From positions 1,856,748 to 1,918,741 of the forward strand of contig NZ_NAPS01000001.1 in assembly GCF_004323185.1 (NCBI RefSeq): a stretch of DNA of 61,994 nucleotides, in the 5' to 3' direction. A model generated the notes under the pieces. The model had not been told where the DNA came from. It made no database searches and worked only from the letters and a program-made list of their open reading frames with translations. Position 1 is the stretch's first letter. Each line of letters begins with the position of its first letter. The DNA is from Westiellopsis prolifica IICB1 (GTDB lineage Bacteria > Cyanobacteriota > Cyanobacteriia > Cyanobacteriales > Nostocaceae). The translations under genes were made by a program, and so were the position numbers. This document shows, piece after piece, positions 1 to 61,994 of the stretch.

Positions 1-50
1 TCCCCTTGTCCCCGATCCCCGATCCCCGATCCCCGATCCCCAATCCCCGT
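1..50 (-). repeat. GGGGATCG tandem repeat inside hglC
   Basis: Tandem copies of a GGGGATC-type heptamer/octamer start immediately after the CLF domain (after the motif PGTPNW) and run off the window. The hglC frame stays open through them and reads as a Gly/Asp/Arg-rich linker. Confidence 0.85.
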
Positions 51-2732
51 CCAATTTGGTGTACCGGGAATATATCTATAGTAAAGACACAAGGCTGTTT
101 TGATTAAACTAGCAATTCCCGATGCAGTGTATGTATGACCGATATTAGCTTTCACACTGCCAATTGCATAGTTTAAATCATTTGCACTTCCTGGATAAGC
201 CCTAAGCAAACCTGTGATTTCAGCTTCGTCTTCTTGTTTGTTACCACTACCGTAAACTTCGAGATAGTTCACATCAGATGGTTTGATACCCGCCATTAAC
301 AAAGCTTGCTGACAAACTTGGTGAATGGCTTTAGGATTACTATTTCCTAAACTATCTTGCACAAAACTGATTGCATCAACAGCTGCGTAAATGTGATCGC
401 GTTCTTTTTTCGCAGTTTCATGCAGTTTTAAGACTACCGCACCTGCACCTTCTCCAACCATCCAGCCATTAACTTTTTGATCATAGCTGAGGGTATTTGT
501 ACCAGAATTAATTGCTGTTCTTTGATTTCGCAACAATACATTTTCCATCCCGCCAGCTAAATCAACTGCACCCACAAGTACAGCATCTGCTTCTCCAGTT
601 GTGAGTAAATGTTGGGCGACTTCTAAAATTTTGAAAGTCGAATTTTCACCCGCAGTTATAGTAAACGCAGGTGCTGTAAAATCCCACAGCGAAGAAATAC
701 GACTCGCCATAATATTAGCGATATAACTTACATATTCGCTGCTTTCAACGGGATGATGAATACCATCTTTAACGATGGTTTCTAATTGATCAACTTTATC
801 AGCTGGTAGAGAAATTTCTCCGGCAATTAAGCCTTCCTTAATCTGCCAATCTAAATTCCATCTTTGCTGTAAATGATGTACAGAAAATTCCGTTTCTGCG
901 GCAATTATTACTGCTACATTTGCACCTTCTTTAATACCTGCATCTTTTAAGGCACGTTCGGCAACTTTCAATAATAATAATTGTTGTTGATTGAGTTTTT
1001 CTAGTTCATTCGGCGGAATTTTGCTGGAAACTGTATCAATTTCAAAATCTGTAATGTATGCGCCTAATGGTGGTTTCCCGTCAGCCAAACCGTATTTTTT
1101 CAGTAACTCTGTTTGCTTCTCTATTCCGTACCATCTCTGGGGGGGTAGAGGAATAAAATGTTGTCTACCCTCGTAAATACTGCGTTCAAAAGCATCTAAA
1201 CCATCACATCCACCAAAAAAGGTATCCATCCCGACAATAGCGAGTTTAGGGGGGAAAGGGGATTGGGGAAAGGGGATCGGGGATCGGGGATCGGGGATCA
1301 GGAACTCTTTTTGTCCCCCTTGTCCCACATGTCTCCCATGTCCCCCTTGTTCCCCTTGTCCCCGATCCCCGATCCCCGATCCTTCTTCTAAAATCATATG
1401 AGCATTAGTTCCACCCAAACCAAATGCACTGATAGCGGCGCGTTTTATCGGTTGGTTTCCTGGCCAATTGGTGGTGTTGGTAACAATGCGTTGCGGTGAG
1501 ACAACATTGTTGTCTGTACCCATCGGTTCTGTAATATTGATTGTGGCTGGAATGACGCCATTAGACATGCTCATCAGCACTTTAATTAAACTAACGCTAC
1601 CAGCAGCTGTCAGCAAGTGACCAACATTAGATTTTACAGAACCGAGTAAAGGTGTGGCTTGGTATTTACCGAAGAAGGTTTCTATTGATTGGGACTCGGT
1701 GGTATCGCCTAACAATGTCCCCGTCGCATGGCATTCCATGTAATCTATATTACTAGGATTAATCTGTGCTTCTTGGTAGGCACGCTCAAAAGCAATGGTT
1801 TGTCCTTTAGTATTGGGGCTGAGTAAGTGTTTACCCCGACCATCATTAGAAAGACCATTACCCGTGATGGTAGCATAAATGCGATCGCCATCTCTAACAG
1901 CATCACTATATCGCTTCAGTACCACCATCCCTGCACCTTCCGCAGTCAGCATCCCCCGCGATAATTTATCTAAAGGACGGCTAATATCATCATTTTCGGG
2001 ATATCCTTGAATTCCAGAAAACAACATTCTAATAAATAGCGGATCTGCACAGCTGATACCACCTGCTAACATCAAATCAGCTTTGTGTGTCCACAAATAA
2101 TGAGATGCCAACCTGATAGAATATTGTGGCGATGAACAGGCAGCATCGATACAAAAATGTATATTTGATAATGAGAAAGCTTGAGCAATAATCGCTGCTG
2201 GTAAGCCTGAGATCATCGCATTGTAAAATGAAGCTTCCTCAGATGAATTTAAAGCAGCTAAATCAAAGTCTTGCTGTTGTATGAGTTCTCTAATTGCAGG
2301 TGTCAGGATTTGTTGATAAATTGGTGCGAATAATTGATTAGATGCTTTGGTAGGAAGAGAGAGTGTACCTAATATGACTCCGCATTGAGAGAGAATAGAT
2401 TCTTGATTGAAATAACCGCTATGTTGCAAAGCTTGTTTAGCAACATAGAGCGACCATTTAAAGGTATTATCTAGTTTTTCTAATACTTTTGCTGGTAGTT
2501 TGTAACCTGTAGTATCAAATTGAAAATCGCGGATGAATCCACCTTTGAGAGAGTAAACTTTATCTGTTTTTCCTTTGGTTTGTTCGTAAAATGTTTGAGG
2601 ATTGACTCCGAGTTCTTGGGAAGTTAAAGATGATGTTGAATCTTTTTTTTGAATAAGGTTTTGCCAAAATTCTTCAGGATTTTTGGCGTTAGGAAATAAG
2701 CATGAGAATCCGATAATGGCAATTTTTTCCAC
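1..2732 (-). CDS. hglC: HglC-like heterocyst glycolipid synthase, KS plus chain-length-factor domains (partial at left edge)
   Basis: This frame is open from a GTG start at 2732 to the window edge, so the C-terminus is missing. The GTG follows a GGAG box 8 bases away, and the protein opens with MEKIAIIGFSCLFPNA, a ketosynthase start. The first ketosynthase domain keeps the active-site motif DAACSS and the histidine motifs CHATGT and VGH, so it should condense acyl chains. The second ketosynthase-like domain has AGENS where the catalytic Cys should be (Glu codon at 645-647), as in chain-length factors. This KS-CLF order resembles the start of PfaC in polyunsaturated fatty acid synthases. It would elongate the C26-C28 heterocyst glycolipid aglycone together with HglE and HglD. 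Repeat-derived linkers lie in frame between the two domains (about 1250-1383) and again at 1-50. The symbol rests on domain content and gene order. Confidence 0.82.
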   Translation of the reverse strand, partial: MEKIAIIGFSCLFPNAKNPEEFWQNLIQKKDSTSSLTSQELGVNPQTFYEQTKGKTDKVYSLKGGFIRDFQFDTTGYKLPAKVLEKLDNTFKWSLYVAKQALQHSGYFNQESILSQCGVILGTLSLPTKASNQLFAPIYQQILTPAIRELIQQQDFDLAALNSSEEASFYNAMISGLPAAIIAQAFSLSNIHFCIDAACSSPQYSIRLASHYLWTHKADLMLAGGISCADPLFIRMLFSGIQGYPENDDISRPLDKLSRGMLTAEGAGMVVLKRYSDAVRDGDRIYATITGNGLSNDGRGKHLLSPNTKGQTIAFERAYQEAQINPSNIDYMECHATGTLLGDTTESQSIETFFGKYQATPLLGSVKSNVGHLLTAAGSVSLIKVLMSMSNGVIPATINITEPMGTDNNVVSPQRIVTNTTNWPGNQPIKRAAISAFGLGGTNAHMILEEGSGIGDRGQGEQGGHGRHVGQGGQKEFLIPDPRSPIPFPQSPFPPKLAIVGMDTFFGGCDGLDAFERSIYEGRQHFIPLPPQRWYGIEKQTELLKKYGLADGKPPLGAYITDFEIDTVSSKIPPNELEKLNQQQLLLLKVAERALKDAGIKEGANVAVIIAAETEFSVHHLQQRWNLDWQIKEGLIAGEISLPADKVDQLETIVKDGIHHPVESSEYVSYIANIMASRISSLWDFTAPAFTITAGENSTFKILEVAQHLLTTGEADAVLVGAVDLAGGMENVLLRNQRTAINSGTNTLSYDQKVNGWMVGEGAGAVVLKLHETAKKERDHIYAAVDAISFVQDSLGNSNPKAIHQVCQQALLMAGIKPSDVNYLEVYGSGNKQEDEAEITGLLRAYPGSANDLNYAIGSVKANIGHTYTASGIASLIKTALCLYYRYIPGTPNWTGIGDRGSGIGDRGQG
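1250..1383 (-). repeat. C/G-rich short tandem repeats forming the KS-CLF linker of hglC
   Basis: GGGGATCG units and TCCCATGTC/TCCCCCTTG units lie back to back. I translated the whole stretch on the minus strand and found no stop: it reads as Gly, Gln, Asp, His, Met followed by Pro/Ile/Ser/Arg. The two ketosynthase-fold domains are therefore joined by repeat-encoded peptide. Confidence 0.85.
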
Positions 2733-2757
2733 AGATATTCTCCTAATACTATTATTT

Positions 2758-2816
2758 CTTGGTGTCTTTGTGCCTTGGTGGTAAAAAAAGAATATTTTAA
2801 ACACGAAGACACTAAG
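2758..2816. repeat. Dispersed inverted repeat, CTTGGTGTCTTTGTG family
   Basis: The left arm CTTGGTGTCTTTGTG pairs with a right arm reading CACGAAGACACTAAG, with an A/T-rich middle. It fills most of the gap between hglD and hglC. A related copy is at 21400-21456 and a degenerate one at about 4658-4790. Confidence 0.7.
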
Positions 2817-2869
2817 ACACAAAGATGTCTATTTGAAAAACCGCAGAGACGCAGAGGACACAGAGAGAA

Positions 2870-4609
2870 TTATGCTTTTGGACGCATTAATTTGGCTGGG
2901 AAGATAATACCTTTTCCTCCGAGAAGTTGTGAGTAGATTTTTCCTTGTTTATCGTGTACGAAGAAGTCAGCAATAACACCTGTTTGTGTTTTGCTTCTGA
3001 CTTCGCAGGAGACGTAGAATGGTTCGTTGTAGGGGGTTTTAGCAAATTGTTCGTATTTTTCTTGTTGTCCTGGTAAGCAAATTTCTTGATGGTAATGATT
3101 TAGCCAAATCCATAAGGGATGGGTACTCAAATCAGTTGTGAATCCATTGATCCAATATGCTGGAAATTGTCCTTGTTTGGCTTTGTCGATTTCTTGCCAA
3201 AAACATTCGACGGTGATTTTTTGTGAGTTAATGTTTATAACTCTTCTGAGTTGTTGAAAAGCTGCGCCATGAAATAATGCGGATTCTCCTGTTTGATAAA
3301 AGTCTTTATCTATGGTGGTGATGATATTATCTTCTGTCAGGTTCAGTTTTTCATAGATGGGAGCGGGAGGAATATCACGCAAGAGTTTAACTTGTGTGCT
3401 GAAGTGATATATGGTTTTACTTTCGGGGTTTTTACTCCAGATTCTGCACAGGAAATTTATTTCGTGATTATCGAGGTTTTTGGATGTTTCTTGTAAGTCG
3501 AGAATGTATTCATCTGCGAGGGTTTCGTTAAAGGTAATTCCTTTAAAAATTCGGAAATCTGTGCTACTGAATGCTTTATAGCCTGGATATAATTTTTCAC
3601 AGACATCAGACATCCATGAAACTGCACAGGTAGCTGGTAAAACAGGATTTCCAGCGATGACATGATCCTGTAAAAATGGATTTGCTGCAAGTGTAAGTTT
3701 GCGACGGATGCGATAACTACGAAGTTCAGTATCTAAAGACGCAGCTGGTGTAGGCATGGGGCTACCAATCACAACTTGTGTGGTATTGTGATTAGTATTA
3801 TGCAGTTCTCTGACTAACATTTGTGTCCCTGCTTCTACTGGGATTATATCAATACCCCGACGCGCAAATTCTTTTTTCAATTCTGCTGTCACCATTCCAC
3901 TATCCCAACCTCCCCAGTTAATTGCAACAACGTGAGATTGAGGATTTTGTTGTTTAAATAAATGGGCTGATTTGTTGAGAATTTCGTTAGCGATCGCGTA
4001 ATCAGATTGTCCGATATTACCGTAAAAACCAGTTACGGAAGAAAATAAGACTAAATGCTCAATCTGATTAGGTTTGACACAAGCTAAAATATTTTCTAGC
4101 CCTTGAACTTTAGCTGTATAAACTTTTTCAAAATCCTGTTCTGTTTTCTTTTCAATTAATTTATCGGCTAAATTACCAGCACCATGAATGATACCTGTTA
4201 TTTCACCCATGCGTTGAACAGTAGCAGTCAGTTTTTGATTTAAAGCTGAAGTATCAGTGACATCTACACTAATATATTCGGCTTGTCCACCTGCTTGTTG
4301 AATTGCTGCTAATGTTTCTTTAATTTCTCGACTCGATGCTATTTGATTATATAACTTCTGTACACTCATGGGTGTGGGCTTCTCTCCAGTGGAAAGAATA
4401 TATTCCATGATGCGTTTTTTTAATGTTGCTTCATCAAAACAATTTTGAGCAAAATCTGGTTCTGTTTCTAAAAGTTCCGAACGTCCTAGCAAAATAAACT
4501 TACAAGGATGCTGCTGTGCTAATCTAATTGTACATTTAGCCGTAATTCCCTTAGCCCCACCACTGACCAAGAAAACAGATGTAGGGCGAATCTGAGTTGC
4601 TGTAATCAT
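2870..4609 (-). CDS. hglD: HglD-like ketoreductase/dehydratase of heterocyst glycolipid synthesis
   Basis: This 579-residue protein opens with a Rossmann ketoreductase core (VSGGAKGITAKC near residue 17). Catalytic residues lie in SSVTGFYGN and SDYAIANEIL (Tyr near 202). From about residue 311, NPFLQDHVIAGNPVLPA has the look of a hotdog-fold polyketide dehydratase (HxxxGxxxxP). It would reduce and possibly dehydrate the beta-keto intermediates made by HglE and HglC. It lacks the structural half of a modular ketoreductase, and HglE ends with just such a half, so the two may act as a split domain. The ATG follows an AGGAT-type RBS (GAGAGGATAAGTT). It lies between the Ser-rich protein gene and hglC on the same strand. 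The symbol is inferred from gene order. Confidence 0.8.
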   Translation of the reverse strand: MITATQIRPTSVFLVSGGAKGITAKCTIRLAQQHPCKFILLGRSELLETEPDFAQNCFDEATLKKRIMEYILSTGEKPTPMSVQKLYNQIASSREIKETLAAIQQAGGQAEYISVDVTDTSALNQKLTATVQRMGEITGIIHGAGNLADKLIEKKTEQDFEKVYTAKVQGLENILACVKPNQIEHLVLFSSVTGFYGNIGQSDYAIANEILNKSAHLFKQQNPQSHVVAINWGGWDSGMVTAELKKEFARRGIDIIPVEAGTQMLVRELHNTNHNTTQVVIGSPMPTPAASLDTELRSYRIRRKLTLAANPFLQDHVIAGNPVLPATCAVSWMSDVCEKLYPGYKAFSSTDFRIFKGITFNETLADEYILDLQETSKNLDNHEINFLCRIWSKNPESKTIYHFSTQVKLLRDIPPAPIYEKLNLTEDNIITTIDKDFYQTGESALFHGAAFQQLRRVININSQKITVECFWQEIDKAKQGQFPAYWINGFTTDLSTHPLWIWLNHYHQEICLPGQQEKYEQFAKTPYNEPFYVSCEVRSKTQTGVIADFFVHDKQGKIYSQLLGGKGIIFPAKLMRPKA

Positions 4610-4657
4610 AACTTATCCTCTCGCAGAGATAATTTCAATAAATAAAGTTGAAAATAC

Positions 4658-4790
4658 TTGGTGTCTTTGTGGTGATAAAATATTGAAACACATAGACGCG
4701 CCAGCGGCTACCTACGGTAGGCGCGTTAGCGACTTCTGCAAGTAGTCACTCCGTGTCGAAGCGCAGGGTAGGCACTAAGACACTAAGTGT
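4658..4790. repeat. Composite of dispersed repeats at the 3' end of the Ser-rich protein gene
   Basis: The stretch contains CTTGGTGTCTTTGTGG, a GCGCCAGCGGCTACC / GGTAGGCGCGTTAGC palindrome and CACTAAGACACTAAG. It runs into the end of the neighbouring minus-strand gene and supplies its last residues (about VPTLRFDTE) and stop codon. Confidence 0.65.
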
Positions 4791-5354
4791 ATTGCGCCTA
4801 TTAACTGGATTTTTTTGAGGTGAAGGTTTGAAGGCGATCGCCATCATTAAAAACATCATCATCATGACTGCTATGATTATTGGCAAAGGAACAAAATTGT
4901 TATTTTGAGATTGAGATTGTGAACTAGAATTTGTACTTAATTTATTACTAGAAGCTAAACTAGAACTAGAACTAGAATCTGAGCTTGATTTGTTACTAGA
5001 ATTAGAATTAGAGCTAGAACTAGAACTAGAACTAGAACTAGATTTAATATTAGAAGATGAACTCAAGTTAGAATTAGGTTCAACTAGTCGAACATCACCA
5101 AGATCTTTTTGTTTTGGTGATAGTTTTATTGAAGAGTTATAATTTTTGTAGCCATTGGCTTGAATAGATAATTGTGATTGCAAAGAATCGCTGTTATTAA
5201 AGTTAATTGTTAATCGATATATTCCTTCTAAATCTGTGTAGGTAATCACTGAATTACCTGGATATGTTAGTAAAATTTTAGCCCTACTAATTGGAGCTTG
5301 TTTTTTTTGGTCAATAACGCGACCAAGAAAAGTTATTGTTTGATGCTTGGACAT
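4746..5354 (-). CDS. Ser-rich membrane-anchored protein with carboxypeptidase-regulatory-like domain
   Basis: No enzyme family was recognised. Residues 1-90 resemble a carboxypeptidase regulatory-like beta sandwich (FLGRVIDQKKQAPISRAKI, then a YxDLEGIYRL pattern). Residues 95-150 are almost only Ser and Asn. A hydrophobic segment near 152-172 (PLPIIIAVMMMMFLMMAIAF) is a probable single membrane anchor at the C-terminus. The tail is built from a dispersed repeat. The gene lies between hglE and hglD, so it may tether or organise the glycolipid synthase at a membrane; that role is inferred from position only. The Ser run is encoded by AGT/TCT-like triplets that repeat in the DNA (5000-5050). Confidence 0.72.
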   Translation of the reverse strand: MSKHQTITFLGRVIDQKKQAPISRAKILLTYPGNSVITYTDLEGIYRLTINFNNSDSLQSQLSIQANGYKNYNSSIKLSPKQKDLGDVRLVEPNSNLSSSSNIKSSSSSSSSSSSNSNSSNKSSSDSSSSSSLASSNKLSTNSSSQSQSQNNNFVPLPIIIAVMMMMFLMMAIAFKPSPQKNPVNRRNTLSVLVPTLRFDTE

Positions 5355-5501
5355 ATCTTCAAGAGTGAGGTGGGAAGGAGGACGAGGAGGACTAGGAGGA
5401 CTAGGGGGAATAGGAGGACAAGGAGGTATTTCTTCTCCCTTGTCTCCCCCCTCTCCCTTGTCTTCCCTGTCTCCCCCCTTTCCTGGTCTTTCTATCTTTT
5501 G
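5355..5501. repeat. GGAGGACTA / TCTCCCTTG 9-bp tandem repeats between hglE and the Ser-rich gene
   Basis: Successive GGAGGACTA-like units (5372-5425) are followed by their C-rich complement type (5430-5490). The repeat fills the intergenic gap just after the hglE stop codon and could form a hairpin in the transcript. Confidence 0.6.
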
Positions 5502-8500
5502 TTATCTGTCGAGTACGCTAACTAAAGTTACTCTTCCCTGGGAACCATAGGCTACTTCGGTAAGATAACGATTGGGGTCGTGAAGTTCAGCAAAAATGTG
5601 TTGTGCTGATGTTTCGGCGCTAAGATCAGGACTAAGGTCTATTGCCCGACAATATACTTTTGGCCATTCCCAAATCATGGTTTTGGTTAATCCAAATAAA
5701 CCTGCACCAATCGCCCCAAAGTTAACTTTGTGTTCAACTCCAAAAGCCCCGTCTAGACGTGCTACGGTACAGAAACAACTGCGTCCGTAATTGGCTGCTG
5801 CGTTGAGGGATTTTTTCAGGTGTTTCGCCATGAAGAAGACTTGCTTAATAATCGCTTTTTCGGCTGGGAAATAAGCAATCTTACTGTTGTTGCTAGCCTG
5901 GAAGACGGGGTGAATGTGAATAAATGCGCCAACGTTACCGTAATGAGTGGCGATCGCTGCTAGTTGTTGTTGTAGATGTTCTTCAGTAGAATCTTGTAGG
6001 GTAACGCGATTCACACCTGCTGGTAAGGGGGATTTTTCGGGAACTAGGGACGGAGGTAAGTTTAAGACTACTACTTTCCATCCCCGTTGACTCAATAACT
6101 CAGCAACTTTGGTAGTGGTGAGGGAACCATCGTCGGTGATTAAGGCGATGTGTCCCTCTGGTATGGGGGATTCCCAAAAGTCGGGGGGTGGGAGAATTTG
6201 CAGCTTGGCTGGACGACGTTGGATGTTGGGTACTAACTCATCTGGCTGGTTAACAGATTCATGTTGCTGCTTTTTTTTTTCAGCCCCAGCTAGTTTCTGG
6301 AGGTACTCAACTATTTGACCGATGGTGCGTAGTTCTGCTAGTTCTTCCACATTACTCGGTTTCGGTAGGTCAGGGTATTTTTCTTGTAACGCTCCCATAA
6401 TTTCTACCCGTTTAATCGAGTCAATCCCCAAGTCTGCTTCCATATCCATGTCGAGTTCTAGCATCTCGACTGGATAACCTGTTTTTTCGCTAGTAATAGC
6501 TAACAGGGTTTCAGATAGGTTACTTAAGTCAATTTCTGCTGCGGGAGTGGCTGTTTCGGTAACGGTGATGATTGGTTCGGCGGCGACTGCAACACTTGCG
6601 TGAACAACGGTAGAGTCGTTGCTGAATTCAGGTACAGCTTCTGAAGACGCGGTGACGGAGAGACGCGGTGACGCGGAGAAATTATCAAAAATATTCTCCG
6701 TGTCCCCCATGTCTCCCATGTCCCCCATGTCCCCCATGTCTCCCTTGTCCTCTACCAACGCGGGGGTAAAAACTAACGATTGTAGATACTGGACGATTTG
6801 ACCGATGGTACGTAGTTCCGCCAGTTCTTCTACATTACTTGGCTTGGGTAAGTCGGGGTATTTTTCTTGCAATGCACCCATGATTTCTACTCGTTTGATC
6901 GAGTCAATTCCCAAGTCTGCTTCCATATCCATGTCGAGTTCTAACATTTCGATGGGATAACCAGTTTTTTCACTGGTGATGGCTAGCAGAGTTTGATCTA
7001 ACTCAGATAGATCAATGGTTGGTGCTGATGCTACTAATGTTGCTGGTGGTAGTGGCTGTTGAGTAATTACTGGTTGCGGTGGTGCGCTGATGGTCGGTGT
7101 GTTGGGAGTGGGAGTGTGGGAGGTAGGGGGAGTGGGGGAAGTCGGGGGAGTGTGGGGTGTGTGGGAAGTGTAGGAAGTGGGGGAAGTGTTTTCTTGTGTG
7201 ACTTCTTTGAGTGGTTTGACTTCTGTTACTTGTGTGACTTCTTTAATTTCTTTGACTGGTTTGATTTCTTCTGGTGTGGCTTTTCTCCCATTTGTAGAAA
7301 TTACTGGTTGAGTGGTTCCACCGTCGGTGATGAGTTGGGAGTATTCTTGCTGAACGAGTTGGAAGAAGTTTTTGGTGTATTCTACCTGATCTTTGAGATA
7401 TTGTTGATGAATGCGTAGGGTTTCACCTTGTTGGGCGTGAAACTGCATCATGCTACGGTCTAAGCTTTCGATGATGCTTGGTTTCAGTTTGGCTGTATCT
7501 GGTGAATTGTTACCGTTAGCAAGCAGGGAATTCTGCTGCTGCATCAGTTGGAAAAATGTTTTAGCATATTCCATCTGATGGTTCAGGTAGTGGGAATGAA
7601 CTTGTAAATTCTCGCTTTGATTTTGTTGAAACTGTGTCAGGACGTATTCTAAGCTTTCTAAAATTCTTTGGTAATTTACAAGTTTATCTGGGATTTCTGG
7701 TTGCATTGGGGATCGGGGAACGGGGATCGGGGATTGGGAGGTGGGGAGAGTGGGGGGAGTGTGGGGAGTAATGTAGAGACGCGATTCATCGCGTCTGGAA
7801 GTGGGGGAGGTAGGGATTAGGGGTTGGGAATTACTGTTACCGTTGGTTTTTACCATTTCCCCTTTAACCATCTCAACAGTGTTTTCTACTAACTGGGGTT
7901 GTTTGCTGTGTCCGTTAGTACCGTTAGTACCGTTAGTTTGTGGCAATGCGATCGCACTTGTGGAAACAGAATTAGAATTATGCTGCAATTTTACTGTTTT
8001 CCCGTTCTGCAATGCTTGCTCAAATGCCATTTTCGTTTTGTCTGATACGTAGTTACTACCGCATAATTTGACGTTCAAACCTTTGTTTTTCGGTGGTTCG
8101 GCAATTACTGGCGGTAGTTGGTAGGGGTCGAGGTTTTTCAAAGACATACCCGCAACCCGCAACTGTACAGCGGCTTCGCGCACAGAACGATCACTGTTCT
8201 TTTGGGCGCTGGGGTTAAGTGCGATCGCCATATGAGGGCGATCGCCTAAGATGTCTTTGATTAAGTTGGTGAGAATGTTTCTCGGCCCAAATTCTACGAA
8301 GCAATAACCCCCAGCTGCGTAGATATTTTCGATTTCCTGCTTGAACAGTACGGAGTTGGAAAGGTGGGTTTCGAGGGTTTTTTGAATGACTGCTGGTTCT
8401 TTGGGATATTCTTTTCCTGTGACGTTGGTGTAAACAGGGATTTGAGGAATTTGGAAGTTGACGTTTTTAATGGCGATCGCAAAGGATTTTTGAGCAAAAG

Positions 8501-11003
8501 CAATTAGCGGTGTATGGAAGGCTGCGGATACTGGTAAAGAAACAGCCGCATATCCTTGTTTGTGTAATGCATCCTTTACTTGGGTAATAGCGTTGGTGGG
8601 GCCTGCTAATACGACTTGGCGGGGTGAATTGAAGTTAGCGATCGCCACCTGGGGATAATTCCTCAGTACGGCTTCTACTTTACTCAGGTCTTCTTTTACC
8701 GCCAGCATTGCTCCTGTATCATAATTCGGATCTTGGGGTGCTGCCATTGCTTGTCCCCGTGCTTTCACGAGTAAGCAGTAATCTGCATCACTCAACACTC
8801 CCGCCGCCCACAATGCTGTCAGTTCACCAAAACTGTGTCCAGCGACGAAATCTGCCTTAAATCCAGATTGTTGCAGAATTTTATACATCCCTGCGCTTAA
8901 CATCCCAATTGCAGGTTGAGCATATTGTGTCCGTTGTAATGCTGCAATTTGGGCATTCTTTTCTGTCTCTTCAAATACGGGATGGGGAAAAACTATTTCG
9001 GATAGTGGCTGCAAGTTATCTTTGCATAACAAGCTATCCATGTAGCCATACAGATTCCGCATTTCCGGGAAATTCATCACTAATTCCCGACCCATATTCA
9101 AGTATTGCGAACCCTGACCGGAAAATAAAGCTACTACTTTTCCGGCTAATTCCATACCAGAAGCGCGGTAGTAAACACCTTGGGGATGTTCCCAGGATAT
9201 TGCAGTTGCTTTGTTTTTCAACAAGTCAATGCTAATTTGTAGTAACTTGCAAGCCTCAGCACTATTCTCAGCGACAAAACCAACCCTAGCAGCACCCTGG
9301 GGAATTTCTTTGGTTTTGCAAGCTTCGACCAACTCTAGATAATGTTTATTACCTGCTTCAGACTGCAATTGAGCTAAAGTTTCCTGACAACTGCTTAATA
9401 ACTCTGCTGGAGTTTGAGCAAACAGGACTACTTCACTAGGCGCAGTGTGCAAGCGGTAAGCTTGGTTGTGTTCGCCTTCGTATTCTTCCAGAACCACATG
9501 ATAGTTTGTACCACCAAAGCCAAAGGAACTGACACCCGCCCGTCTTGGTGCTTCCCCTTCTGACCGAATCCAGGGTCTTGTTTCTGTATTTAAATAGAAA
9601 GGTGAATTCTTGATTTGAAGTTTGGGATTGGGTTCAGTAACGTTAATTGTCGCTGGTAGGATTTTGTGGTGGAGTGCCAAAGCAGTTTTGATTAAACTCG
9701 CCGCACCAGCTGCCGCTTTTGTATGTCCAATCTGGGATTTGACTGTACCAAGGGCGATATGATGTCTTTTGGAACTATTTTCTCCGAAAAATTCTCGTAA
9801 AGATCCGAATTCAGTTGGATCACCCGCCATAGTCCCTGTACCGTGGGCTTCAATCAGGGAAACAGTTTCGGGTGTAAAGCCTGCATCTTCGTAGGCGCGG
9901 CGTAATGCTTGTACCTGTCCCGCTTGGCGAGGGGCGTAAATACTTTTATAGCGTCCATCGCTGGATGTACCGATACCTTTGATGACTGCATAGATTTTAT
10001 CGTTGTCTCGTACCGCATCTTCTAAGCGTTTGAGAACAACCATACCGATACCTTCACCCAACATCATGCCATCAGACTGGGTATCGAAGGGTCTCACGAC
10101 GCCGCTAGGAGTCACCGCCGGAGTTTTGCTAAAACTGATATAAGCTGTGATCGAGTTGTCAGTGTCAACGCCGCCAGTCAGCATCATGTCACAACGATGC
10201 TCGACTAACTCGCTAATTGCCATTTTCAGAGCGGCGAAGGAACTTGCACAAGCAGCGTCAACTGTACAATTTATCCCGCCTAAATTCAAACGGTTAGCAA
10301 TACGTCCAGAGATGACGTTCGCTAACATTCCGGGGAAAGCGTTTTCATCCCACTTGACATAAGCGCTTTTGATTTTCTCAATCACTTTTTGGGTATCTTC
10401 ATCAGATAAGCCGCTACTTTTGAGGGCTTTTTCCCAAATTGGATATTGCAGACGCGCAGCCAAGGGAATCCCTAATTTGAGAGCTGCTGATCCTAAGATG
10501 ACGCCAACAGTCTCGCGACTAAATTCCCGGTTTTCGCTGTAACCAGCATCTTCCATCGCTTGTTTGGCAATTAGCAAGCTCAACAGTTGGGAGACATCTG
10601 TTACTTCTAAAATATTTGGCGGAATCCCAAAATCCATGGGGTTAAAATCAACATGGGGGAGAAATCCGCCTCTTTTGCAATAGGTTTTGTCTTCTGGTGT
10701 CCTGGGGTTTGGATCGTAGTAATCTTCCACACTCCAATGGGTGGGTGGAATGTCGGTTATACAGTCGAGTTTATTAACAATATTTTGCCAATATTCCCGC
10801 AAGTTTTTCGCTTGGGGAAATAAGGAAGCCATACCAATAATAGCAATAGGATTATGCTGCAATTTTCTGTTTATTTTTTCGATTCCCATAGACTTATCCG
10901 ACATCCTTTTTTTGACCTCAAGAAACCTCACCACTGCCTTTTCACAATTGTTTATCTGTTCTTCCAATTGCGCTAAGGCAATCTCAATTGAATGAGCAGA
11001 CAT
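5502..11003 (-). CDS. hglE: HglE-like polyketide/PUFA-type synthase (KS-AT-ACP-ACP-partial KR)
   Basis: This 1833-residue multidomain synthase makes the very long acyl chain of heterocyst glycolipids. The ketosynthase (about 51-505) has active Cys252 in DAACASS, His387 in HGTGT and His427 in QIGHTKAAAG. The acyltransferase (about 620-960) has GQGSQ and Ser724 in GHSFGE. A long low-complexity linker (about 1010-1290) is partly built from DNA repeats. Two acyl carrier domains, each with LGIDSIKRVE, place their phosphopantetheine serines near residues 1368 and 1528. The last 230 residues look like the structural half of a ketoreductase. The layout resembles PfaA. It heads the minus-strand cluster hglE, Ser-rich gene, hglD, hglC. 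Upstream of the ATG there is no strong RBS. The AT-rich gap at 11004-11272 probably carries the promoter. Confidence 0.88.
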   Translation of the reverse strand: MSAHSIEIALAQLEEQINNCEKAVVRFLEVKKRMSDKSMGIEKINRKLQHNPIAIIGMASLFPQAKNLREYWQNIVNKLDCITDIPPTHWSVEDYYDPNPRTPEDKTYCKRGGFLPHVDFNPMDFGIPPNILEVTDVSQLLSLLIAKQAMEDAGYSENREFSRETVGVILGSAALKLGIPLAARLQYPIWEKALKSSGLSDEDTQKVIEKIKSAYVKWDENAFPGMLANVISGRIANRLNLGGINCTVDAACASSFAALKMAISELVEHRCDMMLTGGVDTDNSITAYISFSKTPAVTPSGVVRPFDTQSDGMMLGEGIGMVVLKRLEDAVRDNDKIYAVIKGIGTSSDGRYKSIYAPRQAGQVQALRRAYEDAGFTPETVSLIEAHGTGTMAGDPTEFGSLREFFGENSSKRHHIALGTVKSQIGHTKAAAGAASLIKTALALHHKILPATINVTEPNPKLQIKNSPFYLNTETRPWIRSEGEAPRRAGVSSFGFGGTNYHVVLEEYEGEHNQAYRLHTAPSEVVLFAQTPAELLSSCQETLAQLQSEAGNKHYLELVEACKTKEIPQGAARVGFVAENSAEACKLLQISIDLLKNKATAISWEHPQGVYYRASGMELAGKVVALFSGQGSQYLNMGRELVMNFPEMRNLYGYMDSLLCKDNLQPLSEIVFPHPVFEETEKNAQIAALQRTQYAQPAIGMLSAGMYKILQQSGFKADFVAGHSFGELTALWAAGVLSDADYCLLVKARGQAMAAPQDPNYDTGAMLAVKEDLSKVEAVLRNYPQVAIANFNSPRQVVLAGPTNAITQVKDALHKQGYAAVSLPVSAAFHTPLIAFAQKSFAIAIKNVNFQIPQIPVYTNVTGKEYPKEPAVIQKTLETHLSNSVLFKQEIENIYAAGGYCFVEFGPRNILTNLIKDILGDRPHMAIALNPSAQKNSDRSVREAAVQLRVAGMSLKNLDPYQLPPVIAEPPKNKGLNVKLCGSNYVSDKTKMAFEQALQNGKTVKLQHNSNSVSTSAIALPQTNGTNGTNGHSKQPQLVENTVEMVKGEMVKTNGNSNSQPLIPTSPTSRRDESRLYITPHTPPTLPTSQSPIPVPRSPMQPEIPDKLVNYQRILESLEYVLTQFQQNQSENLQVHSHYLNHQMEYAKTFFQLMQQQNSLLANGNNSPDTAKLKPSIIESLDRSMMQFHAQQGETLRIHQQYLKDQVEYTKNFFQLVQQEYSQLITDGGTTQPVISTNGRKATPEEIKPVKEIKEVTQVTEVKPLKEVTQENTSPTSYTSHTPHTPPTSPTPPTSHTPTPNTPTISAPPQPVITQQPLPPATLVASAPTIDLSELDQTLLAITSEKTGYPIEMLELDMDMEADLGIDSIKRVEIMGALQEKYPDLPKPSNVEELAELRTIGQIVQYLQSLVFTPALVEDKGDMGDMGDMGDMGDTENIFDNFSASPRLSVTASSEAVPEFSNDSTVVHASVAVAAEPIITVTETATPAAEIDLSNLSETLLAITSEKTGYPVEMLELDMDMEADLGIDSIKRVEIMGALQEKYPDLPKPSNVEELAELRTIGQIVEYLQKLAGAEKKKQQHESVNQPDELVPNIQRRPAKLQILPPPDFWESPIPEGHIALITDDGSLTTTKVAELLSQRGWKVVVLNLPPSLVPEKSPLPAGVNRVTLQDSTEEHLQQQLAAIATHYGNVGAFIHIHPVFQASNNSKIAYFPAEKAIIKQVFFMAKHLKKSLNAAANYGRSCFCTVARLDGAFGVEHKVNFGAIGAGLFGLTKTMIWEWPKVYCRAIDLSPDLSAETSAQHIFAELHDPNRYLTEVAYGSQGRVTLVSVLDR
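6695..6752 (-). repeat. 9-bp repeat between the two ACP domains of hglE
   Basis: Repeated TCCCCCATG/TCTCCCATG units encode four to five GDM tripeptides in a row between ACP1 and ACP2. The same unit type occurs in the hglC linker. Confidence 0.8.
7084..7190 (-). repeat. GGGGGAGTG tandem repeats encoding a Thr/Pro linker in hglE
   Basis: Repeats of GTGGGGGAGT type are read in frame as a His/Thr/Pro/Ser-rich linker upstream of ACP1. Confidence 0.75.
7706..7800 (-). repeat. GGGGATCGG repeats plus GACGCGATTCATCGCGTC palindrome inside hglE
   Basis: A GGGGATCGG cluster (7706-7740) and a perfect 20-bp palindrome core (7777-7796) lie inside the coding frame. The palindrome reads in frame as SRRDESRLYI. 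The same palindrome family occurs in intergenic DNA at 12242, 16976, 45117, 48060 and elsewhere. Confidence 0.8.
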
Positions 11004-11272
11004 AGAAGATGATTAATTTTTGGTAATGTGGATGATATAACTGCTACAGTTTCTGTAGCGAATTAATGCAGCAGTTATCCTATGCACAAGGGCTAAATAC
11101 TTGTATTGACATCAGCATCCAATAGCAAATGTCACCCTAACAATTTTGGATTTTGGATTTTGGATTTTGGATTAATATTTTTTGGAATATCAATTCTAAA
11201 ATCGCCAATCTTAAATCGGTTTACTCGATGAAAATAATTTTGCTTGTGTCTGTTGCAATTAGATCAAAAATA
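11004..11272. other. Gap upstream of hglE
   Basis: No gene was seen. It is A/T rich and contains GATTTTGG direct repeats near 11150-11175. It should hold the hglE promoter, but I could not assign a convincing -10/-35 pair by eye. Confidence 0.4.
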
Positions 11273-11551
11273 TTACACAACGCTCGACTCCTGAGATTGC
11301 GGTAATAAGTCGATGACGTTGTTGTAACTAGTAAAGTAGTCTTGCAGTGCGTTAGCTGCCTGACCCGTAAACTCTATCCATTCGTAATTATGGATATTGG
11401 GGGAGATGCTTTCACACTGGAATATTGGAAACTTAGGAGTAACTAAGAGAACAGAAACGCTTTTTATTTCTGAGGCAGTTTGATTATCTAGCTTAACTGC
11501 GGCAATGTAGCTGGTGTTAAGAATAACGTTCTGAATCTTGATAAATGCCAT
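11273..11551 (-). CDS. Small conserved-looking protein of unknown function
   Basis: The ATG at 11551 is preferred over an upstream TTG at 11596, because it follows a GGAAG box and gives the natural opening MAFIKIQNVILNTSYIAAVKL. The product is 92 residues, with a short beta-strand pattern (IQNVILNTSYIAAVKLD, SVSVLLV) and a helical end (GQAANALQDYF). No signal peptide or membrane segment was seen. The family was not recognised. It lies downstream of nothing on its strand and upstream of hglE, on the same strand, separated by 269 bases. Confidence 0.55.
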   Translation of the reverse strand: MAFIKIQNVILNTSYIAAVKLDNQTASEIKSVSVLLVTPKFPIFQCESISPNIHNYEWIEFTGQAANALQDYFTSYNNVIDLLPQSQESSVV

Positions 11552-12318
11552 AGCAGTTTCGACTTCCAAGATAATATATTCTATGAATTCTGTCAAACAA
11601 TATTTGACAAATTCGTTACAGAAAAATACCTCCTTTCATTTGAATTCATAAGCAATTACAAAAATAATTGAACTAATTAGAACTTAGAAAGATAAAGCCG
11701 CTTCCTGATTGGATTTAAAGAAGGAGCATTTTAAGTTTAATTCTGTTCACTTACTCAATCATTAATAATGGCATAGGGACTTTTTTAGTGCGTAGTTATG
11801 TACTCTCAATTAATTATTCACTAACTAATAAGCCTTGTTGCCTAAAAGAACGACAATTAATACCAAGATTAGCATAGCCAGAATTAACTGAACTGTTCGT
11901 AGAAGGCAATTTTAGAAAAAAGATAATTACTAACTTGAACAATCATTAAAAAGTAGCATTTCTTACTATTGCTTCAAGTAAAAAGTAGAAAGTGCCTATA
12001 CTACGGTAATAAATAGGCATCTCTTTCGCAATTATATTAATAAATAGCTTCAAGAAATATTGATTTTGGAATTAAATTAACAATGTGATCAAAAAAATTG
12101 TGCAGCCAGTAAACATCAGTATATTTTTCCTGACAAGCTGATGATTCAGCTATCAATGATGCTGATTTTGCAATAAAAATAAACTAGACACATTAAGAGG
12201 TTATTAAAGTCAATATTTATTTACATTTTTTTGTTGGTCATTAGAGACGCGATTTATCGCGTCTGTACAATGGTCATTGGTCATTCTCCCTTGTCTCCCT
12301 TGTCCTCTTTGTCCCCCA
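11552..12318. other. Long intergenic region
   Basis: The stretch is A/T rich and no convincing gene was seen on either strand. The right end holds a dispersed palindrome (12242-12264) and TCTCCCTTG repeats (12285-12312). The rest shows no structure that I could support. Confidence 0.4.
12242..12264. repeat. AGACGCGATTTATCGCGTCT palindrome
   Basis: Dispersed palindrome with an 8-bp GACGCGAT/ATCGCGTC stem, followed by TACAATGGTCATTGG. The same follow-on sequence occurs after the copy at 16976. Confidence 0.75.
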
Positions 12319-13668
12319 TCACCCCATCCTCACACTGAGATTGGCTTTTTTCCCTGTCCATTTTTCCCAACGGATAATTTCGCGACTGACTAATTCTGGG
12401 TTAGGATCTCCGATAAAACAGATACGTCCCATCCTTTCACAAGCGCTCAAAATTTCACCGTTTCCCATAAATGGAGCAATGACAAATTGATCTTGATGAC
12501 TTGTATAAAGGTTGATCAGGTAATTAATTATTCCCTCAATACCTTCAATATGAATTGGTGTTTGTGGCTTGGATATGGATTGATGAGAAAAAATGCCAAT
12601 GTACAGGTTACTAATGATTAATTCATACTGGTAAGGCATCCGAGTTTGGTTGCAAAACTCATAAATTTGATCTTGGGAACGTACGACTGCAACAATTCTT
12701 GCTTCATCAACCAAGTAATCATGATTCCAAGTAGGCGATAGAGTGGCGATCGCTAAAGCTGCATTTGAGGGTAATAGTTGTCTAAAATCTTTACTACTGG
12801 TATCACCACAATAAACTAAATGCCTACCCAGCACTAATTCATCACCTACTTTGACTTGCGGTTCTTTGAGAATAATGGTAGTTTTGCTGTCTGTATTTTC
12901 TAAACGATTTGGTACTTTTTTAATAGCTGACTTTGCTTGTTTTTGTGCGATCGCACTTTTTAAGGCTAATAATTGTAACTCCTTTTGCTTGGCTCGTGAT
13001 TCTGCTGCTAATTGTGCTTGTCGTTCAGCTTCTTGTTCTTCTCCCTTGGCTTTGGCTAATTGTGCAGCTTCTTCAGCTTGTTCTGCTAAGGTACGTTCAG
13101 CAGTAGCAGTTCTGGCTATTTCTAACTGAGCTGTAGTACTTTTGGCTAATGGCGTTTCTTTAATTAACTGTTTTACCTCTGGATGAATAGCTTTAGCAAT
13201 TTGTAAACCTTGCTGCAAAGTACGTTCAGAGAAACCTGTTTGTTTTGCGATATCCTTGGTAGTTTTAGCTGGTGGTGAAATGGTTGCACTACCTTTGAGG
13301 GTATATTGGTTATCTCCTGCTTTGGCTCTGAGTCCCATCCGTTGGAGAATTTGCTCTCGTTCCAACCAAAGTTCATTACGTTCGAGAGGTTCTAACTCAT
13401 TGCGGATCAAATTTTCGTCTATTTCCGCTAAACGAGATTGTTCAGTATCTTCATAATGAACAACATTGCACTCAATTTCTTCTAAACCCAGCATCTGACA
13501 AGCCGTCAAACGGTGCAACCCAGCAATTAAGTTGTAATGTTGATCTACCGTGATTGGGTTTAAAAGACCATTTGCTTGAATAGATTCTTTTAAATCCTTG
13601 ACTTTCTCGCCATTTAATGGACGACGATTCACACCAATTTTAATTTTGTCTATAGATATTTTAGGCAT
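12319..13668 (-). CDS. ParB/Srx-domain protein fused to a degenerate DNA methyltransferase-like domain
   Basis: Residues 1-90 are a ParB/sulfiredoxin-type domain: IDKIKIGVNRRPLN, then an IAGLHRLTACQMLG box and an ENLIRNELEP box. Residues 120-160 look like the following helix-turn-helix (TKDIAKQTGFSERTLQQ). Residues 175-245 are Ala/Glu/Gln/Lys rich and probably helical. The last 180 residues resemble an N4/N6 methylase: GDELVLGRHLVYCGDT, and near the end APFMGNGEIL, a SAM-loop-like box, followed by a REIIRWEKWTGKKA tail. The catalytic DPPY-type tetrapeptide is absent; SPTW stands near where it should be. The protein therefore probably binds DNA without methylating it. It lies between the hgl and hgd groups; whether it has any link to heterocysts is unknown. 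Confidence 0.72.
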   Translation of the reverse strand: MPKISIDKIKIGVNRRPLNGEKVKDLKESIQANGLLNPITVDQHYNLIAGLHRLTACQMLGLEEIECNVVHYEDTEQSRLAEIDENLIRNELEPLERNELWLEREQILQRMGLRAKAGDNQYTLKGSATISPPAKTTKDIAKQTGFSERTLQQGLQIAKAIHPEVKQLIKETPLAKSTTAQLEIARTATAERTLAEQAEEAAQLAKAKGEEQEAERQAQLAAESRAKQKELQLLALKSAIAQKQAKSAIKKVPNRLENTDSKTTIILKEPQVKVGDELVLGRHLVYCGDTSSKDFRQLLPSNAALAIATLSPTWNHDYLVDEARIVAVVRSQDQIYEFCNQTRMPYQYELIISNLYIGIFSHQSISKPQTPIHIEGIEGIINYLINLYTSHQDQFVIAPFMGNGEILSACERMGRICFIGDPNPELVSREIIRWEKWTGKKANLSVRMG

Positions 13669-14490
13669 AATTACTGTTTTTCTAAGTCGTCAGTCAGAAT
13701 ACCCGCAAGACGATAAACCCGATTTTATTTCACCAGTGCGATCAAAAACATTAATTTTATGAAAACTCTGATGAGGATCTCTGAATGCTTTACGGTCATT
13801 CGATTTTAGATTGATTTCACTGAGAAATTTGGGGGCTTTTACCTCGCTCTTACAGCCTTATTGAAGCCAATGCTCTTAAAAAAGTTCCCCCCTTTCCCCC
13901 CTTCCCTCGCTTATCCCCAATCCCCAATCCCCGTACTCTATGAGAAGCCGCTGACGCGTCTACGCGAAGCGTCTCCTCTGGAGAATCCCCGATCCCTTAT
14001 CCCCGATCCCCTGCTTGACAACATCAAAGTTTTTTGCCATATTGGAAGGCGAGTTTTTGATGTCCATATCATCGCCGCTTCGTTTTGAACTCAAATTCTT
14101 TTTCGACGTAAAAGTTTTCTAAATTAGTATTGTTATTGTTCAGGGCCTACTTTACCAGATATCTACCAAGAGTAAAATTGAGAAAATTTTGGTGTAAGGC
14201 TGCTGTTGATTGTGTGATCAATTACATTTAATTAGGTCGGCACAAATAAGGATAACTGGCGAGGAGCGTCATTCGTCATCCGTCATTTGTCATTGGTAAA
14301 GGTTTCTATTAATCAGTGAACAGTTAGAAAAACAGGTGTAATTTCCAGAATCGATGAATAACTGATAACTGATAACTGTAATATCGAAGAGTCATTGTTA
14401 GTCTTTTGTTATTTGTTGTTTGGTATTTAAAGCACCAATCATCAACAACCAACTATCAACAACCAACAATCAATATCAACCAATAAAAAT
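13669..14490. other. Gap upstream of hgdB
   Basis: No gene was seen. Repeats occupy 13886-14012: C-rich runs, CCCCAATCCCCAATCC and a GCGTCTACGCGAAGCGTC palindrome. The 450 bases before hgdB are A/T rich and hold CAACCAACTATCAACAACC-type direct repeats (14440-14480). The promoter of the hgd group should be here, but no box was assigned with confidence. Confidence 0.4.
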
Positions 14491-15690
14491 ATGACAGCAG
14501 ACAAGAAAAGCTTGTTCTTCGCAAAACCTTTAACTAGGTGGGGAATTTTTTTGGCAGTTTCCATTGCTTTTGCTACGGGTTTAGTGTCTTTCTTCAGTTT
14601 GTTATTGCTTCGATCTCAAGTTCAAACCGAACCACAAAAGCCTGTGAAAGCTGCGCCTGCAAGAGTTGCTGTGACTGCTTTAGGGCGTATTGTACCTGAT
14701 GGTGAAATTACTCAATTGTCTGCTCCAAGTTCAGTAAATGGTGTACGAGTAGAAAAGCTGTTAGTGAAAGAAGGAGAGCAAGTAAAAGCAGGTCAGATCA
14801 TAGCATTGCTGGAAGGATACACGCGTACTTTGGTAGGTGTACAACAAGCTTTAGACAGTGTGACAGTGGCTCAAGCTAAACTAGCACAGGTTAAAGCTGG
14901 GGCAAAAACAGGCGATATTGATGCTCAAAAAGCAGCGATCGCTCAGGTAGAATGGCAATTACAAGGAGAAATCACCACTCAGCAAGCAGCGATCGCCAGT
15001 CTCGAAGCCCAAGTCCAAAATGCTGAAACTGAAAACAACCGCTATCAACAACTATATAGAGAAGGTGCGATTTCCGCATCTACAGCAGAGAGCAAAGCTT
15101 TGCAACTGAAGACTTTGCAACAGCAACTAGCTGAAGGTAAAGCAGCTCTCACGCGCACTGTTGATACTCTCCAACAACAACTCAGAGAGTCTAAAGCCAA
15201 ACTAGGAAGTATAAAAGAGGTGCGTCCCACAGATGTGCGCCTAGCAGAAGCAGAACTCAAGAGTGCAATGTCTGATGTGAAACAAGCACAAGCCCAACAT
15301 GAATTAACTTATGTAAAATCTCCAGTCACTGGTAAAGTTTTGAAAACTCATGCCAAATCAGGAGAAGCAGTCGCCGCTAACGGTATTGTAGAGATCGGTA
15401 AAATTTCTCAAATGTACGCGATCGCAGAAGTTTACCAAACAGATATTCAAAAAGTACGTATAGGTCAAAAAGCAATCATCACTAGCACCGCCTTTCCTGG
15501 TAAAAAATTACAAGGGACAGTCAGCGAAATAGGTTTACTCGTTGACAGACAAAATATCTTAAGTGTCAACCCTGGTGCAGATACAGATCGCAGAGTCGTT
15601 GAAGTCAAAATCCGCCTCGATAACCCAGCAGATAGTCAACAAGTCTCTGATTTAACCAACTTACAGGTAGATGTGGCTATTAAAATTTAG
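14491..15690 (+). CDS. hgdB: HgdB, DevB-type periplasmic adaptor of the heterocyst glycolipid exporter
   Basis: This 399-residue HlyD/DevB-family membrane fusion protein has an N-terminal membrane anchor (about 17-42) and a biotinyl/lipoyl-like segment (GVRVEKLLVKEGEQVKAGQIIALLEG, about 87-110). A long alpha hairpin rich in Ala/Gln/Glu follows (about 120-270). The second half of the lipoyl fold (YVKSPVTGKVLKTHAKSGEAV) and a beta-barrel end complete it. In Anabaena the HgdB-HgdC pair works with TolC to lay down the laminated glycolipid layer. The ATG and length fit the family. Next on the strand come hgdC and hgdA, the order known from Anabaena (hgdBCA). No ATPase gene of the DevA type is present in the group. 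Confidence 0.87.
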   Translation: MTADKKSLFFAKPLTRWGIFLAVSIAFATGLVSFFSLLLLRSQVQTEPQKPVKAAPARVAVTALGRIVPDGEITQLSAPSSVNGVRVEKLLVKEGEQVKAGQIIALLEGYTRTLVGVQQALDSVTVAQAKLAQVKAGAKTGDIDAQKAAIAQVEWQLQGEITTQQAAIASLEAQVQNAETENNRYQQLYREGAISASTAESKALQLKTLQQQLAEGKAALTRTVDTLQQQLRESKAKLGSIKEVRPTDVRLAEAELKSAMSDVKQAQAQHELTYVKSPVTGKVLKTHAKSGEAVAANGIVEIGKISQMYAIAEVYQTDIQKVRIGQKAIITSTAFPGKKLQGTVSEIGLLVDRQNILSVNPGADTDRRVVEVKIRLDNPADSQQVSDLTNLQVDVAIKI

Positions 15691-15798
15691 CTACTCCCAG
15701 CATAGTTAAATCACTCACAAAACAAAGTAGCTAGGCTGGTTTTTTACTATTAATTACTAACCACTAACTACCAATTACCAATTACCAATTACCAAATC

Positions 15799-16977
15799 AT
15801 GGTGTTTAAAATTCCTCTGGGATGGTTGCAACTAGTCAGAAACAAGATTCGTTCACTAGTAGCTGTAGCCGGCATTGGTTTTATTGTAATTTTGATGTTT
15901 ATGCAACTTGGATTTCAAGATGCTCTTTATTCTAGTGCTACCCAGGTGCATCGCAATCTCCGAGGTGATTTATTTTTAGTCAGTTCGCAGTATAAATCTT
16001 TGACTGCAATTCAAAGCTTCTTTCGGACTCGATTGTATCAAGTTTTGGGGTTTGATGGTGTAGAGTCAGTTAGCCCTATATATTTGGGATTTGCTAAATT
16101 TAAAAACCCCGAAAATGGCGAAAAATATTCAATCTATGTGATTGGTTTTGAACCAGGAAGACCAATCATGAATATGCCGGAAGTTGAGAAAAATATAGAT
16201 AAAATTAAAATTCCCGACGTCGTACTTTTCGACCGGAATTCTCGTCCAGAATTTGGACCAGTTGCCAATAAATTTATTCAGGAAAATACCGAACAAATAC
16301 TAGAAATATTTCCCTTTGATTCCCTCAGAGGTTATAGAGTTAGAGTTGGTGGTTTATTTAGTCTAGGGCCATCCTTTGGTGTAGATGGAAACTTGATAGT
16401 CAGTGACACAACTTTTTTGAGGATATTTCCTAACAGTCGTCCTTCAGAAATGATTGATGTCGGTGTAATTTCACTACAACCAGGTGCTAATCCCCAAAAA
16501 GTAATAGCAGAATTGCGAGCTAATTTACCCAATGACGTGAAACTTTTTACTCACCAAGAGTTCATTGATTTTGAGAAAGAATATTGGGCTACAAGAACAC
16601 CCATTGGTTTCATACTCAATCTTATGCTTTCAATGGCTTCAGTTGTTGGTATCGTAATTGTTTATCAAATTCTCTACAGTAATATATCCACTCAACTAGT
16701 TGCTTATGCAACCTTAAAAGCCATAGGTTATGAAAACAATTATTTATTAAATGTCGTGTTTCAACAGGCTTTTATATTGTCAGTTTTAGGTTATATTCCA
16801 GGGTTTTTTCTATCTATATTCATATATGATTTTGCTATGGAAGCAACTAAACTACCCATTATGATGATTCCTCAAAATGCAGTCATTGTTTTCATTTCAA
16901 CAATCTTAATGTGTATGACATCTGGTGCATTAGCTATCAACAAACTGCGCTCCACAGACCCAGCAGATATTTTTTAG
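15799..16977 (+). CDS. hgdC: HgdC, DevC-type inner-membrane permease
   Basis: This 392-residue FtsX/MacB-like permease of the DevC family has one membrane segment at about 20-45 and a large periplasmic domain (about 50-265). Three C-terminal membrane segments follow (about 268-295, 318-345, 355-378), ending in the cytoplasmic tail NKLRSTDPADIF. The opening FKIPLGWLQLVRNKIRSLVAVAGI is typical of DevC. It would form the inner-membrane channel for heterocyst glycolipid export together with HgdB. It begins 108 bases after hgdB, and a dispersed palindrome starts right at its stop codon. Confidence 0.87.
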   Translation: MVFKIPLGWLQLVRNKIRSLVAVAGIGFIVILMFMQLGFQDALYSSATQVHRNLRGDLFLVSSQYKSLTAIQSFFRTRLYQVLGFDGVESVSPIYLGFAKFKNPENGEKYSIYVIGFEPGRPIMNMPEVEKNIDKIKIPDVVLFDRNSRPEFGPVANKFIQENTEQILEIFPFDSLRGYRVRVGGLFSLGPSFGVDGNLIVSDTTFLRIFPNSRPSEMIDVGVISLQPGANPQKVIAELRANLPNDVKLFTHQEFIDFEKEYWATRTPIGFILNLMLSMASVVGIVIVYQILYSNISTQLVAYATLKAIGYENNYLLNVVFQQAFILSVLGYIPGFFLSIFIYDFAMEATKLPIMMIPQNAVIVFISTILMCMTSGALAINKLRSTDPADIF

Positions 16978-17000
16978 AAACGCGATTTTTCGCGTCTGTA
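16976..17000. repeat. AAACGCGATTTTTCGCGTCT palindrome between hgdC and hgdA
   Basis: Member of the dispersed GACGCGAT/ATCGCGTC palindrome family. It overlaps the hgdC stop codon and could act as a weak terminator or RNA-processing hairpin. Confidence 0.7.
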
Positions 17001-17054
17001 CAATGGTCATTGGTATTTCATCTCTCACACTCCTCAAATAATTTGTATCCAAAT

Positions 17055-18062
17055 ATGAACTTGCAAAATAAAACTATCCTGATCACTGGAATTGGCGAAT
17101 TTATCGGTTTGCGTACTGCTCAATTAGCGATCGCCAACGGGATGAAAGTTTGTGGAATGCAAAGTTCCGCAGATAAAGCAAAAAAAGCACAGAATTTAGG
17201 CACAAAAGTCATCATTGGCAATATCACCGATTCTACTACTGCTGAATTAGCTTGTCAGGGAGTAGATATAGTTGTACACACAGATGAAATTGCCAAAGAA
17301 GGTGGTTCCCTAGAAGAATTTCGCAAAGTAAACGTTGATGGAACTATCAACATAGCTAAAGCAGCGAAAAGTGCTGGTGTTAAAACCTTTGTTTATATCT
17401 CCAGTGGATTAGTTTATGGCTTTAATTATCCAAAACACATCACAGAAGAAGGACCACTTTCAGGAGATAATAATCCCTATTGTCAGACAAAAATAGAAGC
17501 AGAACAAGCACTTTTACAACTAAATAATCCACCTGATTTTGGCATCATTAATCTTAGAGCAGGTGATGTTTACGGTCCAGGTAGTATTCCTTGGATAGTC
17601 CGACCATTAATCATGATGCGGCAAAAATTATTTGCCTATGCTGGTGATGGAATGGGAATCATCAATCATGTATATATTGATAACCTAGTTACAGCTATAT
17701 TTTTAGCAATAGAAAAAGAAACCTACGGCGAAACTTTCAACATCACTGACGGACAGGAAACTACTTGGAAAGAATATTTTACTTGCTTGGCAGAAATGGC
17801 AGGTTTACCAGCACCTTTTTCACTACCAAAAGACGAACTCAAACTATTTCTCAAGCTGCGCTACCAGGGACAAAAACTCTTTCGTAAACAAGCTGATATC
17901 TTACCAGAAGCCGTAGATTTTATGACTCGTCCCTATGCTTATTCAATTGAAAAAGCACGTAAAAATTTAAGCTATGAACCCAAAATTAAATTAGAAGAAG
18001 GAATGCGTTTAACCCAAGAATGGGTGAAAAAAACAGACCTCAAGAAAATTGTTAATGCTTAG
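17055..18062 (+). CDS. hgdA: HgdA, NAD-dependent epimerase/dehydratase-like protein
   Basis: This 335-residue extended short-chain dehydrogenase has a Rossmann box near residues 8-14 (ITGIGEFIG, a variant of GxxGxxG). It also has VNVDGTINIAKAAKSAGVKTFVYISS and PYCQTKIEAE, where the usual YxxxK Tyr/Lys pair is YCQTK. The ATG at 17055 gives the natural start MNLQNKTILITG; the reading frame extends upstream only into repeat DNA. In Anabaena, hgdA lies behind hgdBC and is needed for the heterocyst laminated layer. The substrate is unproven; modification of the glycolipid headgroup is a reasonable inference. Confidence 0.85.
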   Translation: MNLQNKTILITGIGEFIGLRTAQLAIANGMKVCGMQSSADKAKKAQNLGTKVIIGNITDSTTAELACQGVDIVVHTDEIAKEGGSLEEFRKVNVDGTINIAKAAKSAGVKTFVYISSGLVYGFNYPKHITEEGPLSGDNNPYCQTKIEAEQALLQLNNPPDFGIINLRAGDVYGPGSIPWIVRPLIMMRQKLFAYAGDGMGIINHVYIDNLVTAIFLAIEKETYGETFNITDGQETTWKEYFTCLAEMAGLPAPFSLPKDELKLFLKLRYQGQKLFRKQADILPEAVDFMTRPYAYSIEKARKNLSYEPKIKLEEGMRLTQEWVKKTDLKKIVNA

Positions 18063-18068
18063 GGGGAA

Positions 18069-18098
18069 TGTAGAGACGTACCATGGTACGTCTCTACA
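18069..18098. repeat. TGTAGAGACGTACCATGGTACGTCTCTACA palindrome
   Basis: Perfect 30-bp palindrome directly after hgdA. Sister copies with small core changes are at 50311-50340 and 56022-56051. Confidence 0.9.
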
Positions 18099-18129
18099 AA
18101 TAACATTCATTACCAACAATATATTTGTG

Positions 18130-18612
18130 ATGGTGAAAATAATGTTAACGAAAGCTTCTAAACTTTTGACATTTCTACTTCCGAGTTTGGTAAGTATTGG
18201 TTTGTCTAACACAGTGCAAGCAGAACCCACAACCACACTTACTGTAGTCGTAAATGGGATCAAACACCAAAAAGGTCAAATTTGTCTGAAAGTATATGCG
18301 AGTGAAAAAGGATTTCCGATGAGTGAGACTAGTGGCGTAAAAAGCGGCTGTGTCAAAATTACAGGAAGTTCTGTAACCAAAGAATTTGTTGGTTTAAAAC
18401 CAGGGAAGTATGCAGTTGCTGTAGTGGATGATCAAAACGGAGATTATAAACTCAATCAAGATTTTTTAGGCATTCCTCAAGAAGGATTTGGGGTTTCTAA
18501 TAACCCAACCGTATCAGTCATAACTGGTACACCAAAATTCAATAAAGCAAGTTTCCGATTGCAGAAAAATACAACCATCAAAATTGAAATGAAATATGGA
18601 TTAGACCCATAA
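18130..18612 (+). CDS. DUF2141 family secreted protein
   Basis: This protein of about 160 residues starts with a signal peptide (MVKIMLTKASKLLTFLLPSL, cleavage near NTVQA-EP). The mature part has the DUF2141 pattern: LTVVVNGIKHQKGQICLKVY, GLKPGKYAVAVVDDQNGDYKLN and FLGIPQEGFGVSNNP. Its probable beta-sandwich fold suggests a periplasmic role. A longer frame starting at 18049 overlaps hgdA and reads through a repeat, so it is not the real start; GTG18127, ATG18130 and ATG18142 are the candidates. It is part of the plus-strand hgd-to-hglT group, in the same place as the DUF2141-like gene of Anabaena as I recall it. Its function in heterocyst envelope assembly is unknown. Confidence 0.75.
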   Translation: MVKIMLTKASKLLTFLLPSLVSIGLSNTVQAEPTTTLTVVVNGIKHQKGQICLKVYASEKGFPMSETSGVKSGCVKITGSSVTKEFVGLKPGKYAVAVVDDQNGDYKLNQDFLGIPQEGFGVSNNPTVSVITGTPKFNKASFRLQKNTTIKIEMKYGLDP

Positions 18613-18718
18613 GAATTTGTTGATAGTTGCTAGTTTTTTATTCTCTTCCTAGTCCCCCTAGTCTCCCTAGTCCCCCTTCCCTTCTCTCCTCATCCCCCAC
18701 TCCTCACACTCCTCACCA

Positions 18719-19978
18719 ATGAAAGAACTAGCGATATCTCTGTCTAGAATGTTGCTAAATTGGTTGGCAATTCAAACATTTGTGACGTTAGCTTTTTTAT
18801 GGACATTAAGAACGCATCGCAGAAATTCCTTACCAGATGAACAGCTTCCTAAAACAGCAGTTATTCTTTGTTTACGGGGAAGCGATCCGTTTCTAGCCAA
18901 TTGTTTAGAATCACTTCTGCAACAAAATTATCCACAATATGATTTAAAGATAATTATCGATCATCGTGAAGATCCAGCTTGGAAAATTGCCACCGAAACT
19001 ATAGCTTCACTCGGTGCAACTAACGTCCAAATTAACCCTTTGACTATCAGACGATATAACTGTAGCCTCAAATGCAGTTCTATAGTTCAAGCTGTCTCAG
19101 AATTGGATGAATCTTACAAAATAGTTGCATTTGTAGATGCTGATGCGGTAGTTCATCCCAACTGGTTACGCGAATTAGTTAGCCCTCTAGCCAATCCGAA
19201 AGTAGGCGCAACAACTGGTAATCGCTGGTACTTACCCACAGGTAAATCTTGGGGTTCACTGGTGCGGTATTTCTGGAACTCTTCTGCTGTTGTGCAGATG
19301 AGTCTCTACCGCATTCCTTGGGGGGGTAGTTTAGCACTGAAAACAGAAGTAATTCACGAAACTGAACTACTAGAAAGATGGGCAAGAACCTACACTGACG
19401 ATACTATGATCCGTAGAGTTCTTGCAAATTATGGATTCCAGGTAAAGTTTGTACCATCTCTGTTGATTCTCAATCGTGAAGAGTGTGATTTACCAAGATT
19501 ATTTGACTGGACAAAGCGTCAAATGTTGTCTTCGCGCCTGTATCATCCCCAGTGGTGGGCGGTAATTGCTGATGCATTGCAAACAGTACTACTTCCGAAC
19601 TTGCTGTTGGTGTTGTCTATAGTAGCGTTATGGATGCAACAATGGGATACTGCGGCTCTAGCTTTCACTAGTTATGGTAGCTATATAGTAGCATTGCTAT
19701 TGTTGGCGATCGCCCTCGAAATCGGAGTCAGACCAATAATTCGCGACAACACAAAGGTCAAAACCAAATTATCACCAGCTACGATAATCAGAATGCTGTT
19801 TGGTATACCTCTAACACATTGGTTTTATGGGTTTGCACTGATATTATCTTTTTGGATGTCAAAAGTCACCTGGCGCGGCGTCACCTACCAAATAAAAGGG
19901 CCTTGGCACATTCGTCTGATTCAATATCGCCCCTATCAAATCTTAGACCAACCCATTGATAGCAAAGTATCTTTGTGA
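18719..19978 (+). CDS. GT2 glycosyltransferase, ceramide-glucosyltransferase-like membrane protein
   Basis: This 419-residue family 2 glycosyltransferase has one N-terminal membrane segment (about 10-28). The GT-A domain has the donor/metal motif FVDADAVV (about 140), a GGSLAL box, the catalytic-base region TYTDDTMIRR and the acceptor-side motif KRQMLSSRLY. Three or so C-terminal membrane segments follow (about 278-300, 310-335, 360-385). The layout resembles ceramide glucosyltransferase (GT21). Being between hgdA and a GT4 gene, it may make a second heterocyst glycolipid or glycosylate another lipid; this is inference. The ATG at 18719 follows a C-rich repeat, not a strong RBS. Confidence 0.78.
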   Translation: MKELAISLSRMLLNWLAIQTFVTLAFLWTLRTHRRNSLPDEQLPKTAVILCLRGSDPFLANCLESLLQQNYPQYDLKIIIDHREDPAWKIATETIASLGATNVQINPLTIRRYNCSLKCSSIVQAVSELDESYKIVAFVDADAVVHPNWLRELVSPLANPKVGATTGNRWYLPTGKSWGSLVRYFWNSSAVVQMSLYRIPWGGSLALKTEVIHETELLERWARTYTDDTMIRRVLANYGFQVKFVPSLLILNREECDLPRLFDWTKRQMLSSRLYHPQWWAVIADALQTVLLPNLLLVLSIVALWMQQWDTAALAFTSYGSYIVALLLLAIALEIGVRPIIRDNTKVKTKLSPATIIRMLFGIPLTHWFYGFALILSFWMSKVTWRGVTYQIKGPWHIRLIQYRPYQILDQPIDSKVSL

Positions 19979-20123
19979 ACATCTAACAGAATTATTATCG
20001 TTTCATAAATTCCTACACCCTTATACCCTTACACTCTAAAACCAGTATTTTTTGGGCAAAGTGTAAAAAAGCTACATCTATTATCCTATCTCCTCATTTC
20101 TCCAAATAACTCCTCCCTTAACT

Positions 20124-21392
20124 ATGAAAAAACAACCTCTTCGTGTAGCGTTAATTACAGGATTGTATGCGCCATTTTTGACAGGGGTTTCCATCGCAGT
20201 ACACCAACGAGTGCGCTGGTTACTACAACAGGGACACGAAGTATTTCTTATCCACCCAGAAATCAACGACCAGTATCCAGAAGAAGTTGGTAGTCGTCCG
20301 ATGGCGGGACTCAAAGAACTCCAATCTTTCCCCAAATTTTCTTCCTATGCATTTCCTACCCAACCCCTAATCTTTTATAAATCTCTTCCCCAACCATTAC
20401 ACTACCGTCACTGGAGCGATACTAAATTACTGGAGAACTTTAAACCAGACATTGTAATTGTTGAAGAAGCACCACAAATGCGAGGCTTTTATTCACTTTA
20501 TTTACAAGGTTACGGTCGCCCAGTAGGTATTGAATACGCTAAAAAAACTGGCACACCAATCATATCGCTATTCCACACCGATATTGTTGCTTATATTCGC
20601 TATTACATGGGCAATCAATTTTTTAGCTTTATTCGTCCCATGTTACCCATGTTAATCAAGCAATTCAGCGAATCTTACGACCATAACTTTTTTTCTTCGC
20701 GGGAACAACTTGAAAAATATCAAAGCTTAAAATCCCAACGTAGCGAATACCTACCCTATCAAGGTATAGATTGCCAAAAATTTAATCCTGCAAATATCTC
20801 TTACAACCCCATACCCAACGACAAGCGTCCCACACTTTTGTTTGTTGGACGCATTGCTCCCGAAAAAAGTGTGATTCAACTTCTAGACATATACCCAATT
20901 GTCGCTGCCAAAATCCCTGATGCACATCTAGTTATCGTCGGTAGTGGTCCCCAACAAGAAGAAATCCGTCAACGTGCAGCTCAATTTGGTAAAGGCGTCA
21001 CCATCTGGGGAGAATCTCACGGTACAGAACTCTTGGGATGGTATGCACGAGCCGATGTTTTTGTCAATGCATCCGTTACCGAAAACTTCTGCACTTCCAC
21101 CAACGAAGCTTTAGCATCGGGAACTCCTGTAGTTGCAGTCAAAGCGCCCTCAACCTCGGAACAAGTAGTTCCTGGTCGCAATGGCTTTTTAGCTCAACCC
21201 AATAGTCCTTGGGATTTTGCTAATAAGGTAATTAGAATTCTCGAAAATCCCGAACTCAAAGAAGAAATGTCTCTCCACGCGCGTTTTTCTGTTCTGGAAT
21301 ATGATTGGTCTGTATGTATGCAAAAGTTTGAACAGAGACTACATCAAATAGTAGAAAAATCCAAAAATTTAGCAGCAACACCAATCTTATAA
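20124..21392 (+). CDS. hglT: GT4 glycosyltransferase, probable heterocyst glycolipid glucosyltransferase HglT
   Basis: This 422-residue GT-B fold glycosyltransferase of family 4 has an N-terminal acceptor domain that starts LRVALITGLYAPFLTGVSIAV. The C-terminal donor domain has FVGRIAPEKSV (about 243), HLVIVGSGPQQEEI and the E(x7)E-like motif ENFCTSTNEALASGTPVVAV (about 325-345). In Anabaena the enzyme encoded at the end of this gene order adds glucose to the long-chain polyol, giving the main heterocyst glycolipid. The order hgdB, hgdC, hgdA, DUF2141, GT2, GT4 matches my memory of that locus, which is why I assign hglT; the sequence alone supports only GT4. Confidence 0.75.
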   Translation: MKKQPLRVALITGLYAPFLTGVSIAVHQRVRWLLQQGHEVFLIHPEINDQYPEEVGSRPMAGLKELQSFPKFSSYAFPTQPLIFYKSLPQPLHYRHWSDTKLLENFKPDIVIVEEAPQMRGFYSLYLQGYGRPVGIEYAKKTGTPIISLFHTDIVAYIRYYMGNQFFSFIRPMLPMLIKQFSESYDHNFFSSREQLEKYQSLKSQRSEYLPYQGIDCQKFNPANISYNPIPNDKRPTLLFVGRIAPEKSVIQLLDIYPIVAAKIPDAHLVIVGSGPQQEEIRQRAAQFGKGVTIWGESHGTELLGWYARADVFVNASVTENFCTSTNEALASGTPVVAVKAPSTSEQVVPGRNGFLAQPNSPWDFANKVIRILENPELKEEMSLHARFSVLEYDWSVCMQKFEQRLHQIVEKSKNLAATPIL

Positions 21393-21399
21393 TTACCTG

Positions 21400-21456
21400 C
21401 TTGGTGTCTTTGTGGTGAAAAATAGCATTTTTTTTAACACAAAGACACTAAGACAC
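21400..21456. repeat. CTTGGTGTCTTTGTG inverted repeat after hglT
   Basis: The left arm CTTGGTGTCTTTGTGGTGAA and a right arm reading TTAACACAAAGACACTAAG form a near-perfect hairpin around an A/T core. It lies 8 bases after the hglT stop and could serve as a terminator. It belongs to the same family as the repeat at 2758-2816. Confidence 0.75.
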
Positions 21457-21656
21457 ATTTGAACTCTCGATTTGATAGTTTTTTGGTTTGCTCGTATCGC
21501 ATAACTCAGTTGAATCAAGCTAAAAGCCTCCTCTCATACCATAAAATAATTCTGCAAGAGGTCTACTATATCAGTACAAAGAGATAGTTACTCATAGTAA
21601 TGAATACGTGTAGAGACGCAAAATTACCCTGCGGGATCTTGCTACGTGTCTCTACT

Positions 21657-22892
21657 TTATTGTGGAATTTGTCTAGAAAGTTTTTGAATTTGTCCAGAAA
21701 AGTAATCTTCCTCGTATTTTAATTGTTGTGCTAATTCCAGCCCTTTTTGAAAAGCCTGTAGTGCTTGAGGATAGTCTTTACGTTCTAACTGCATTTTGCC
21801 GATTTGATCGTAGGCATTCATTAAACCATAAAAATTGGAAGCTAATTGTTGAGTCTGTACAAGAATTTCACTAGCTTGCAATGCTTCTTGTATTTGTCCT
21901 TGGGAACGGTAGAGTGTGATTAATTTTTGCAAAGCTTCACCAGCACGCACGTACTGCTGTGATTGCCAAGCAATTGTGTAAGCTTGTTGATAGTTATTAA
22001 AAGCTTCTTGGAGGAGATTAGGATTTTTCTTGGCGAGAGATTCATAATCTGAAGCGATCGCTAGTTTTAAAGCTGGTAGTTGAGTTAGATTATTCTGTCT
22101 TTGATATATTTCTGAGAGTCGGTTCTGTATTTCGATTGCTTGCTGGGGTTGTCTTCCTTGTTCGTAAATGTAAGCTAATCTTTGTAGATACACTAACTCG
22201 TTGACACTATCACCCCTAGCAATAGCTAGTTTTAACAACTCCTGATAGGTATCTGCTGCTTTGGTGTAATCAAACCAACTCAGATGTACTTGGGCGATCG
22301 CTTGTAAAATTTCAACCTCTTTGGCTGGATTTTGCTGTTGTCGCACCGCAGTTAAAACTTGCTGATACATTTCCACTGCATTTTGAGGCGATCGCACTTG
22401 TTGGTAAGCTTGTCCTAGTGCTTGCAATAACTCTAAATTAGGGGTTTTTTGGGATTTTGCTTGTTTTTGAATCGCTTGCAATCGCTGAGTAATGTATTGT
22501 ACCTCTGGACGATTGCTTTTTTGATAGGCTACAGCACCCACTCTTCCTAGTGCTTGCACCTCTTTGATAGAACCCAAATAGCGACGCAACCGTAGTTCTC
22601 GGTTCCAGATATCAAATGCTCCTAACTCATCACCTGCTTGCAGTTTCGCGGTAGCTTGTTGATTCAACTTGTCCAACTCCGTCTCCAACCGTAGCTGTTC
22701 AATCACAGATAAAGGCTGTTTGTCTTTGTCTGGATTACGTGGTAACAGTGGATCAGGTGTGGTAATTTCTAAGGGTGATGGCGGAAACTCATCTGGTGGT
22801 TGAGGTTTTTTAGTCGCCGCCATACTCAAAGAACCACCAAGTAACCACAAAGCAGTAGTAGCAGTAATTGTCACACTTAAGCGTTTGAACAT
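21657..22892 (-). CDS. Secreted TPR-repeat protein
   Basis: This 411-residue protein has a signal peptide at about 1-25 (LSVTITATTALWLLGGSLSMAA) and a Pro-rich spacer (about 28-60). About six to eight tetratricopeptide repeats follow to the end, for example AVEMYQQVLTAVRQ, AADTYQELLKLAI and ALQAFQKGLELAQQ. It should act as a periplasmic or envelope scaffold. Its partner is unknown. It converges with hglT. Confidence 0.75.
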   Translation of the reverse strand: MFKRLSVTITATTALWLLGGSLSMAATKKPQPPDEFPPSPLEITTPDPLLPRNPDKDKQPLSVIEQLRLETELDKLNQQATAKLQAGDELGAFDIWNRELRLRRYLGSIKEVQALGRVGAVAYQKSNRPEVQYITQRLQAIQKQAKSQKTPNLELLQALGQAYQQVRSPQNAVEMYQQVLTAVRQQQNPAKEVEILQAIAQVHLSWFDYTKAADTYQELLKLAIARGDSVNELVYLQRLAYIYEQGRQPQQAIEIQNRLSEIYQRQNNLTQLPALKLAIASDYESLAKKNPNLLQEAFNNYQQAYTIAWQSQQYVRAGEALQKLITLYRSQGQIQEALQASEILVQTQQLASNFYGLMNAYDQIGKMQLERKDYPQALQAFQKGLELAQQLKYEEDYFSGQIQKLSRQIPQ

Positions 22893-22894
22893 AA

Positions 22895-23149
<255 letters not shown>

Positions 23150-23197
23150 TAGACTGACTTTAGCCAAAAAGCATTTGTTCAGCGAGGGTGAACAGCC

Positions 23198-23326
23198 ATG
23201 ACAGGTAAATTAGAAGGCAAAGTTGCAATTGTTACCGGGGCTTCTGCTCGTATTGGTGAAGCAACTGCGATCGCATTGCTAGTTATAAAACATCTGGTAA
23301 CAAGCACGATTAGGCAGCTTGATTAA
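23198..23326 (+). pseudogene. Short-chain dehydrogenase, N-terminal stub
   Basis: ATG at 23198 with a GAGGGTGA box upstream starts MTGKLEGKVAIVTGASARIG, the textbook NAD-binding start of a classical short-chain dehydrogenase (TGxxxxIG). The similarity stops after about 28 residues (near 23281). A stop follows at 23324-23326. The catalytic part is not found downstream; the hicB-hicA pair is there instead. It is probably the remnant of a gene cut by a rearrangement. Confidence 0.75.
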
Positions 23327-23528
23327 CAGTTGGCTCCGGAAGGGGTTCATTTGTTGCTTCATAAGCCATAATTAAAGACTCTAACGCTTCAATCCCATTC
23401 GCCACAGCCTCTTCATAAGTATTGCCATGAGTCCGCCAACGCTGTCCGGGAAAATCAGGAAATCCAACCAAGAAGCAGTTGTCTTCAAGAGACCATTGAA
23501 TCAACATTTGGTACTTAAATTTACTCAT
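23310..23528 (-). CDS. hicB: HicB-type antitoxin
   Basis: This 72-residue protein has the HicB partial RNase H-like fold: YQMLIQWSLEDNCFLVGFPDFPG, then GNTYEEAVANGIEALESLI. It neutralises the HicA mRNA interferase and usually represses the operon. Its ATG overlaps the end of hicA by 8 bases, so translation is coupled. Its 3' end overlaps the dehydrogenase stub on the other strand by 17 bases. It lacks a long C-terminal DNA-binding domain, which is common for short HicB proteins. Confidence 0.85.
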   Translation of the reverse strand: MSKFKYQMLIQWSLEDNCFLVGFPDFPGQRWRTHGNTYEEAVANGIEALESLIMAYEATNEPLPEPTVNQAA

Positions 23529-23748
23529 CTTCCAGCTTCTCCTGCTGTTGCTTCTCCTCTACCTCTTTTATAGCTTGTTGCACATCCTTTTCTTGGTAGG
23601 GTTTAGCGTCCGAACTATCTTTCCCTGAAACCGTTAGCTTTCCAGTATATAAAGGATGTATCCAGTTAGTGTGGCTTCCTTTTCCTGGGAGTTCTGTAAA
23701 ACCTACTTGGCGTAGCCATTGTTTTAACTCCCTAATTTTCTTGGGCAT
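23521..23748 (-). CDS. hicA: HicA-type mRNA interferase toxin
   Basis: This 75-residue double-stranded-RNA-binding-like toxin starts MPKKIRELKQWLRQVGFTEL and has the catalytic His motif GKGSHTNWIHP. It is predicted to cut mRNA when not bound by HicB. I prefer the ATG at 23748; a TTG seven codons upstream is possible. The gene is first in the hicA-hicB pair. It is slightly long at its C-terminus, with a charged EEKQQQEKLEDE tail. Confidence 0.83.
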   Translation of the reverse strand: MPKKIRELKQWLRQVGFTELPGKGSHTNWIHPLYTGKLTVSGKDSSDAKPYQEKDVQQAIKEVEEKQQQEKLEDE

Positions 23749-23860
23749 TAATGAGATATTGACTATCAACTACAGCATAGTAACCTTAATCTCACCTAAA
23801 AAAGGGAGCCTTTAAGTGTGTGTTTAGATGATCACTCCACCTTATTCTCTCACTTAAAAA

Positions 23861-23932
23861 AGCCCGTGGCGAGGATTGAACTCGCGACCTCACCCTTACC
23901 AAGGGTGTGCTCTACCACTGAGCTACACGGGC
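23861..23932 (-). tRNA. trnT-GGU: tRNA-Thr (GGT anticodon)
   Basis: The minus strand folds as a 72-base cloverleaf: acceptor GCCCGTG/CACGGGC, D arm with TAGCTCAGTGGTAGAGCA, anticodon stem CACCC/GGGTG around TTGGTAA, and T arm GAGTTCAATCC. The discriminator is T. No CCA is encoded. Confidence 0.95.
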
Positions 23933-24011
23933 AAAACTAACGCATTCATAAAATTAAAAATGTAAAACTAAAACTTTTAAATTTTAATTTTACATTTTTA
24001 AATTTAGCAGG

Positions 24012-24094
24012 TGGGCCGGGCTGGATTTGAACCAGCGTAGGCGCTAGCCAACGGATTTACAGTCCGTCTCCATTAACCACTCGGACACCGACCC
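24012..24094 (-). tRNA. trnY-GUA: tRNA-Tyr (GTA anticodon)
   Basis: The minus strand gives an 83-base class II tRNA: acceptor GGGTCGG/CCGGCCC with one G-T pair, anticodon loop ACTGTAAAT, a long variable arm (GGCTAGCGCC) and T arm with GGTTCAAATCC. It lies 79 bases from tRNA-Thr, probably co-transcribed. Confidence 0.95.
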
Positions 24095-24167
24095 GTGAGA
24101 CCCACGATTAAGAATATTAGCACAAGGTTTTAGAATTTCCAAGCTTTTTTTCAAAAAAAAATTTATT

Positions 24168-24250
24168 GGGGAAAGGGGATCGGGGAAAGGGGATCGGGGA
24201 TTGGTTACTCTCCCTGCTCACTTGTCCCCCTTCCCATGTCCCCAATGCCC
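24168..24250. repeat. GGGGATCGGGGAAAG and CCCCAATGCCC repeats
   Basis: Heptamer-type repeats sit between tRNA-Tyr and the end of the ABC exporter gene. No gene was seen in the gap. Confidence 0.7.
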
Positions 24251-24265
24251 CATGCCCAATGCCCA

Positions 24266-26083
24266 CTAACTCAGTAATTCCCCTGTTTCTTGCAGTGCGT
24301 GCAAGCGATGGTAAATACCACCATGACGCAGAAGTTGTTCGTGATTACCGACTTCTATAATTTTGCCTTGGTCTAAAACCACGATCTGATCTGCTTCTCT
24401 GACTGTACTTAGGCGGTGAGCAATTATAATTGTGGTACGAGTTCCTTGGAGTGATCGCATTGCTAATTGAATGGAACGCTCAGACTCATAATCTAAGCTA
24501 GAAGTTGCTTCGTCAAAAATCAGTACATCCGGTTCTACTAGTAACGCTCTAGCAATTCCCAGGCGCTGTCTTTGTCCGCCAGACAACCTCACACCTCTTT
24601 CTCCTACGACTGTGTAATAACCATGGGGTAAATTCTGAATCACTTCATCAAGTCTGGCGATTCTACTAGCTTCTTCAACTTGCTCAAAGGTGACATGTGA
24701 GCGACCATACTTGAGATTATCCAAGACAGTTCCGTTAAAAACATCTACTTCTTGGTGAACTATTGCCAGTCTCCGGCGATAATTCCCCACATTTAAAGTA
24801 CGAATATCTTGACCATCAATCAGAATTTGACCTTCATTTGGTTCAAAATAGCGCAATAGTAATTTCACTAAAGTAGATTTACCCGAACCTGATCGCCCGA
24901 CCAATGCTACTGTTTGATATGGTTCAATCAAGAGGCTGATATCCTGCAAAACAGGACGTTGAGGTTCGTAACCAAAGCTCACGTGGGAAAACTCTACTTT
25001 TCCTGTAAATTGATAAGCAGAATCTGGTTGTGGTTTCTCCAAAAGACCAACGGAATCAACTCCAGATGGTTCTTGCAAAAATTCGTTAAACCGGATCATA
25101 GAACTATAGCGACGAGCAAACATCTCTGCCAATACGCTAATTGGTTCCAACTCCGCATAAGCCATACTGGAAAGAGTTAAGGTCATGATAAAGTGACCAA
25201 GAGAAATCCTACCAGCTACAGTTTCGACGAGCGTCAAACCTAAGATTGCAAACACGCAAAACTGAATGACAGTTCTTTGCTTGGTATTCAGCTTGACATA
25301 ACCTTTGTGGATACGATGATCCACCACAGTGAATTCACGTTCTAAACGGACTTTTTGCCGTTCTAGTTCTTTGGCTTCTGTCGCAAATGCTTTTACTGTT
25401 TTAATATTGCTGATAATTTCCGAAGTTCGGCTTTCTGTTCCTTCTCCATATTTATCCAAGCGGTTATCATGCCAAACTAGGCGTTTTAACTTTTTCAAGG
25501 TAAAGCCAAGAATCACCACAAAGGAAATTAAGTACAAAATTGCGATTCGCCACTCCACAAACCAGATAAATACAAAAATTCCCAAAACCCGAAACAGCTT
25601 CGGAATCATCTGTCCAGCGATTTCGGGATAAGTCCAAGTGTGGTTGGCGATACCTCTTGCTACTCGCCCAGCAATACGTCCGGGGTTATTTTCGTCATAA
25701 AATTCTAGGGGTAAGGTGAGAATCTTTTCAATCGCTTTTTGATGTTGATCTCGACGCGATCTTAAGGCAATATCCCAATGAAACCAACTAGTTAGCCAAG
25801 GTTGTGTCGGCGCTCTCACCACAGTGACAAGAAAAATTAAACCCAGCAATACACCTAAAGATAGAAGCTGATTTACTGGATAATTGATAAGGTTTGCAAT
25901 TGTGGCGATCGCTACTACTAGCGGTTTATCTAATGGTTGATTAGACAACACATTCAAAATTTGTCCGATCGCATACGGTACGACCAAATCAATAATCTCG
26001 TAAACACTGGTAGCTGCAATACTGAAAATACTCAGCTTCCAGTAGGGACGAAAGTAATTGAGAATATCTCTAAAGTTTGCCAT
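24266..26083 (-). CDS. ABC exporter, fused membrane and ATPase domains
   Basis: This 605-residue half-transporter has six membrane helices in about the first 330 residues, then an ATPase domain. Walker A is ALVGRSGSGKSTL, the signature is LSGGQRQRLGIARA, Walker B is VLIFDEATSS, and the switch His is in IIIAHRLSTV. Such proteins act as dimers and export lipids or peptides (MsbA-like group). I prefer ATG26083 (MANFRDILNYFRPYWK); GTG26092 gives three more residues. The substrate cannot be told. Nearby envelope genes make a lipid or glycolipid possible but not shown. Confidence 0.82.
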   Translation of the reverse strand: MANFRDILNYFRPYWKLSIFSIAATSVYEIIDLVVPYAIGQILNVLSNQPLDKPLVVAIATIANLINYPVNQLLSLGVLLGLIFLVTVVRAPTQPWLTSWFHWDIALRSRRDQHQKAIEKILTLPLEFYDENNPGRIAGRVARGIANHTWTYPEIAGQMIPKLFRVLGIFVFIWFVEWRIAILYLISFVVILGFTLKKLKRLVWHDNRLDKYGEGTESRTSEIISNIKTVKAFATEAKELERQKVRLEREFTVVDHRIHKGYVKLNTKQRTVIQFCVFAILGLTLVETVAGRISLGHFIMTLTLSSMAYAELEPISVLAEMFARRYSSMIRFNEFLQEPSGVDSVGLLEKPQPDSAYQFTGKVEFSHVSFGYEPQRPVLQDISLLIEPYQTVALVGRSGSGKSTLVKLLLRYFEPNEGQILIDGQDIRTLNVGNYRRRLAIVHQEVDVFNGTVLDNLKYGRSHVTFEQVEEASRIARLDEVIQNLPHGYYTVVGERGVRLSGGQRQRLGIARALLVEPDVLIFDEATSSLDYESERSIQLAMRSLQGTRTTIIIAHRLSTVREADQIVVLDQGKIIEVGNHEQLLRHGGIYHRLHALQETGELLS

Positions 26084-26211
26084 GATGCACACTGTCCAAG
26101 AGCATGAGCCTTTAGCTCTGGAAGTTTTATACTACATGCATATTACATTGTAGTCAAGAGGCAGATTGGTAAATTAGTCTTTGGGAAGAGATGAACAGTT
26201 ATCAGTAATCA

Positions 26212-29200
26212 TTACTTTGACCATCTTTCCGCCCACTCCTTACCTAATACACGCAATAATGCTTTGAGTCCCAGAATGTATGGGGGTTCAAAGCGAATAT
26301 TCTCTGATTTACCTCTGATTTTCAGTAAGACATTTGTCAATTCACGGTTTGTATCCCGCCATAATTTTTCGTTGTCTTGAAGGTCTAGACTTCTTCTATA
26401 TCCTTGTAGAGGTTTTATTCCCTCGACTTCTAAATCTCTCAATGCTACATGGAAATCATAGAGAAACTTAGGTAGTTGTACTAATTTAGGAATGGCAAAT
26501 TTTTCAATTTCTTCTTCATCTTCTTCCAATTGCAAACGGGAATTCCAATCAATAGTTCTACCATTAATTTCACATTGTTCACCTGCAATTAATGGATCTT
26601 TGGTTCTTCTTTTCAAGTCTTGAAGTTTTGTATCATGCAGTACTAAACCACAAGCTACTTCATCTTTGGGATTTTGGCTTAAGCGTGTCGGAACTTCAAC
26701 GTCTTCAAAACCAGAGGCTTTACTTAGCATCTGGCTAAATAATAAGTTTATTTCGGAGTTACGGTCAAATTGTGCCGTCTCCGAAAGCCAATTTAAAAAT
26801 TTACCACCATTTCCAGCAATATAAACAGGGGTAATCTCTTGGCGTTGATACTTACCTTCTTGGTGCAGTGTATGGAGAAGAATTCCTACATAGTAATACA
26901 ATCCTGCCATACCAATTGCTGTTAGTTGTATCAGTCCTTGAAAATCTGGTTCATCTGCAACAAATGCTTTTCTATTATTCAGCCAATTATCTCCTTCTAA
27001 GCGTAACCACATGTCTAATTTCAGATTGAAATCTGCTCCTTTCAGTCCTTTGACTTGAACAGCTTCGATTCCAAATCTACGCTCTAAAAACTTAGGGTTT
27101 AGCTCTAGGAATTGTGAAAATAAATCTCGTCCGGCTAAAAAAACTGAACATTGATGAACAAGAGTTTCTTCTTCCCAAATTGATATATCAGAAGTATTAC
27201 CACCCACATCAATACAAGTAGTGTTAACTAAATCATGTCCTTCATGGTCGGCGAAATATTGGGCTACTGCTAAACTTTCCAAACGAAAGTCGTCTAAATT
27301 ATGTATTTCTGGAGAAGTGTGCTTAACTCCTGTTTTTTCTTCTAGTTCTTTGGTGATATCTTTCCAAGTTTTGGCATATCTAGCTCTGTCAACACGAGAA
27401 AAAGACGAGCGGTAAGACAAAGACCATTTAATTTCTGCAACACCATTCTTGGCTGCGATCGCAGTGATGTGCAAAGCTAAATGTTTGAGGAAGAGTTGAT
27501 TATAAGCTAATTTTTGATTGTCTTCCCACTTTAAATCCGTTTTAATCCAGTCTTCTTGGGGTTTAAACTTGTAGCTATTTGGAACATAAATCCGACCGTC
27601 TAAAATTGGTCTCATAACATCGTTATGAGTAGCAAAACCTCCTCTTGTGGTAAGTACGTTTCGCAAAGGTAAGGGCTTGTTTAAAGGAATAAAGTCTTCT
27701 GGAATGAAGTATTCATACAGCAGAGGTAATCGAGTTTCTTGGTTAAACTCTGCTACTTTAAGATGTAAATTTTCTAATCTCAATGGTTCTACAATACCAT
27801 CTCTGTTGACATAAACATTAGTGGAAGAAGTGCCAAAATCTACACCTATTTCCCATAAAAGTCTCATAGGAACTTCTAATGGAGATCGCAATATAATTAA
27901 ACCTAAAATTTGTCTATCTTGCCATTGACGACATTCAATATGAGATGGGAATTCCTCTAAGTAAGCCATTTGATAAGAACCACGACCATCTTTAAAAATG
28001 TGTGGCTGTTTGGCTTTGGGAAAATTTACTTGAAAAGTTTCTTCTGCATGTTCACCATCGTAGTAGAATGCATAATAAGATTTCCAATTTTTAGTATGGA
28101 AGTTTGGCCATATTTCTAAAACGGGTACTTCTGGTAAAGCATTCTCTCCTTTGAGCAGATAATCTTTTTGGATGCGATAATTTTGGAATGAATGATCATA
28201 ATTCATCCCAGACAAGGGTAAATCTAAAATCACCCGTACTAGCTGTACTTCATCTGTATCAATTGGTTGCAGTGTCAATCGAGAAATTAAATCTTCTGGT
28301 GTGAGATAATCAAGTAGAATTGGATTAAGCGGAATCAAGGGAGTAATGCGATCGCCCTCAAAGGTCAATGGTACAATTTCCTTGGGTAATAACGCACCAG
28401 GTAAAGCTTCTTCTTGATTAATAAATTTAAACTCCGGCAAGAATAAATCTTTAGGTTCAATCCATTTTACATCTGTCCAAATAATTCTTTTTTGCCGTAA
28501 ATCTTCTATATTTAAAGCCGCTAAAGTTTTCCCGCCATGAATCCAAATATCTTGAGGTGAGACATTCCAAACTCTAGCTATTTCTGGATCTATGATTAAT
28601 AAATCAGGATATTGCCATTTATTTAAACTGGGAATCAACCGGATATTGGGAAATCTTACCGGTGCTTTTATAGGAAAATTCAAAGCATGGAGTACTCCTC
28701 GATTGAGGGGAACTCCAAAAAATTGCGGTTCTTCAGTTAAAATAAATTGTTGATTAGTATCTGCGTTTAAATCAATACGAAATTCATCTATTAACCCACC
28801 AATCATATTAATAGCGTGCCTTTTACCATTATGCTGAGTTATCTCTTTCCGCAGATTTTCTAACCAACGCCACAATAGAGATTTTTCAGTAGAATTTATA
28901 TAATTAATTGGAGAGTCTAGCTGACCTTTTGACCACCATTGTAATCCTATCCATTCTCCTTCTTCTGAAGGAGAAACTAAGGTACTAGGTGAGGTCATTC
29001 CTACTGGTTTATTTTGCCATAAAAATACATAAATATCTTCCCAAGGATGTTTATTTTCTAATGTGTAAAGGGTGTTCTCATCACTAGGTAAAACTTCATG
29101 TAAACAACGAGCAAATTCTTCTTCATATCTTAATTGACCCAATTCTATCAATTGTGCTGTGAGTGGAAAACCGCGTACTTCTGCAAGTGCTATTGCTGCT

Positions 29201-30318
29201 AACATCCCCCGCCATTGCTTAATCATTTGTTCACGGAGCGGATGATAATAATCATGTAGAGCCATCTCCATTGATAAGGGACGCGCCCACATATTTGGTA
29301 CGAAGCTAACACTTTTTACTTCTCTTGGAGCTTGATAATTTAGACTGTTAGCTATAGATGTAAATGCTGTGTTTTCATATGCTTCCCATTTCCCGCTCTC
29401 GTAAGGAACTTGAAGGTCATAATCACGCTTTAATGAGGGTAGTAGTGAAACAGTAAACGCCGTTTTTTGCTTTGTTATGGGTGTGTCAGGAGCAACTGTA
29501 TTTTCGAGAATCTCAGATGCTTTAACAGATGAAACTTCAATTGGATTTTCGGGAATCTCAGGTGCTTCAATAGATGGAACTTCAATCGGATTTTCGAGAA
29601 TCTCAGGTGCTTTAATAGATGAAAGTTCAATTGGAATTGACAACTTTATTTCAGCAACTTCAACTTGATTTTCATGTATTGATAACTGGCGAAATTGTTC
29701 TTCTGCTTCCTCTATATTTCCACGAGTAAAACTCTGCATTCCACGAGCATATTTAATTAAAGGCGGAGAAAATTCTGCCAATGCTTCGGGAAGAGTTTCT
29801 ATTAATGATGCAAGCTGAAAAAGTTCATTCCAGTTTTTTTGTTTTAACCTTGATTCGATTGCTTCTGCTAGTTCCTGACTAACCTGATGAGGTTTTGTAT
29901 AAGTCAATGCTGTCCAATATTGTGCTTGTGCTAAATCTCTTGTTCTTGAGTCTTCATCCTCAAGTTGGTGTTTTACGTATTTAGTCAGAAAATCTGCTAA
30001 TTCTTCTAACCGTTGTTGACCAAAACGTTTATCTTCTTGCAGCTCTGTTAACAATAAATTACGGACAGTAACATTCATTTCATAAAGCTCATAACCCACT
30101 TCACGACACAAACGTGACAGAAGTATACGAGCAACTGCTGTCCAAGGAGCTTGGGGAAGGAAGCGAAGCCAAATTTGATAGAGTAAATCTGGTGTCAGTA
30201 CTATTGGAAATGCAGCGTGACAAGCTAAGTCAAAATGTGCGCGGTCGAATTTTTGGGCAAATCCGACAACTCGCTCAACGGCAAATTCTAACTTTGTCGT
30301 ATCAGCTTTGTTTTTCAT
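26212..30318 (-). CDS. Giant protein with C-terminal Hsp70/actin-like ATPase domain, partner of vWA-MoxR
   Basis: This protein of about 1368 residues starts at ATG30318, just after the vWA stop; ATG30336 is possible. Residues 1-240 (numbered from 30354) are helical and TPR-like. Residues about 240-300 hold three imperfect copies of an IEVxSIxAPEIxEN unit, a flexible linker. The middle part (300-820) was not recognised. An Hsp70/actin-type nucleotide-binding fold follows: phosphate-1 GVDFGTSSTNVYV near 836, phosphate-2 CIDVGGNTSDIS near 1048 and an adenosine-type YIAGNGGKF near 1178. The C-terminal 100 residues are acidic, then helical. The gene is translationally close to the vWA gene and belongs to the MoxR-vWA group, so MoxR/vWA may remodel or load it. 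A link to ternary vWA-MoxR-associated conflict systems is inference. Confidence 0.78.
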   Translation of the reverse strand: MKNKADTTKLEFAVERVVGFAQKFDRAHFDLACHAAFPIVLTPDLLYQIWLRFLPQAPWTAVARILLSRLCREVGYELYEMNVTVRNLLLTELQEDKRFGQQRLEELADFLTKYVKHQLEDEDSRTRDLAQAQYWTALTYTKPHQVSQELAEAIESRLKQKNWNELFQLASLIETLPEALAEFSPPLIKYARGMQSFTRGNIEEAEEQFRQLSIHENQVEVAEIKLSIPIELSSIKAPEILENPIEVPSIEAPEIPENPIEVSSVKASEILENTVAPDTPITKQKTAFTVSLLPSLKRDYDLQVPYESGKWEAYENTAFTSIANSLNYQAPREVKSVSFVPNMWARPLSMEMALHDYYHPLREQMIKQWRGMLAAIALAEVRGFPLTAQLIELGQLRYEEEFARCLHEVLPSDENTLYTLENKHPWEDIYVFLWQNKPVGMTSPSTLVSPSEEGEWIGLQWWSKGQLDSPINYINSTEKSLLWRWLENLRKEITQHNGKRHAINMIGGLIDEFRIDLNADTNQQFILTEEPQFFGVPLNRGVLHALNFPIKAPVRFPNIRLIPSLNKWQYPDLLIIDPEIARVWNVSPQDIWIHGGKTLAALNIEDLRQKRIIWTDVKWIEPKDLFLPEFKFINQEEALPGALLPKEIVPLTFEGDRITPLIPLNPILLDYLTPEDLISRLTLQPIDTDEVQLVRVILDLPLSGMNYDHSFQNYRIQKDYLLKGENALPEVPVLEIWPNFHTKNWKSYYAFYYDGEHAEETFQVNFPKAKQPHIFKDGRGSYQMAYLEEFPSHIECRQWQDRQILGLIILRSPLEVPMRLLWEIGVDFGTSSTNVYVNRDGIVEPLRLENLHLKVAEFNQETRLPLLYEYFIPEDFIPLNKPLPLRNVLTTRGGFATHNDVMRPILDGRIYVPNSYKFKPQEDWIKTDLKWEDNQKLAYNQLFLKHLALHITAIAAKNGVAEIKWSLSYRSSFSRVDRARYAKTWKDITKELEEKTGVKHTSPEIHNLDDFRLESLAVAQYFADHEGHDLVNTTCIDVGGNTSDISIWEEETLVHQCSVFLAGRDLFSQFLELNPKFLERRFGIEAVQVKGLKGADFNLKLDMWLRLEGDNWLNNRKAFVADEPDFQGLIQLTAIGMAGLYYYVGILLHTLHQEGKYQRQEITPVYIAGNGGKFLNWLSETAQFDRNSEINLLFSQMLSKASGFEDVEVPTRLSQNPKDEVACGLVLHDTKLQDLKRRTKDPLIAGEQCEINGRTIDWNSRLQLEEDEEEIEKFAIPKLVQLPKFLYDFHVALRDLEVEGIKPLQGYRRSLDLQDNEKLWRDTNRELTNVLLKIRGKSENIRFEPPYILGLKALLRVLGKEWAERWSK

Positions 30319-30320
30319 CG

Positions 30321-31505
30321 CTACGACAACATCCATTGATAGGGGCGTTCCCAATAGACATACCGTCCGCGCAAGGTATTAATAGCTGCATTGAGTCCTT
30401 GGCGACTCATCTCAAACATCGGCACTAACAAAGCAATCTCGCCAGCAGTAGTATACTGCCAACTTTCGTTTGGCATAGGATTAAGCCATGCAAAATAACG
30501 CACAAACTGCTGGAGTTGCTTGATAAAATTTTGGCTCTCCTTTACTCGTTCTGCATTATAGTTACCACGTGCAGCTCCTGCATCGCTGACAATCAATACA
30601 GCTGCTTTTTGATCAATTGATTGTAAAACTTCGTTTAATAATTGAGCTTTGAGGCGAGTGGGATCAGTATAAATATATTTTTCAGGATAATTGTGAAAAT
30701 AGTAAACACGGGTTCGAGTTATGTTTCCACCCTGTTGAGCTTTTTCGATTAATTGACGGGATAAATGATGAAAAGGTGTCATTGAACCACCTTGGTCAAC
30801 GAGTAGAACTAGTTCACTACAGTTAACATAGCGTGGTTTGAATATTGGTTCAATGACAATACCTTGCTGAGAAATTTTTTCTACTGTAGCTGCTACATCT
30901 AATTCTTCTAATTTACCTTTACGTATAGGACGACGCAGGATACGCCAACTCTGCTTGATTTGTCTACCTGTAACTGGTAAATATTGATCGGTTGAGTTTG
31001 GATAGGGGTAGATAGTAATTAATGATTCGCGCTTGTTATGGCGAATAGCTTGAATTACTTGCTCTGGTTCTTGGGAAATTTCTACATTTTCTTCTTCAGA
31101 TTCAGTTGAGGAATTGGTGGTTGAATTGAAAGTATCTTCTGCTGGTGGTGGAGCAGGGGTATCAACTGGTTGTTCAGGCTTGGTCGAGGAAATTTCAGAT
31201 AAAGAAGAATTGGATGACTCTTGAGTTGGTGATGGTTCTACTGTAGGAGATGTTTCAACTTCAATATCAACCTGTGCTAGAACCTGATCTAGAAGTCGAT
31301 GTAGCAAACGCGCTTCTTCTTTAGATTTTGTCCATAGTATACAGCAAAGTTGTTCTAGAGATTGGCGATCGCGAATTCCAAATCCACCTTGCACAGCTTC
31401 CATCGCCAAAAGATAATCATCAATTCCTAAAGGAAGACCAAAATCACGTAAATTATAAAAGAGATTTAATAAAGCATTTAATAAAGATATTTCGGTAGGA
31501 TTCAT
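30321..31505 (-). CDS. vWA-domain protein of a MoxR-vWA pair
   Basis: This 394-residue protein has a helical N-terminus (about 1-90) and a Pro/Ser/Glu/Thr linker (about 95-150). The VWA_CoxE-like domain (about 215-380) has a MIDAS motif LLVDQGGSMTPF (a DxGxS variant), the second metal loop around LIVSDAGAARG and FAWLNPMP. MoxR ATPases act with such vWA proteins as metal-dependent assembly or chaperone pairs. The ATG overlaps the MoxR stop by four bases (ATGA), so translation is coupled, and the ATPase-like giant protein follows at once. Confidence 0.83.
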   Translation of the reverse strand: MNPTEISLLNALLNLFYNLRDFGLPLGIDDYLLAMEAVQGGFGIRDRQSLEQLCCILWTKSKEEARLLHRLLDQVLAQVDIEVETSPTVEPSPTQESSNSSLSEISSTKPEQPVDTPAPPPAEDTFNSTTNSSTESEEENVEISQEPEQVIQAIRHNKRESLITIYPYPNSTDQYLPVTGRQIKQSWRILRRPIRKGKLEELDVAATVEKISQQGIVIEPIFKPRYVNCSELVLLVDQGGSMTPFHHLSRQLIEKAQQGGNITRTRVYYFHNYPEKYIYTDPTRLKAQLLNEVLQSIDQKAAVLIVSDAGAARGNYNAERVKESQNFIKQLQQFVRYFAWLNPMPNESWQYTTAGEIALLVPMFEMSRQGLNAAINTLRGRYVYWERPYQWMLS

Positions 31506-32419
31506 GTTTTATCCTCCCGTAAAAATAAGTAATCCCGGTAATCTTTCCAATATTTAAGCAATGCTCCAGCAAAAGGAAGCTTTCCTTGAAGTTTTGCTAA
31601 GGCTTGGTCTTCTGGATATTGACGCAGCAGTGTAAACCAATCAATCAACTCACTGGTACTAACTTTTTTGCCAGTTCTACCGCTATCTTTTTCCATTTGT
31701 TCTCGTAGCTGTGTAAAGCGAATAACGGCTGCTTCAATAATGTCTTGTGAAGAATCAGGAAAATGGAGGTTAATAATATTTTTTAAATCAGACTGAGAGG
31801 GAAAGTCAATATAATGGAATAGGCAACGACGCAAAAAAGCATCAGGTAAATCTTTTTCATCATTACTAGTAATAAATATAATTGGTGGATGCTTTGCCTG
31901 AATAACAGTTTGTCTCATTTCGTGAATAATAAACCGCTTTTCATCAAGTTCTTGTAATAAGTCATTAGGAAAATCAAGGTCTGCTTTGTCAATTTCATCT
32001 ATCAGTACAATAGTCCGTTTCTGGTTGATAAAAGCACGACCTAAAGGCCCTAGTGTAATGTAATTTCTCACATCATCAACCTTAGAACGTCCTTGTTCAT
32101 CAACACGTGTTAGCTGTGCATCATGGAGACGAGCGACAGCATCGTAAGAGTAAAATCCATCTTTTGCTTTAGTTGTAGATTTTATATACCAAGGCTCGTA
32201 GGGTAAGCGTAGTTCGTGAGCTACAGCCTCCGCTAAACGAGTTTTACCACAACCAGGTTCTCCCTTCAGCAATAAAGGACGTTTCTGTAAAAAAATCGTA
32301 AGGTTTACTACCTCAACTAATTGCGGTGAAGGAATATAAGGTGCAAGTCCAGCAGCACGTTCTTCTTGAGAAGGTTGCTGTGTACCTGTATAAATAAGAG
32401 GTATTACTGAATCAACCAT
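31502..32419 (-). CDS. MoxR-type AAA+ ATPase
   Basis: This 305-residue AAA+ protein of the MoxR group has Walker A GEPGCGKTRLAEA (near residue 53), Walker B TIVLIDEIDKADLDFP, sensor 1 FITSNDEKDLPDAF and an arginine-finger region FLRRC, with a helical lid at the end. The ATG at 32419 is preferred; TTG32440 is only an in-frame extension. It overlaps the end of the broken protease-iSTAND gene by 16 bases and the vWA gene by 4. MoxR proteins drive metal insertion or assembly of partners bound by the vWA protein; here the natural partner is the giant protein downstream. Confidence 0.87.
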   Translation of the reverse strand: MVDSVIPLIYTGTQQPSQEERAAGLAPYIPSPQLVEVVNLTIFLQKRPLLLKGEPGCGKTRLAEAVAHELRLPYEPWYIKSTTKAKDGFYSYDAVARLHDAQLTRVDEQGRSKVDDVRNYITLGPLGRAFINQKRTIVLIDEIDKADLDFPNDLLQELDEKRFIIHEMRQTVIQAKHPPIIFITSNDEKDLPDAFLRRCLFHYIDFPSQSDLKNIINLHFPDSSQDIIEAAVIRFTQLREQMEKDSGRTGKKVSTSELIDWFTLLRQYPEDQALAKLQGKLPFAGALLKYWKDYRDYLFLREDKT

Positions 32420-33461
32420 TGTGCTAATCTTCCCTCCCAACTAGAACCGCAGTGAAGACAAATTTTTTGATAAACAAGTTCTGGTACACCTGATTTTGAC
32501 TCTTTCAACAAATTTTCTATAGATAAATTCTCAAGGTCTATTTCTGAATCTGTGTTGCTTAACCATTTGGCAAGTTTTTTATATGAAAATCGGTTAGCTT
32601 GAGTTAAACATAGAGGAATTTTCGGATATTCTGCTTCAGAATGATGATAGACTAAAGGAATACCGGAATCACAAACTTTTGCCTGATTGTCAAGCCAGAA
32701 CATGACTAAGTATTTCGTTTGACAATTTACTTTTTCTATAATTGGTTGCCAGAAATATTCAATTAACTCAGATAAAAAACCTATATAAGTACGATGAACT
32801 TCATCAAAAATAAAAATTAAGTGCTGAGTTTGCAAACATTCCGCAATTTTATCAAAAATTTATTCTTCGCAGATGTATACTAGCTGAGTTGATTCAAAAA
32901 AGTGTTTGGCTATCTCATTCCATAAATCTGAAATTTTACCCATACCTCCTAATTTAATTTTAATCTTTCTGCCATTACGCAATTGTCTTAATTGAGACAA
33001 TCGTGTAACTAGAATTTCTTGACCATATTTTTCCTGACCATGAATTAAAAAAGCTGCAACTCTGTTGGGATGAAAATCTAGAGCTTCCACAAATTCTTGT
33101 TCTTGCTCTTCAAAATCAATAGCAAGTATTGATTTAAACAAATGCTGATCACATTGATTTATTGGTATATATTCTTTTTTTTGTTGAATTTCAAATTCTT
33201 TTATTTTACTGTATAAAATATCTATCTCCTTCCATAGTAGTTCTTCTGTCGCCTCGTAACGTAATCTAAGTTTTCAACATCATTTTCACCGTTGTGTAGT
33301 GCTACTACCTGCCAATTAGTAACATTCAATACAGCAGCACCAGAAGTTCCTTCTTCTGTTGGAGCGCTATGCAAAATTTGATTTGGATTAGATGCAAACC
33401 TGATAAATCTACCTGCGGAACGCTGTTTTTGCTGTCCTTTAGGATGTTGAATTACGTATAA
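32404..33461 (-). pseudogene. Trypsin-like protease - iSTAND gene, broken
   Basis: Reading the minus strand gives the C-terminal half of a trypsin-like protease: LYVIQHPKGQQK, then EEGTSGAAVLNVTNWQVVA with the catalytic Ser. A one-base frameshift near 33255 moves the frame. An iSTAND-like NTPase segment then follows: FHPNRVAAFLIHGQEKYGQ (P-loop-like position), and later HLIFIFDEV. Two interruptions are visible beside that shift: TAG at 33462-33464, before LYVIQHPKG, where the His and Asp part of the protease is missing, and in-frame TAA at 32860-32862 (ICEE*IFDKIAECLQ). The gene lies between the tubulin-like gene and MoxR. Protease-iSTAND proteins are known from predicted NTP-dependent conflict systems. 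Confidence 0.78.
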
Positions 33462-33625
33462 CTATTTCAGAGGGTTTAATGTGATGATATGAATAAATAT
33501 TTGTCGAGTAAGTGTAAACCCTCCGTACTGTGTTGAATAGGATATCAAAAAATCAAAGTAAAATCTAGAAAACTTACGTATTGATACTTAATTATACATA
33601 AATACTGCTGATTCATAAGCCATAT
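33462..33625. other. Gap carrying the deletion breakpoint of the protease gene
   Basis: No gene was seen. The DNA between the protease remnant and the tubulin-like gene is A/T rich. The missing N-terminal half of the protease is not here, so that part has been lost. Confidence 0.5.
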
Positions 33626-35122
33626 CTAAAGCCTACAGAGTATATATAGAGCTTTTGCTAATCCAGCAGCACCCTGGTTTGGTTCCTTGAGGTCTCTTGG
33701 TTCAGAAATCAATTTGACGTGTAATTCCTGTATCGTGTCTCGTGTTTGCTTACTTCTATCCCGACTGTCATCAATTACAAGAGTGGGAAATAGCTCTAAT
33801 TTAGGTTGCAAAAAAGAACGAGAAGCAAAAAGTTGAATGTCATCACCATCACCTTGATGAATAGCATGTAACCAACCTAAATATGTTTGACACCAGTTAG
33901 TCACAACATTGATTGTGCCTTGTTCATTTGCATTACCCAACTCAGGTAAATCTTTACCTCTTCCCCCGAACAAAGTTTGAGGGCGGAAAAATCTGCTAAA
34001 CCAAGCAATATTTTTTTGCGCCCAGGGAATTCCTTGGGTTTGAGCAGTTTTTAATTCGGGGAGAGTATTTGCTAGCCAAGCATAAGCAAAACGTGTGGCG
34101 TTTACTAATTCCTGCTGAACCACACTTTTATCTGGAAGATCATTCCATGTGATTTTATCTAAACTTTGACGAGCAATTAATGTTACAGGAAGTTGTTCGT
34201 TACAAGGTTTTAAGAAAAACTGTCTGGCTGCTAATGCTGCGTAAAGTTCGATAAAATGAGGGTCGTTACGTTGGGTGTTTTTACCAATACTAAAATCAAC
34301 TTTTTTGGCGTTCTGATTCCCTAATAAATATACGGTATTAAAGATTTCTCGTGCTTGAGTAACGTAGTAGCGCAACGCTGCTTCTGTATTTAATAAAAAC
34401 AAATCGGATTGGGCGTAAACACCATCGGCATCTCCTCCTACAGGCGGCGAAAAGCAAAAATACGGTAACATGAATAAACAACCAATCTTAACGCGATCGC
34501 GTACATTCAGCCGCCACAATTTGTTGTTAAGCAAGCTACCAATGGTAGGTAAGCCAGAAGCACCTGTTCCGCCAAAGATCGAACCGCAAAGCAAAATCTT
34601 GGTTTCGCTTCCCTGTCCTACATCTCCCTGAATTTGACTGATGAGCGATCGCCATGTTTCATTATCTAAAGCATCCAAATCGACTTGGCTCATAATTGCT
34701 GAACCAATCGCCGGTCGTCCGCGAAACCCAACATCTAAATCAACAGTTCTTTCTTCTTTGGTGTAAAGAACATCAAATAAATTGCCTAATTCTTGATAAT
34801 CTTGTTTCAGGTTATTGTAATTAAAAAAAGACCCAAGATTTTTATTAACGTTAGCTTTCGCAAATGGCGACCATGAAGAAAAAGACTCAATTGGAGTTTT
34901 CATCCAAGAACATTGTTCTTTTTCTCCAGCGATAATTTGGTAGCATATTTGGTAAAGGTTGAGAGTGCTTTGAGTGCGTTCCAAATTACCATTAGATTCA
35001 TCTGGGTCTATAAATAAAATTTTGATGGAATTGTTGCTAAAAAGTCCAATACTAGCTAACTGAATTACAGCTTCTACACACTTAGCACCTGTCCCACCAA
35101 TGCTAATTAAGTAAAGTGACAT
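33626..35122 (-). CDS. Tubulin/FtsZ-like GTPase
   Basis: This 498-residue protein is a distant relative of FtsZ/tubulin. The first strand-loop is LYLISIGGTGAKCVEA (residues 3-18). The tubulin signature region is ILLCGSIFGGTGASGLPTIG (near residues 176-195), with GGTGASG in place of the usual GGTGxG. The end is less conserved. Such proteins bind GTP and may polymerise. It begins three bases after the stop of a membrane protein gene, so the two probably work together at a membrane. FtsZ-like families in predicted membrane-remodelling systems with vWA proteins have been described (Makarova and Koonin), which fits this neighbourhood. The exact family needs a profile search. Confidence 0.8.
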   Translation of the reverse strand: MSLYLISIGGTGAKCVEAVIQLASIGLFSNNSIKILFIDPDESNGNLERTQSTLNLYQICYQIIAGEKEQCSWMKTPIESFSSWSPFAKANVNKNLGSFFNYNNLKQDYQELGNLFDVLYTKEERTVDLDVGFRGRPAIGSAIMSQVDLDALDNETWRSLISQIQGDVGQGSETKILLCGSIFGGTGASGLPTIGSLLNNKLWRLNVRDRVKIGCLFMLPYFCFSPPVGGDADGVYAQSDLFLLNTEAALRYYVTQAREIFNTVYLLGNQNAKKVDFSIGKNTQRNDPHFIELYAALAARQFFLKPCNEQLPVTLIARQSLDKITWNDLPDKSVVQQELVNATRFAYAWLANTLPELKTAQTQGIPWAQKNIAWFSRFFRPQTLFGGRGKDLPELGNANEQGTINVVTNWCQTYLGWLHAIHQGDGDDIQLFASRSFLQPKLELFPTLVIDDSRDRSKQTRDTIQELHVKLISEPRDLKEPNQGAAGLAKALYILCRL

Positions 35123-35125
35123 TGT

Positions 35126-35611
35126 TTAATCTTCAAATAAAGGAAGACGACGTAGTGTAAATGCTCCCGGAGGAATGTACATTAAAGCTTTGGGAGAACT
35201 TGTAGCCGTAGTAAACCAATAAAGGAACGCAACATCCAATATAAATAAAGTAGTCAGAGAAAAAAGAGCTTCTGAAGTATAGCTGTAAAAGAATAAAGCA
35301 ATCCCAATACTTAACACTGGTAAAAACAAAATTATACACCAAATCAGTAGCCAATTCTGCCGATCATGCGCTGTTCTGGGTTGCGCTCTGGCTGCTAAAA
35401 CATACCATAATAATGTTGAGAAAATACTAACACTGAGAACAACCGTTGCTCCTGGCGTGTAATAATTAACAATCCAAACTTCAAGGTTAGGTACTTTGCT
35501 CAGAACAAAGAAAAAAATTTGACTGCGATAAAATATCGGCTGTACCCAAAGCATCACAAGCGAGCCGAGCAAACTAAAAGCTATGATGCGAATCCATTCA
35601 CTCGCCTTCAC
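35126..35611 (-). CDS. Membrane protein with four transmembrane segments, partner of tubulin-like GTPase
   Basis: This 161-residue protein has hydrophobic segments near 8-25, 50-70, 88-108 and 113-133. The tail ends in PPGAFTLRRLPLFED. No enzyme motif was seen. The GTG at 35611 follows a strong AGGAGG box, here with only four bases between. It is the first gene of the minus-strand run and lies directly before the tubulin-like gene, so it may anchor the polymer. An insertion sequence ends 51 bases upstream of the start. Confidence 0.72.
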   Translation of the reverse strand: MKASEWIRIIAFSLLGSLVMLWVQPIFYRSQIFFFVLSKVPNLEVWIVNYYTPGATVVLSVSIFSTLLWYVLAARAQPRTAHDRQNWLLIWCIILFLPVLSIGIALFFYSYTSEALFSLTTLFILDVAFLYWFTTATSSPKALMYIPPGAFTLRRLPLFED

Positions 35612-35615
35612 TCAT

Positions 35616-35621
35616 CCTCCT
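35616..35621 (-). promoter_or_regulatory. AGGAGG ribosome binding site deciding a GTG start
   Basis: AGGAGG on the minus strand, four bases from the GTG at 35611. It supports the start of the membrane protein gene. Confidence 0.75.
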
Positions 35622-35657
35622 ATTACGATTACTAGTACAAGTTTGTAAAAATATGCC

Positions 35658-37103
35658 AATTTCAGTAGATCACAAACTTTTCCCGAAAGGATGATCGCTG
35701 GTGAGATGCAGCACACTTTCAGGGAAAATACATAATAAAAAGTTATAGTTGACTACGAGCTAAAAAATGAAATGATTTAGAGTTGTGAATCAAAATGTGG
35801 TGAAAAAAATTGACTGTTTTACGAGATAATCCATCTCTTACAGACTCAGAGACGCTTGACGAAGTTCTTAATTGTTTAGTATAAAATATATCGATTGATA
35901 CCCAAGGTGCCTGTGACGAAAAAACATTATTTGAGATTTTAATTAAAGCAGCTAGTAGTGGAGATAGTATTGAGAACACATCGAAAATATTAGATAATAT
36001 TCCCTCTGGGAATGATGTTAGATATCATTTGGACAAAATCAATAATTTTGAAGAATTAGAATTACAAATTAATCAGGCTCTGTTAAGTCGTATTCCTGCA
36101 AGAATCAAAAATGGAAGTCATTCTATTGCTATAGATTTAAACCTAATTCCTTATTATGGAAAGCCTAGTCCTGAAGAATTACCTTATATATATAGAAGCC
36201 AAGCAAAGTCTGGTACTTGTTCATTTTATGCATATGCAACTTTATATGTAATTACCAAAAACAAGCGCATCACTTTGGCAGTAAGAGGCGTACGCTGCTT
36301 TGATACTAATGTAGCAATTATTACATATTTACTCGCCGAACTAGAACCTCTAAAAATTCAAATCAAGAAATTATTGCTTGATAGAGTCTTTTTCAGCCTT
36401 TCGGTTATTCGTTGGTTGCAAGCTCTAAATATACCTTTTATTATGCCAGCAATACGCAGGGGTAAGCAAAAAGGCATCAAACAATTTCTTAAAGGTAAAA
36501 AAAGTTATAAAACCCATTATACGATGACCAAGGGTAAAGATGATTCAGTAACTTTTAACTTATGGATAGTCTGTAAATATAGAAAAGGTAAGCGAGGTAA
36601 ACATGGAGTTGAGTATTTCGCTTATGTTATTTATCAAGTAAAAACTAGTTTATCTTACATACATCAACACTATCGAAAAAGATTTGGAATTGAAAGCAGT
36701 TATCGGTTAAAAAATTTATGTCGAATTAGAACCACTAATAAAAAACCAGCGCTTCGATTATTATTCGTTGGCATTTCTTTCCTTTTAGTTAATATTTGGG
36801 TTTATCTTCTCTGGTTAAAAATTAGCCTGAATAGAAGAGGTGGAAGGCTCGTTTATCATCAATTATTTGGTCTGAAGCAGATGTTAGCATTCTTGCGTCA
36901 AGCTGTTGAACGAAAATATCAAGTTATTCAAGCTGTTTATCTTCCGTCTAGTTAATATGCTGAAAACAAAACTGTCAACCATTTATAAATGTAACTTATT
37001 AATTACTGCACTGTTTTTATAAATATGACAACAAAAAGTATCCTATCTTACAAAAATCCGCAGCGATCGCCCTTTCGGGAAAAGTTTGTGATCTACTGAA
37101 TTT
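35658..37103 (+). mobile_element. ISH3-like insertion sequence with 5-bp target duplication
   Basis: Terminal inverted repeats match over about 27 bases perfectly from the outer end (left from 35663: CAGTAGATCACAAACTTTTC; right end at 37098 reads the complement). They continue imperfectly to about 37 bases. The direct repeat AATTT flanks both sides (35658-35662 and 37099-37103). The element itself is 1436 bp, 35663-37098. The transposase lies inside on the plus strand. It is inserted 51 bases upstream of the minus-strand membrane-tubulin operon. Confidence 0.9.
35810..36955 (+). pseudogene. Transposase (DDE, ISH3/IS4-like), interrupted by in-frame TAA
   Basis: The frame reads from about 35810 (LTVLRDNPSLTDSETLDEV) to 36955 with one TAA at 35882-35884. 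After the stop it continues without a break through SIAIDLNLIPYYG, probably the first catalytic Asp. Downstream segments are LLLDRVFFSLSVIRWL (second Asp) and YRKRFGIESSYR, holding the Glu of a Y-R-E-like motif. The 308-residue part from a TTG at 36029 could be made alone but would lack about 70 N-terminal residues. Whether the element can still move is doubtful. Confidence 0.82.
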
Positions 37104-37582
37104 TATTTAGAACCAAGATCAATACAAGAAAATAAACCTATCATGAGTTGCTTTTGTTATGGGATTGATAAAAAGTAATAAAAATAACTATTAACAAAAG
37201 TCACACTAAATATATATAGCAGTCGTAAATGACCAGATCCCCAACTTATTCAAGGATACAACTGGCAAATCAGGGATGACATCCCTTATTAAAGATTTTC
37301 GAGACATAACACACGTAGCAATGTTACCTCTTTTAGAGCGATCGCGTTCCGAGAAGCGCGACACTTTGCATCTGTTGCTTGATTTTAGTGAATTGGTATG
37401 ACTCCTGCGACATATCCAATATACATAATAGCATTTTAAATATAAAATTATAAGAAAAAATATTTAAAAGGATACTGCAAATAATAGCCAGTCGTATTAA
37501 TATACAAATAAGAGAGGCGTTCCCACGACCAAGTAGACAACGCCTCTCCCACCCAACTATATTCAGTAAGGTCTTATTAACT
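37104..37582. other. Gap right of the insertion sequence
   Basis: No gene was seen. A degenerate half of the GATCCCCGACTT...GCTGGCGAATCAGGG repeat is at 37238-37300 (compare 50230-50411). Confidence 0.45.
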
Positions 37583-37798
37583 ATGATGCCACAACCGATT
37601 CTTTGTCAAACACCCACAAGAGATTTATTAAATTTAAGTTACGCTCGTCAAATTCGATTTTGCGATCTTCATTTTCAAATGTCTTGGCGATTTGTCTGTT
37701 TTATTACCTGGAAGAATGGCGACGAGCAAACTTTTGACGGTAAAGACGCGAAAGCCATTGCTCAAACAGTAAACAAAATTACACAAACTAAATCTTGA
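37583..37798 (+). CDS. Small protein of unknown function
   Basis: This 71-residue protein starts MMPQPILCQTPTRDLLNLSYARQIRF and ends with a charged tail (DGKDAKAIAQTVNKITQTKS). It has neither a signal peptide nor a membrane segment. ATG37586 is an alternative start. A hairpin at 37822-37854 follows the stop and would fit as a terminator. It stands alone on the plus strand and the family was not recognised. Confidence 0.5.
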   Translation: MMPQPILCQTPTRDLLNLSYARQIRFCDLHFQMSWRFVCFITWKNGDEQTFDGKDAKAIAQTVNKITQTKS

Positions 37799-37821
37799 GC
37801 CAGTATTACCTTCAAAGGGAA

Positions 37822-37854
37822 AGATCCCCGACTTTTTAAAAAAGTCGGGGATCT
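37822..37854. terminator. AGATCCCCGACTTTTTAAAA/AAGTCGGGGATCT hairpin, dispersed repeat
   Basis: Near-perfect inverted repeat after the small gene. Related copies are at 38060-38093, 50230-50411 (arms) and 57287-57319, so it is a mobile repeat that may also stop transcription. Confidence 0.75.
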
Positions 37855-38059
37855 GATGTATTTGGAGTTGCAAAATTATTTTACAGATGAGCGATCGCAT
37901 TTCAACAAGTCACCCTTCATCACAAAAATCCTCTGATTCATAACTAACGTCGTGACGTTATTTATGAACGAGATGACATTTACAACAAACGGGAAACCAA
38001 TGCTGCAAAGCAACCGCTACGCGATCGCAAATAACAATGAAATTTATTGCTAGAAACAA

Positions 38060-38093
38060 GATCCCCGACTTCTCACCAGAAGTCGGGGATCTG
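38060..38093. repeat. AGATCCCCGACTTCT hairpin repeat
   Basis: Second copy of the same hairpin family, 26 bases downstream of the minus-strand gene that ends at 38120, where it can act as terminator. Confidence 0.75.
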
Positions 38094-38119
38094 GCCACTT
38101 TTCATTTTATCTCCACTAA

Positions 38120-38881
38120 TTATCGAAAAAATTCCAAGCGATATCGATACAAAGCAACTGGGTGAGAACCAGCTTGGAAATAGTCTGGGTCTTGGGGTGA
38201 AAGGTAAACAGCAGTAACTTGATCCGCTTCTATGGCTGGATTGGAAGTAGATAATTTGCGGTAAGCAGTCGTAGATTCCACTAAATTGAAATAGGGACGT
38301 CCACCACCTTTAAATAGTTGTTGAAAAACTTCTGTTGTAATAAACCTACCATCAGGTGTAGTTTCTGTAGACCGTTCAGAAACAATCGAAATCAGCTGGC
38401 GTTCATGACGTAAAAACGTGATCTGACGATTAGGCGAATTTGGATCTACTTTGACAGAAATCACAGCTGCATCGCCTAAATAAGCCCGTGCCAAATTTAA
38501 ACCGTTAAATCCTCGATCCGCAACTACTACTGTTTTTTTATCTACACCAGAGTTGATTTTTAATCTAGCAACAGGTGTATTTTGCTTGACAAATCGCACT
38601 TGACACTCAATCGGCTGATTGAGATACTGACGATTTCCCTCAAATCCAGGGGTGACAATTTCAGGTGCTAAAGGTGCAACCATATCTACAAGTGTGCTGC
38701 TAAGTTGCCACTCACCCAGCATCCACTCAGGATATACTAAGTCTCCCGTCGCAGGTTGGGTAGAAGTGATTTTTTCCCAAACAGGAAAGTTATCTAAACG
38801 TTTGGCTAACTCTCCCGCTTTTGCTTCTCCACTCCACAACAGCAATAAAAAAATCAAACAAAAACTCCAAATTCTCACCAT
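38120..38881 (-). CDS. Exported protein, probably of a cyanobacterial/plastid lumen-type family (DUF6816-like)
   Basis: This 253-residue protein starts at ATG38881 with a signal peptide (MVRIWSFCLIFLLLLWSGEAKA). The mature domain begins GELAKRLDNFPVWEKITSTQP and includes DLVYPEWMLGEWQLSST, GFEGNRQYLNQ and a long lipocalin-like beta pattern to the end. The TTG at 38908 is less likely. DUF6816-like proteins occur in cyanobacteria and plant chloroplasts; I rely on memory for that family name. Function is unknown; a periplasm or thylakoid-lumen location is inferred. Confidence 0.68.
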   Translation of the reverse strand: MVRIWSFCLIFLLLLWSGEAKAGELAKRLDNFPVWEKITSTQPATGDLVYPEWMLGEWQLSSTLVDMVAPLAPEIVTPGFEGNRQYLNQPIECQVRFVKQNTPVARLKINSGVDKKTVVVADRGFNGLNLARAYLGDAAVISVKVDPNSPNRQITFLRHERQLISIVSERSTETTPDGRFITTEVFQQLFKGGGRPYFNLVESTTAYRKLSTSNPAIEADQVTAVYLSPQDPDYFQAGSHPVALYRYRLEFFR

Positions 38882-39717
38882 ATTAATGATCAGTACTATT
38901 GTTTTCAAAATTTAAAATTTATGAGATTAATAGCTCATCCAATTAAAAATTATGTTGCAATTCCGTTACTAAATTTAACTTTTACAGCAATAATTTCAAT
39001 AAAAACATTAATGTATTCTGAAAAGACTGAGATCCAAGTAATAATTACAGCCTATTTTCTTAGTTAGAGGAGGTTATTAGCCAAAAAATACTGATAATTT
39101 GACTAAATATGTGTATTTTATTTGTGTTTTGTCTAAAAAAGATGTAATTGCTACTTTTTAGCTTGATAATAATGTTGTGATTTAGCTGAGTACTTTCATC
39201 AAATAATCTAACAAAGCTTTAATTTATACTTGTTATTTTAAACATATAGTGTTATTACTTAATTTACATCAGTCAGAAATAGATTTAGTAGTAAAATTAC
39301 TTATTCTAATAAAGGAAATCTGTATTTTATGCTTCTGAAGTAATGTAATTCCAAAAAGGTAAATTATTTTTCAAAATAGTAACTATAAGTTTTGTATATT
39401 AGCAAAACATGGTGAAATTAGTATGGTAACTCAATTAGGAATTTATAGTTTTAAATTCCTGATATATGAATATTAATCGACACTTGTAAATTCAAATACT
39501 AGTTGTGATTTAGTAAATCTAAATTTGTTTATTTGCTTATATTTGTAAGTGTTTGATCTAGACGCGTAGACTCAACAGCAGCTTCAAGGAACAGTAATCT
39601 AAAATCCTGTTAGAAGTTGATTTTGTTGAAGAGTAATAATTTCAAACTGGCAAAAGATTTAATAACTTATTAGGGTGTAATCTTCACTGATTACTTTATT
39701 TATGTTTGGATGAGCTA
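38882..39717. other. Long A/T-rich upstream region of the PATAN-GTPase operon
   Basis: 836 bases without a gene that I can support on either strand. It should hold the promoter of the signalling operon starting at 39718. Unlike most gaps in this window it has few C-rich or palindromic repeats. Confidence 0.4.
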
Positions 39718-40590
39718 ATGAACCTATCTAGTTCTTTCACAGATTTTTCTTTAGCTGAATTGTTTCAACTGATTGATCAAGGTAGAAAATCTGGTTGTTT
39801 AAGTGTATGTACTCTACCAGATATTCACACTCCTAATTCTAAATCCCAATACTATTATATTTGGTTTAGACAGGGGCGTGTAGTTGCAGCAGCACATCGC
39901 TTAAACGGTCAAGGTTTAGCCTACAAAATTACTCAACGAAATTGGGTAAGTCAGCAAATTATAGAAAAATATTGTCGAATATTTTCTCCCGAAAAACCTC
40001 TTGGTTTATCTCTCAAAGCTGAAGGTTTACTCAACACAGAGCAATTAAATTTATTATTTGCTAGTCAAATGCATCAGGTACGACAGTTGTTTGAAATTCA
40101 AACAGGTGTATTTAAACTTGATAGCAAAGCACCATTACCTATTAAAGAAATGACAGGATTAAGTCTCAGAGCAATAGAAATTGCTCTGGTGGCTTTAAGA
40201 ACACTCAAAAGCTGGAAAATATTAGCTGATGCACTCCCAGACCCCAATTCGGCTATAGACAGCATTGCTGAAGGTAAACCACAAATTCATTTACATGCTT
40301 TGGAGTGGCAGGTATGGGAATTTGCCAATGGTAGTATATCTTTAAGTGCGATCGCCCATCAAATCAATCAACCAATAGCTGTAGTCCAACAAGCAGCTTT
40401 TCGACTCATATTGGCTTGTTTAATAGAAGAAGTTCCCTTGAATGAATTAACACCAGAACTGAGTAATTATCCTGTCGATTTAAACTTAGTTAATTCTTCT
40501 AAAGCAGTCAAATCTTCAGTCGGGACAACCATCAAGATCAGTACTTTATTTCTACAAAATATAGTTGGCTTTTTGAGGAGTAATAATTGA
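39718..40590 (+). CDS. PATAN/DUF4388-domain protein
   Basis: This 290-residue protein has an N-terminal DUF4388 (PATAN) domain: FTDFSLAELFQLIDQGRKSGCLSV, YYYIWFRQGRVVAAAHRLNGQGL. A helical region follows, and then a possible winged helix (WEFANGSISLSAIAHQINQPIAVVQQAAFRLIL, about 205-240). PATAN domains are found in PatA-like response regulators of heterocystous cyanobacteria. The ATG at 39718 is preferred over TTG39706. Its stop overlaps the next gene (TGATG), so the GTPase is translationally coupled to it. A paralogue lies at 44157. Confidence 0.82.
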   Translation: MNLSSSFTDFSLAELFQLIDQGRKSGCLSVCTLPDIHTPNSKSQYYYIWFRQGRVVAAAHRLNGQGLAYKITQRNWVSQQIIEKYCRIFSPEKPLGLSLKAEGLLNTEQLNLLFASQMHQVRQLFEIQTGVFKLDSKAPLPIKEMTGLSLRAIEIALVALRTLKSWKILADALPDPNSAIDSIAEGKPQIHLHALEWQVWEFANGSISLSAIAHQINQPIAVVQQAAFRLILACLIEEVPLNELTPELSNYPVDLNLVNSSKAVKSSVGTTIKISTLFLQNIVGFLRSNN

Positions 40591-41138
40591 TGGAGATCCT
40601 ACGCATTGTGATCACTGGAGGCGTAGGTGCAGGTAAAACTAGCTTTATTCGTACCATCAGTGAAATCGAAACGGTAGATACCGATAGAAAAGCAACTGAT
40701 GATATCGCACTCCTGAAAGAAAAAACAACAGTTGCATTAGATTTTGGGCGATTGACTATTGGACTCAATCAATCACTGCATCTTTATGGTACCCCTGGAC
40801 AAGCCCGATTTGATTTTATGTGGGACATTTTAATTCAAAAAGCCCATGCCTACATCTTATTAATAGACGCACACCGTCCAGAACACCTGCGCTATAGTCG
40901 AAAAATTCTGCAATTTATGAAGCATCGAGTCAAAATACCGTGTTTGATTGGGCTAACTCATACTGATTGTCCTGATGCTTGGGAGATAGAAGATATTGCA
41001 TTAGCTTTAGGATTATTAGATGCAAATAACAGACTACCAATCATGTCTGTTAATGCAACACAACCTGCTTCTGTTAAAGAAAGTTTAATTGCATTGATCG
41101 AAGAAATTACCAAATATTACCAGTATCTTAACGGTTAA
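40590..41138 (+). CDS. CvnD-like small GTPase
   Basis: This 182-residue Ras-like GTPase has P-loop GGVGAGKTSF (near 10), then KEKTTVALDFGRLTIGL (switch 1 region), GTPGQARFDFMWD (switch 2, GTPGQ instead of DTAGQ) and THTD in place of NKxD. The pattern is that of the CvnD GTPases of Streptomyces conservons and MglA relatives. It switches between GTP and GDP forms, probably with the Roadblock protein 470 bases downstream as regulator. The ATG overlaps the preceding stop. Confidence 0.85.
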   Translation: MEILRIVITGGVGAGKTSFIRTISEIETVDTDRKATDDIALLKEKTTVALDFGRLTIGLNQSLHLYGTPGQARFDFMWDILIQKAHAYILLIDAHRPEHLRYSRKILQFMKHRVKIPCLIGLTHTDCPDAWEIEDIALALGLLDANNRLPIMSVNATQPASVKESLIALIEEITKYYQYLNG

Positions 41139-41596
41139 ATGACCAATAATTCCCAGCAGGGTACCCCCTAAACCCCAAATTCGGGGAAATCTAAAATCGC
41201 ATAATGTTCTCTTGTGTAAAAAAACTCAAAAATAGAATGTAAAAGTTAAAACATGTAACAAAATTTTTATCCTGTTGTACGGGATTTTCCTTGTTACTTA
41301 TATTGAGTTGTCTAAAGTCTTGGAGTCAGATAATGACACCAAATCATGCGATCCATCACGCTATTCATAGCCTGTTGTTTAACCGCTATGCTTCTGGGCT
41401 ACTTACTAAAGCTATTGACTAGGGATGTTCAAAAAAAACCCTCTCTGGACATAGAAACATCACATTTGTCAACAAAAATACATTCCCTAGAACCGGCAAC
41501 TGCTGGAGATACAGCACAATCGTTACCCGTAGTAACGGTAGATTATCTGTTACCAACAACTTCTGATCAAGCTCATATATCTGTACCAAAGATTGT

Positions 41597-41601
41597 GGAG
41601 G
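41597..41601 (+). promoter_or_regulatory. GGAGG ribosome binding site for the Roadblock gene
   Basis: GGAGG is eight bases upstream of ATG41610. It argues for the short form of the Roadblock protein. A longer open frame from 41346 has no such box. Confidence 0.65.
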
Positions 41602-41609
41602 AAAAATTT

Positions 41610-41978
41610 ATGATTAACGTTTCAATGCTGCAAGACGAACTGCAAAACTTCGTGTCTGGAACCTCTGATATTCAAGGTGCAGCTTTAGTGAGTCCCGATG
41701 GCTTGGCTTTGGCTTCTGTGTTACCAGGTGGGATGGATGAAGAACGGACTGCTGCTATGTCTGCATCTATGCTGTCCTTGGGTGAACGTATTGGTCGTGA
41801 ACTAGTTCGTGGCAATGTAGAGCGTATTGTTGTAGAAGGAGAAAAAGGTTACGGCGTTTTAGTTGCTTGTGGTAGTGATGCAGTTTTATTGGTACTAGCT
41901 AGTACAGGAGTCAAACAAGGGTTACTGTTTCTAGAAGTCAAACGTGCTGTTGCTAGAATTGCGCCTCTGTTAGCCTAA
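41610..41978 (+). CDS. Roadblock/LC7-domain protein (CvnB/MglB-like)
   Basis: This 122-residue Roadblock/LC7 protein has MLQDELQNFVSGTSDIQGAALVSPDGLALAS, then MSASMLSLGERIGRELVRG and GVLVACGSDAVLLVLAST. Such proteins form dimers and regulate small GTPases (MglB, CvnB). The start at 41610 follows a strong RBS. The frame is open to ATG41346 and there encodes a hydrophobic segment (LFIACCLTAMLLGYLLKLL), so a membrane-anchored longer form of 210 residues cannot be excluded. It follows the CvnD-like GTPase, its likely partner. Confidence 0.82.
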   Translation: MINVSMLQDELQNFVSGTSDIQGAALVSPDGLALASVLPGGMDEERTAAMSASMLSLGERIGRELVRGNVERIVVEGEKGYGVLVACGSDAVLLVLASTGVKQGLLFLEVKRAVARIAPLLA

Positions 41979-42080
41979 CTAGAAACACAAAACAATCCTT
42001 ATACCAATATTTGGATTACTGATTTTGCATCTTAAAAATTGGTATTCCAAATTGCATTGAATTGTACAGGAGCATCACAA

Positions 42081-42545
42081 ATGTTACGTCCAACTTTGGG
42101 AGATTTTAGCAGTATTGTCTGTTTTAAGGCAGCAATTACAGGTATGGAAGAGGCTTTGGGTGAAAAAGCAACTGCGATCGCTTTAACTGCGGCGGGTCGT
42201 TACCGTGGTAAAAGTTTAGCTCAAGAATTAAACATAATAAACTCCTCGATATCTTTAGAGGAACTAGCCGACAAACTTGATCATGTTTTCGGCAAGGATG
42301 GTACATGTCTGTGTATGGTCGAGAAAATTTTCCAAGAAGATGATGGGGTAATCAAGGTACATACATCAGAAACCTTATGTTCTGCGGGCGAACCTCAAAA
42401 TTCAAAGCGTAAATGTACTTACACTCTTGGTGCTATTTGGGGTGTCCTAGAACTAACTTTGAATCAGCGTCTACAAGGTAAGCATACCGAATCTGTATTG
42501 CGCGGTGGCGAATACGATGTATTTGAATTTACCAAAATTTTATAG
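42081..42545 (+). CDS. Cys-containing protein of unknown function, V4R-like at best
   Basis: This 154-residue protein starts at ATG42081, eight bases behind GGAG. It opens MLRPTLGDFSSIVCFKAAI and has helical segments. A Cys pattern (TCLCMVEKIF, ETLCSAG, RKCTYTLGAIWGVLE) recalls V4R/hydrocarbon-binding domains, but I am not sure. It lies between the Roadblock and the protoglobin genes on the same strand, so a sensor role in the same pathway is possible. Confidence 0.62.
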   Translation: MLRPTLGDFSSIVCFKAAITGMEEALGEKATAIALTAAGRYRGKSLAQELNIINSSISLEELADKLDHVFGKDGTCLCMVEKIFQEDDGVIKVHTSETLCSAGEPQNSKRKCTYTLGAIWGVLELTLNQRLQGKHTESVLRGGEYDVFEFTKIL

Positions 42546-42771
42546 GTTCGTTGTTTAGTTGTTAGCTGATGTCGCTGATTAATAATTCACACCTGGTGAA
42601 GGCAAAAATCAATGCTGGACTATCAATCATTTTTGAAATTGGTATGAGTTTTGTCAATTGATCTGTTACATTCTGGCCTCAAAATAGTATAATTACTTAT
42701 ATATTATGTAATTATTATTTAATCATTACATGATTATTTCCGTGTATATTTCGCATAAGGAGAACTCAATC

Positions 42772-43326
42772 ATGCCTTTAGAACCAGTAGCTTTTTTGTC
42801 TACGCTAGAACAGCGTGTAGGCTTGACAGATGAAGACAAAGCTATACTTAACTCCCAATCTGATTGGGGTTTACAAGTTGCTCCCGAAATGGCTGATCAT
42901 TTTTATGCTTACTTGGGGCGTGATTCAGAAATGAGTGCTATTTTGCATGATGATAACGGGCGTATCCATCGCTTGCGTGAAACCTTTATTCAATGGTTTC
43001 ACGAAATGTTTACAGGTATGGATGATTGGGGTCAAGCTTACGCCGACCGTCGTTGGAAAATCGGTTTAATTCACGTCCGTATTGGTATTGGACCTCAACA
43101 CGTTGTTCCAGCAATGGCGACAGTAATCCACCAAGTAGAAAAGCGCCTACAAGTTGATGGTCAAACTTCAGACCTTAAAGATGCACTCAGTCGCATCTGC
43201 ATGATTGATTTAGCATTTATTGAGCAAGCTTATGTAGAAGTATCTTCAGATGCTGTTCTCAGAGAAACTGGTTGGACTCAAGGTTTGTTTAAGCGTTTAA
43301 TTGCTACTGGCGCACGCTCAATGTAA
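42772..43326 (+). CDS. Protoglobin / globin-coupled-sensor-type haem protein
   Basis: This 184-residue single-domain globin starts at ATG42772 with AAGGAG nine bases upstream; the frame opens earlier at 42730. The proximal His motif WKIGLIHVRIGIGPQHVVPAM matches the RIGxxHxxIGLxP pattern of sensor globins and protoglobins. FYAYLGRDSEM and FIQWFHEMFTG surround it. It should bind O2, NO or CO at haem. No output domain is attached, so it may signal by binding another protein from this cluster; that is inference. Confidence 0.83.
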   Translation: MPLEPVAFLSTLEQRVGLTDEDKAILNSQSDWGLQVAPEMADHFYAYLGRDSEMSAILHDDNGRIHRLRETFIQWFHEMFTGMDDWGQAYADRRWKIGLIHVRIGIGPQHVVPAMATVIHQVEKRLQVDGQTSDLKDALSRICMIDLAFIEQAYVEVSSDAVLRETGWTQGLFKRLIATGARSM

Positions 43327-44156
43327 GTAAATCAGCACAAATAAATTACAGGGTGCATTCTCCACACAACCTTAAGATTAATACTCTCACTGAAATTAAG
43401 AAACATTTCTTATTTGTTAATAAAATTAAGGCAAAAATTCAAATTTTAGTTATACATTTTACATATAAGCTAATGTGCGCTTAGATTAAATATTCTTGCG
43501 TTAGGACTGTCCAGGGTCAACAGTCCAAAGTCCAAGCTCGTCTTTGACTCTGGACTGTTGACTTTTGACAACCTGATCGCAAAATATACAATTTAAATGC
43601 ATAACAGCTTAACTTCTCTGGCTGCGAAAGCTTCATCATAAGTAAACGTGAGTTCGATAGATTCTGTTAGTCTAATATCCCACACTCAAATAAATAGCTG
43701 GCTCCTAGTCAAAACCCACTTTCACAGTTAAAAGTTAACAGTTAACTATGATCAATATATAGGACTCATATTTGATTTCTGAAATACACGTAGGGGAGGC
43801 AAAAAGGGGTGTAGATTTTCTTCCCCCTTTTTGCCGTTGTGTTACGCCAAAGGCTAACGCACCAGTTAAGGATTTAGGTGCGTGATAGCGTAGCTATCAC
43901 ACACCCTACAGATACTTAGATTTTTTCAGAAATCAAATCGGACTCCTATATAACTGATAACTGATAACTGATTTATGTAGACTTGGATTATTAGGGCGCA
44001 GTTTACTTCCGGGTGAATTGATTGCTTGATCTGATAATATTTATCAAACTCACGTTAAGTAAAAATCAAAAAGTATGTATAAAACTTGCCGCAAGCACAG
44101 GTATGAATATTTAGGGTGCGAGTTTGGAAAAATAGCTTTTTATAATACTTGAAAGA
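43327..44156. other. Gap before the second PATAN gene
   Basis: 830 bases with no gene seen. They hold a long hairpin (43516-43562), an imperfect inverted repeat around CAAAAAGGGGTGTAG/CCCCCTTTTTGCC (43799-43836) and A/T-rich sequence before 44157. Confidence 0.45.
43516..43562. terminator. Long hairpin downstream of the protoglobin gene
   Basis: GTCAACAGTCCAAAGTC pairs with GACTCTGGACTGTTGAC with one mismatch and a 13-base loop. It lies 190 bases after the protoglobin stop, so it may be a terminator or one more dispersed repeat. Confidence 0.55.
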
Positions 44157-45035
44157 ATGAGTCTACATAGTTTTTTAACAGATTTCTCCTTAGCTGAATT
44201 GTTTCAAATCGTAGACCAAGGAAGAAAATCTGGTTGTTTAATTGTTTGTAATTTACTATATGATCCTGCTTTAGTAGGTCAATCTCGATATTACTTTATC
44301 TGGTTCCGAAAAGGATGTATTGTTGCTGCGGCCAATTGTTTAAACGGCGAAGGTTTAATGAATCAAATCAAACAACGCAAGTGGGTAAAACCGGAAATAA
44401 TAAATCAATATTATGCGATCGCACCAGCAACAACACCCTTTGGTTTACATCTCAAAACAGCAGGAGTATTGAATGCTGAACAATTAAATTTACTATTTGC
44501 TAACCAACTACGGCAAATTCGGGAGCTTTTTGAAATTCAAAAGGGTGTATTCAGACTAGATAGCAAAGTAACTATACCTGGAAAAGAAATGACAGGTTTA
44601 AGTTTAAGCGCTATTGAAGTCGCTCTGATGGCTCTAAGAACACTAAAAAATTGGGATACTTTAGCTGATGCTCTCCCAGACACTAATTCGGCGATATGTA
44701 GCATTACCCAAAACAAACCCAATATTCACTTAAAAGCTTTAGAATGGCAATTATGGGAATTTGCCAATGGTACTATTTCTTTAGGTGCGATCGCTAATCA
44801 CCTGAATCAACCAACAACCTTAGTTCAGCAAGCAGCTTTCCGGCTCAAAATAGCTGGTTTGATCGAAGAAATTCCACTTGAGCCATCTATTCTAGAATTG
44901 AATGATTACCCTCTAGATGTTAACAGCGCAGACTCTTCTGTTTTACTCAATCAAAAATCCACAGAATCAGAAATGACTACACTCAGTACTTTGTTTTTGC
45001 ACAATCTGGTTGGATATTTAAAAAATAAGGTTTAA
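44157..45035 (+). CDS. PATAN/DUF4388-domain protein, paralogue of the gene at 39718
   Basis: This 292-residue protein is strongly similar along its whole length to the first one: both have LTDFSLAELFQ/FTDFSLAELFQ, DQGRKSGCL, IWFR, EMTGLSL and QAAFRLK/RLI stretches. The ATG is at 44157. It has its own promoter region (830-base gap) and a terminator-like hairpin after it. Together with the first copy it brackets the GTPase-Roadblock-globin group, so two inputs or two locations for one GTPase are possible. Confidence 0.82.
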   Translation: MSLHSFLTDFSLAELFQIVDQGRKSGCLIVCNLLYDPALVGQSRYYFIWFRKGCIVAAANCLNGEGLMNQIKQRKWVKPEIINQYYAIAPATTPFGLHLKTAGVLNAEQLNLLFANQLRQIRELFEIQKGVFRLDSKVTIPGKEMTGLSLSAIEVALMALRTLKNWDTLADALPDTNSAICSITQNKPNIHLKALEWQLWEFANGTISLGAIANHLNQPTTLVQQAAFRLKIAGLIEEIPLEPSILELNDYPLDVNSADSSVLLNQKSTESEMTTLSTLFLHNLVGYLKNKV

Positions 45036-45116
45036 TTTACGAATTATCCTAAATAATTTTTAAGAGCGAACTCTTATACCATTTTACGTTAATCACGATA
45101 CACATAAATTTTGTCC

Positions 45117-45142
45117 CAGACGCGATATATCGCGTCTCTACA
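45117..45142. repeat. AGACGCGATATATCGCGTCT palindrome
   Basis: Perfect dispersed palindrome between the second PATAN gene and minE. Confidence 0.8.
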
Positions 45143-45202
45143 CCATTTGTATTTGTATCAGGGTTTTAGTGAAATGGTATTAACAGGGAACTCGTGAGCA
45201 AC

Positions 45203-45237
45203 AAAATCTCCAACTTATTAAATAAGTTGGGGATTTT
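45203..45237. terminator. Hairpin between convergent PATAN gene and minE
   Basis: AAAATCTCCAACTTATT pairs with AATAAGTTGGGGATTTT (one G-T-type mismatch). T-rich and A-rich flanks make it a bidirectional terminator candidate. Confidence 0.65.
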
Positions 45238-45321
45238 ATTGCACAAAGTGATTGCCTGAGTCTATAACTAGCAACTTGGGTTAATATCTTTTTATCAGCT
45301 AATTAATACAAATTAGAATTA

Positions 45322-45687
45322 CTATGTAATCTCACTACTTTCCAATTCATTTTTTTCTTTATTTTCTTTATTTTCTTTATTTTCTTTATTTTCTTTATTG
45401 TCTTTATTTTCTGTAGATTCAGATTCTTTAACTCGACGTATAGGAACATTGGCAATTAAAGCACTTGTTCGCTGATTGCTTTCTAAAGAAAACTCTAAAC
45501 CCTCGGTTTCGATTTCGACATAGCGACAAACAATATCCAAAATTTCTTGTCGCATTTTTTCGATCATTTGGGGGCTTAAATCAGCGCGGTCATGAGCAAT
45601 TACCAATTGTAGGCGACGCTTAACTTGATTACGACTGTTAACGTCAGAATTACGAGTAAATAATCGTTCTAAAAGTTCTATGATCAT
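45322..45687 (-). CDS. minE: MinE, cell-division topological specificity factor
   Basis: This 121-residue MinE has an N-terminal anti-MinCD helix (LLERLFTRN...AKRRL-type: [21 protein letters not shown]) and a dimerisation domain ([20 protein letters not shown]). It drives MinD oscillation by stimulating its ATPase. The C-terminal 35 residues are an added Lys/Glu/Asn tail made of about six ENK repeats. It is last in the minC-minD-minE operon. Confidence 0.93.
45355..45410 (-). repeat. TTTTCTTTA 9-bp microsatellite in minE
   Basis: About six tandem 9-bp units, read as ENK, inside the MinE C-terminal tail. The copy number may vary between strains. Confidence 0.85.
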
Positions 45688-45718
45688 TGCTGCTAAGTAT
45701 GGACAGATGGAGAAAACA

Positions 45719-46525
45719 TCAAATTATTTTTGTCCACAACAATCTCCTGAGACGAGAGAAGATGCTGTCATTGGGTGAGTCGAGTTCAAGAAATTCGACG
45801 GTTTCACCTTCCAATCTGCGAGCAATGTTATCAAAGGCGGTAGCCGCTAAAGAGGGAGTTTCTCCTAATACTAAAGGTTCGCCGCGATTGGTAGAGACTA
45901 TAACGCGCTCATCATCCGGGATGACCCCAATCAGAGGAATTGCCAGAAGTTCCTGAACATCCTGCACAGACATCATATCATTAGCCCGTACCATTGCGGG
46001 CTTGATCCGGTTAATTATTAAATGAATACGTTTGACACCTTGTGCTTCTAATAACCCGACGACGCGATCGGCATCTCGGACGGAAGCAATTTCCGGTGTG
46101 GTGACAATTAATGCTTCTTTGGCTGGGGCGATCGCATTTTTAAACCCCATTTCAATACCTGCGGGACTATCAATAATTACATATTGATATTTTTGTGCTA
46201 GTGCATTCACTAATAATTTCATCTGGTCAGGAGTGACTGCATCTTTTGTACGGTTCTGGGCCGCAGGTAACAAGACTAAGTTTGGTTGACGCTTGTCTTT
46301 TACCAATGCTTGTTCAAGGCGACACTCCCTAGCTAAAACTTCTACCGCCGTATAAACAATGCGATTTTCTAGTCCTAGCAACAAATCTAGATTTCTCAAG
46401 CCAAAATCTGCATCAACTAATGCTACTTGACGCCCTATTTTTGCTAAGGCCATGCCTAAATTGGCTGTACAAGTGGTTTTACCCACGCCTCCTTTACCGG
46501 AGCTAATCACAATAATGCGAGTCAT
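45719..46525 (-). CDS. minD: MinD, septum-site-determining ATPase
   Basis: This 268-residue ParA/MinD ATPase has a deviant Walker A ([11 protein letters not shown], Lys near 11), [14 protein letters not shown], a switch [13 protein letters not shown] and a C-terminal amphipathic membrane-targeting helix ([10 protein letters not shown]). It recruits MinC and binds membrane in the ATP form. The start ATG46525 gives the family-typical [15 protein letters not shown]; the frame opens upstream to 46567. It lies between minC and minE, with 49 and 31-base gaps. Confidence 0.94.
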
Positions 46526-46574
46526 GACAAAAACGCGCTCGATGATGTTTCTGTAAATATATAACAATAGAGCT

Positions 46575-47678
46575 TCATGGCTCTTGGTTTATCCGATTAA
46601 ATAGGGTCTTAGAAAAATCACTAGCCCTACCGATACGAATTCCTCGTGGTGTTACATATGCCACTTCAGGATAAAATTGCATCGGCAATTTTTCTGGCGC
46701 TCTAGCAACAGCATCTGCGATCCGCAATTGGGTTGGTTCCATTTGCAAGGCCATAATCAGACACTCACGATTACCCCCAGCACCAGCATGAGCAATTCCT
46801 CGGAGACGACCCCACACGAGAATATCACCATCTGCAACTACGATGCCACCTGGATTTACATCTCCTAAGATAATCACACTTCCAGGGTGGCGAATTTCTA
46901 CACCAGACCGCACCGTCATCTCTAGATAAAGAGCATCTTTTGAGGGTTTGTTGCTGATTTTAGAATTAGAACCAAGGATATTTTCTCGTTGTATTTGTTC
47001 AACAGAGTAACCAGCAGTAGCTGCTGCGATCGCAGTTTGGCGACGACTGGTAGCAACCGATTTCAGTTGCATTTGCACATTCCCTAGAGATTCGGCCAGT
47101 TGTTGCAGTTGTCTTGCATCTAAAAGGCGATCGCCTGCTACTAAATGCACAGGTGTATTCGGTGCTGTAAAGCGATCGCTACCATGAAGTCGTACCTTTA
47201 ATTGTTGCCAAATATCATTCCAATTTCGTTCCGAACCAGACAATTGCGATTCTGTGGGCAAAATTAATAAAAATCTTCCCTCCTCTGTTTTCATCTGAAT
47301 TTGAATATTCTTCTTCACCCCATTTTCTGCTGGAGGTGATTTCGGCACATCTTTATGCAAGAGGTCAACATTCAATTCTGCATCCACAATCGTCTGGGAC
47401 TCTACACTAGCAACAGTAGAATTTGATTCCAGTTCACTAGAGACAGAATTGGACTTTAAATACAGCAGTACAGAATTTATTTCCGCTTCTGGAAGTATAG
47501 AAGTAGACTCCGTATCATCCACAATAGAATCAGTCTCTGTAGCAGTATCTTGCTCTTGAGCTTGATCTTGATCACAAACAGTTAATTTTACCTCTATATC
47601 AGAAAGACTGGAGATTGATTCTGCATCATCAACAGCAGAATGTGACTTGAGATCGGGCATAGCAGAATCAGAAGTCAT
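46575..47678 (-). CDS. minC: MinC, septum-site inhibitor, with long N-terminal extension
   Basis: This 367-residue MinC has its C-terminal beta-helix domain from about residue 250 (RSGVEIRHPGSVIILGDVNPGG...WGRLRGIAHAGAGG) and an N-terminal MinC-N-like region near 130-215. It blocks FtsZ assembly together with MinD. The first 120 residues are an acidic, Ser/Asp/Glu-rich stretch with repeated DDAES/DDTES and SDIE units, longer than usual for the family and probably disordered. First gene of the operon. Confidence 0.92.
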   Translation of the reverse strand: MTSDSAMPDLKSHSAVDDAESISSLSDIEVKLTVCDQDQAQEQDTATETDSIVDDTESTSILPEAEINSVLLYLKSNSVSSELESNSTVASVESQTIVDAELNVDLLHKDVPKSPPAENGVKKNIQIQMKTEEGRFLLILPTESQLSGSERNWNDIWQQLKVRLHGSDRFTAPNTPVHLVAGDRLLDARQLQQLAESLGNVQMQLKSVATSRRQTAIAAATAGYSVEQIQRENILGSNSKISNKPSKDALYLEMTVRSGVEIRHPGSVIILGDVNPGGIVVADGDILVWGRLRGIAHAGAGGNRECLIMALQMEPTQLRIADAVARAPEKLPMQFYPEVAYVTPRGIRIGRASDFSKTLFNRINQEP

Positions 47679-48141
47679 GTAGCATTAGCCTAAAAAGAAA
47701 AACTGAGCAACTAACAATCTTAAATTATTTGTCTTTAATACTGGGTTGTTGAAAGTTGTAAATTATCAAACAAGTATGAGACAGAAGAATTCCTGTCTTT
47801 AGAAGTTCATATGAATGATAGATGTTTACCCCGGCTTGGTATAAGAATCTAGCACAAATTCTCTTCAGAATTTGAAAGCACGATTTGAAACAAACTACTG
47901 AAATCTTGGCTCCAACAATTGTACAACGCGATTTATACAGAATTCTTTGCAAAACTGTTTCATCCACAACACCTCTGGTTTCAAGGAAAAAGGGAAAAAC
48001 AAAAGGGACGAATATTTATCCGTTATGTCATTTCCCAAAATTCCACACTCCCCACACCCAGACGCGATGAATCGCGTCTCTACATTACACCCCACACTCC
48101 CCACACTCCCTTGTCCCCCTTTTCCCCGCTCCCCGCTCCCC
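47679..48141. other. Gap between minC and the acid sugar kinase gene, repeat rich
   Basis: No real gene was seen. A GACGCGATGAATCGCGTC palindrome is at 48060-48084, and C-rich CCACACTCCC and CCCCGCTCCCCGCTCCCC units run from 48085 to 48140. The minC promoter should lie near 47690-47800. Confidence 0.45.
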
Positions 48142-49485
48142 TTACTTAGTCTTTTGACTCAGCCGTTGATACACAGTTGCCAAACCATTTGCATCACCGA
48201 CGTTCCCTGGAAATAGGACAACTGGTAAATTCGGAAACTGCGGATGGTCAGATGGAGTCCGTACCATTGAACAACCGGGTAAGATTTGACCAAGTAATCG
48301 GGCAGAAGTCAAAGCTAACCCTGTACTCAAGACATCGTTAGAAGTTATACCACCTTTACTAATTAAAAATCCTAAATCTGCTGGCAAACCCTGGACAACT
48401 TCCATTAATAAACGGGAAACTTTAGCTCCAAATTGTAAGCGTGTATTCACATCTTTAAAAGTAAGTTCTTGGCGACTGGTGTAAACTACTGGTGTTTTGC
48501 CGCCTGCATGAGCAGTGTGAACTTTTTCGAGGACTTCGCTTAACAATGTGGCAGATTGATCAACATCATCCAATAAACGCGCCACCTCAACTTCAACCCC
48601 GAATGTACCTTCTGCTTGTAGTAGTGCTTCTAGCTGCTGAGTTGTTTTTTTGACATGAGAACCGACAATCACAGCCCCTGGTTTGCCATTGCGTACATAC
48701 TCAGCCATATTTTCCGGTGCGATCGCTTGCGGGGGTAAAGCAGCCAAAGCTGTTAAAATACTGGCAGCACTGCGAAATAAAAAGCGTTTGCCTTGACTTG
48801 CTGCTGCTAAAATATCTTGAGCAAAACGATCTAGATCCGCTTGAGTTTCTCCATCTACAACACAGCACTGATTACCATTCAAATTCATCAAAGCTTCTAA
48901 ACTGCCATTACGGATATCTGCAAGTAAAAATCTTTTTACTGAGTCTGCATGAATCCGTCCTTGTGTTTTTTCTTCTACATATTTGGGTAAATAACTGTGA
49001 TGGTAGCCAAAAACAGAATCACGAGCAAACTCTGTTTCATGAACAGGTTTAGGAACACCATCAACAATGAGATAATGTATGCTGTCGCGGGTAATACGTC
49101 CACCCTCAAAAAAAGCCGGGACGAGAAAATGAGCATCAAAAGGGCCGAGTTCTTCTGCAATCACATCGGTTTCAATCGGGTAGTGTCCCCGTAAAGTCGA
49201 GTCAGAACGACTGACGATGAGAAAACCCCCCATATCCCCCCCTTCTGAAGGGGGGGTAGTCGCTAAAGCTGCTTGCAAATTCTGACAAACTTCTTTGGTG
49301 ACAGAAGCAGCCGACTCAGGCGGTAAGGCTCTAGTATTTGTTAAGACAAAGAAAATTGGTGCATCGTCTTGCAATCCCAGGCGTAAAGTATCCACATCCC
49401 AACGCATGAGTAATAAACAGCTGTGGACTGTTTGTGAACCGGTTGGATCATCATCAAGGACGATTATTTTTGGTTTTATGGTCAT
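48142..49485 (-). CDS. Four-carbon acid sugar kinase family protein (DUF1537)
   Basis: This 447-residue protein opens with IIVLDDDPTGSQTVHSCLLL, the DDDxTGSxT motif of the N-terminal sugar-acid-binding domain. The C-terminal part has VIVGSHVKKTTQQLEALL and GISSNDVLS-like nucleotide-binding parts (ISKGGITSNDVLSTGL, CSMVRTPSDHPQFPNLPVVLFPGNVGD). These enzymes phosphorylate four-carbon sugar acids in catabolic pathways. It is preceded by a small membrane protein gene 7 bases away and they are likely co-transcribed. The natural substrate is unknown. Confidence 0.8.
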   Translation of the reverse strand: MTIKPKIIVLDDDPTGSQTVHSCLLLMRWDVDTLRLGLQDDAPIFFVLTNTRALPPESAASVTKEVCQNLQAALATTPPSEGGDMGGFLIVSRSDSTLRGHYPIETDVIAEELGPFDAHFLVPAFFEGGRITRDSIHYLIVDGVPKPVHETEFARDSVFGYHHSYLPKYVEEKTQGRIHADSVKRFLLADIRNGSLEALMNLNGNQCCVVDGETQADLDRFAQDILAAASQGKRFLFRSAASILTALAALPPQAIAPENMAEYVRNGKPGAVIVGSHVKKTTQQLEALLQAEGTFGVEVEVARLLDDVDQSATLLSEVLEKVHTAHAGGKTPVVYTSRQELTFKDVNTRLQFGAKVSRLLMEVVQGLPADLGFLISKGGITSNDVLSTGLALTSARLLGQILPGCSMVRTPSDHPQFPNLPVVLFPGNVGDANGLATVYQRLSQKTK

Positions 49486-49492
49486 TTTTATA

Positions 49493-50158
49493 TCAAGAAT
49501 GCGACTGCTGTAATTTTCTTATCTGGCTTTGTACGTCTAAGTCAATCTGTAATAATTGATTGAGAATTTGAGCATGTTCCCCTGCTGAACTGCTAACTTG
49601 TAAAGCTTGGAGATTAGATAAATTATTGACAAATAACTCTTGTTGATCAATAACCGATTTTTTATTATCCCTTAATAGCCGCTCGATTTTCAAACCACGA
49701 ACTAAATCTTCTCTCACCAATTGTAGTGCAGCACTAATAGTTTCTCGCTCATGAGCATTATTTTCTAAGTTTTCAGAGATGGCTTGTTGGTCAAGATTAT
49801 CTACCGCTTGCACCCCTGCATGATATTTATCAACTTCATTTAAAAGAATTATTAATGCTTTGGAATAACGAAAACGTCGCCACAACCAACGCCCAACTAC
49901 TACTACAATTGCTACGACAATTAGCAAGATAATTCCTAAGCCAATTTGCGAACCACTTGTTAGAGTAATTAACGCATAAATCAATCCGGTAATTAACAAA
50001 ACCAAAAGCAATGTTTCCCGGACTTCTTTGAGTAAAAAAGCAAAGCGCTGTTTGCGATTTTCCATCAGCGAAGGTAGGAGGAAAAGTTCTGGTTTGACAC
50101 CAGTTAAACGTTTCAATTCTCCCTTAGTTATTTCCAAGCCTAGTAAGTCAGGCTGCAC
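49493..50158 (-). CDS. Membrane protein with two transmembrane segments and a coiled-coil tail
   Basis: The GTG start at 50158 is preferred: AGGAG lies seven bases upstream. A TTG at 50182 would add eight residues. The protein (221 residues) has two hydrophobic stretches near residues 50-68 and 72-94 (LLLVLLITGLIYALITL and LGIILLIVVAIVVVVGRWL). A helical, Leu/Gln-rich tail follows (about 115-215). No family recognised; it lies just upstream of the acid sugar kinase gene. Confidence 0.65.
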   Translation of the reverse strand: MQPDLLGLEITKGELKRLTGVKPELFLLPSLMENRKQRFAFLLKEVRETLLLVLLITGLIYALITLTSGSQIGLGIILLIVVAIVVVVGRWLWRRFRYSKALIILLNEVDKYHAGVQAVDNLDQQAISENLENNAHERETISAALQLVREDLVRGLKIERLLRDNKKSVIDQQELFVNNLSNLQALQVSSSAGEHAQILNQLLQIDLDVQSQIRKLQQSHS

Positions 50159-50165
50159 AGAGATA

Positions 50166-50170
50166 CTCCT
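50166..50170 (-). promoter_or_regulatory. AGGAG ribosome binding site for a GTG start
   Basis: AGGAG seven bases before GTG50158 fixes the start of the coiled-coil membrane protein. Confidence 0.65.
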
Positions 50171-50229
50171 GTGGAAGTGCAAGTTGCGTATATAGCAATC
50201 CTATATGATTTGTGAGAATTGCAGAGCTT

Positions 50230-50411
50230 AGATCCCCGACTTCTTTAAGGATACAGCTGGCGAATCAGGGGTGACACCCCTCACCGACGATTTTTCGTCA
50301 TTCCACCACATGTAGAGACGCGCCATGGCGCGTCTCTACAACCAATTTGTGGGCGAACGAGGGGTTTGACCCCCTATTCGCCAGCTGCATCCTTTAAGAA
50401 GTCGGGGATCT
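50230..50411. mobile_element. 182-bp MITE-like inverted-repeat element with nested palindrome
   Basis: Long arms: AGATCCCCGACTTCTTTAAG at the left and the complementary CTTTAAGAAGTCGGGGATCT at the right. The pairing continues through GATACAGCTGGCGAAT / ATTCGCCAGCTGCATC. Inside lies the 30-bp TGTAGAGACGCGCCATGGCG palindrome family member (50311-50340). It has no coding capacity. Confidence 0.8.
50311..50340. repeat. TGTAGAGACGCGCCATGGCGCGTCTCTACA palindrome
   Basis: Perfect 30-bp palindrome nested in the larger inverted-repeat element; sister copies are at 18069 and 56022. Confidence 0.85.
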
Positions 50412-50465
50412 TGTCTCTCACGAATGATTGAGGAATGCTATGTATCAATAAGGTTCAGTTAAGGA

Positions 50466-50560
50466 CAGGACTTACGCAAAACATAACGCGCATTTGCGGT
50501 AATTCATGAATTACCGCTACGCAAGCATAAGGTTTTCGGTCACATCTTGCGTAAGTCCTG
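50466..50560. mobile_element. 95-bp MITE-like element
   Basis: CAGGACTTACGCAA at the left end and TTGCGTAAGTCCTG at the right end form perfect 14-bp inverted repeats. A second palindrome (GCGGTAATTCATGAATTACCGC) lies in the middle. It has no open frame. No clear target duplication was seen. Confidence 0.8.
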
Positions 50561-50650
50561 AAGGATAATTGTAGGTTGAGTTGAGGCTTTGCAAAACCCA
50601 ACAAACGTTTAAACTAGAACGTTGAGCCTCAGAACTCGAAATTTGAGAAG

Positions 50651-52246
50651 CTACGCTAGTCCCAACTGTTGCTTTAACGCTTCTGGAACATTTTTTGCTG
50701 TTTCAAATCCACGTACACCTTCCCACTTAGTATTTTCATCCCACCGGATATCTCTTAATATTTCACCATCGCTTAAGGATCTGAGTATTGCACGACTTAA
50801 GAATTTACTACTGACATTTACATCAAGAAATCTATCACTGAGAAATCTGTCGCTGAGGATAGCTCCACTCAGATTTGCACCACTCAAATTTGCCCCACAA
50901 AGATTTGTTCCGTTGAGGATAGCTCCACTCAGATTTGCACCACTCAAATTTGCCCCACAAAGATTTGCTGCGCTCAGGTCTGCGCTTCTGAGGATTGCGC
51001 CTGTGAGGACTGCACCACTAAGGTCTGTGTGGCTAAAATCTACGTCCCAGAGATCTGCGTTGCGGAGGTCAGCGTGACTTAGGTTTGCATTGTTAAGGTC
51101 TGCATGGCTGAGAACTGCACCCCAAAGATGTGCGCGATTCAGGTTTGTGTAGCTAAGAAATTGCCCAACAATACTATGGAAAGTCCAAAGCTTGAGTCCG
51201 TTAGTATAGTGAATAATGGGAAGCAATCTCCTTGTAGAAGGATTTTGTTCATCCGCTTGACCAGAAGGATAAAAAATTATTTGTTCTTTCAAATCTTCTC
51301 GCCCTTGAGCATAGCGGTGCAACCCCAAAAGCAAAATCATCACATTTAGCCCAGCATAAATATCTACCTGTCGCTGTCCCAAGGAAATATTTTGCTCGTG
51401 CAATTGCCGTGATTTTTTTTGAGGTAAGGTTTCTGTGTAAGCATCAATAAATTCTCCCTCGCACCAACGCTCATAAAAATCATGTAATCGCTGGAATAGT
51501 TGGACTGGTCGAAATCTCTCTCCCCTCTGTGCTTGCGGAGAGGGGTTGGGGGTGAGGTCAGGCGCTGTGAGCAACCCCATCAAATATTCCACAATTTCTA
51601 GCGTCAGCCCACCGTAACCCAACAAATCATAAATTTCCCAATCCATCTGGTCTTGTTGAATATTAAATCCTCTCCCCTTTCTTCCCGGTTCTGTCCAATT
51701 TTCTAAGCTTTCTTTTAAGCGTTCAGCACACAAAAACTCACTAAAACTTTTATGGGCAAATTCTACTGAACCTGTTTGTTTACCTGGCTGGAGATAAAAA
51801 GCTGCTAAAGCATTTCTCAAAGGATTATCGCCTATGCGTTTTCTTGCTTCTTCTAATAATTTTTTAGCTGTGTCATCAAGCCGTTTTTCAATCATGGAGA
51901 TTGCTGCACATTCTCCACCAGATTGCACCACACATAAACCTGCTTCTGTGAGAATACGCCGTAAATCTTCTGTATCTTGTTCTGTTAATTCCCGATTGAG
52001 AATCTCTGGCCGTTGTTTTGTTAATACCCAGTCTAAAGATTTTTGATAAATCAGAATTTTTGCTTGTGTACCGTTAGCATCGGCAAACATTTCTATAGTT
52101 AGTTCACCATCGCGATGCATCGCCGCTAACAGATAAAGTAATAGCGGCTCTTGTGCTAATTCTCTGACTCTATCAGGACAATTTTGATTTTGCAAAAACT
52201 GCTGAAATGCTATGGTTTTATCTTTACCTATTTGCGCCGACCATTT
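50651..52246 (-). pseudogene. NACHT-pentapeptide protein, C-terminal part after in-frame TAA
   Basis: This is the same frame as the NACHT half, directly after TAA 52247-52249, with the sequence continuing KWSAQIGKDKTIAFQQ. It continues LREL-type helical parts (AQEPLLLYLLAAMHRDGE), a repeat-encoded insertion (TPNPSPQAQRGER near 51520-51560) and then about 25 pentapeptide repeats (ADLSAANLCGANLSGANL) to about residue 470 of the second part. Without readthrough this half would need to start internally. Pentapeptide repeats form a right-handed quadrilateral beta helix. Confidence 0.75.
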
Positions 52247-53566
52247 TTAAAACCACTGCTCTTGGATTTTTTTATCCATTGGCAAGATTTCCACCCGTTC
52301 CAGATTGGCTGGCATATTTCTTTCTATACTTTGTAATGCCAGAGTTCGCCCAGTAATTAATACTCGATGCCCTTTTTCAAGGTTACGCTGGCAACTTTCC
52401 TGAAACCCTCCCACTTGTTTGAGAAATTCTTCTAAACCGTCGCTGGTTCTTTTTTCCATCAACAACTCATCAAAACCATCCAGCAAAAACAAATATCGAA
52501 TGTTTTTATCTGTTAACCAGCCATCATCATTATTAGCAAAATCTCTATCTACTGCCTGACAGATTGTATTTTCAAAATTCTTTTCAAAGGTTCTAATATC
52601 CCGCAAGCGGATCAAAATAGGTGTCCAAATCGGATGTAGATTTTGTCTAATCCAATCAGCAAACATCCGACAAAATACACTTTTACCCCTTCCTGGGCCG
52701 CCTTGGATAAATAAAACTTTATCTTGTTTATAGGAGTTTTGAAGTAAGTCTTTTGCCCAAGTTTCTAAATCAATTGGTTGCTTTTCGCTATCCTTTTGAC
52801 CATTTGTATCCAGTGGCTGTGATTGTAGCGGAACATAGATATCTTTAAAAGTGAATTGTTCTGCAAATACTTTTTCTTTAGGTTTTTCTGCAATCTGCTT
52901 ATTTAAATAATCATCAATACTTTGATATTTTTCTAGTTCTTTGCGCCAGCCATCGCGGAATAGTCCCGCTAAGTTTTTCACTGTATCTCCTGCTTCCGCT
53001 AAGGCTTGGTTCATGTATCGCTGTGTATTCCAAGCCACCCGTTGAGTAAAAGTTTCTGCTTGTGTGGGGCTAAGTCCTGCTACTTTTAAAATATATGACA
53101 ACTGGCGGTTAAACTCTTGAGCTAATTTCGTTTCCCGAAAGCAGGTGATAGCTTTTCTTGCTTCTTCTTCATTAATTTCAATGAATCCTTCTGCAACAGC
53201 TTCACTTGTATGTATTGTCCCAATTTTTGCCAATAAATCTTGGTCTTCTATCGTGTTTAATATTCTTTCAAAACTTTCTACATAAGCTATCCGTGCTGCA
53301 ATACTAACGCATTCCTCTAGACTTGCTTCTCCAGTCTTTTCTTGGTAAAACTTGATCGCTTTGGCTGTCAGTCCGACAAAGGATAGTCCAGCAACAGCAA
53401 CACCCACTGGTGCGAAGGGAGTACCTAACAATCCTAATGCTACGGCTAATTCCAGACTCGCTTTAGAAACTTCTGCACCTGTTTCTGTTGTGTTTGTTGG
53501 TTTTTTTAAGAAATCTGGGATATCTTTAGTGAAAAAATTCCGTAGCTTTTCCAGCCTTGTTGTCAT
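52247..53566 (-). pseudogene. NACHT NTPase, N-terminal part, cut by in-frame TAA
   Basis: This 439-residue part opens MTTRLEKLRNFFTKDIPDFLKK and has a helical N-terminus, a hydrophobic stretch (about 40-66) and a NACHT domain. The P-loop is FIQGGPGRGKSVF near 289 and Walker B is LFLLDGFDELL near 362, with RVLITGRTLAL as a sensor strand. It ends QEQWF and TAA. The full-length reading across the stop would give about 972 residues. NACHT proteins act as signal-transducing NTPases in bacterial immunity and signalling; this one looks inactivated, unless the stop is read through or is a sequencing error. Confidence 0.82.
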
Positions 53567-53937
53567 AATTACCCTTTGCTTGCTGACTATTAGACCTCTT
53601 GCATGAATACAATATTTACCCTCATCCCCCAGCCCCTTCTCCCAAAATTGGGAGAAGAGGAGCCAATTTCAAAGTCCCTCTCCCATGTTTGGGCTGCGGT
53701 GTACACACAAGTCTTATAAAGTTGCCTAGTGGCGTTTTGATCCCCCCTAACCCCCCTTGAAAAGGGGGGAACTAGAATCAAAGTCCCCCTTTTTAAGGGG
53801 GATTTAGGGGGATCAGAGGATTTGTGTGTACACGGTAGCCCATGTTTGGGAGAGGGATTTAGGGAGAGGGTAAAGATTCATGCAAGAGGTCTATTCTGAG
53901 AGTAACAGTCTTTAATTGTCGTGCGCGAGTAGAGGAT
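53567..53937. repeat. Gap filled with GGGGGATTTAGGGGGATC-type repeats
   Basis: Related C- and G-rich inverted motifs (CCCCCTAACCCCCCTTG / AAGGGGGATTTAGGGGGATC) run from about 53625 to 53880. Two halves of a GTGTACAC-containing motif flank them. No gene is seen. Confidence 0.6.
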
Positions 53938-54030
53938 TTAAATTAACTTTAAAGGTAAACCATCTTGAAATGTGAGAAATTCCTCCAGTTTGATGGGTGT
54001 CCAAACTTCGTTGTTGGTGAGAGGAGTCGC
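53938..54030 (-). pseudogene. 3' fragment of a class II amidotransferase gene (duplicate)
   Basis: The minus strand reads ATPLTNNEVWTPIKLEEF then TFQDGLPLKLI and a stop, nearly the same as the end of the complete amidotransferase at 55002 (TTPLTDNEVWTPIKPGEL...FQDGLPLKLS). The rest of the gene is absent. One unit of the 21-bp tandem repeat (53908-53930) also came along. The ATG/GTG region of the DJ-1 gene on the other strand begins at its end. Confidence 0.8.
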
Positions 54031-54031
54031 A

Positions 54032-54643
54032 GTGAAAGTACAAATCATCATTTTTGATGGGTTTGATGAGCTTGATGCTATTGCTCCCTTTGAAGTTTTG
54101 CGGAGTGCAATGGCGATTGGTGCTGACGTGCAAGCAGAACTTGTCACTCTAGATGGCTCTACGGAGGTTATCGCAGCTCACGGATTGCGAGTTCAACCTG
54201 ATGCCAAACTTGAGCTTGATCAGAAATTAGATATTTTGATTGTGCCAGGTGGAGGTTGGGGGAATCGCGCTACACAAGGAGCGTGGGCTGAAGCGCAACG
54301 AGGTGAGATACCAAGGGCAATTTCCCAGTTGCACCAAAGCGGCACAACGATAGCCTCAGTTTGTACGGGTGCGATGTTGGTTGCAGGAGCGGGTCTTCTA
54401 AAAGGTCGTCCAGCAATTACACATCATGTAGCTATAGAAGATTTAAAAGCTATTGGTGCAGAAATTGTACAAGCTCGTGTTGTAGATGATGATGATATTG
54501 TTACAGCAGGAGGTATAACTTCTGGTTTAGATTTGACATTGTGGCTACTAGAACGGTTTTTGAGTTCTCAAATTGCTCATCAGGTGGAGAAAGAATTGGA
54601 GTATGAGCGTCGCGGTACGGTGTGGCGTCGGTCGGCAGCATAA
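54032..54643 (+). CDS. DJ-1/PfpI family protein
   Basis: This 203-residue protein has the DJ-1/PfpI fold: VQIIIFDGFDELDAIAPFEVLR, the nucleophile elbow SVCTGAMLVAGAGLL with Cys, VPGGGWGNR and GITSGLDLTLWLLERF. The His is in TTHH-like sequence after the elbow (AITHHVAIED). This group includes amidase-like and AraC-type regulators' N-terminal domains. GTG54032 is preferred, with GAGG seven bases upstream; the frame reads back to 53972 through duplicated antisense DNA. Confidence 0.8.
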   Translation: MKVQIIIFDGFDELDAIAPFEVLRSAMAIGADVQAELVTLDGSTEVIAAHGLRVQPDAKLELDQKLDILIVPGGGWGNRATQGAWAEAQRGEIPRAISQLHQSGTTIASVCTGAMLVAGAGLLKGRPAITHHVAIEDLKAIGAEIVQARVVDDDDIVTAGGITSGLDLTLWLLERFLSSQIAHQVEKELEYERRGTVWRRSAA

Positions 54644-55001
54644 CAAACAATTTTGGATTTCGGATTTTAGAAAACCCAATTGAGTCCCAGGATTTATCCG
54701 CTTTCTTGTACCCTGGGAGGAATTATCGGTCATTTTGCGATCGCAGTGGGAATACAAAGTGATTAACAGCACATGATATGACAATCTTTGAACCTCGTCG
54801 ATGAGTCTTTGAACCTCGTCGATGAGTCTTTAATACTCGTCAACGAGTCTTTAATTGTCGTGGGCGAGTCTTTGATACTCGTCGATGAGTCTTTAATTGT
54901 CGTGGGCGAGTCTTTGATACTCGTCAACGAGTCTTTGATCTCCGTCAACGAGTCTTTGAACCTCGTCAACGAGTCTTTAATTGTCGTGTGTAAGTAGAAG
55001 A
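54644..55001. repeat. 21-bp tandem repeat array between DJ-1 and amidotransferase genes
   Basis: About ten imperfect copies of GAGTCTTTGAACCTCGTCGAT lie at 54782-54993. Because 21 is divisible by three, all frames stay open on both strands and give false small reading frames such as repeated SLILVNE. No gene is supported here. Confidence 0.88.
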
Positions 55002-55775
55002 TTAACTTAACTTCAAAGGTAAACCATCTTGAAAGACTAACAATTCCCCCGGTTTGATGGGTGTCCAAACTTCATTATCGGTGAGGGGAGTCGTAGCAAT
55101 CACAGCAACGCGATCGCTTGGAGTTGTCAATTCACTAAAATCTACTGTTACGTCTTGATCAATCAGGTGAGCAGCAGCAAAAGGAGCTTGTCTGACTATA
55201 TAGCAAAGTTTTGTAGAACAGTGAGTAAAAAAGTATTCGCCATCTGATAACAAGTAATTAAAACTACCCTTTTGCGAAATATGATCCGTGATATCTTTCA
55301 ACACAGGATATATTTTTTCCAAAGAGGGTCTACCTTCAGGAAAAGCTTGACGTATGGTTTCTAAAATCAAGCAAAAAGCTTTTTCACTATCAGTATTGCC
55401 TACAGCTTGATAATATTGCATACCCGTAGGATTAAATTCTGGTAAATCACCATTGTGAGCAAATACCCAATATCGTCCCCACAGTTCCCGACGAAAGGGA
55501 TGGCAATTTTCGAGAACAATTTCACCTTGAGTTGCTTTGCGAATATGGGCTATGACATGGGTGGAATGAATCGGATAGCATCGGACTAATTCTGCTATGG
55601 GAGAATTAATCGAGGGTTTAGCATCAATAAACATTCGACACCCTTTACCCTCAAAAAAAGCAATACCCCAGCCATCACGATGATCATCAGTTTTTCCTCC
55701 CCGTGCCGCAAAACCTTCAAAAGAAAAGCAAATATCTGTGGGAGTATTGCAACTCATTCCTAACAGTTGACACAT
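55002..55775 (-). CDS. Class II glutamine amidotransferase (YafJ-like)
   Basis: This 257-residue protein starts MCQLLGMSCNTPTD; Cys2 becomes the N-terminal nucleophile after loss of Met. HRDGWGIAFF, HIRKATQGE and the PFRRELWGRYWVFAHNGDL region make up the glutaminase active site. It resembles YafJ/EgtC-type stand-alone amidotransferases without a synthase domain. The function is not known from sequence. Its last 30 codons are duplicated at 53938. Confidence 0.83.
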   Translation of the reverse strand: MCQLLGMSCNTPTDICFSFEGFAARGGKTDDHRDGWGIAFFEGKGCRMFIDAKPSINSPIAELVRCYPIHSTHVIAHIRKATQGEIVLENCHPFRRELWGRYWVFAHNGDLPEFNPTGMQYYQAVGNTDSEKAFCLILETIRQAFPEGRPSLEKIYPVLKDITDHISQKGSFNYLLSDGEYFFTHCSTKLCYIVRQAPFAAAHLIDQDVTVDFSELTTPSDRVAVIATTPLTDNEVWTPIKPGELLVFQDGLPLKLS

Positions 55776-56218
55776 GGCGTATTTATGGACTCAACCTGTT
55801 TGAAAATAGGATAATGCAAACTGCCGGGGCTAAATCTGAAGCTTTTCTTACTTTCTGCTAGTGATTGGAGCAAATTGACCAACTGGTTTTTTGATCTATC
55901 GCGCTTGGGTTTAAACCCTTAGCTAATAGTACAAGTCGTCTGAAGACAACTCAAATCAATCAAACAGTCTGCTTTAAGCCAATACGGTTCGGATAAGACA
56001 AATCGATTGGTATCTAAACCCTGTAGAGACGTGCCATGGCACGTCTCTACATGCCCAAATCATGACGAAAAATTCTTAACCGAACCGTATTGTGCTTTAA
56101 GCAGACTTTTACTATGAGACTGCGATTTCAATCGCAGGCTGAACATTTGGGATGCTCCCCAACAACAGGGGCGGCTAAAGACGCAGAGATTGAAGCTTGC
56201 TTGATCACCAACAACCAA
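55776..56218. other. Gap with a MITE-like element
   Basis: No gene was seen. The element at 55981-56091 occupies a quarter of the gap; the rest shows no feature I can support. Confidence 0.45.
55981..56091. mobile_element. 111-bp MITE-like element with 10-bp direct repeats
   Basis: Terminal inverted repeat AATACGGTTCGG (left) pairs with CCGAACCGTATT (right). The 10-bp sequence TGCTTTAAGC flanks it at 55970-55979 and again at 56093-56102. It contains the TGTAGAGACGTGCCATGGCA palindrome (56022-56051). This is the pattern of a non-autonomous transposon with target duplication. Confidence 0.83.
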
Positions 56219-57139
56219 CTAATGAAGAATTGTTTCTAGAGCTGGTTTCAAATCAGGATATTGAAAATTAAAGCCACTTTCGAGGGTGCGTTTAGGAAGG
56301 ACTTTTTGCCCTTCTAAAACGACTACAGCTCCGTCTCCCAAAAGTGCTTCTATGGCAAAATTAGGAACAGGCAGCCAGGAAGGACGATGCATAACTTTCC
56401 CCATGCTTGTAGATAATTCTGACATCCGAATCGGATGAGGAGCAGTAGCATTATATACGCCTGACATTTCTGACTTAGTTAAAGCTTGGATAATCAACTT
56501 GACTAAATCATTTATGTGAATCCATGAAAACCACTGTTTACCGCTACCAATAGGGCCACCAGCAAAAAGTTTGAAGGGTGTAATCATCTTACCCAAAGCT
56601 CCACCCAGACCCAAAACTATCCCGAATCGTAGAATTACGAGTCTGACACCAGCTTCTGTAACTTTTGTTGCTTCTGCTTCCCAAGCTTGACAAACTTGGG
56701 CGAGAAAATCGTTACCAGATGGGCTTGTTTCATCGAAAGTAGCAGTTTCGCTAGTACCGTAATAACCGATTGCAGAGGCGTTAACTAGAACACTAGGTTT
56801 AGGGTTAGCCTTGGTTATTGCTTCCACGATTTTTTGAGTAGTTAGTTGACGGCTATTAAGAATTTCTTGTTTTCGTTGTCGTGTCCAGCGTCCCTCACCA
56901 ATGGGTTCGCCAGTCAAATTAACTATACCATCACATGTGGCGATCGCTTCTTGCCAACTACCAGAGATTGTCGGTGTATAAGCAATTATTTCCACATTCG
57001 GAAAAGCTTGGCTGGGAAAAACTTTTTGGGCGTGAGCGATATTACGAGTTAAAACCAATACTCTATTACCATCTTTGTGGAGTTGTTCTACCAAGCGACT
57101 ACCGACAAATCCTGTTGCACCACTTACTGCTACTTTCAT
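56219..57139 (-). CDS. TIGR01777-type NAD-dependent epimerase (cyanobacterial SulA-like)
   Basis: This 306-residue protein starts MKVAVSGATGFVGSRLVEQL (GxxGFVG) and has VNLTGEPIGEGRWTRQRKQEIL and ILRFGIVLGLGGALGKMITPF, hallmarks of the TIGR01777/YfcH group. The end has VLEGQKVLPKRTLESGFNFQYPDL. A cyanobacterial and plant relative was reported as a cell-division factor (SulA); catalysis is not known. Start ATG57139. Confidence 0.82.
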   Translation of the reverse strand: MKVAVSGATGFVGSRLVEQLHKDGNRVLVLTRNIAHAQKVFPSQAFPNVEIIAYTPTISGSWQEAIATCDGIVNLTGEPIGEGRWTRQRKQEILNSRQLTTQKIVEAITKANPKPSVLVNASAIGYYGTSETATFDETSPSGNDFLAQVCQAWEAEATKVTEAGVRLVILRFGIVLGLGGALGKMITPFKLFAGGPIGSGKQWFSWIHINDLVKLIIQALTKSEMSGVYNATAPHPIRMSELSTSMGKVMHRPSWLPVPNFAIEALLGDGAVVVLEGQKVLPKRTLESGFNFQYPDLKPALETILH

Positions 57140-57250
57140 GATTTAACCTCTATCAATCCTTATTTTAAAGTTTTTTATTCACCTGAAATCAGGATCTGGC
57201 AGATTGAAAACAACCAGCAACTACTTAATCCAATTTAAAAATTGTTTGAC

Positions 57251-57362
57251 ACTGGTGGTCTGTCCTATTAATTTTGCTGGGCTGCAAGATCCCCGACTTT
57301 TTTCAAAAGTCGGGGATCTGTCTCCTCGTAACCCCTCAGAATTTATGCGACAGACCACTAGT
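57251..57362. mobile_element. 112-bp element with TGGTCTGTC inverted ends
   Basis: ACTGGTGGTCTGTC (57251-57264) pairs with GACAGACCACTAGT (57349-57362), 13 of 14 bases. Between them lies the AGATCCCCGACTTTT hairpin (57287-57319). It is MITE-like; the nearby ends of neighbouring genes are not affected. Confidence 0.78.
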
Positions 57363-57484
57363 CCAGATACACAACCTAATTCCCAATCCAAAATCTAAAA
57401 TCCAAAATCCAAAATCGTATAACTTGCGTTTAAGATGGTTCGATATTATAGGATGGACTGAGTGTTACAAGGCTTGGGGCTATT

Positions 57485-57832
57485 ATGGCTCGCTATACCT
57501 GTTCGTTTATTCTTTCTATTGATATTAACCATCTCCAGCCGTTACTTATAGAACTGCTGCAAGACTGCAACCTGGATATACAGTACTATACATTGGATTA
57601 CATCATGGCACGTGAAATAGTCGGTACTGTTTCTTACTCCAAAATGGTGACAGTAGAGGTACTGATTGATAAAAGCACAGCTACGGAAACTGAAACCAGA
57701 ATGAGTATTGTGATTAAAAACCAGGAACTACCACTCCAGTTAGATAATCACTGTCGGCAGGTATTTGAGTATATTAAGCAAGCAATTGAAGACAACCGTA
57801 ATTGGCATTTGATTCAAAGCCTTGCAGGATAA
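57485..57832 (+). CDS. Small protein of unknown function
   Basis: This 115-residue protein opens MARYTCSFILSIDINHLQPLL and has mixed alpha/beta character (DYIMAREIVGTVSYSKMVTVEVLIDK), ending in a helical stretch (HCRQVFEYIKQAIEDNRNW). No signal peptide or membrane segment was seen. The family is not known to me, but the well-behaved reading frame and start support a real gene. Confidence 0.65.
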   Translation: MARYTCSFILSIDINHLQPLLIELLQDCNLDIQYYTLDYIMAREIVGTVSYSKMVTVEVLIDKSTATETETRMSIVIKNQELPLQLDNHCRQVFEYIKQAIEDNRNWHLIQSLAG

Positions 57833-57909
57833 TTAAAAATACTTGTAACCAAGGGCATCTGCTACAGCTAGCTTTGTGCCAAGCTAGCTTATAGACAAAT
57901 TTGACTAAA

Positions 57910-58413
57910 TTAATCTTCTAAATCTTCTGCCATGCCAGGGTTAATCAGTGTAATATCATACTCGCTGGCATCAATCTGACCAGGTGGTACTGTATCACGT
58001 TTTAACAGATAATAAATGGCACGTACTTGAGGGCCAAAAACAACTTCGTCTTCATTTTTAAGGTCATAGGCTGACAGCTTGCGCCCATTAATCATCAGAC
58101 CATTAGAGCTAGGCTTCCCTCTGGCGTCGCCATCAATAATTCGATAATAATGACTGTTGGTGCGATCGTTTCTGGGTAATCTTACTAATGTGGCGTGACG
58201 GCGTGAGACGAATTGTGAAACTAAACGAATATCACATTCTCGATCTCGACCAATAGAATAAATGGGACGCTCTAGAGTGAATTCCTTACGCCCTTGATCG
58301 TCTTCCACAATCAGTATATGGCTTTCATGGTTTTCTGCTGCCATTGACAAATCGTTACTATAATCGGTTGAAGTCTTATTAATTAAGAATTGTTTAGAAT
58401 CGTTTTCTGCCAT
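57910..58413 (-). CDS. FHA-domain protein
   Basis: This 167-residue protein starts at ATG58413. A forkhead-associated domain follows from about residue 35: FTLERPIYSIGRDRECDIRLVSQFVSRRHATLV, with the Gly-Arg and Ser-Arg-Arg-His signature residues, then SSNGLMINGRKL. FHA domains bind phosphothreonine peptides, so it should take part in Ser/Thr kinase signalling. The TTG at 58461 would add 16 residues. Confidence 0.85.
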   Translation of the reverse strand: MAENDSKQFLINKTSTDYSNDLSMAAENHESHILIVEDDQGRKEFTLERPIYSIGRDRECDIRLVSQFVSRRHATLVRLPRNDRTNSHYYRIIDGDARGKPSSNGLMINGRKLSAYDLKNEDEVVFGPQVRAIYYLLKRDTVPPGQIDASEYDITLINPGMAEDLED

Positions 58414-58731
58414 TCTCTCAACCAGAGTCTGTGCTACTTCATGGTAATAACTAAGAATCAAACAACAATGTAATGTTTTACCCCTTAGTATCTTTAGTAT
58501 CTACAGTTGCCTTTACTGGCGCTCTGGAAACAGAGTCAAGGATTTTGTGAGATTTTCTAAATAGTGACTATCGATTTAGTTTAACCTGAGACGGGCAGAA
58601 CGGATATTCACTCTTTTAAAATATTAAGGCTAAATATCCTACAAAAAATTAGATGGGATGCATGAAAGCCACTGACTTTAAGAATTTTGGTAAACCTCTC
58701 CTCGGTGCAGAGAGGTTTTGATATTTTTGTA
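58414..58731. other. Gap between the FHA and copper ATPase genes
   Basis: No gene is seen. A terminator-like hairpin lies at 58692-58718. The FHA promoter should be near 58450-58560. Confidence 0.4.
58692..58718. terminator. AAACCTCTC/GAGAGGTTT hairpin after the copper ATPase gene
   Basis: A perfect 9-bp stem with a 9-base loop, 14 bases downstream of the ATPase stop on the minus strand, with T-rich sequence on the plus-strand side. It may work as a terminator. Confidence 0.7.
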
Positions 58732-61272
58732 TTAGCGATGAGTAAATCGCCGTAGTAGTAGGGAATTGGTAACGACACTAACCGAGCTAAAAGCCATTAA
58801 AGCCGCAGCGCTAGCAGGACTGAGGACAAAATGGAAACTGGGTAATAGGACACCAGCCGCTAAAGGAATTCCCAATGTGTTATACGCAAAAGCCCAAAAC
58901 AAATTTTGGCGAATTTTGTTGAAAGTGACCCGACTCAGTTGAATTGATTCTACTACATCAGTTAGACAATTTCGCATCAAGACAATATCAGCCGTTTCGA
59001 TCGCCACATCTGTACCTGTGTGTAAGGCAATACCAATATCTGCTTGAGACAAAGCCGGAGCATCGTTGATACCATCTCCTACCATTGCGACTATGGATTT
59101 GGGATTGGCAGTTGTTTGACTGTCCCGATTTTGAAGAGATTGTATAACATTTGCTTTCTTGGCTGGAGGTACACCCGCCATGACATCAGCAGTATCTAGT
59201 CCTAATTGGTTGGCAATTGCGATCGCAGCGGCTGGTGTATCACCACTCAGAAGCATAACTCGCAACCCCATCTGCCGCAATTTGTCTACAGCTGCTTTTG
59301 CATCTGGTCTGAGGGTGTCTTGAATCGCAATCAGTCCGGCGACTGTTCCAGCAATTGCCACTGCTACAACAGTTTTACCATCCTCTGCTAACGTCTCTGC
59401 CTGCTTATGTAAATTTTCATCAACAGTAATTCCATGCCAACTCAACCAATCCCAATTTCCCAACAGTACTAAATTGCCTTCGACCACAGCAGAAACACCA
59501 AGTCCCGGTTCTGTATGAAATTCAGTAGCTGGTGGAATCGCTAACTCTTGCTGCTGTGCTTGGTTACGAATTGCTGTCGCTAGAGGATGACAAGTACCAC
59601 TTTCGACCGCAGCTGCGAGTTGTAAGAGGTATTGGGGATCGGGGATTCTCCAGAGGAGACGCTTCGCGAACGGGGATCGGGGATCGGGAAGAGACTTGTT
59701 AAATAATTCTCCTTGTCCCCCTTGTCTCCCTTGTCCTCCTTGTCCTTCCAGCACAACACAATCCGTTACTGTTGGATTACCAGTTGTCAGCGTACCTGTT
59801 TTATCAAAAACAATGGTATCCATCTGGTGGACTTTTTCTAAAACATCACCGCCTTTGATTAATAAACCACGTTCGGCAGCGATCGCAGTTCCAATCAAAA
59901 GCGCTGTAGGTGTGGCTAATCCCAAAGCACAAGGACAAGATACCACCATCACCGCAATTGCTAATTTCAAGCTGACTAATAGCGGAGAGTGATAAGTGGG
60001 TACAGCTACACTACTAGAGTGATGAGCCATATCTACCATATCCATGCCAGGGGACATGGTGACATCTTGCCAAATATGAGTGCCAATAAAATACCAAAAC
60101 AAAAATGTCAATACAGCCGTCGCGAGTACACCGTAGGTAAAGTATCCAGCGACTGTATCTGCTAATTTCTGTACGGGTGCTTTTCGAGTTTGTGCTGCTT
60201 CCACTAGGGCAACAATTTGTGCCAAAGTAGTATCGCTACCTGTGCGGGTTGCTTCAATTGCGATCGCTCCTGACTGGTTGAGTGTTCCAGCTGTGACTGT
60301 ATCTTGTCTTTGCTTCAGCACTGGTACAGCTTCCCCAGTCAGCATTGATTCATCAACAGTTGTTTGACCATCTATCACAACGCCATCAACTGGAATTTTG
60401 TCTCCTGGTAGAACTTGTAACCATTCACCTACACGTACTTGTTCCGCAGGAATTTCTATAATCTCGCTCATGGAAGGTTGTACAGACGCGCCAGGACGGT
60501 TTTCTACAGCCCTTTTGGGAATCAATCTTGCTACCTGAGGCTGGAGATCAAGTAAGTTTTTAAATGCAGCGGTAACTCGACCTCTTGCTTGTTTTTCTAA
60601 TGTTCTTCCCAATAAAATAAAGCCCAACATCATCACAGGCTCATCAAAGAAGCATTCCCAACCAAGCTGAGGAAACAACAGAGCAACCAAACTAGCTGTG
60701 TAGGCGATTAGCGTCCCCAAGCCGACGAGAGTATTCATATTGGGTGTATTCCGTCGCCAACTCACCCAGCCATCTACCAAAATTGAGCGGCCAGGAATGA
60801 GTAGCGCTACCGTTGCTAATCCACAGTGAAACCAGATGTTATGCAAAACAGGTAGCACAATGCCACCAATGTTACCAAAGTGTCCGATAGTTGACAGCAC
60901 CAGCAATAATCCAGCAATTATCAACTGTTTACGTGCAGACTCAATCTCTTGGCGCTGTCGTTCTGCTGGATCTATCTTGCCTTGATTTTCATCGCTGAAT
61001 TTCCCACTTGCTTGCCTAAGTTGAGACGGAAATCCCGCCGACGTTAATTGCTGTGCTAGTGCATCTGCATCTACCACACCAGTTTCTAGCTCTATGACAG
61101 CAATTTCTGTTGCCAAATTTACACTAGCACTCTTAACTCCAGGAGATTGAATTAGCTGTCGTTCAACAGCCTTTACACAGCCACCACACTTCATACCTCC
61201 AACATCTAAGATGATTTTCTCAGTTACGGGAGATGATTCTGAGGAAAGGTTAGTTTTTGGGACAAGTTGCAT
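58732..61272 (-). CDS. Copper-type P1B ATPase (CtaA/PacS-like)
   Basis: This 846-residue copper ATPase has an N-terminal heavy-metal domain (VGGMKCGGCVKAV, CxxC at about 29-32) and membrane helices. The CPC metal site is in SCPCALGLATPTALL (near 445), the phosphorylation motif is DKTGTLT (near 488), and a GDGINDAPALSQ hinge lies near 732. It moves Cu(I) across the cytoplasmic or thylakoid membrane. Residues about 509-546 are a repeat-encoded insertion (EGQGGQGRQGGQGE then FAKRLLWRIPDPQ), between the phosphorylation site and the nucleotide-binding part. Start ATG61272. CtaA or PacS cannot be told apart by eye. Confidence 0.88.
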   Translation of the reverse strand: MQLVPKTNLSSESSPVTEKIILDVGGMKCGGCVKAVERQLIQSPGVKSASVNLATEIAVIELETGVVDADALAQQLTSAGFPSQLRQASGKFSDENQGKIDPAERQRQEIESARKQLIIAGLLLVLSTIGHFGNIGGIVLPVLHNIWFHCGLATVALLIPGRSILVDGWVSWRRNTPNMNTLVGLGTLIAYTASLVALLFPQLGWECFFDEPVMMLGFILLGRTLEKQARGRVTAAFKNLLDLQPQVARLIPKRAVENRPGASVQPSMSEIIEIPAEQVRVGEWLQVLPGDKIPVDGVVIDGQTTVDESMLTGEAVPVLKQRQDTVTAGTLNQSGAIAIEATRTGSDTTLAQIVALVEAAQTRKAPVQKLADTVAGYFTYGVLATAVLTFLFWYFIGTHIWQDVTMSPGMDMVDMAHHSSSVAVPTYHSPLLVSLKLAIAVMVVSCPCALGLATPTALLIGTAIAAERGLLIKGGDVLEKVHQMDTIVFDKTGTLTTGNPTVTDCVVLEGQGGQGRQGGQGELFNKSLPDPRSPFAKRLLWRIPDPQYLLQLAAAVESGTCHPLATAIRNQAQQQELAIPPATEFHTEPGLGVSAVVEGNLVLLGNWDWLSWHGITVDENLHKQAETLAEDGKTVVAVAIAGTVAGLIAIQDTLRPDAKAAVDKLRQMGLRVMLLSGDTPAAAIAIANQLGLDTADVMAGVPPAKKANVIQSLQNRDSQTTANPKSIVAMVGDGINDAPALSQADIGIALHTGTDVAIETADIVLMRNCLTDVVESIQLSRVTFNKIRQNLFWAFAYNTLGIPLAAGVLLPSFHFVLSPASAAALMAFSSVSVVTNSLLLRRFTHR
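59634..59745 (-). repeat. Repeat block inside the copper ATPase gene
   Basis: GGGGATCGGGGATTC, GAGACGCTTCGCGAACGG and CTTGTCCCCCTTGTCTCCC units lie in frame. They add about 38 residues to the nucleotide-binding part without a stop. Confidence 0.8.
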
Positions 61273-61616
61273 GAAATAAATTTGAATTTGTTACGAAACG
61301 TCAACGTCTTAAAGACTTCTTGCAAAATTCAGGAAAAAGTTCAGTTGTCAAGGGTAAGAGTTATTAAGAATTAAGAAGTCTTTTCCTTTTACCTTTTCCA
61401 ATAAGAGTATCTATAACTCTTGTGCAATAAGTCTAAAAGTACGGCTAAACCGCACCTCTATTTCGAGAGTAGGCGAAATTCGCAACAACGACTTGTTGTC
61501 AAAAATATGAAGTTTTATTAAGTTGATGACCAAGCCACTTTGGGGCGGGTGTGTAAGGCTAATATAGCCTCAATATTGACTGTGTAAGATTTATTAATTT
61601 CTGAATGGGGATTCCC
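61273..61616. other. Gap upstream of the copper ATPase gene
   Basis: No gene is seen. It is A/T rich and should hold the promoter. An AAGGGTAAGAGTTATTAAGA / TCTTTTCCTTTTACC stretch shows no clear metal-regulator operator. Confidence 0.4.
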
Positions 61617-61832
61617 CTACACTTTTACACCCCTATTTCTTGACTCAGCCAATTGTTTTTGACTCCAGCGCAGATATGTCCAATAGATGATGACAGCGAA
61701 CTGTGTTGGCATTAAAGCAATTTGACTTCTGAAAAAAGGATTTATATCTAAATTAGATATAGTAGTAAAATATACCAATCCGAAGAAAGCAAAAAATACT
61801 AAAGAAATATACTTACGTTTGATAATTATCAT
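61617..61832 (-). CDS. Small membrane protein of unknown function
   Basis: The ATG at 61832 gives 71 residues: a Lys/Arg-rich start (MIIIKRKY), one transmembrane stretch (ISLVFFAFFGLVYFTTI) and a second, less hydrophobic one (RSQIALMPTQFAVIIYWTYL), ending in a basic tail (RWSQKQLAESRNRGVKV). The frame reads upstream to 61970, but that part is Pro-rich sequence made of GGGGATTGGGGA repeats and is not considered coding. The family is unknown. Confidence 0.65.
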   Translation of the reverse strand: MIIIKRKYISLVFFAFFGLVYFTTISNLDINPFFRSQIALMPTQFAVIIYWTYLRWSQKQLAESRNRGVKV

Positions 61833-61994
61833 ATCTGTAGGTAGAGGGAATTGGGGATCGGGGATCGGGGAATGGGGATTGGGGATTGGGGAAGGTAGGG
61901 GTCCCCTTTGGGGATAAGGGGAAGGTAGGGAGGGGTCCCCTCTGGGGAACTCCGGCCCCCACTCCCCCAAGGGAGTGGGGATTAGGGGCGAAGG
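61833..61994. repeat. GGGGATCGGGG / GGGAAGGTAGGG repeats at the right edge
   Basis: GGGGATCGGGGATCGG, GGGGATTGGGGATTGG and GGGTCCCCTCTGGGG units fill the end of the window. No gene can be supported here. Confidence 0.75.

Follow-up and report, generated by a model that had tools for sequence, protein, structure and literature searches.

A tubulin-Hsp70 operon joined to an iSTAND ternary-type cassette in the cyanobacterium Westiellopsis prolifica

Two systems are joined in the locus described here, judging by their sequences: an operon for a small membrane protein, a tubulin-like protein and an Hsp70/actin-like protein, and a cassette of the iSTAND ternary type. The reading that we favour, with a probability of about 0.6, is that this cyanobacterial tubulin-Hsp70 operon has come under the control of a conflict cassette of the iSTAND ternary type. 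The DNA comes from Westiellopsis prolifica IICB1 (GCF_004323185.1, contig NZ_NAPS01000001.1, positions 1,856,748 to 1,918,741, forward strand), and this whole analysed stretch of 61,994 nucleotides is called the window, in which the locus occupies positions 26,212 to 35,611. The genes that an earlier note on this DNA had named all lie on the minus strand where it had placed them, and the features are the following:

35126..35611, minus: small membrane protein, 161 aa, first gene of the tubulin operon; four hydropathy regions, weak Pfam match
33626..35122, minus: tubulin/FtsZ-like GTPase, 498 aa, intact; AlphaFold and Foldseek, activity predicted
29395..33641, minus: inserted cassette, about 4.25 kb; blastn against L058, the closest relative found
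33225..33461, minus: trypsin-like peptidase remnant, broken; Trypsin_2, 28.6 bits (cut-off 27.6)
32407..33273, minus: iSTAND remnant, single frame with one in-frame TAA at 32860-32862; two iSTAND matches
31502..32440, minus: MoxR-type AAA+ ATPase, Walker A GEPGCGKT; AAA_5, 53.6 bits
30321..31505, minus: CoxE-like vWA protein, MIDAS-like site DQGGS; VWA_CoxE, 44.5 bits (cut-off 26.4)
29605..30318, minus: adapter domain, residues ~13-250 of the giant protein; same domain in 31 further loci
26212..29454, minus: Hsp70/actin-like ATPase part, residues ~300-1380 of the giant protein; AlphaFold and Foldseek
36029..36955, plus: transposase gene; DDE_Tnp_1, 34.9 bits

The MoxR and vWA genes overlap by ATGA at 31502-31505, and three bases separate the end of the membrane gene (35126) from the start of the tubulin gene (35122), both as reported earlier.

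The tubulin and Hsp70 assignments were settled at the level of predicted fold. The tubulin-like protein carries GGTGAKC near its start and the GGTGASG signature; its Pfam match to Tubulin_2 is weak (20.5 bits against a cut-off of 27), that of the relative L061 lies above the cut-off (33.2 bits), and a profile search of PDB sequences gave TssB as the sole match (E 0.88), which is uninformative. The AlphaFold model (pLDDT 87.6) retrieves FtsZ, CetZ, PhuZ and tubulin entries with Foldseek (best E 3.8e-5, probability 1.00); among the 50 titles listed, 49 mention FtsZ, CetZ, PhuZ, tubulin, microtubules or assemblies of these, with an oocyte cytoplasmic-lattice entry as the exception, so that the tubulin/FtsZ fold proposed earlier for the 498-residue protein is supported by prediction. 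None of its 79 conserved columns is changed, and 25 homologues span 488-534 aa.

The giant protein does contain the Hsp70/actin-like ATPase part ascribed to it, but it is not one unit: an adapter (residues ~13-250) is fused to an Hsp70-like part (~300-1380), the start of which was set by comparison with unfused relatives. This part shows the motifs DFGTS, DVGGNTSD and YIAGNGG, and the model of residues 295-1380 (pLDDT 88.8) retrieves Hsp70 ATPase domains and MreB (best E 3.5e-8), which supports the fold. It has no match to an Hsp70 sequence family, weak MreB/FtsA matches being the only ones, and in the profile search of PDB sequences MreB (E 0.009) ranks below the unrelated RPB5 (E 0.005). By prediction the protein thus shares the ATPase fold of the Hsp70 chaperones proper, but it does not belong to their sequence family.

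The earlier note had made its proposal depend on recurrence in other genomes. The tubulin and Hsp70-like genes are adjacent in 63 of 77 related loci, and the pair therefore recurs; the full set, with MoxR-vWA and an adapter-Hsp70 fusion, occurs in two loci and an adapter-tubulin variant in one. Within the scan made here, the membrane/tubulin/Hsp70 operon is nearly restricted to cyanobacteria. A homologue of the membrane protein is present in 57 of the 77 loci; the four putative transmembrane segments once counted in it correspond to four regions with hydropathy peaks. The operon also has its own vWA gene in 54/77 loci, often with a lipoprotein-like start and separate from the CoxE-like vWA gene beside MoxR. 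This gene is absent from the window genome by a search that detects it in three of three control genomes, no remnant was found in window or genome, and the transposase gene occupies the position at which relatives carry it, divergently oriented. WD40 or AAA_35 sensor-like genes stand beside the tubulin-Hsp70 operon in a few other lineages.

In the FtsZ-like 1 / Tubulin_2 operons portrayed by Makarova and Koonin (2010, PMC2875224), vWA and membrane genes likewise accompany a divergent GTPase of tubulin type, and the earlier comparison with them was fair. The predicted fold agrees with their tubulin-type GTPase domain, but the window protein, judged by its length of 498 aa, is too short for the long coiled-coil/helical C-terminal part described there; elsewhere, genome G000 has a different frame, of 1092 aa, that matches Tubulin_2 in full (355.2 bits).

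The inserted cassette comprises trypsin-iSTAND, MoxR, a CoxE-like vWA protein and an adapter of ~245 residues, and by its domains it is of the published iSTAND ternary kind, which is subsystem 2 of the vWA-MoxR systems (Kaur et al., 2020, PMC7159879). The two have in common MoxR, a CoxE-type vWA protein, iSTAND, a variable effector and, probably, a trypsin-like domain joined to iSTAND. The window matches are to a MoxR AAA+ ATPase, the adjoining CoxE-like vWA protein with a degenerate MIDAS-like site, an iSTAND component with a broken gene and, in the vWA-linked position of the variable effector, Hsp70, and they bear out the assignment of the MoxR-vWA pair to ternary conflict systems. They differ in that here an operon already resident, that of tubulin and Hsp70, was taken over where it stood and is the effector. 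The protease-iSTAND gene is broken, as had been noticed: the Trypsin_2 piece lies directly upstream of iSTAND in a different frame, and the iSTAND frame gives two matches above the cut-off of 24 (32863-33273, 37.0 bits; 32407-32859, 29.9 bits), or 75.6 bits in a stop-tolerant family search. MoxR is 65% and 69% identical to the MoxR proteins of cassettes L086 and L088. The MIDAS reported for the vWA protein exists as a similar site, but reads DQGGS and not DxSxS, the motif rule given in PMC2875224.

The adapter domain occurs with MoxR and/or vWA in the 31 further loci, five of which encode vWA, adapter and effector as a single polypeptide. Among the 21 adapter loci scanned for effectors, 11 have FGS, one has none that was recognised, and TPR, TPR-CHAT, bDLD1, DUF1257, KAP, FHA, pentapeptide, VanY and GUN4 were found once each; by these associations the adapter is a linker from vWA to variable effectors. 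Since blastp recognised iSTAND in 20/31 adapter loci, not every one is demonstrated as a complete iSTAND cassette.

Among known systems, section 20 of PMC7159879 does not name Hsp70 as an effector, and section 17 names tubulin as a rare effector of the VMAP type. The GAP1-N2 GTPase-centric systems of section 29 include tubulin or HSP70, together with vWA proteins, in predicted conflict systems, but there tubulin and HSP70 appear in non-overlapping themes with GTPases and GAP1; Pfam gave no match to GAP1 or a TRAFAC GTPase, either in the window operon genes or in those neighbours of L061 that were scanned. The MADS defence proteins MadB and MadC (NCBIfam names) are related to the MoxR-type ATPase and vWA proteins, but the scores fall far under the curated cut-offs (81.9 of 475 and 15.2 of 600 bits). 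PADLOC models gave no match at E 0.01 to the proteins of tubulin, Hsp70 or vWA type, and nothing specific was found. Titles and abstract starts of open-licence PubMed Central papers gave no description of the exact gene set beyond general papers.

The cassette sits between the window tubulin and Hsp70 genes, with the adapter in frame with the Hsp70-like protein. Aligned by blastn, window positions 33642 and 29394 correspond to 11527 and 11397 of L058, and 4,247 bases in the window stand against 129 in L058, which has no cassette there. A second case is Phormidium OSCR (L116), whose fetched stretch is 86-94% identical to that of its empty-site sister P. willei (L113). The alignment breaks in three places; at one of these, between tubulin and Hsp70, L116 has 4,987 bases where P. 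willei has 64. The window and L116 are the two loci with an adapter-Hsp70 fusion and MoxR-vWA; both fusions retain the Hsp70 start LLP-LK, and their linkers are unrelated. In the third, from a Calothrix MAG (L144), a single open frame of 447 residues runs from the adapter into the start of tubulin. This locus lies on a low-coverage MAG contig with frames broken further on, and a chimaeric assembly is unlikely.

In a tree of MoxR, vWA and adapter (32 rows), the three cassettes are scattered among cassettes with other effectors, L116's exact neighbour being weakly supported (85/65). AU tests reject grouping the window with L116 (p 5e-5), the window with L144 (3e-85), L116 with L144 (2e-53) and all three together (1e-67). 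Parsimony on a tubulin+Hsp70 tree (65 rows) gives three gains, each beside cassette-free loci. These results indicate three independent captures, on either partner of the pair. A single ancestral capture followed by recombination is unlikely: each captured locus is surrounded by cassette-free ones in the tree, the three cassettes fail to group within their family, and the fused partner in L144 is a different one. Captures are rare: the Hsp70 fusion accounts for two of the adapter matches listed from 388 genomes of the order, which number at least 69 (a hand count, with no more than two candidates scored in each genome). The matches listed for these genomes showed no further adapter-tubulin fusion; the clearest overrun (G525) was opened and rejected, its effector being, by eye, a P-loop and repeat protein.

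The earlier note had interpreted the six proteins as one machine that remodels a membrane, which would make them a single ancestral complex. FtsZ-like 1 operons with vWA are indeed predicted membrane remodellers (PMC2875224), and membrane and lipoprotein-type genes are operon members, but MoxR with CoxE-like vWA is carried by only L116 and L144 among the 77 related loci and arrived by separate insertions. As near relatives show empty sites and the trees separate the parts, the single machine is rejected in favour of a tubulin/Hsp70 operon with a separate inserted cassette, and we regard the remodelling complex as highly improbable; the domain calls and the link of MoxR-vWA to ternary conflict systems stand.

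Neutral hitch-hiking, in which a mobile defence module lands in operons and the fusion merely shares a promoter, would agree with the occurrence of the cassette elsewhere with many effectors, with the upstream transposase gene and broken iSTAND gene of the window, and with the interruption of the Hsp70 gene in the closest relative (L058) as well. It is hard to see, without selection for a protein link, how in-frame fusions to one or other of two adjacent genes in the operon could arise three times independently, and how Planktothrix (L131) and Microcystis viridis (L149) came to have a caspase-like domain fused to this Hsp70-like part. The explanation seems quite unlikely.

Plant immune receptors carry integrated decoys, and by analogy the fused Hsp70 or tubulin might be a bait: an invader attacking the tubulin-Hsp70 complex would strike the fused copy as well and release a MoxR-vWA alarm. 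Acquired modules are described as typically inactive in these systems (Kaur et al., 2020, PMC7159879), and the window Hsp70, beside an unchanged tubulin, has ATP-site motif changes (F844S, G1180A, GGGT to GGNT) that L058 lacks; 6/138 conserved columns are altered, against 0/124 in L058 and 0-4 in unfused rows. In L116, however, only 1/136 is altered, and a profile search, which detected a second paralogue in the control G078, found the fused copy to be the sole family member in genomes G000 and G207, leaving no separate native copy to guard. The decoy is accordingly judged unlikely.

If the cassette does control the operon, a trigger would act through the sensor, trypsin-iSTAND, and through MoxR to put the vWA-adapter unit into another state. 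The covalent link of the adapter to the Hsp70-like ATPase (or to tubulin) would pass this change on and so turn on or off an assembly of Hsp70 and tubulin that lies beside the membrane. By containing an invader or by killing the cell, the switched assembly might limit the invader's spread. In the window genome, this wiring looks partly decayed or altered, with the sensor gene broken and conserved ATPase sites changed; given the broken iSTAND, the missing operon vWA gene and the six conserved columns at which Hsp70 departs, the copy may be decaying. The stress- or phage-sensing role proposed earlier, which we also infer, is strengthened by the adapter fusions and by the caspase-Hsp70 fusions in relatives.

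The captures suggest that conflict signalling can use a cytoskeleton-like tubulin-Hsp70 pair as its output arm. That the adapter was fused repeatedly and independently, both to tubulin and to the Hsp70-like protein that partners it, is strong evidence that both NTPases cooperate and that a conflict system can profit from their output. A broader reading, which we hold tentatively and at somewhat less than even odds, takes the operon as an immune output chassis with plug-in triggers, working at the membrane as a gate or filament driven by NTP; the triggers would be the iSTAND-MoxR-vWA cassette (three captures, either partner) and caspase-like proteases (two fusions). If this is true, bacteria would possess a cytoskeletal effector of death or containment. 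Two sets of predictions, those for FtsZ-like membrane machines and for MoxR-vWA conflict systems, are merged into one testable question, for which Phormidium OSCR and P. willei form a natural plus/minus pair. Between these two, dN/dS is 0.133 for Hsp70 and 0.152 for tubulin, values that mix the time before and after insertion.

On the minus strand of the window, genes for a 161-residue membrane protein and a 498-residue tubulin-like protein are followed by remnants of a trypsin-iSTAND gene, by MoxR, by a CoxE-like vWA gene and by a giant protein of about 1,368 residues from the ATG at 30318, or 1,380 from an upstream TTG. The source genome measures 7.3 Mb, the relatives found at this locus are cyanobacteria, and the gene couplings named in the earlier note (an ATGA overlap of MoxR and vWA, a 3-base gap between membrane-protein and tubulin genes) are indeed present. 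As judged from sequence, the locus combines two modules: a membrane-protein/tubulin/Hsp70 operon, and a cassette of trypsin-iSTAND, MoxR, vWA and adapter, which lies between the tubulin and Hsp70 genes and whose adapter is fused to the Hsp70-like protein. On the same basis, the insertion and the fusion are real, and the captures known in different genomes arose independently.

At the tubulin-Hsp70 junction, the window has 4,247 bases, compared with 129 in its closest relative found (L058). The same arrangement exists in Phormidium OSCR (L116), and the same genes in locus L068 of genome G207; P. willei (L113), a close sister of Phormidium OSCR, has an empty site of 64 bases versus 4,987, and outside the insertion the two loci are 86-94% identical, with two further, shorter breaks. 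A Calothrix MAG (L144) has the cassette ahead of the tubulin gene, and there the adapter and the tubulin start share one 447-residue frame. The Hsp70 part begins at a common point in the window and in Phormidium OSCR, and the linkers that join it to the adapter are unrelated. By eye, the linker of the window (residues ~240-292, about 29479-29637) contains repeats of ~18 residues.

These three cassettes are separate in a tree built from MoxR, vWA and adapter, which covers 32 of 32 rows. That of the window groups with TPR, CHAT and bDLD1 cassettes and that of the Calothrix MAG with a DUF1257 cassette; Phormidium OSCR falls among FGS, VanY, FHA, pentapeptide and KAP cassettes, its exact neighbour being weakly supported. 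AU tests rejected all pairs of the three as well as the triple. A quick tubulin-Hsp70 tree gives three cassette gains; it holds 65 of 79 rows, with L144 kept as joined pieces and loci lacking exactly one tubulin of >400 aa plus an Hsp70 part of 900-1400 aa dropped. Among the matches listed for 388 genomes of the order (at least 69 adapter matches by hand count, with scores for no more than two candidates in each genome), there are two adapter-Hsp70 fusions, both already counted, and none beyond them; nor do the matches listed include a further adapter-tubulin fusion, G525 being the only genome opened.

Besides the window, the adapter was found in 31 loci, as one polypeptide with the vWA protein in 5, as a separate same-strand downstream gene in 25, and downstream on the opposite strand in L175; iSTAND was recognised by blastp in 20 of them. 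A scan for effectors behind the adapter covered 21 of these 31 loci. FGS was found in 11, and TPR, TPR-CHAT, bDLD1, DUF1257, KAP, FHA, pentapeptide, VanY and GUN4 in one locus each; in one, no effector was recognised. L116 was scanned separately, the effector of L144 is tubulin, and L177, L183, L187-L191 and L193 lie outside the scan. A trigger may act through iSTAND and MoxR on the vWA-adapter pair, which would pass the signal to the Hsp70-tubulin unit. That the captured proteins form an integrated decoy instead appears unlikely.

For conflict systems, MoxR-vWA pairs have been predicted to act as chaperone couples, and the iSTAND proteins there bear trypsin-like or caspase-like domains (Kaur et al., PMC7159879). 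That paper also describes iSTAND ternary systems, tubulin as a rare effector in VMAP systems, and GAP1-N2 systems with tubulin or HSP70 in separate themes. Operons of FtsZ-like 1 with vWA proteins have been reported (Makarova and Koonin, PMC2875224), and Tubulin_2 proteins were set aside as divergent in a 2023 study (PMC9871819). Beyond these three papers, listings of the open-licence literature showed no account of the captured operon, and nor did the papers themselves; the supplementary tables of PMC7159879 and PMC2875224 could hold such loci.

The tubulin and Hsp70/actin folds proposed earlier from sequence are borne out by AlphaFold models and Foldseek searches against PDB. The tubulin-like model (pLDDT 87.6, 52 sequences) has a best E of 3.8e-5 at probability 1.00, and 49 of the 50 titles listed name FtsZ, CetZ, PhuZ, tubulin, microtubules or their assemblies, the remaining one being an oocyte cytoplasmic-lattice entry. 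Its TM-scores are low (0.21-0.28 over the query), which marks it as a divergent family member; Pfam scores it at 20.5 bits, below the cut-off of 27 that a relative in L061 passes (33.2 bits). The model of the Hsp70-like part (residues 295-1380; pLDDT 88.8, 56 sequences) matches Hsp70 ATPase domains and MreB, at a best E of 3.5e-8 and a probability of 1.00. Elsewhere in the genome there is a separate, full-length Tubulin_2 match of FtsZ-like 1 type (G000:C8:557638-558699, 355.2 bits).

Of 386 genomes sampled from the phylum, 25 encode a relative of the tubulin-like protein, that of the window included. A non-exhaustive scan of an 84,980-species collection, using two short peptide patterns from a cyanobacterial alignment of the Hsp70-like part, yielded 77 loci, cyanobacterial by record title except for L174 (Nitrospirae) and L154 (Euryarchaeota). 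The latter, a MAG, has a cyanobacterial-type operon and clusters with cyanobacterial loci; it is probably a misassigned contig. The tubulin gene adjoins the Hsp70-like gene (at most 500 bases upstream, or overlapping by <200) in 63 loci and is present anywhere in 66. The small membrane protein was found in 57, a second vWA type, distinct from the CoxE-like one, in 54, and downstream zinc-ribbon or peptidoglycan-binding-like proteins in 48, several misses falling on short contigs. A loose lipobox-like pattern is seen in 43 of the 54 vWA proteins, and a DxSxS site near the start in 30. Some operons carry a shorter (~730 aa) Hsp70-like paralogue downstream (L115:16729-18927, L108:15810-18002).

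Selection on Hsp70 and tubulin is purifying, with dN/dS of 0.133 and 0.152, respectively, between L116 and L113; in window pairs, where dS is high (1.1-1.4), it is 0.123 for tubulin against L058 and 0.144 for Hsp70 against the related locus L137. Neutral hitch-hiking of the cassette seems to us slightly less probable still than a decoy. Conserved columns were those identical in >=97% of unfused main-clade members (48 of the 65 rows used). The Hsp70 part of the window differs in 6 of 138, versus 0 of 124 in L058 and 1 of 138 in L137, and unfused rows in at most 4. Two of its changes, F844S and G1180A, fall in ATP-site motifs of the Hsp70/actin superfamily, and the same holds for GGGT to GGNT. 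The window tubulin is unchanged at 79 columns. L116 differs in 1 of 136 Hsp70 (L113, 1 of 138) and 2 of 79 tubulin columns, and L144, whose sequence has broken frames, in 8 of 128 and 4 of 79.

Against a Trypsin_2 cut-off of 27.6 bits, the trypsin remnant scores 28.6; the two iSTAND pieces, at 37.0 and 29.9 bits, exceed their own cut-off of 24. The pieces lie in different frames or are separated by a stop, and those of iSTAND are the sole iSTAND match in the genome. The site of the CoxE-like vWA protein reads DQGGS, not DxSxS. The operon's own vWA gene is missing from this genome, although the search recovered it from 3 of 3 control genomes. Given the Hsp70 changes, this absence and the broken iSTAND gene, the window system is in decay or has moved to a form with an altered ATPase. 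A separate search counted one copy of the Hsp70-like part here and in G207, and detected a second paralogue in the control G078. A 430-residue open frame interrupts the Hsp70-like gene of L058 (L058:7023-8315), so the operon seems prone to loss.

Further links to conflict-type domains were seen. In Planktothrix rubescens (L131:9101-12400, 48.9 bits) and Microcystis viridis (L149:8360-12223, 49.5 bits), the Hsp70-like part is fused to a caspase-like domain (Peptidase_C14, cut-off 21.4), and neither locus showed a tubulin gene. Same-strand AAA_35 and WD40-repeat genes upstream of tubulin (L134:3919-7794, L136:966-6709), or a WD40 gene (L117:258-2969), are possibly further plug-in sensors. In L123, L135 and L151, the same-strand genes scanned upstream encode ordinary proteins (anthranilate synthase, chloride channel, FAD oxidoreductase), so sensor-like neighbours are not the rule. 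Unrelated to this locus, polyketide synthase genes with KS, AT, ACP and KR domains occupy 2870-11003 of the window.
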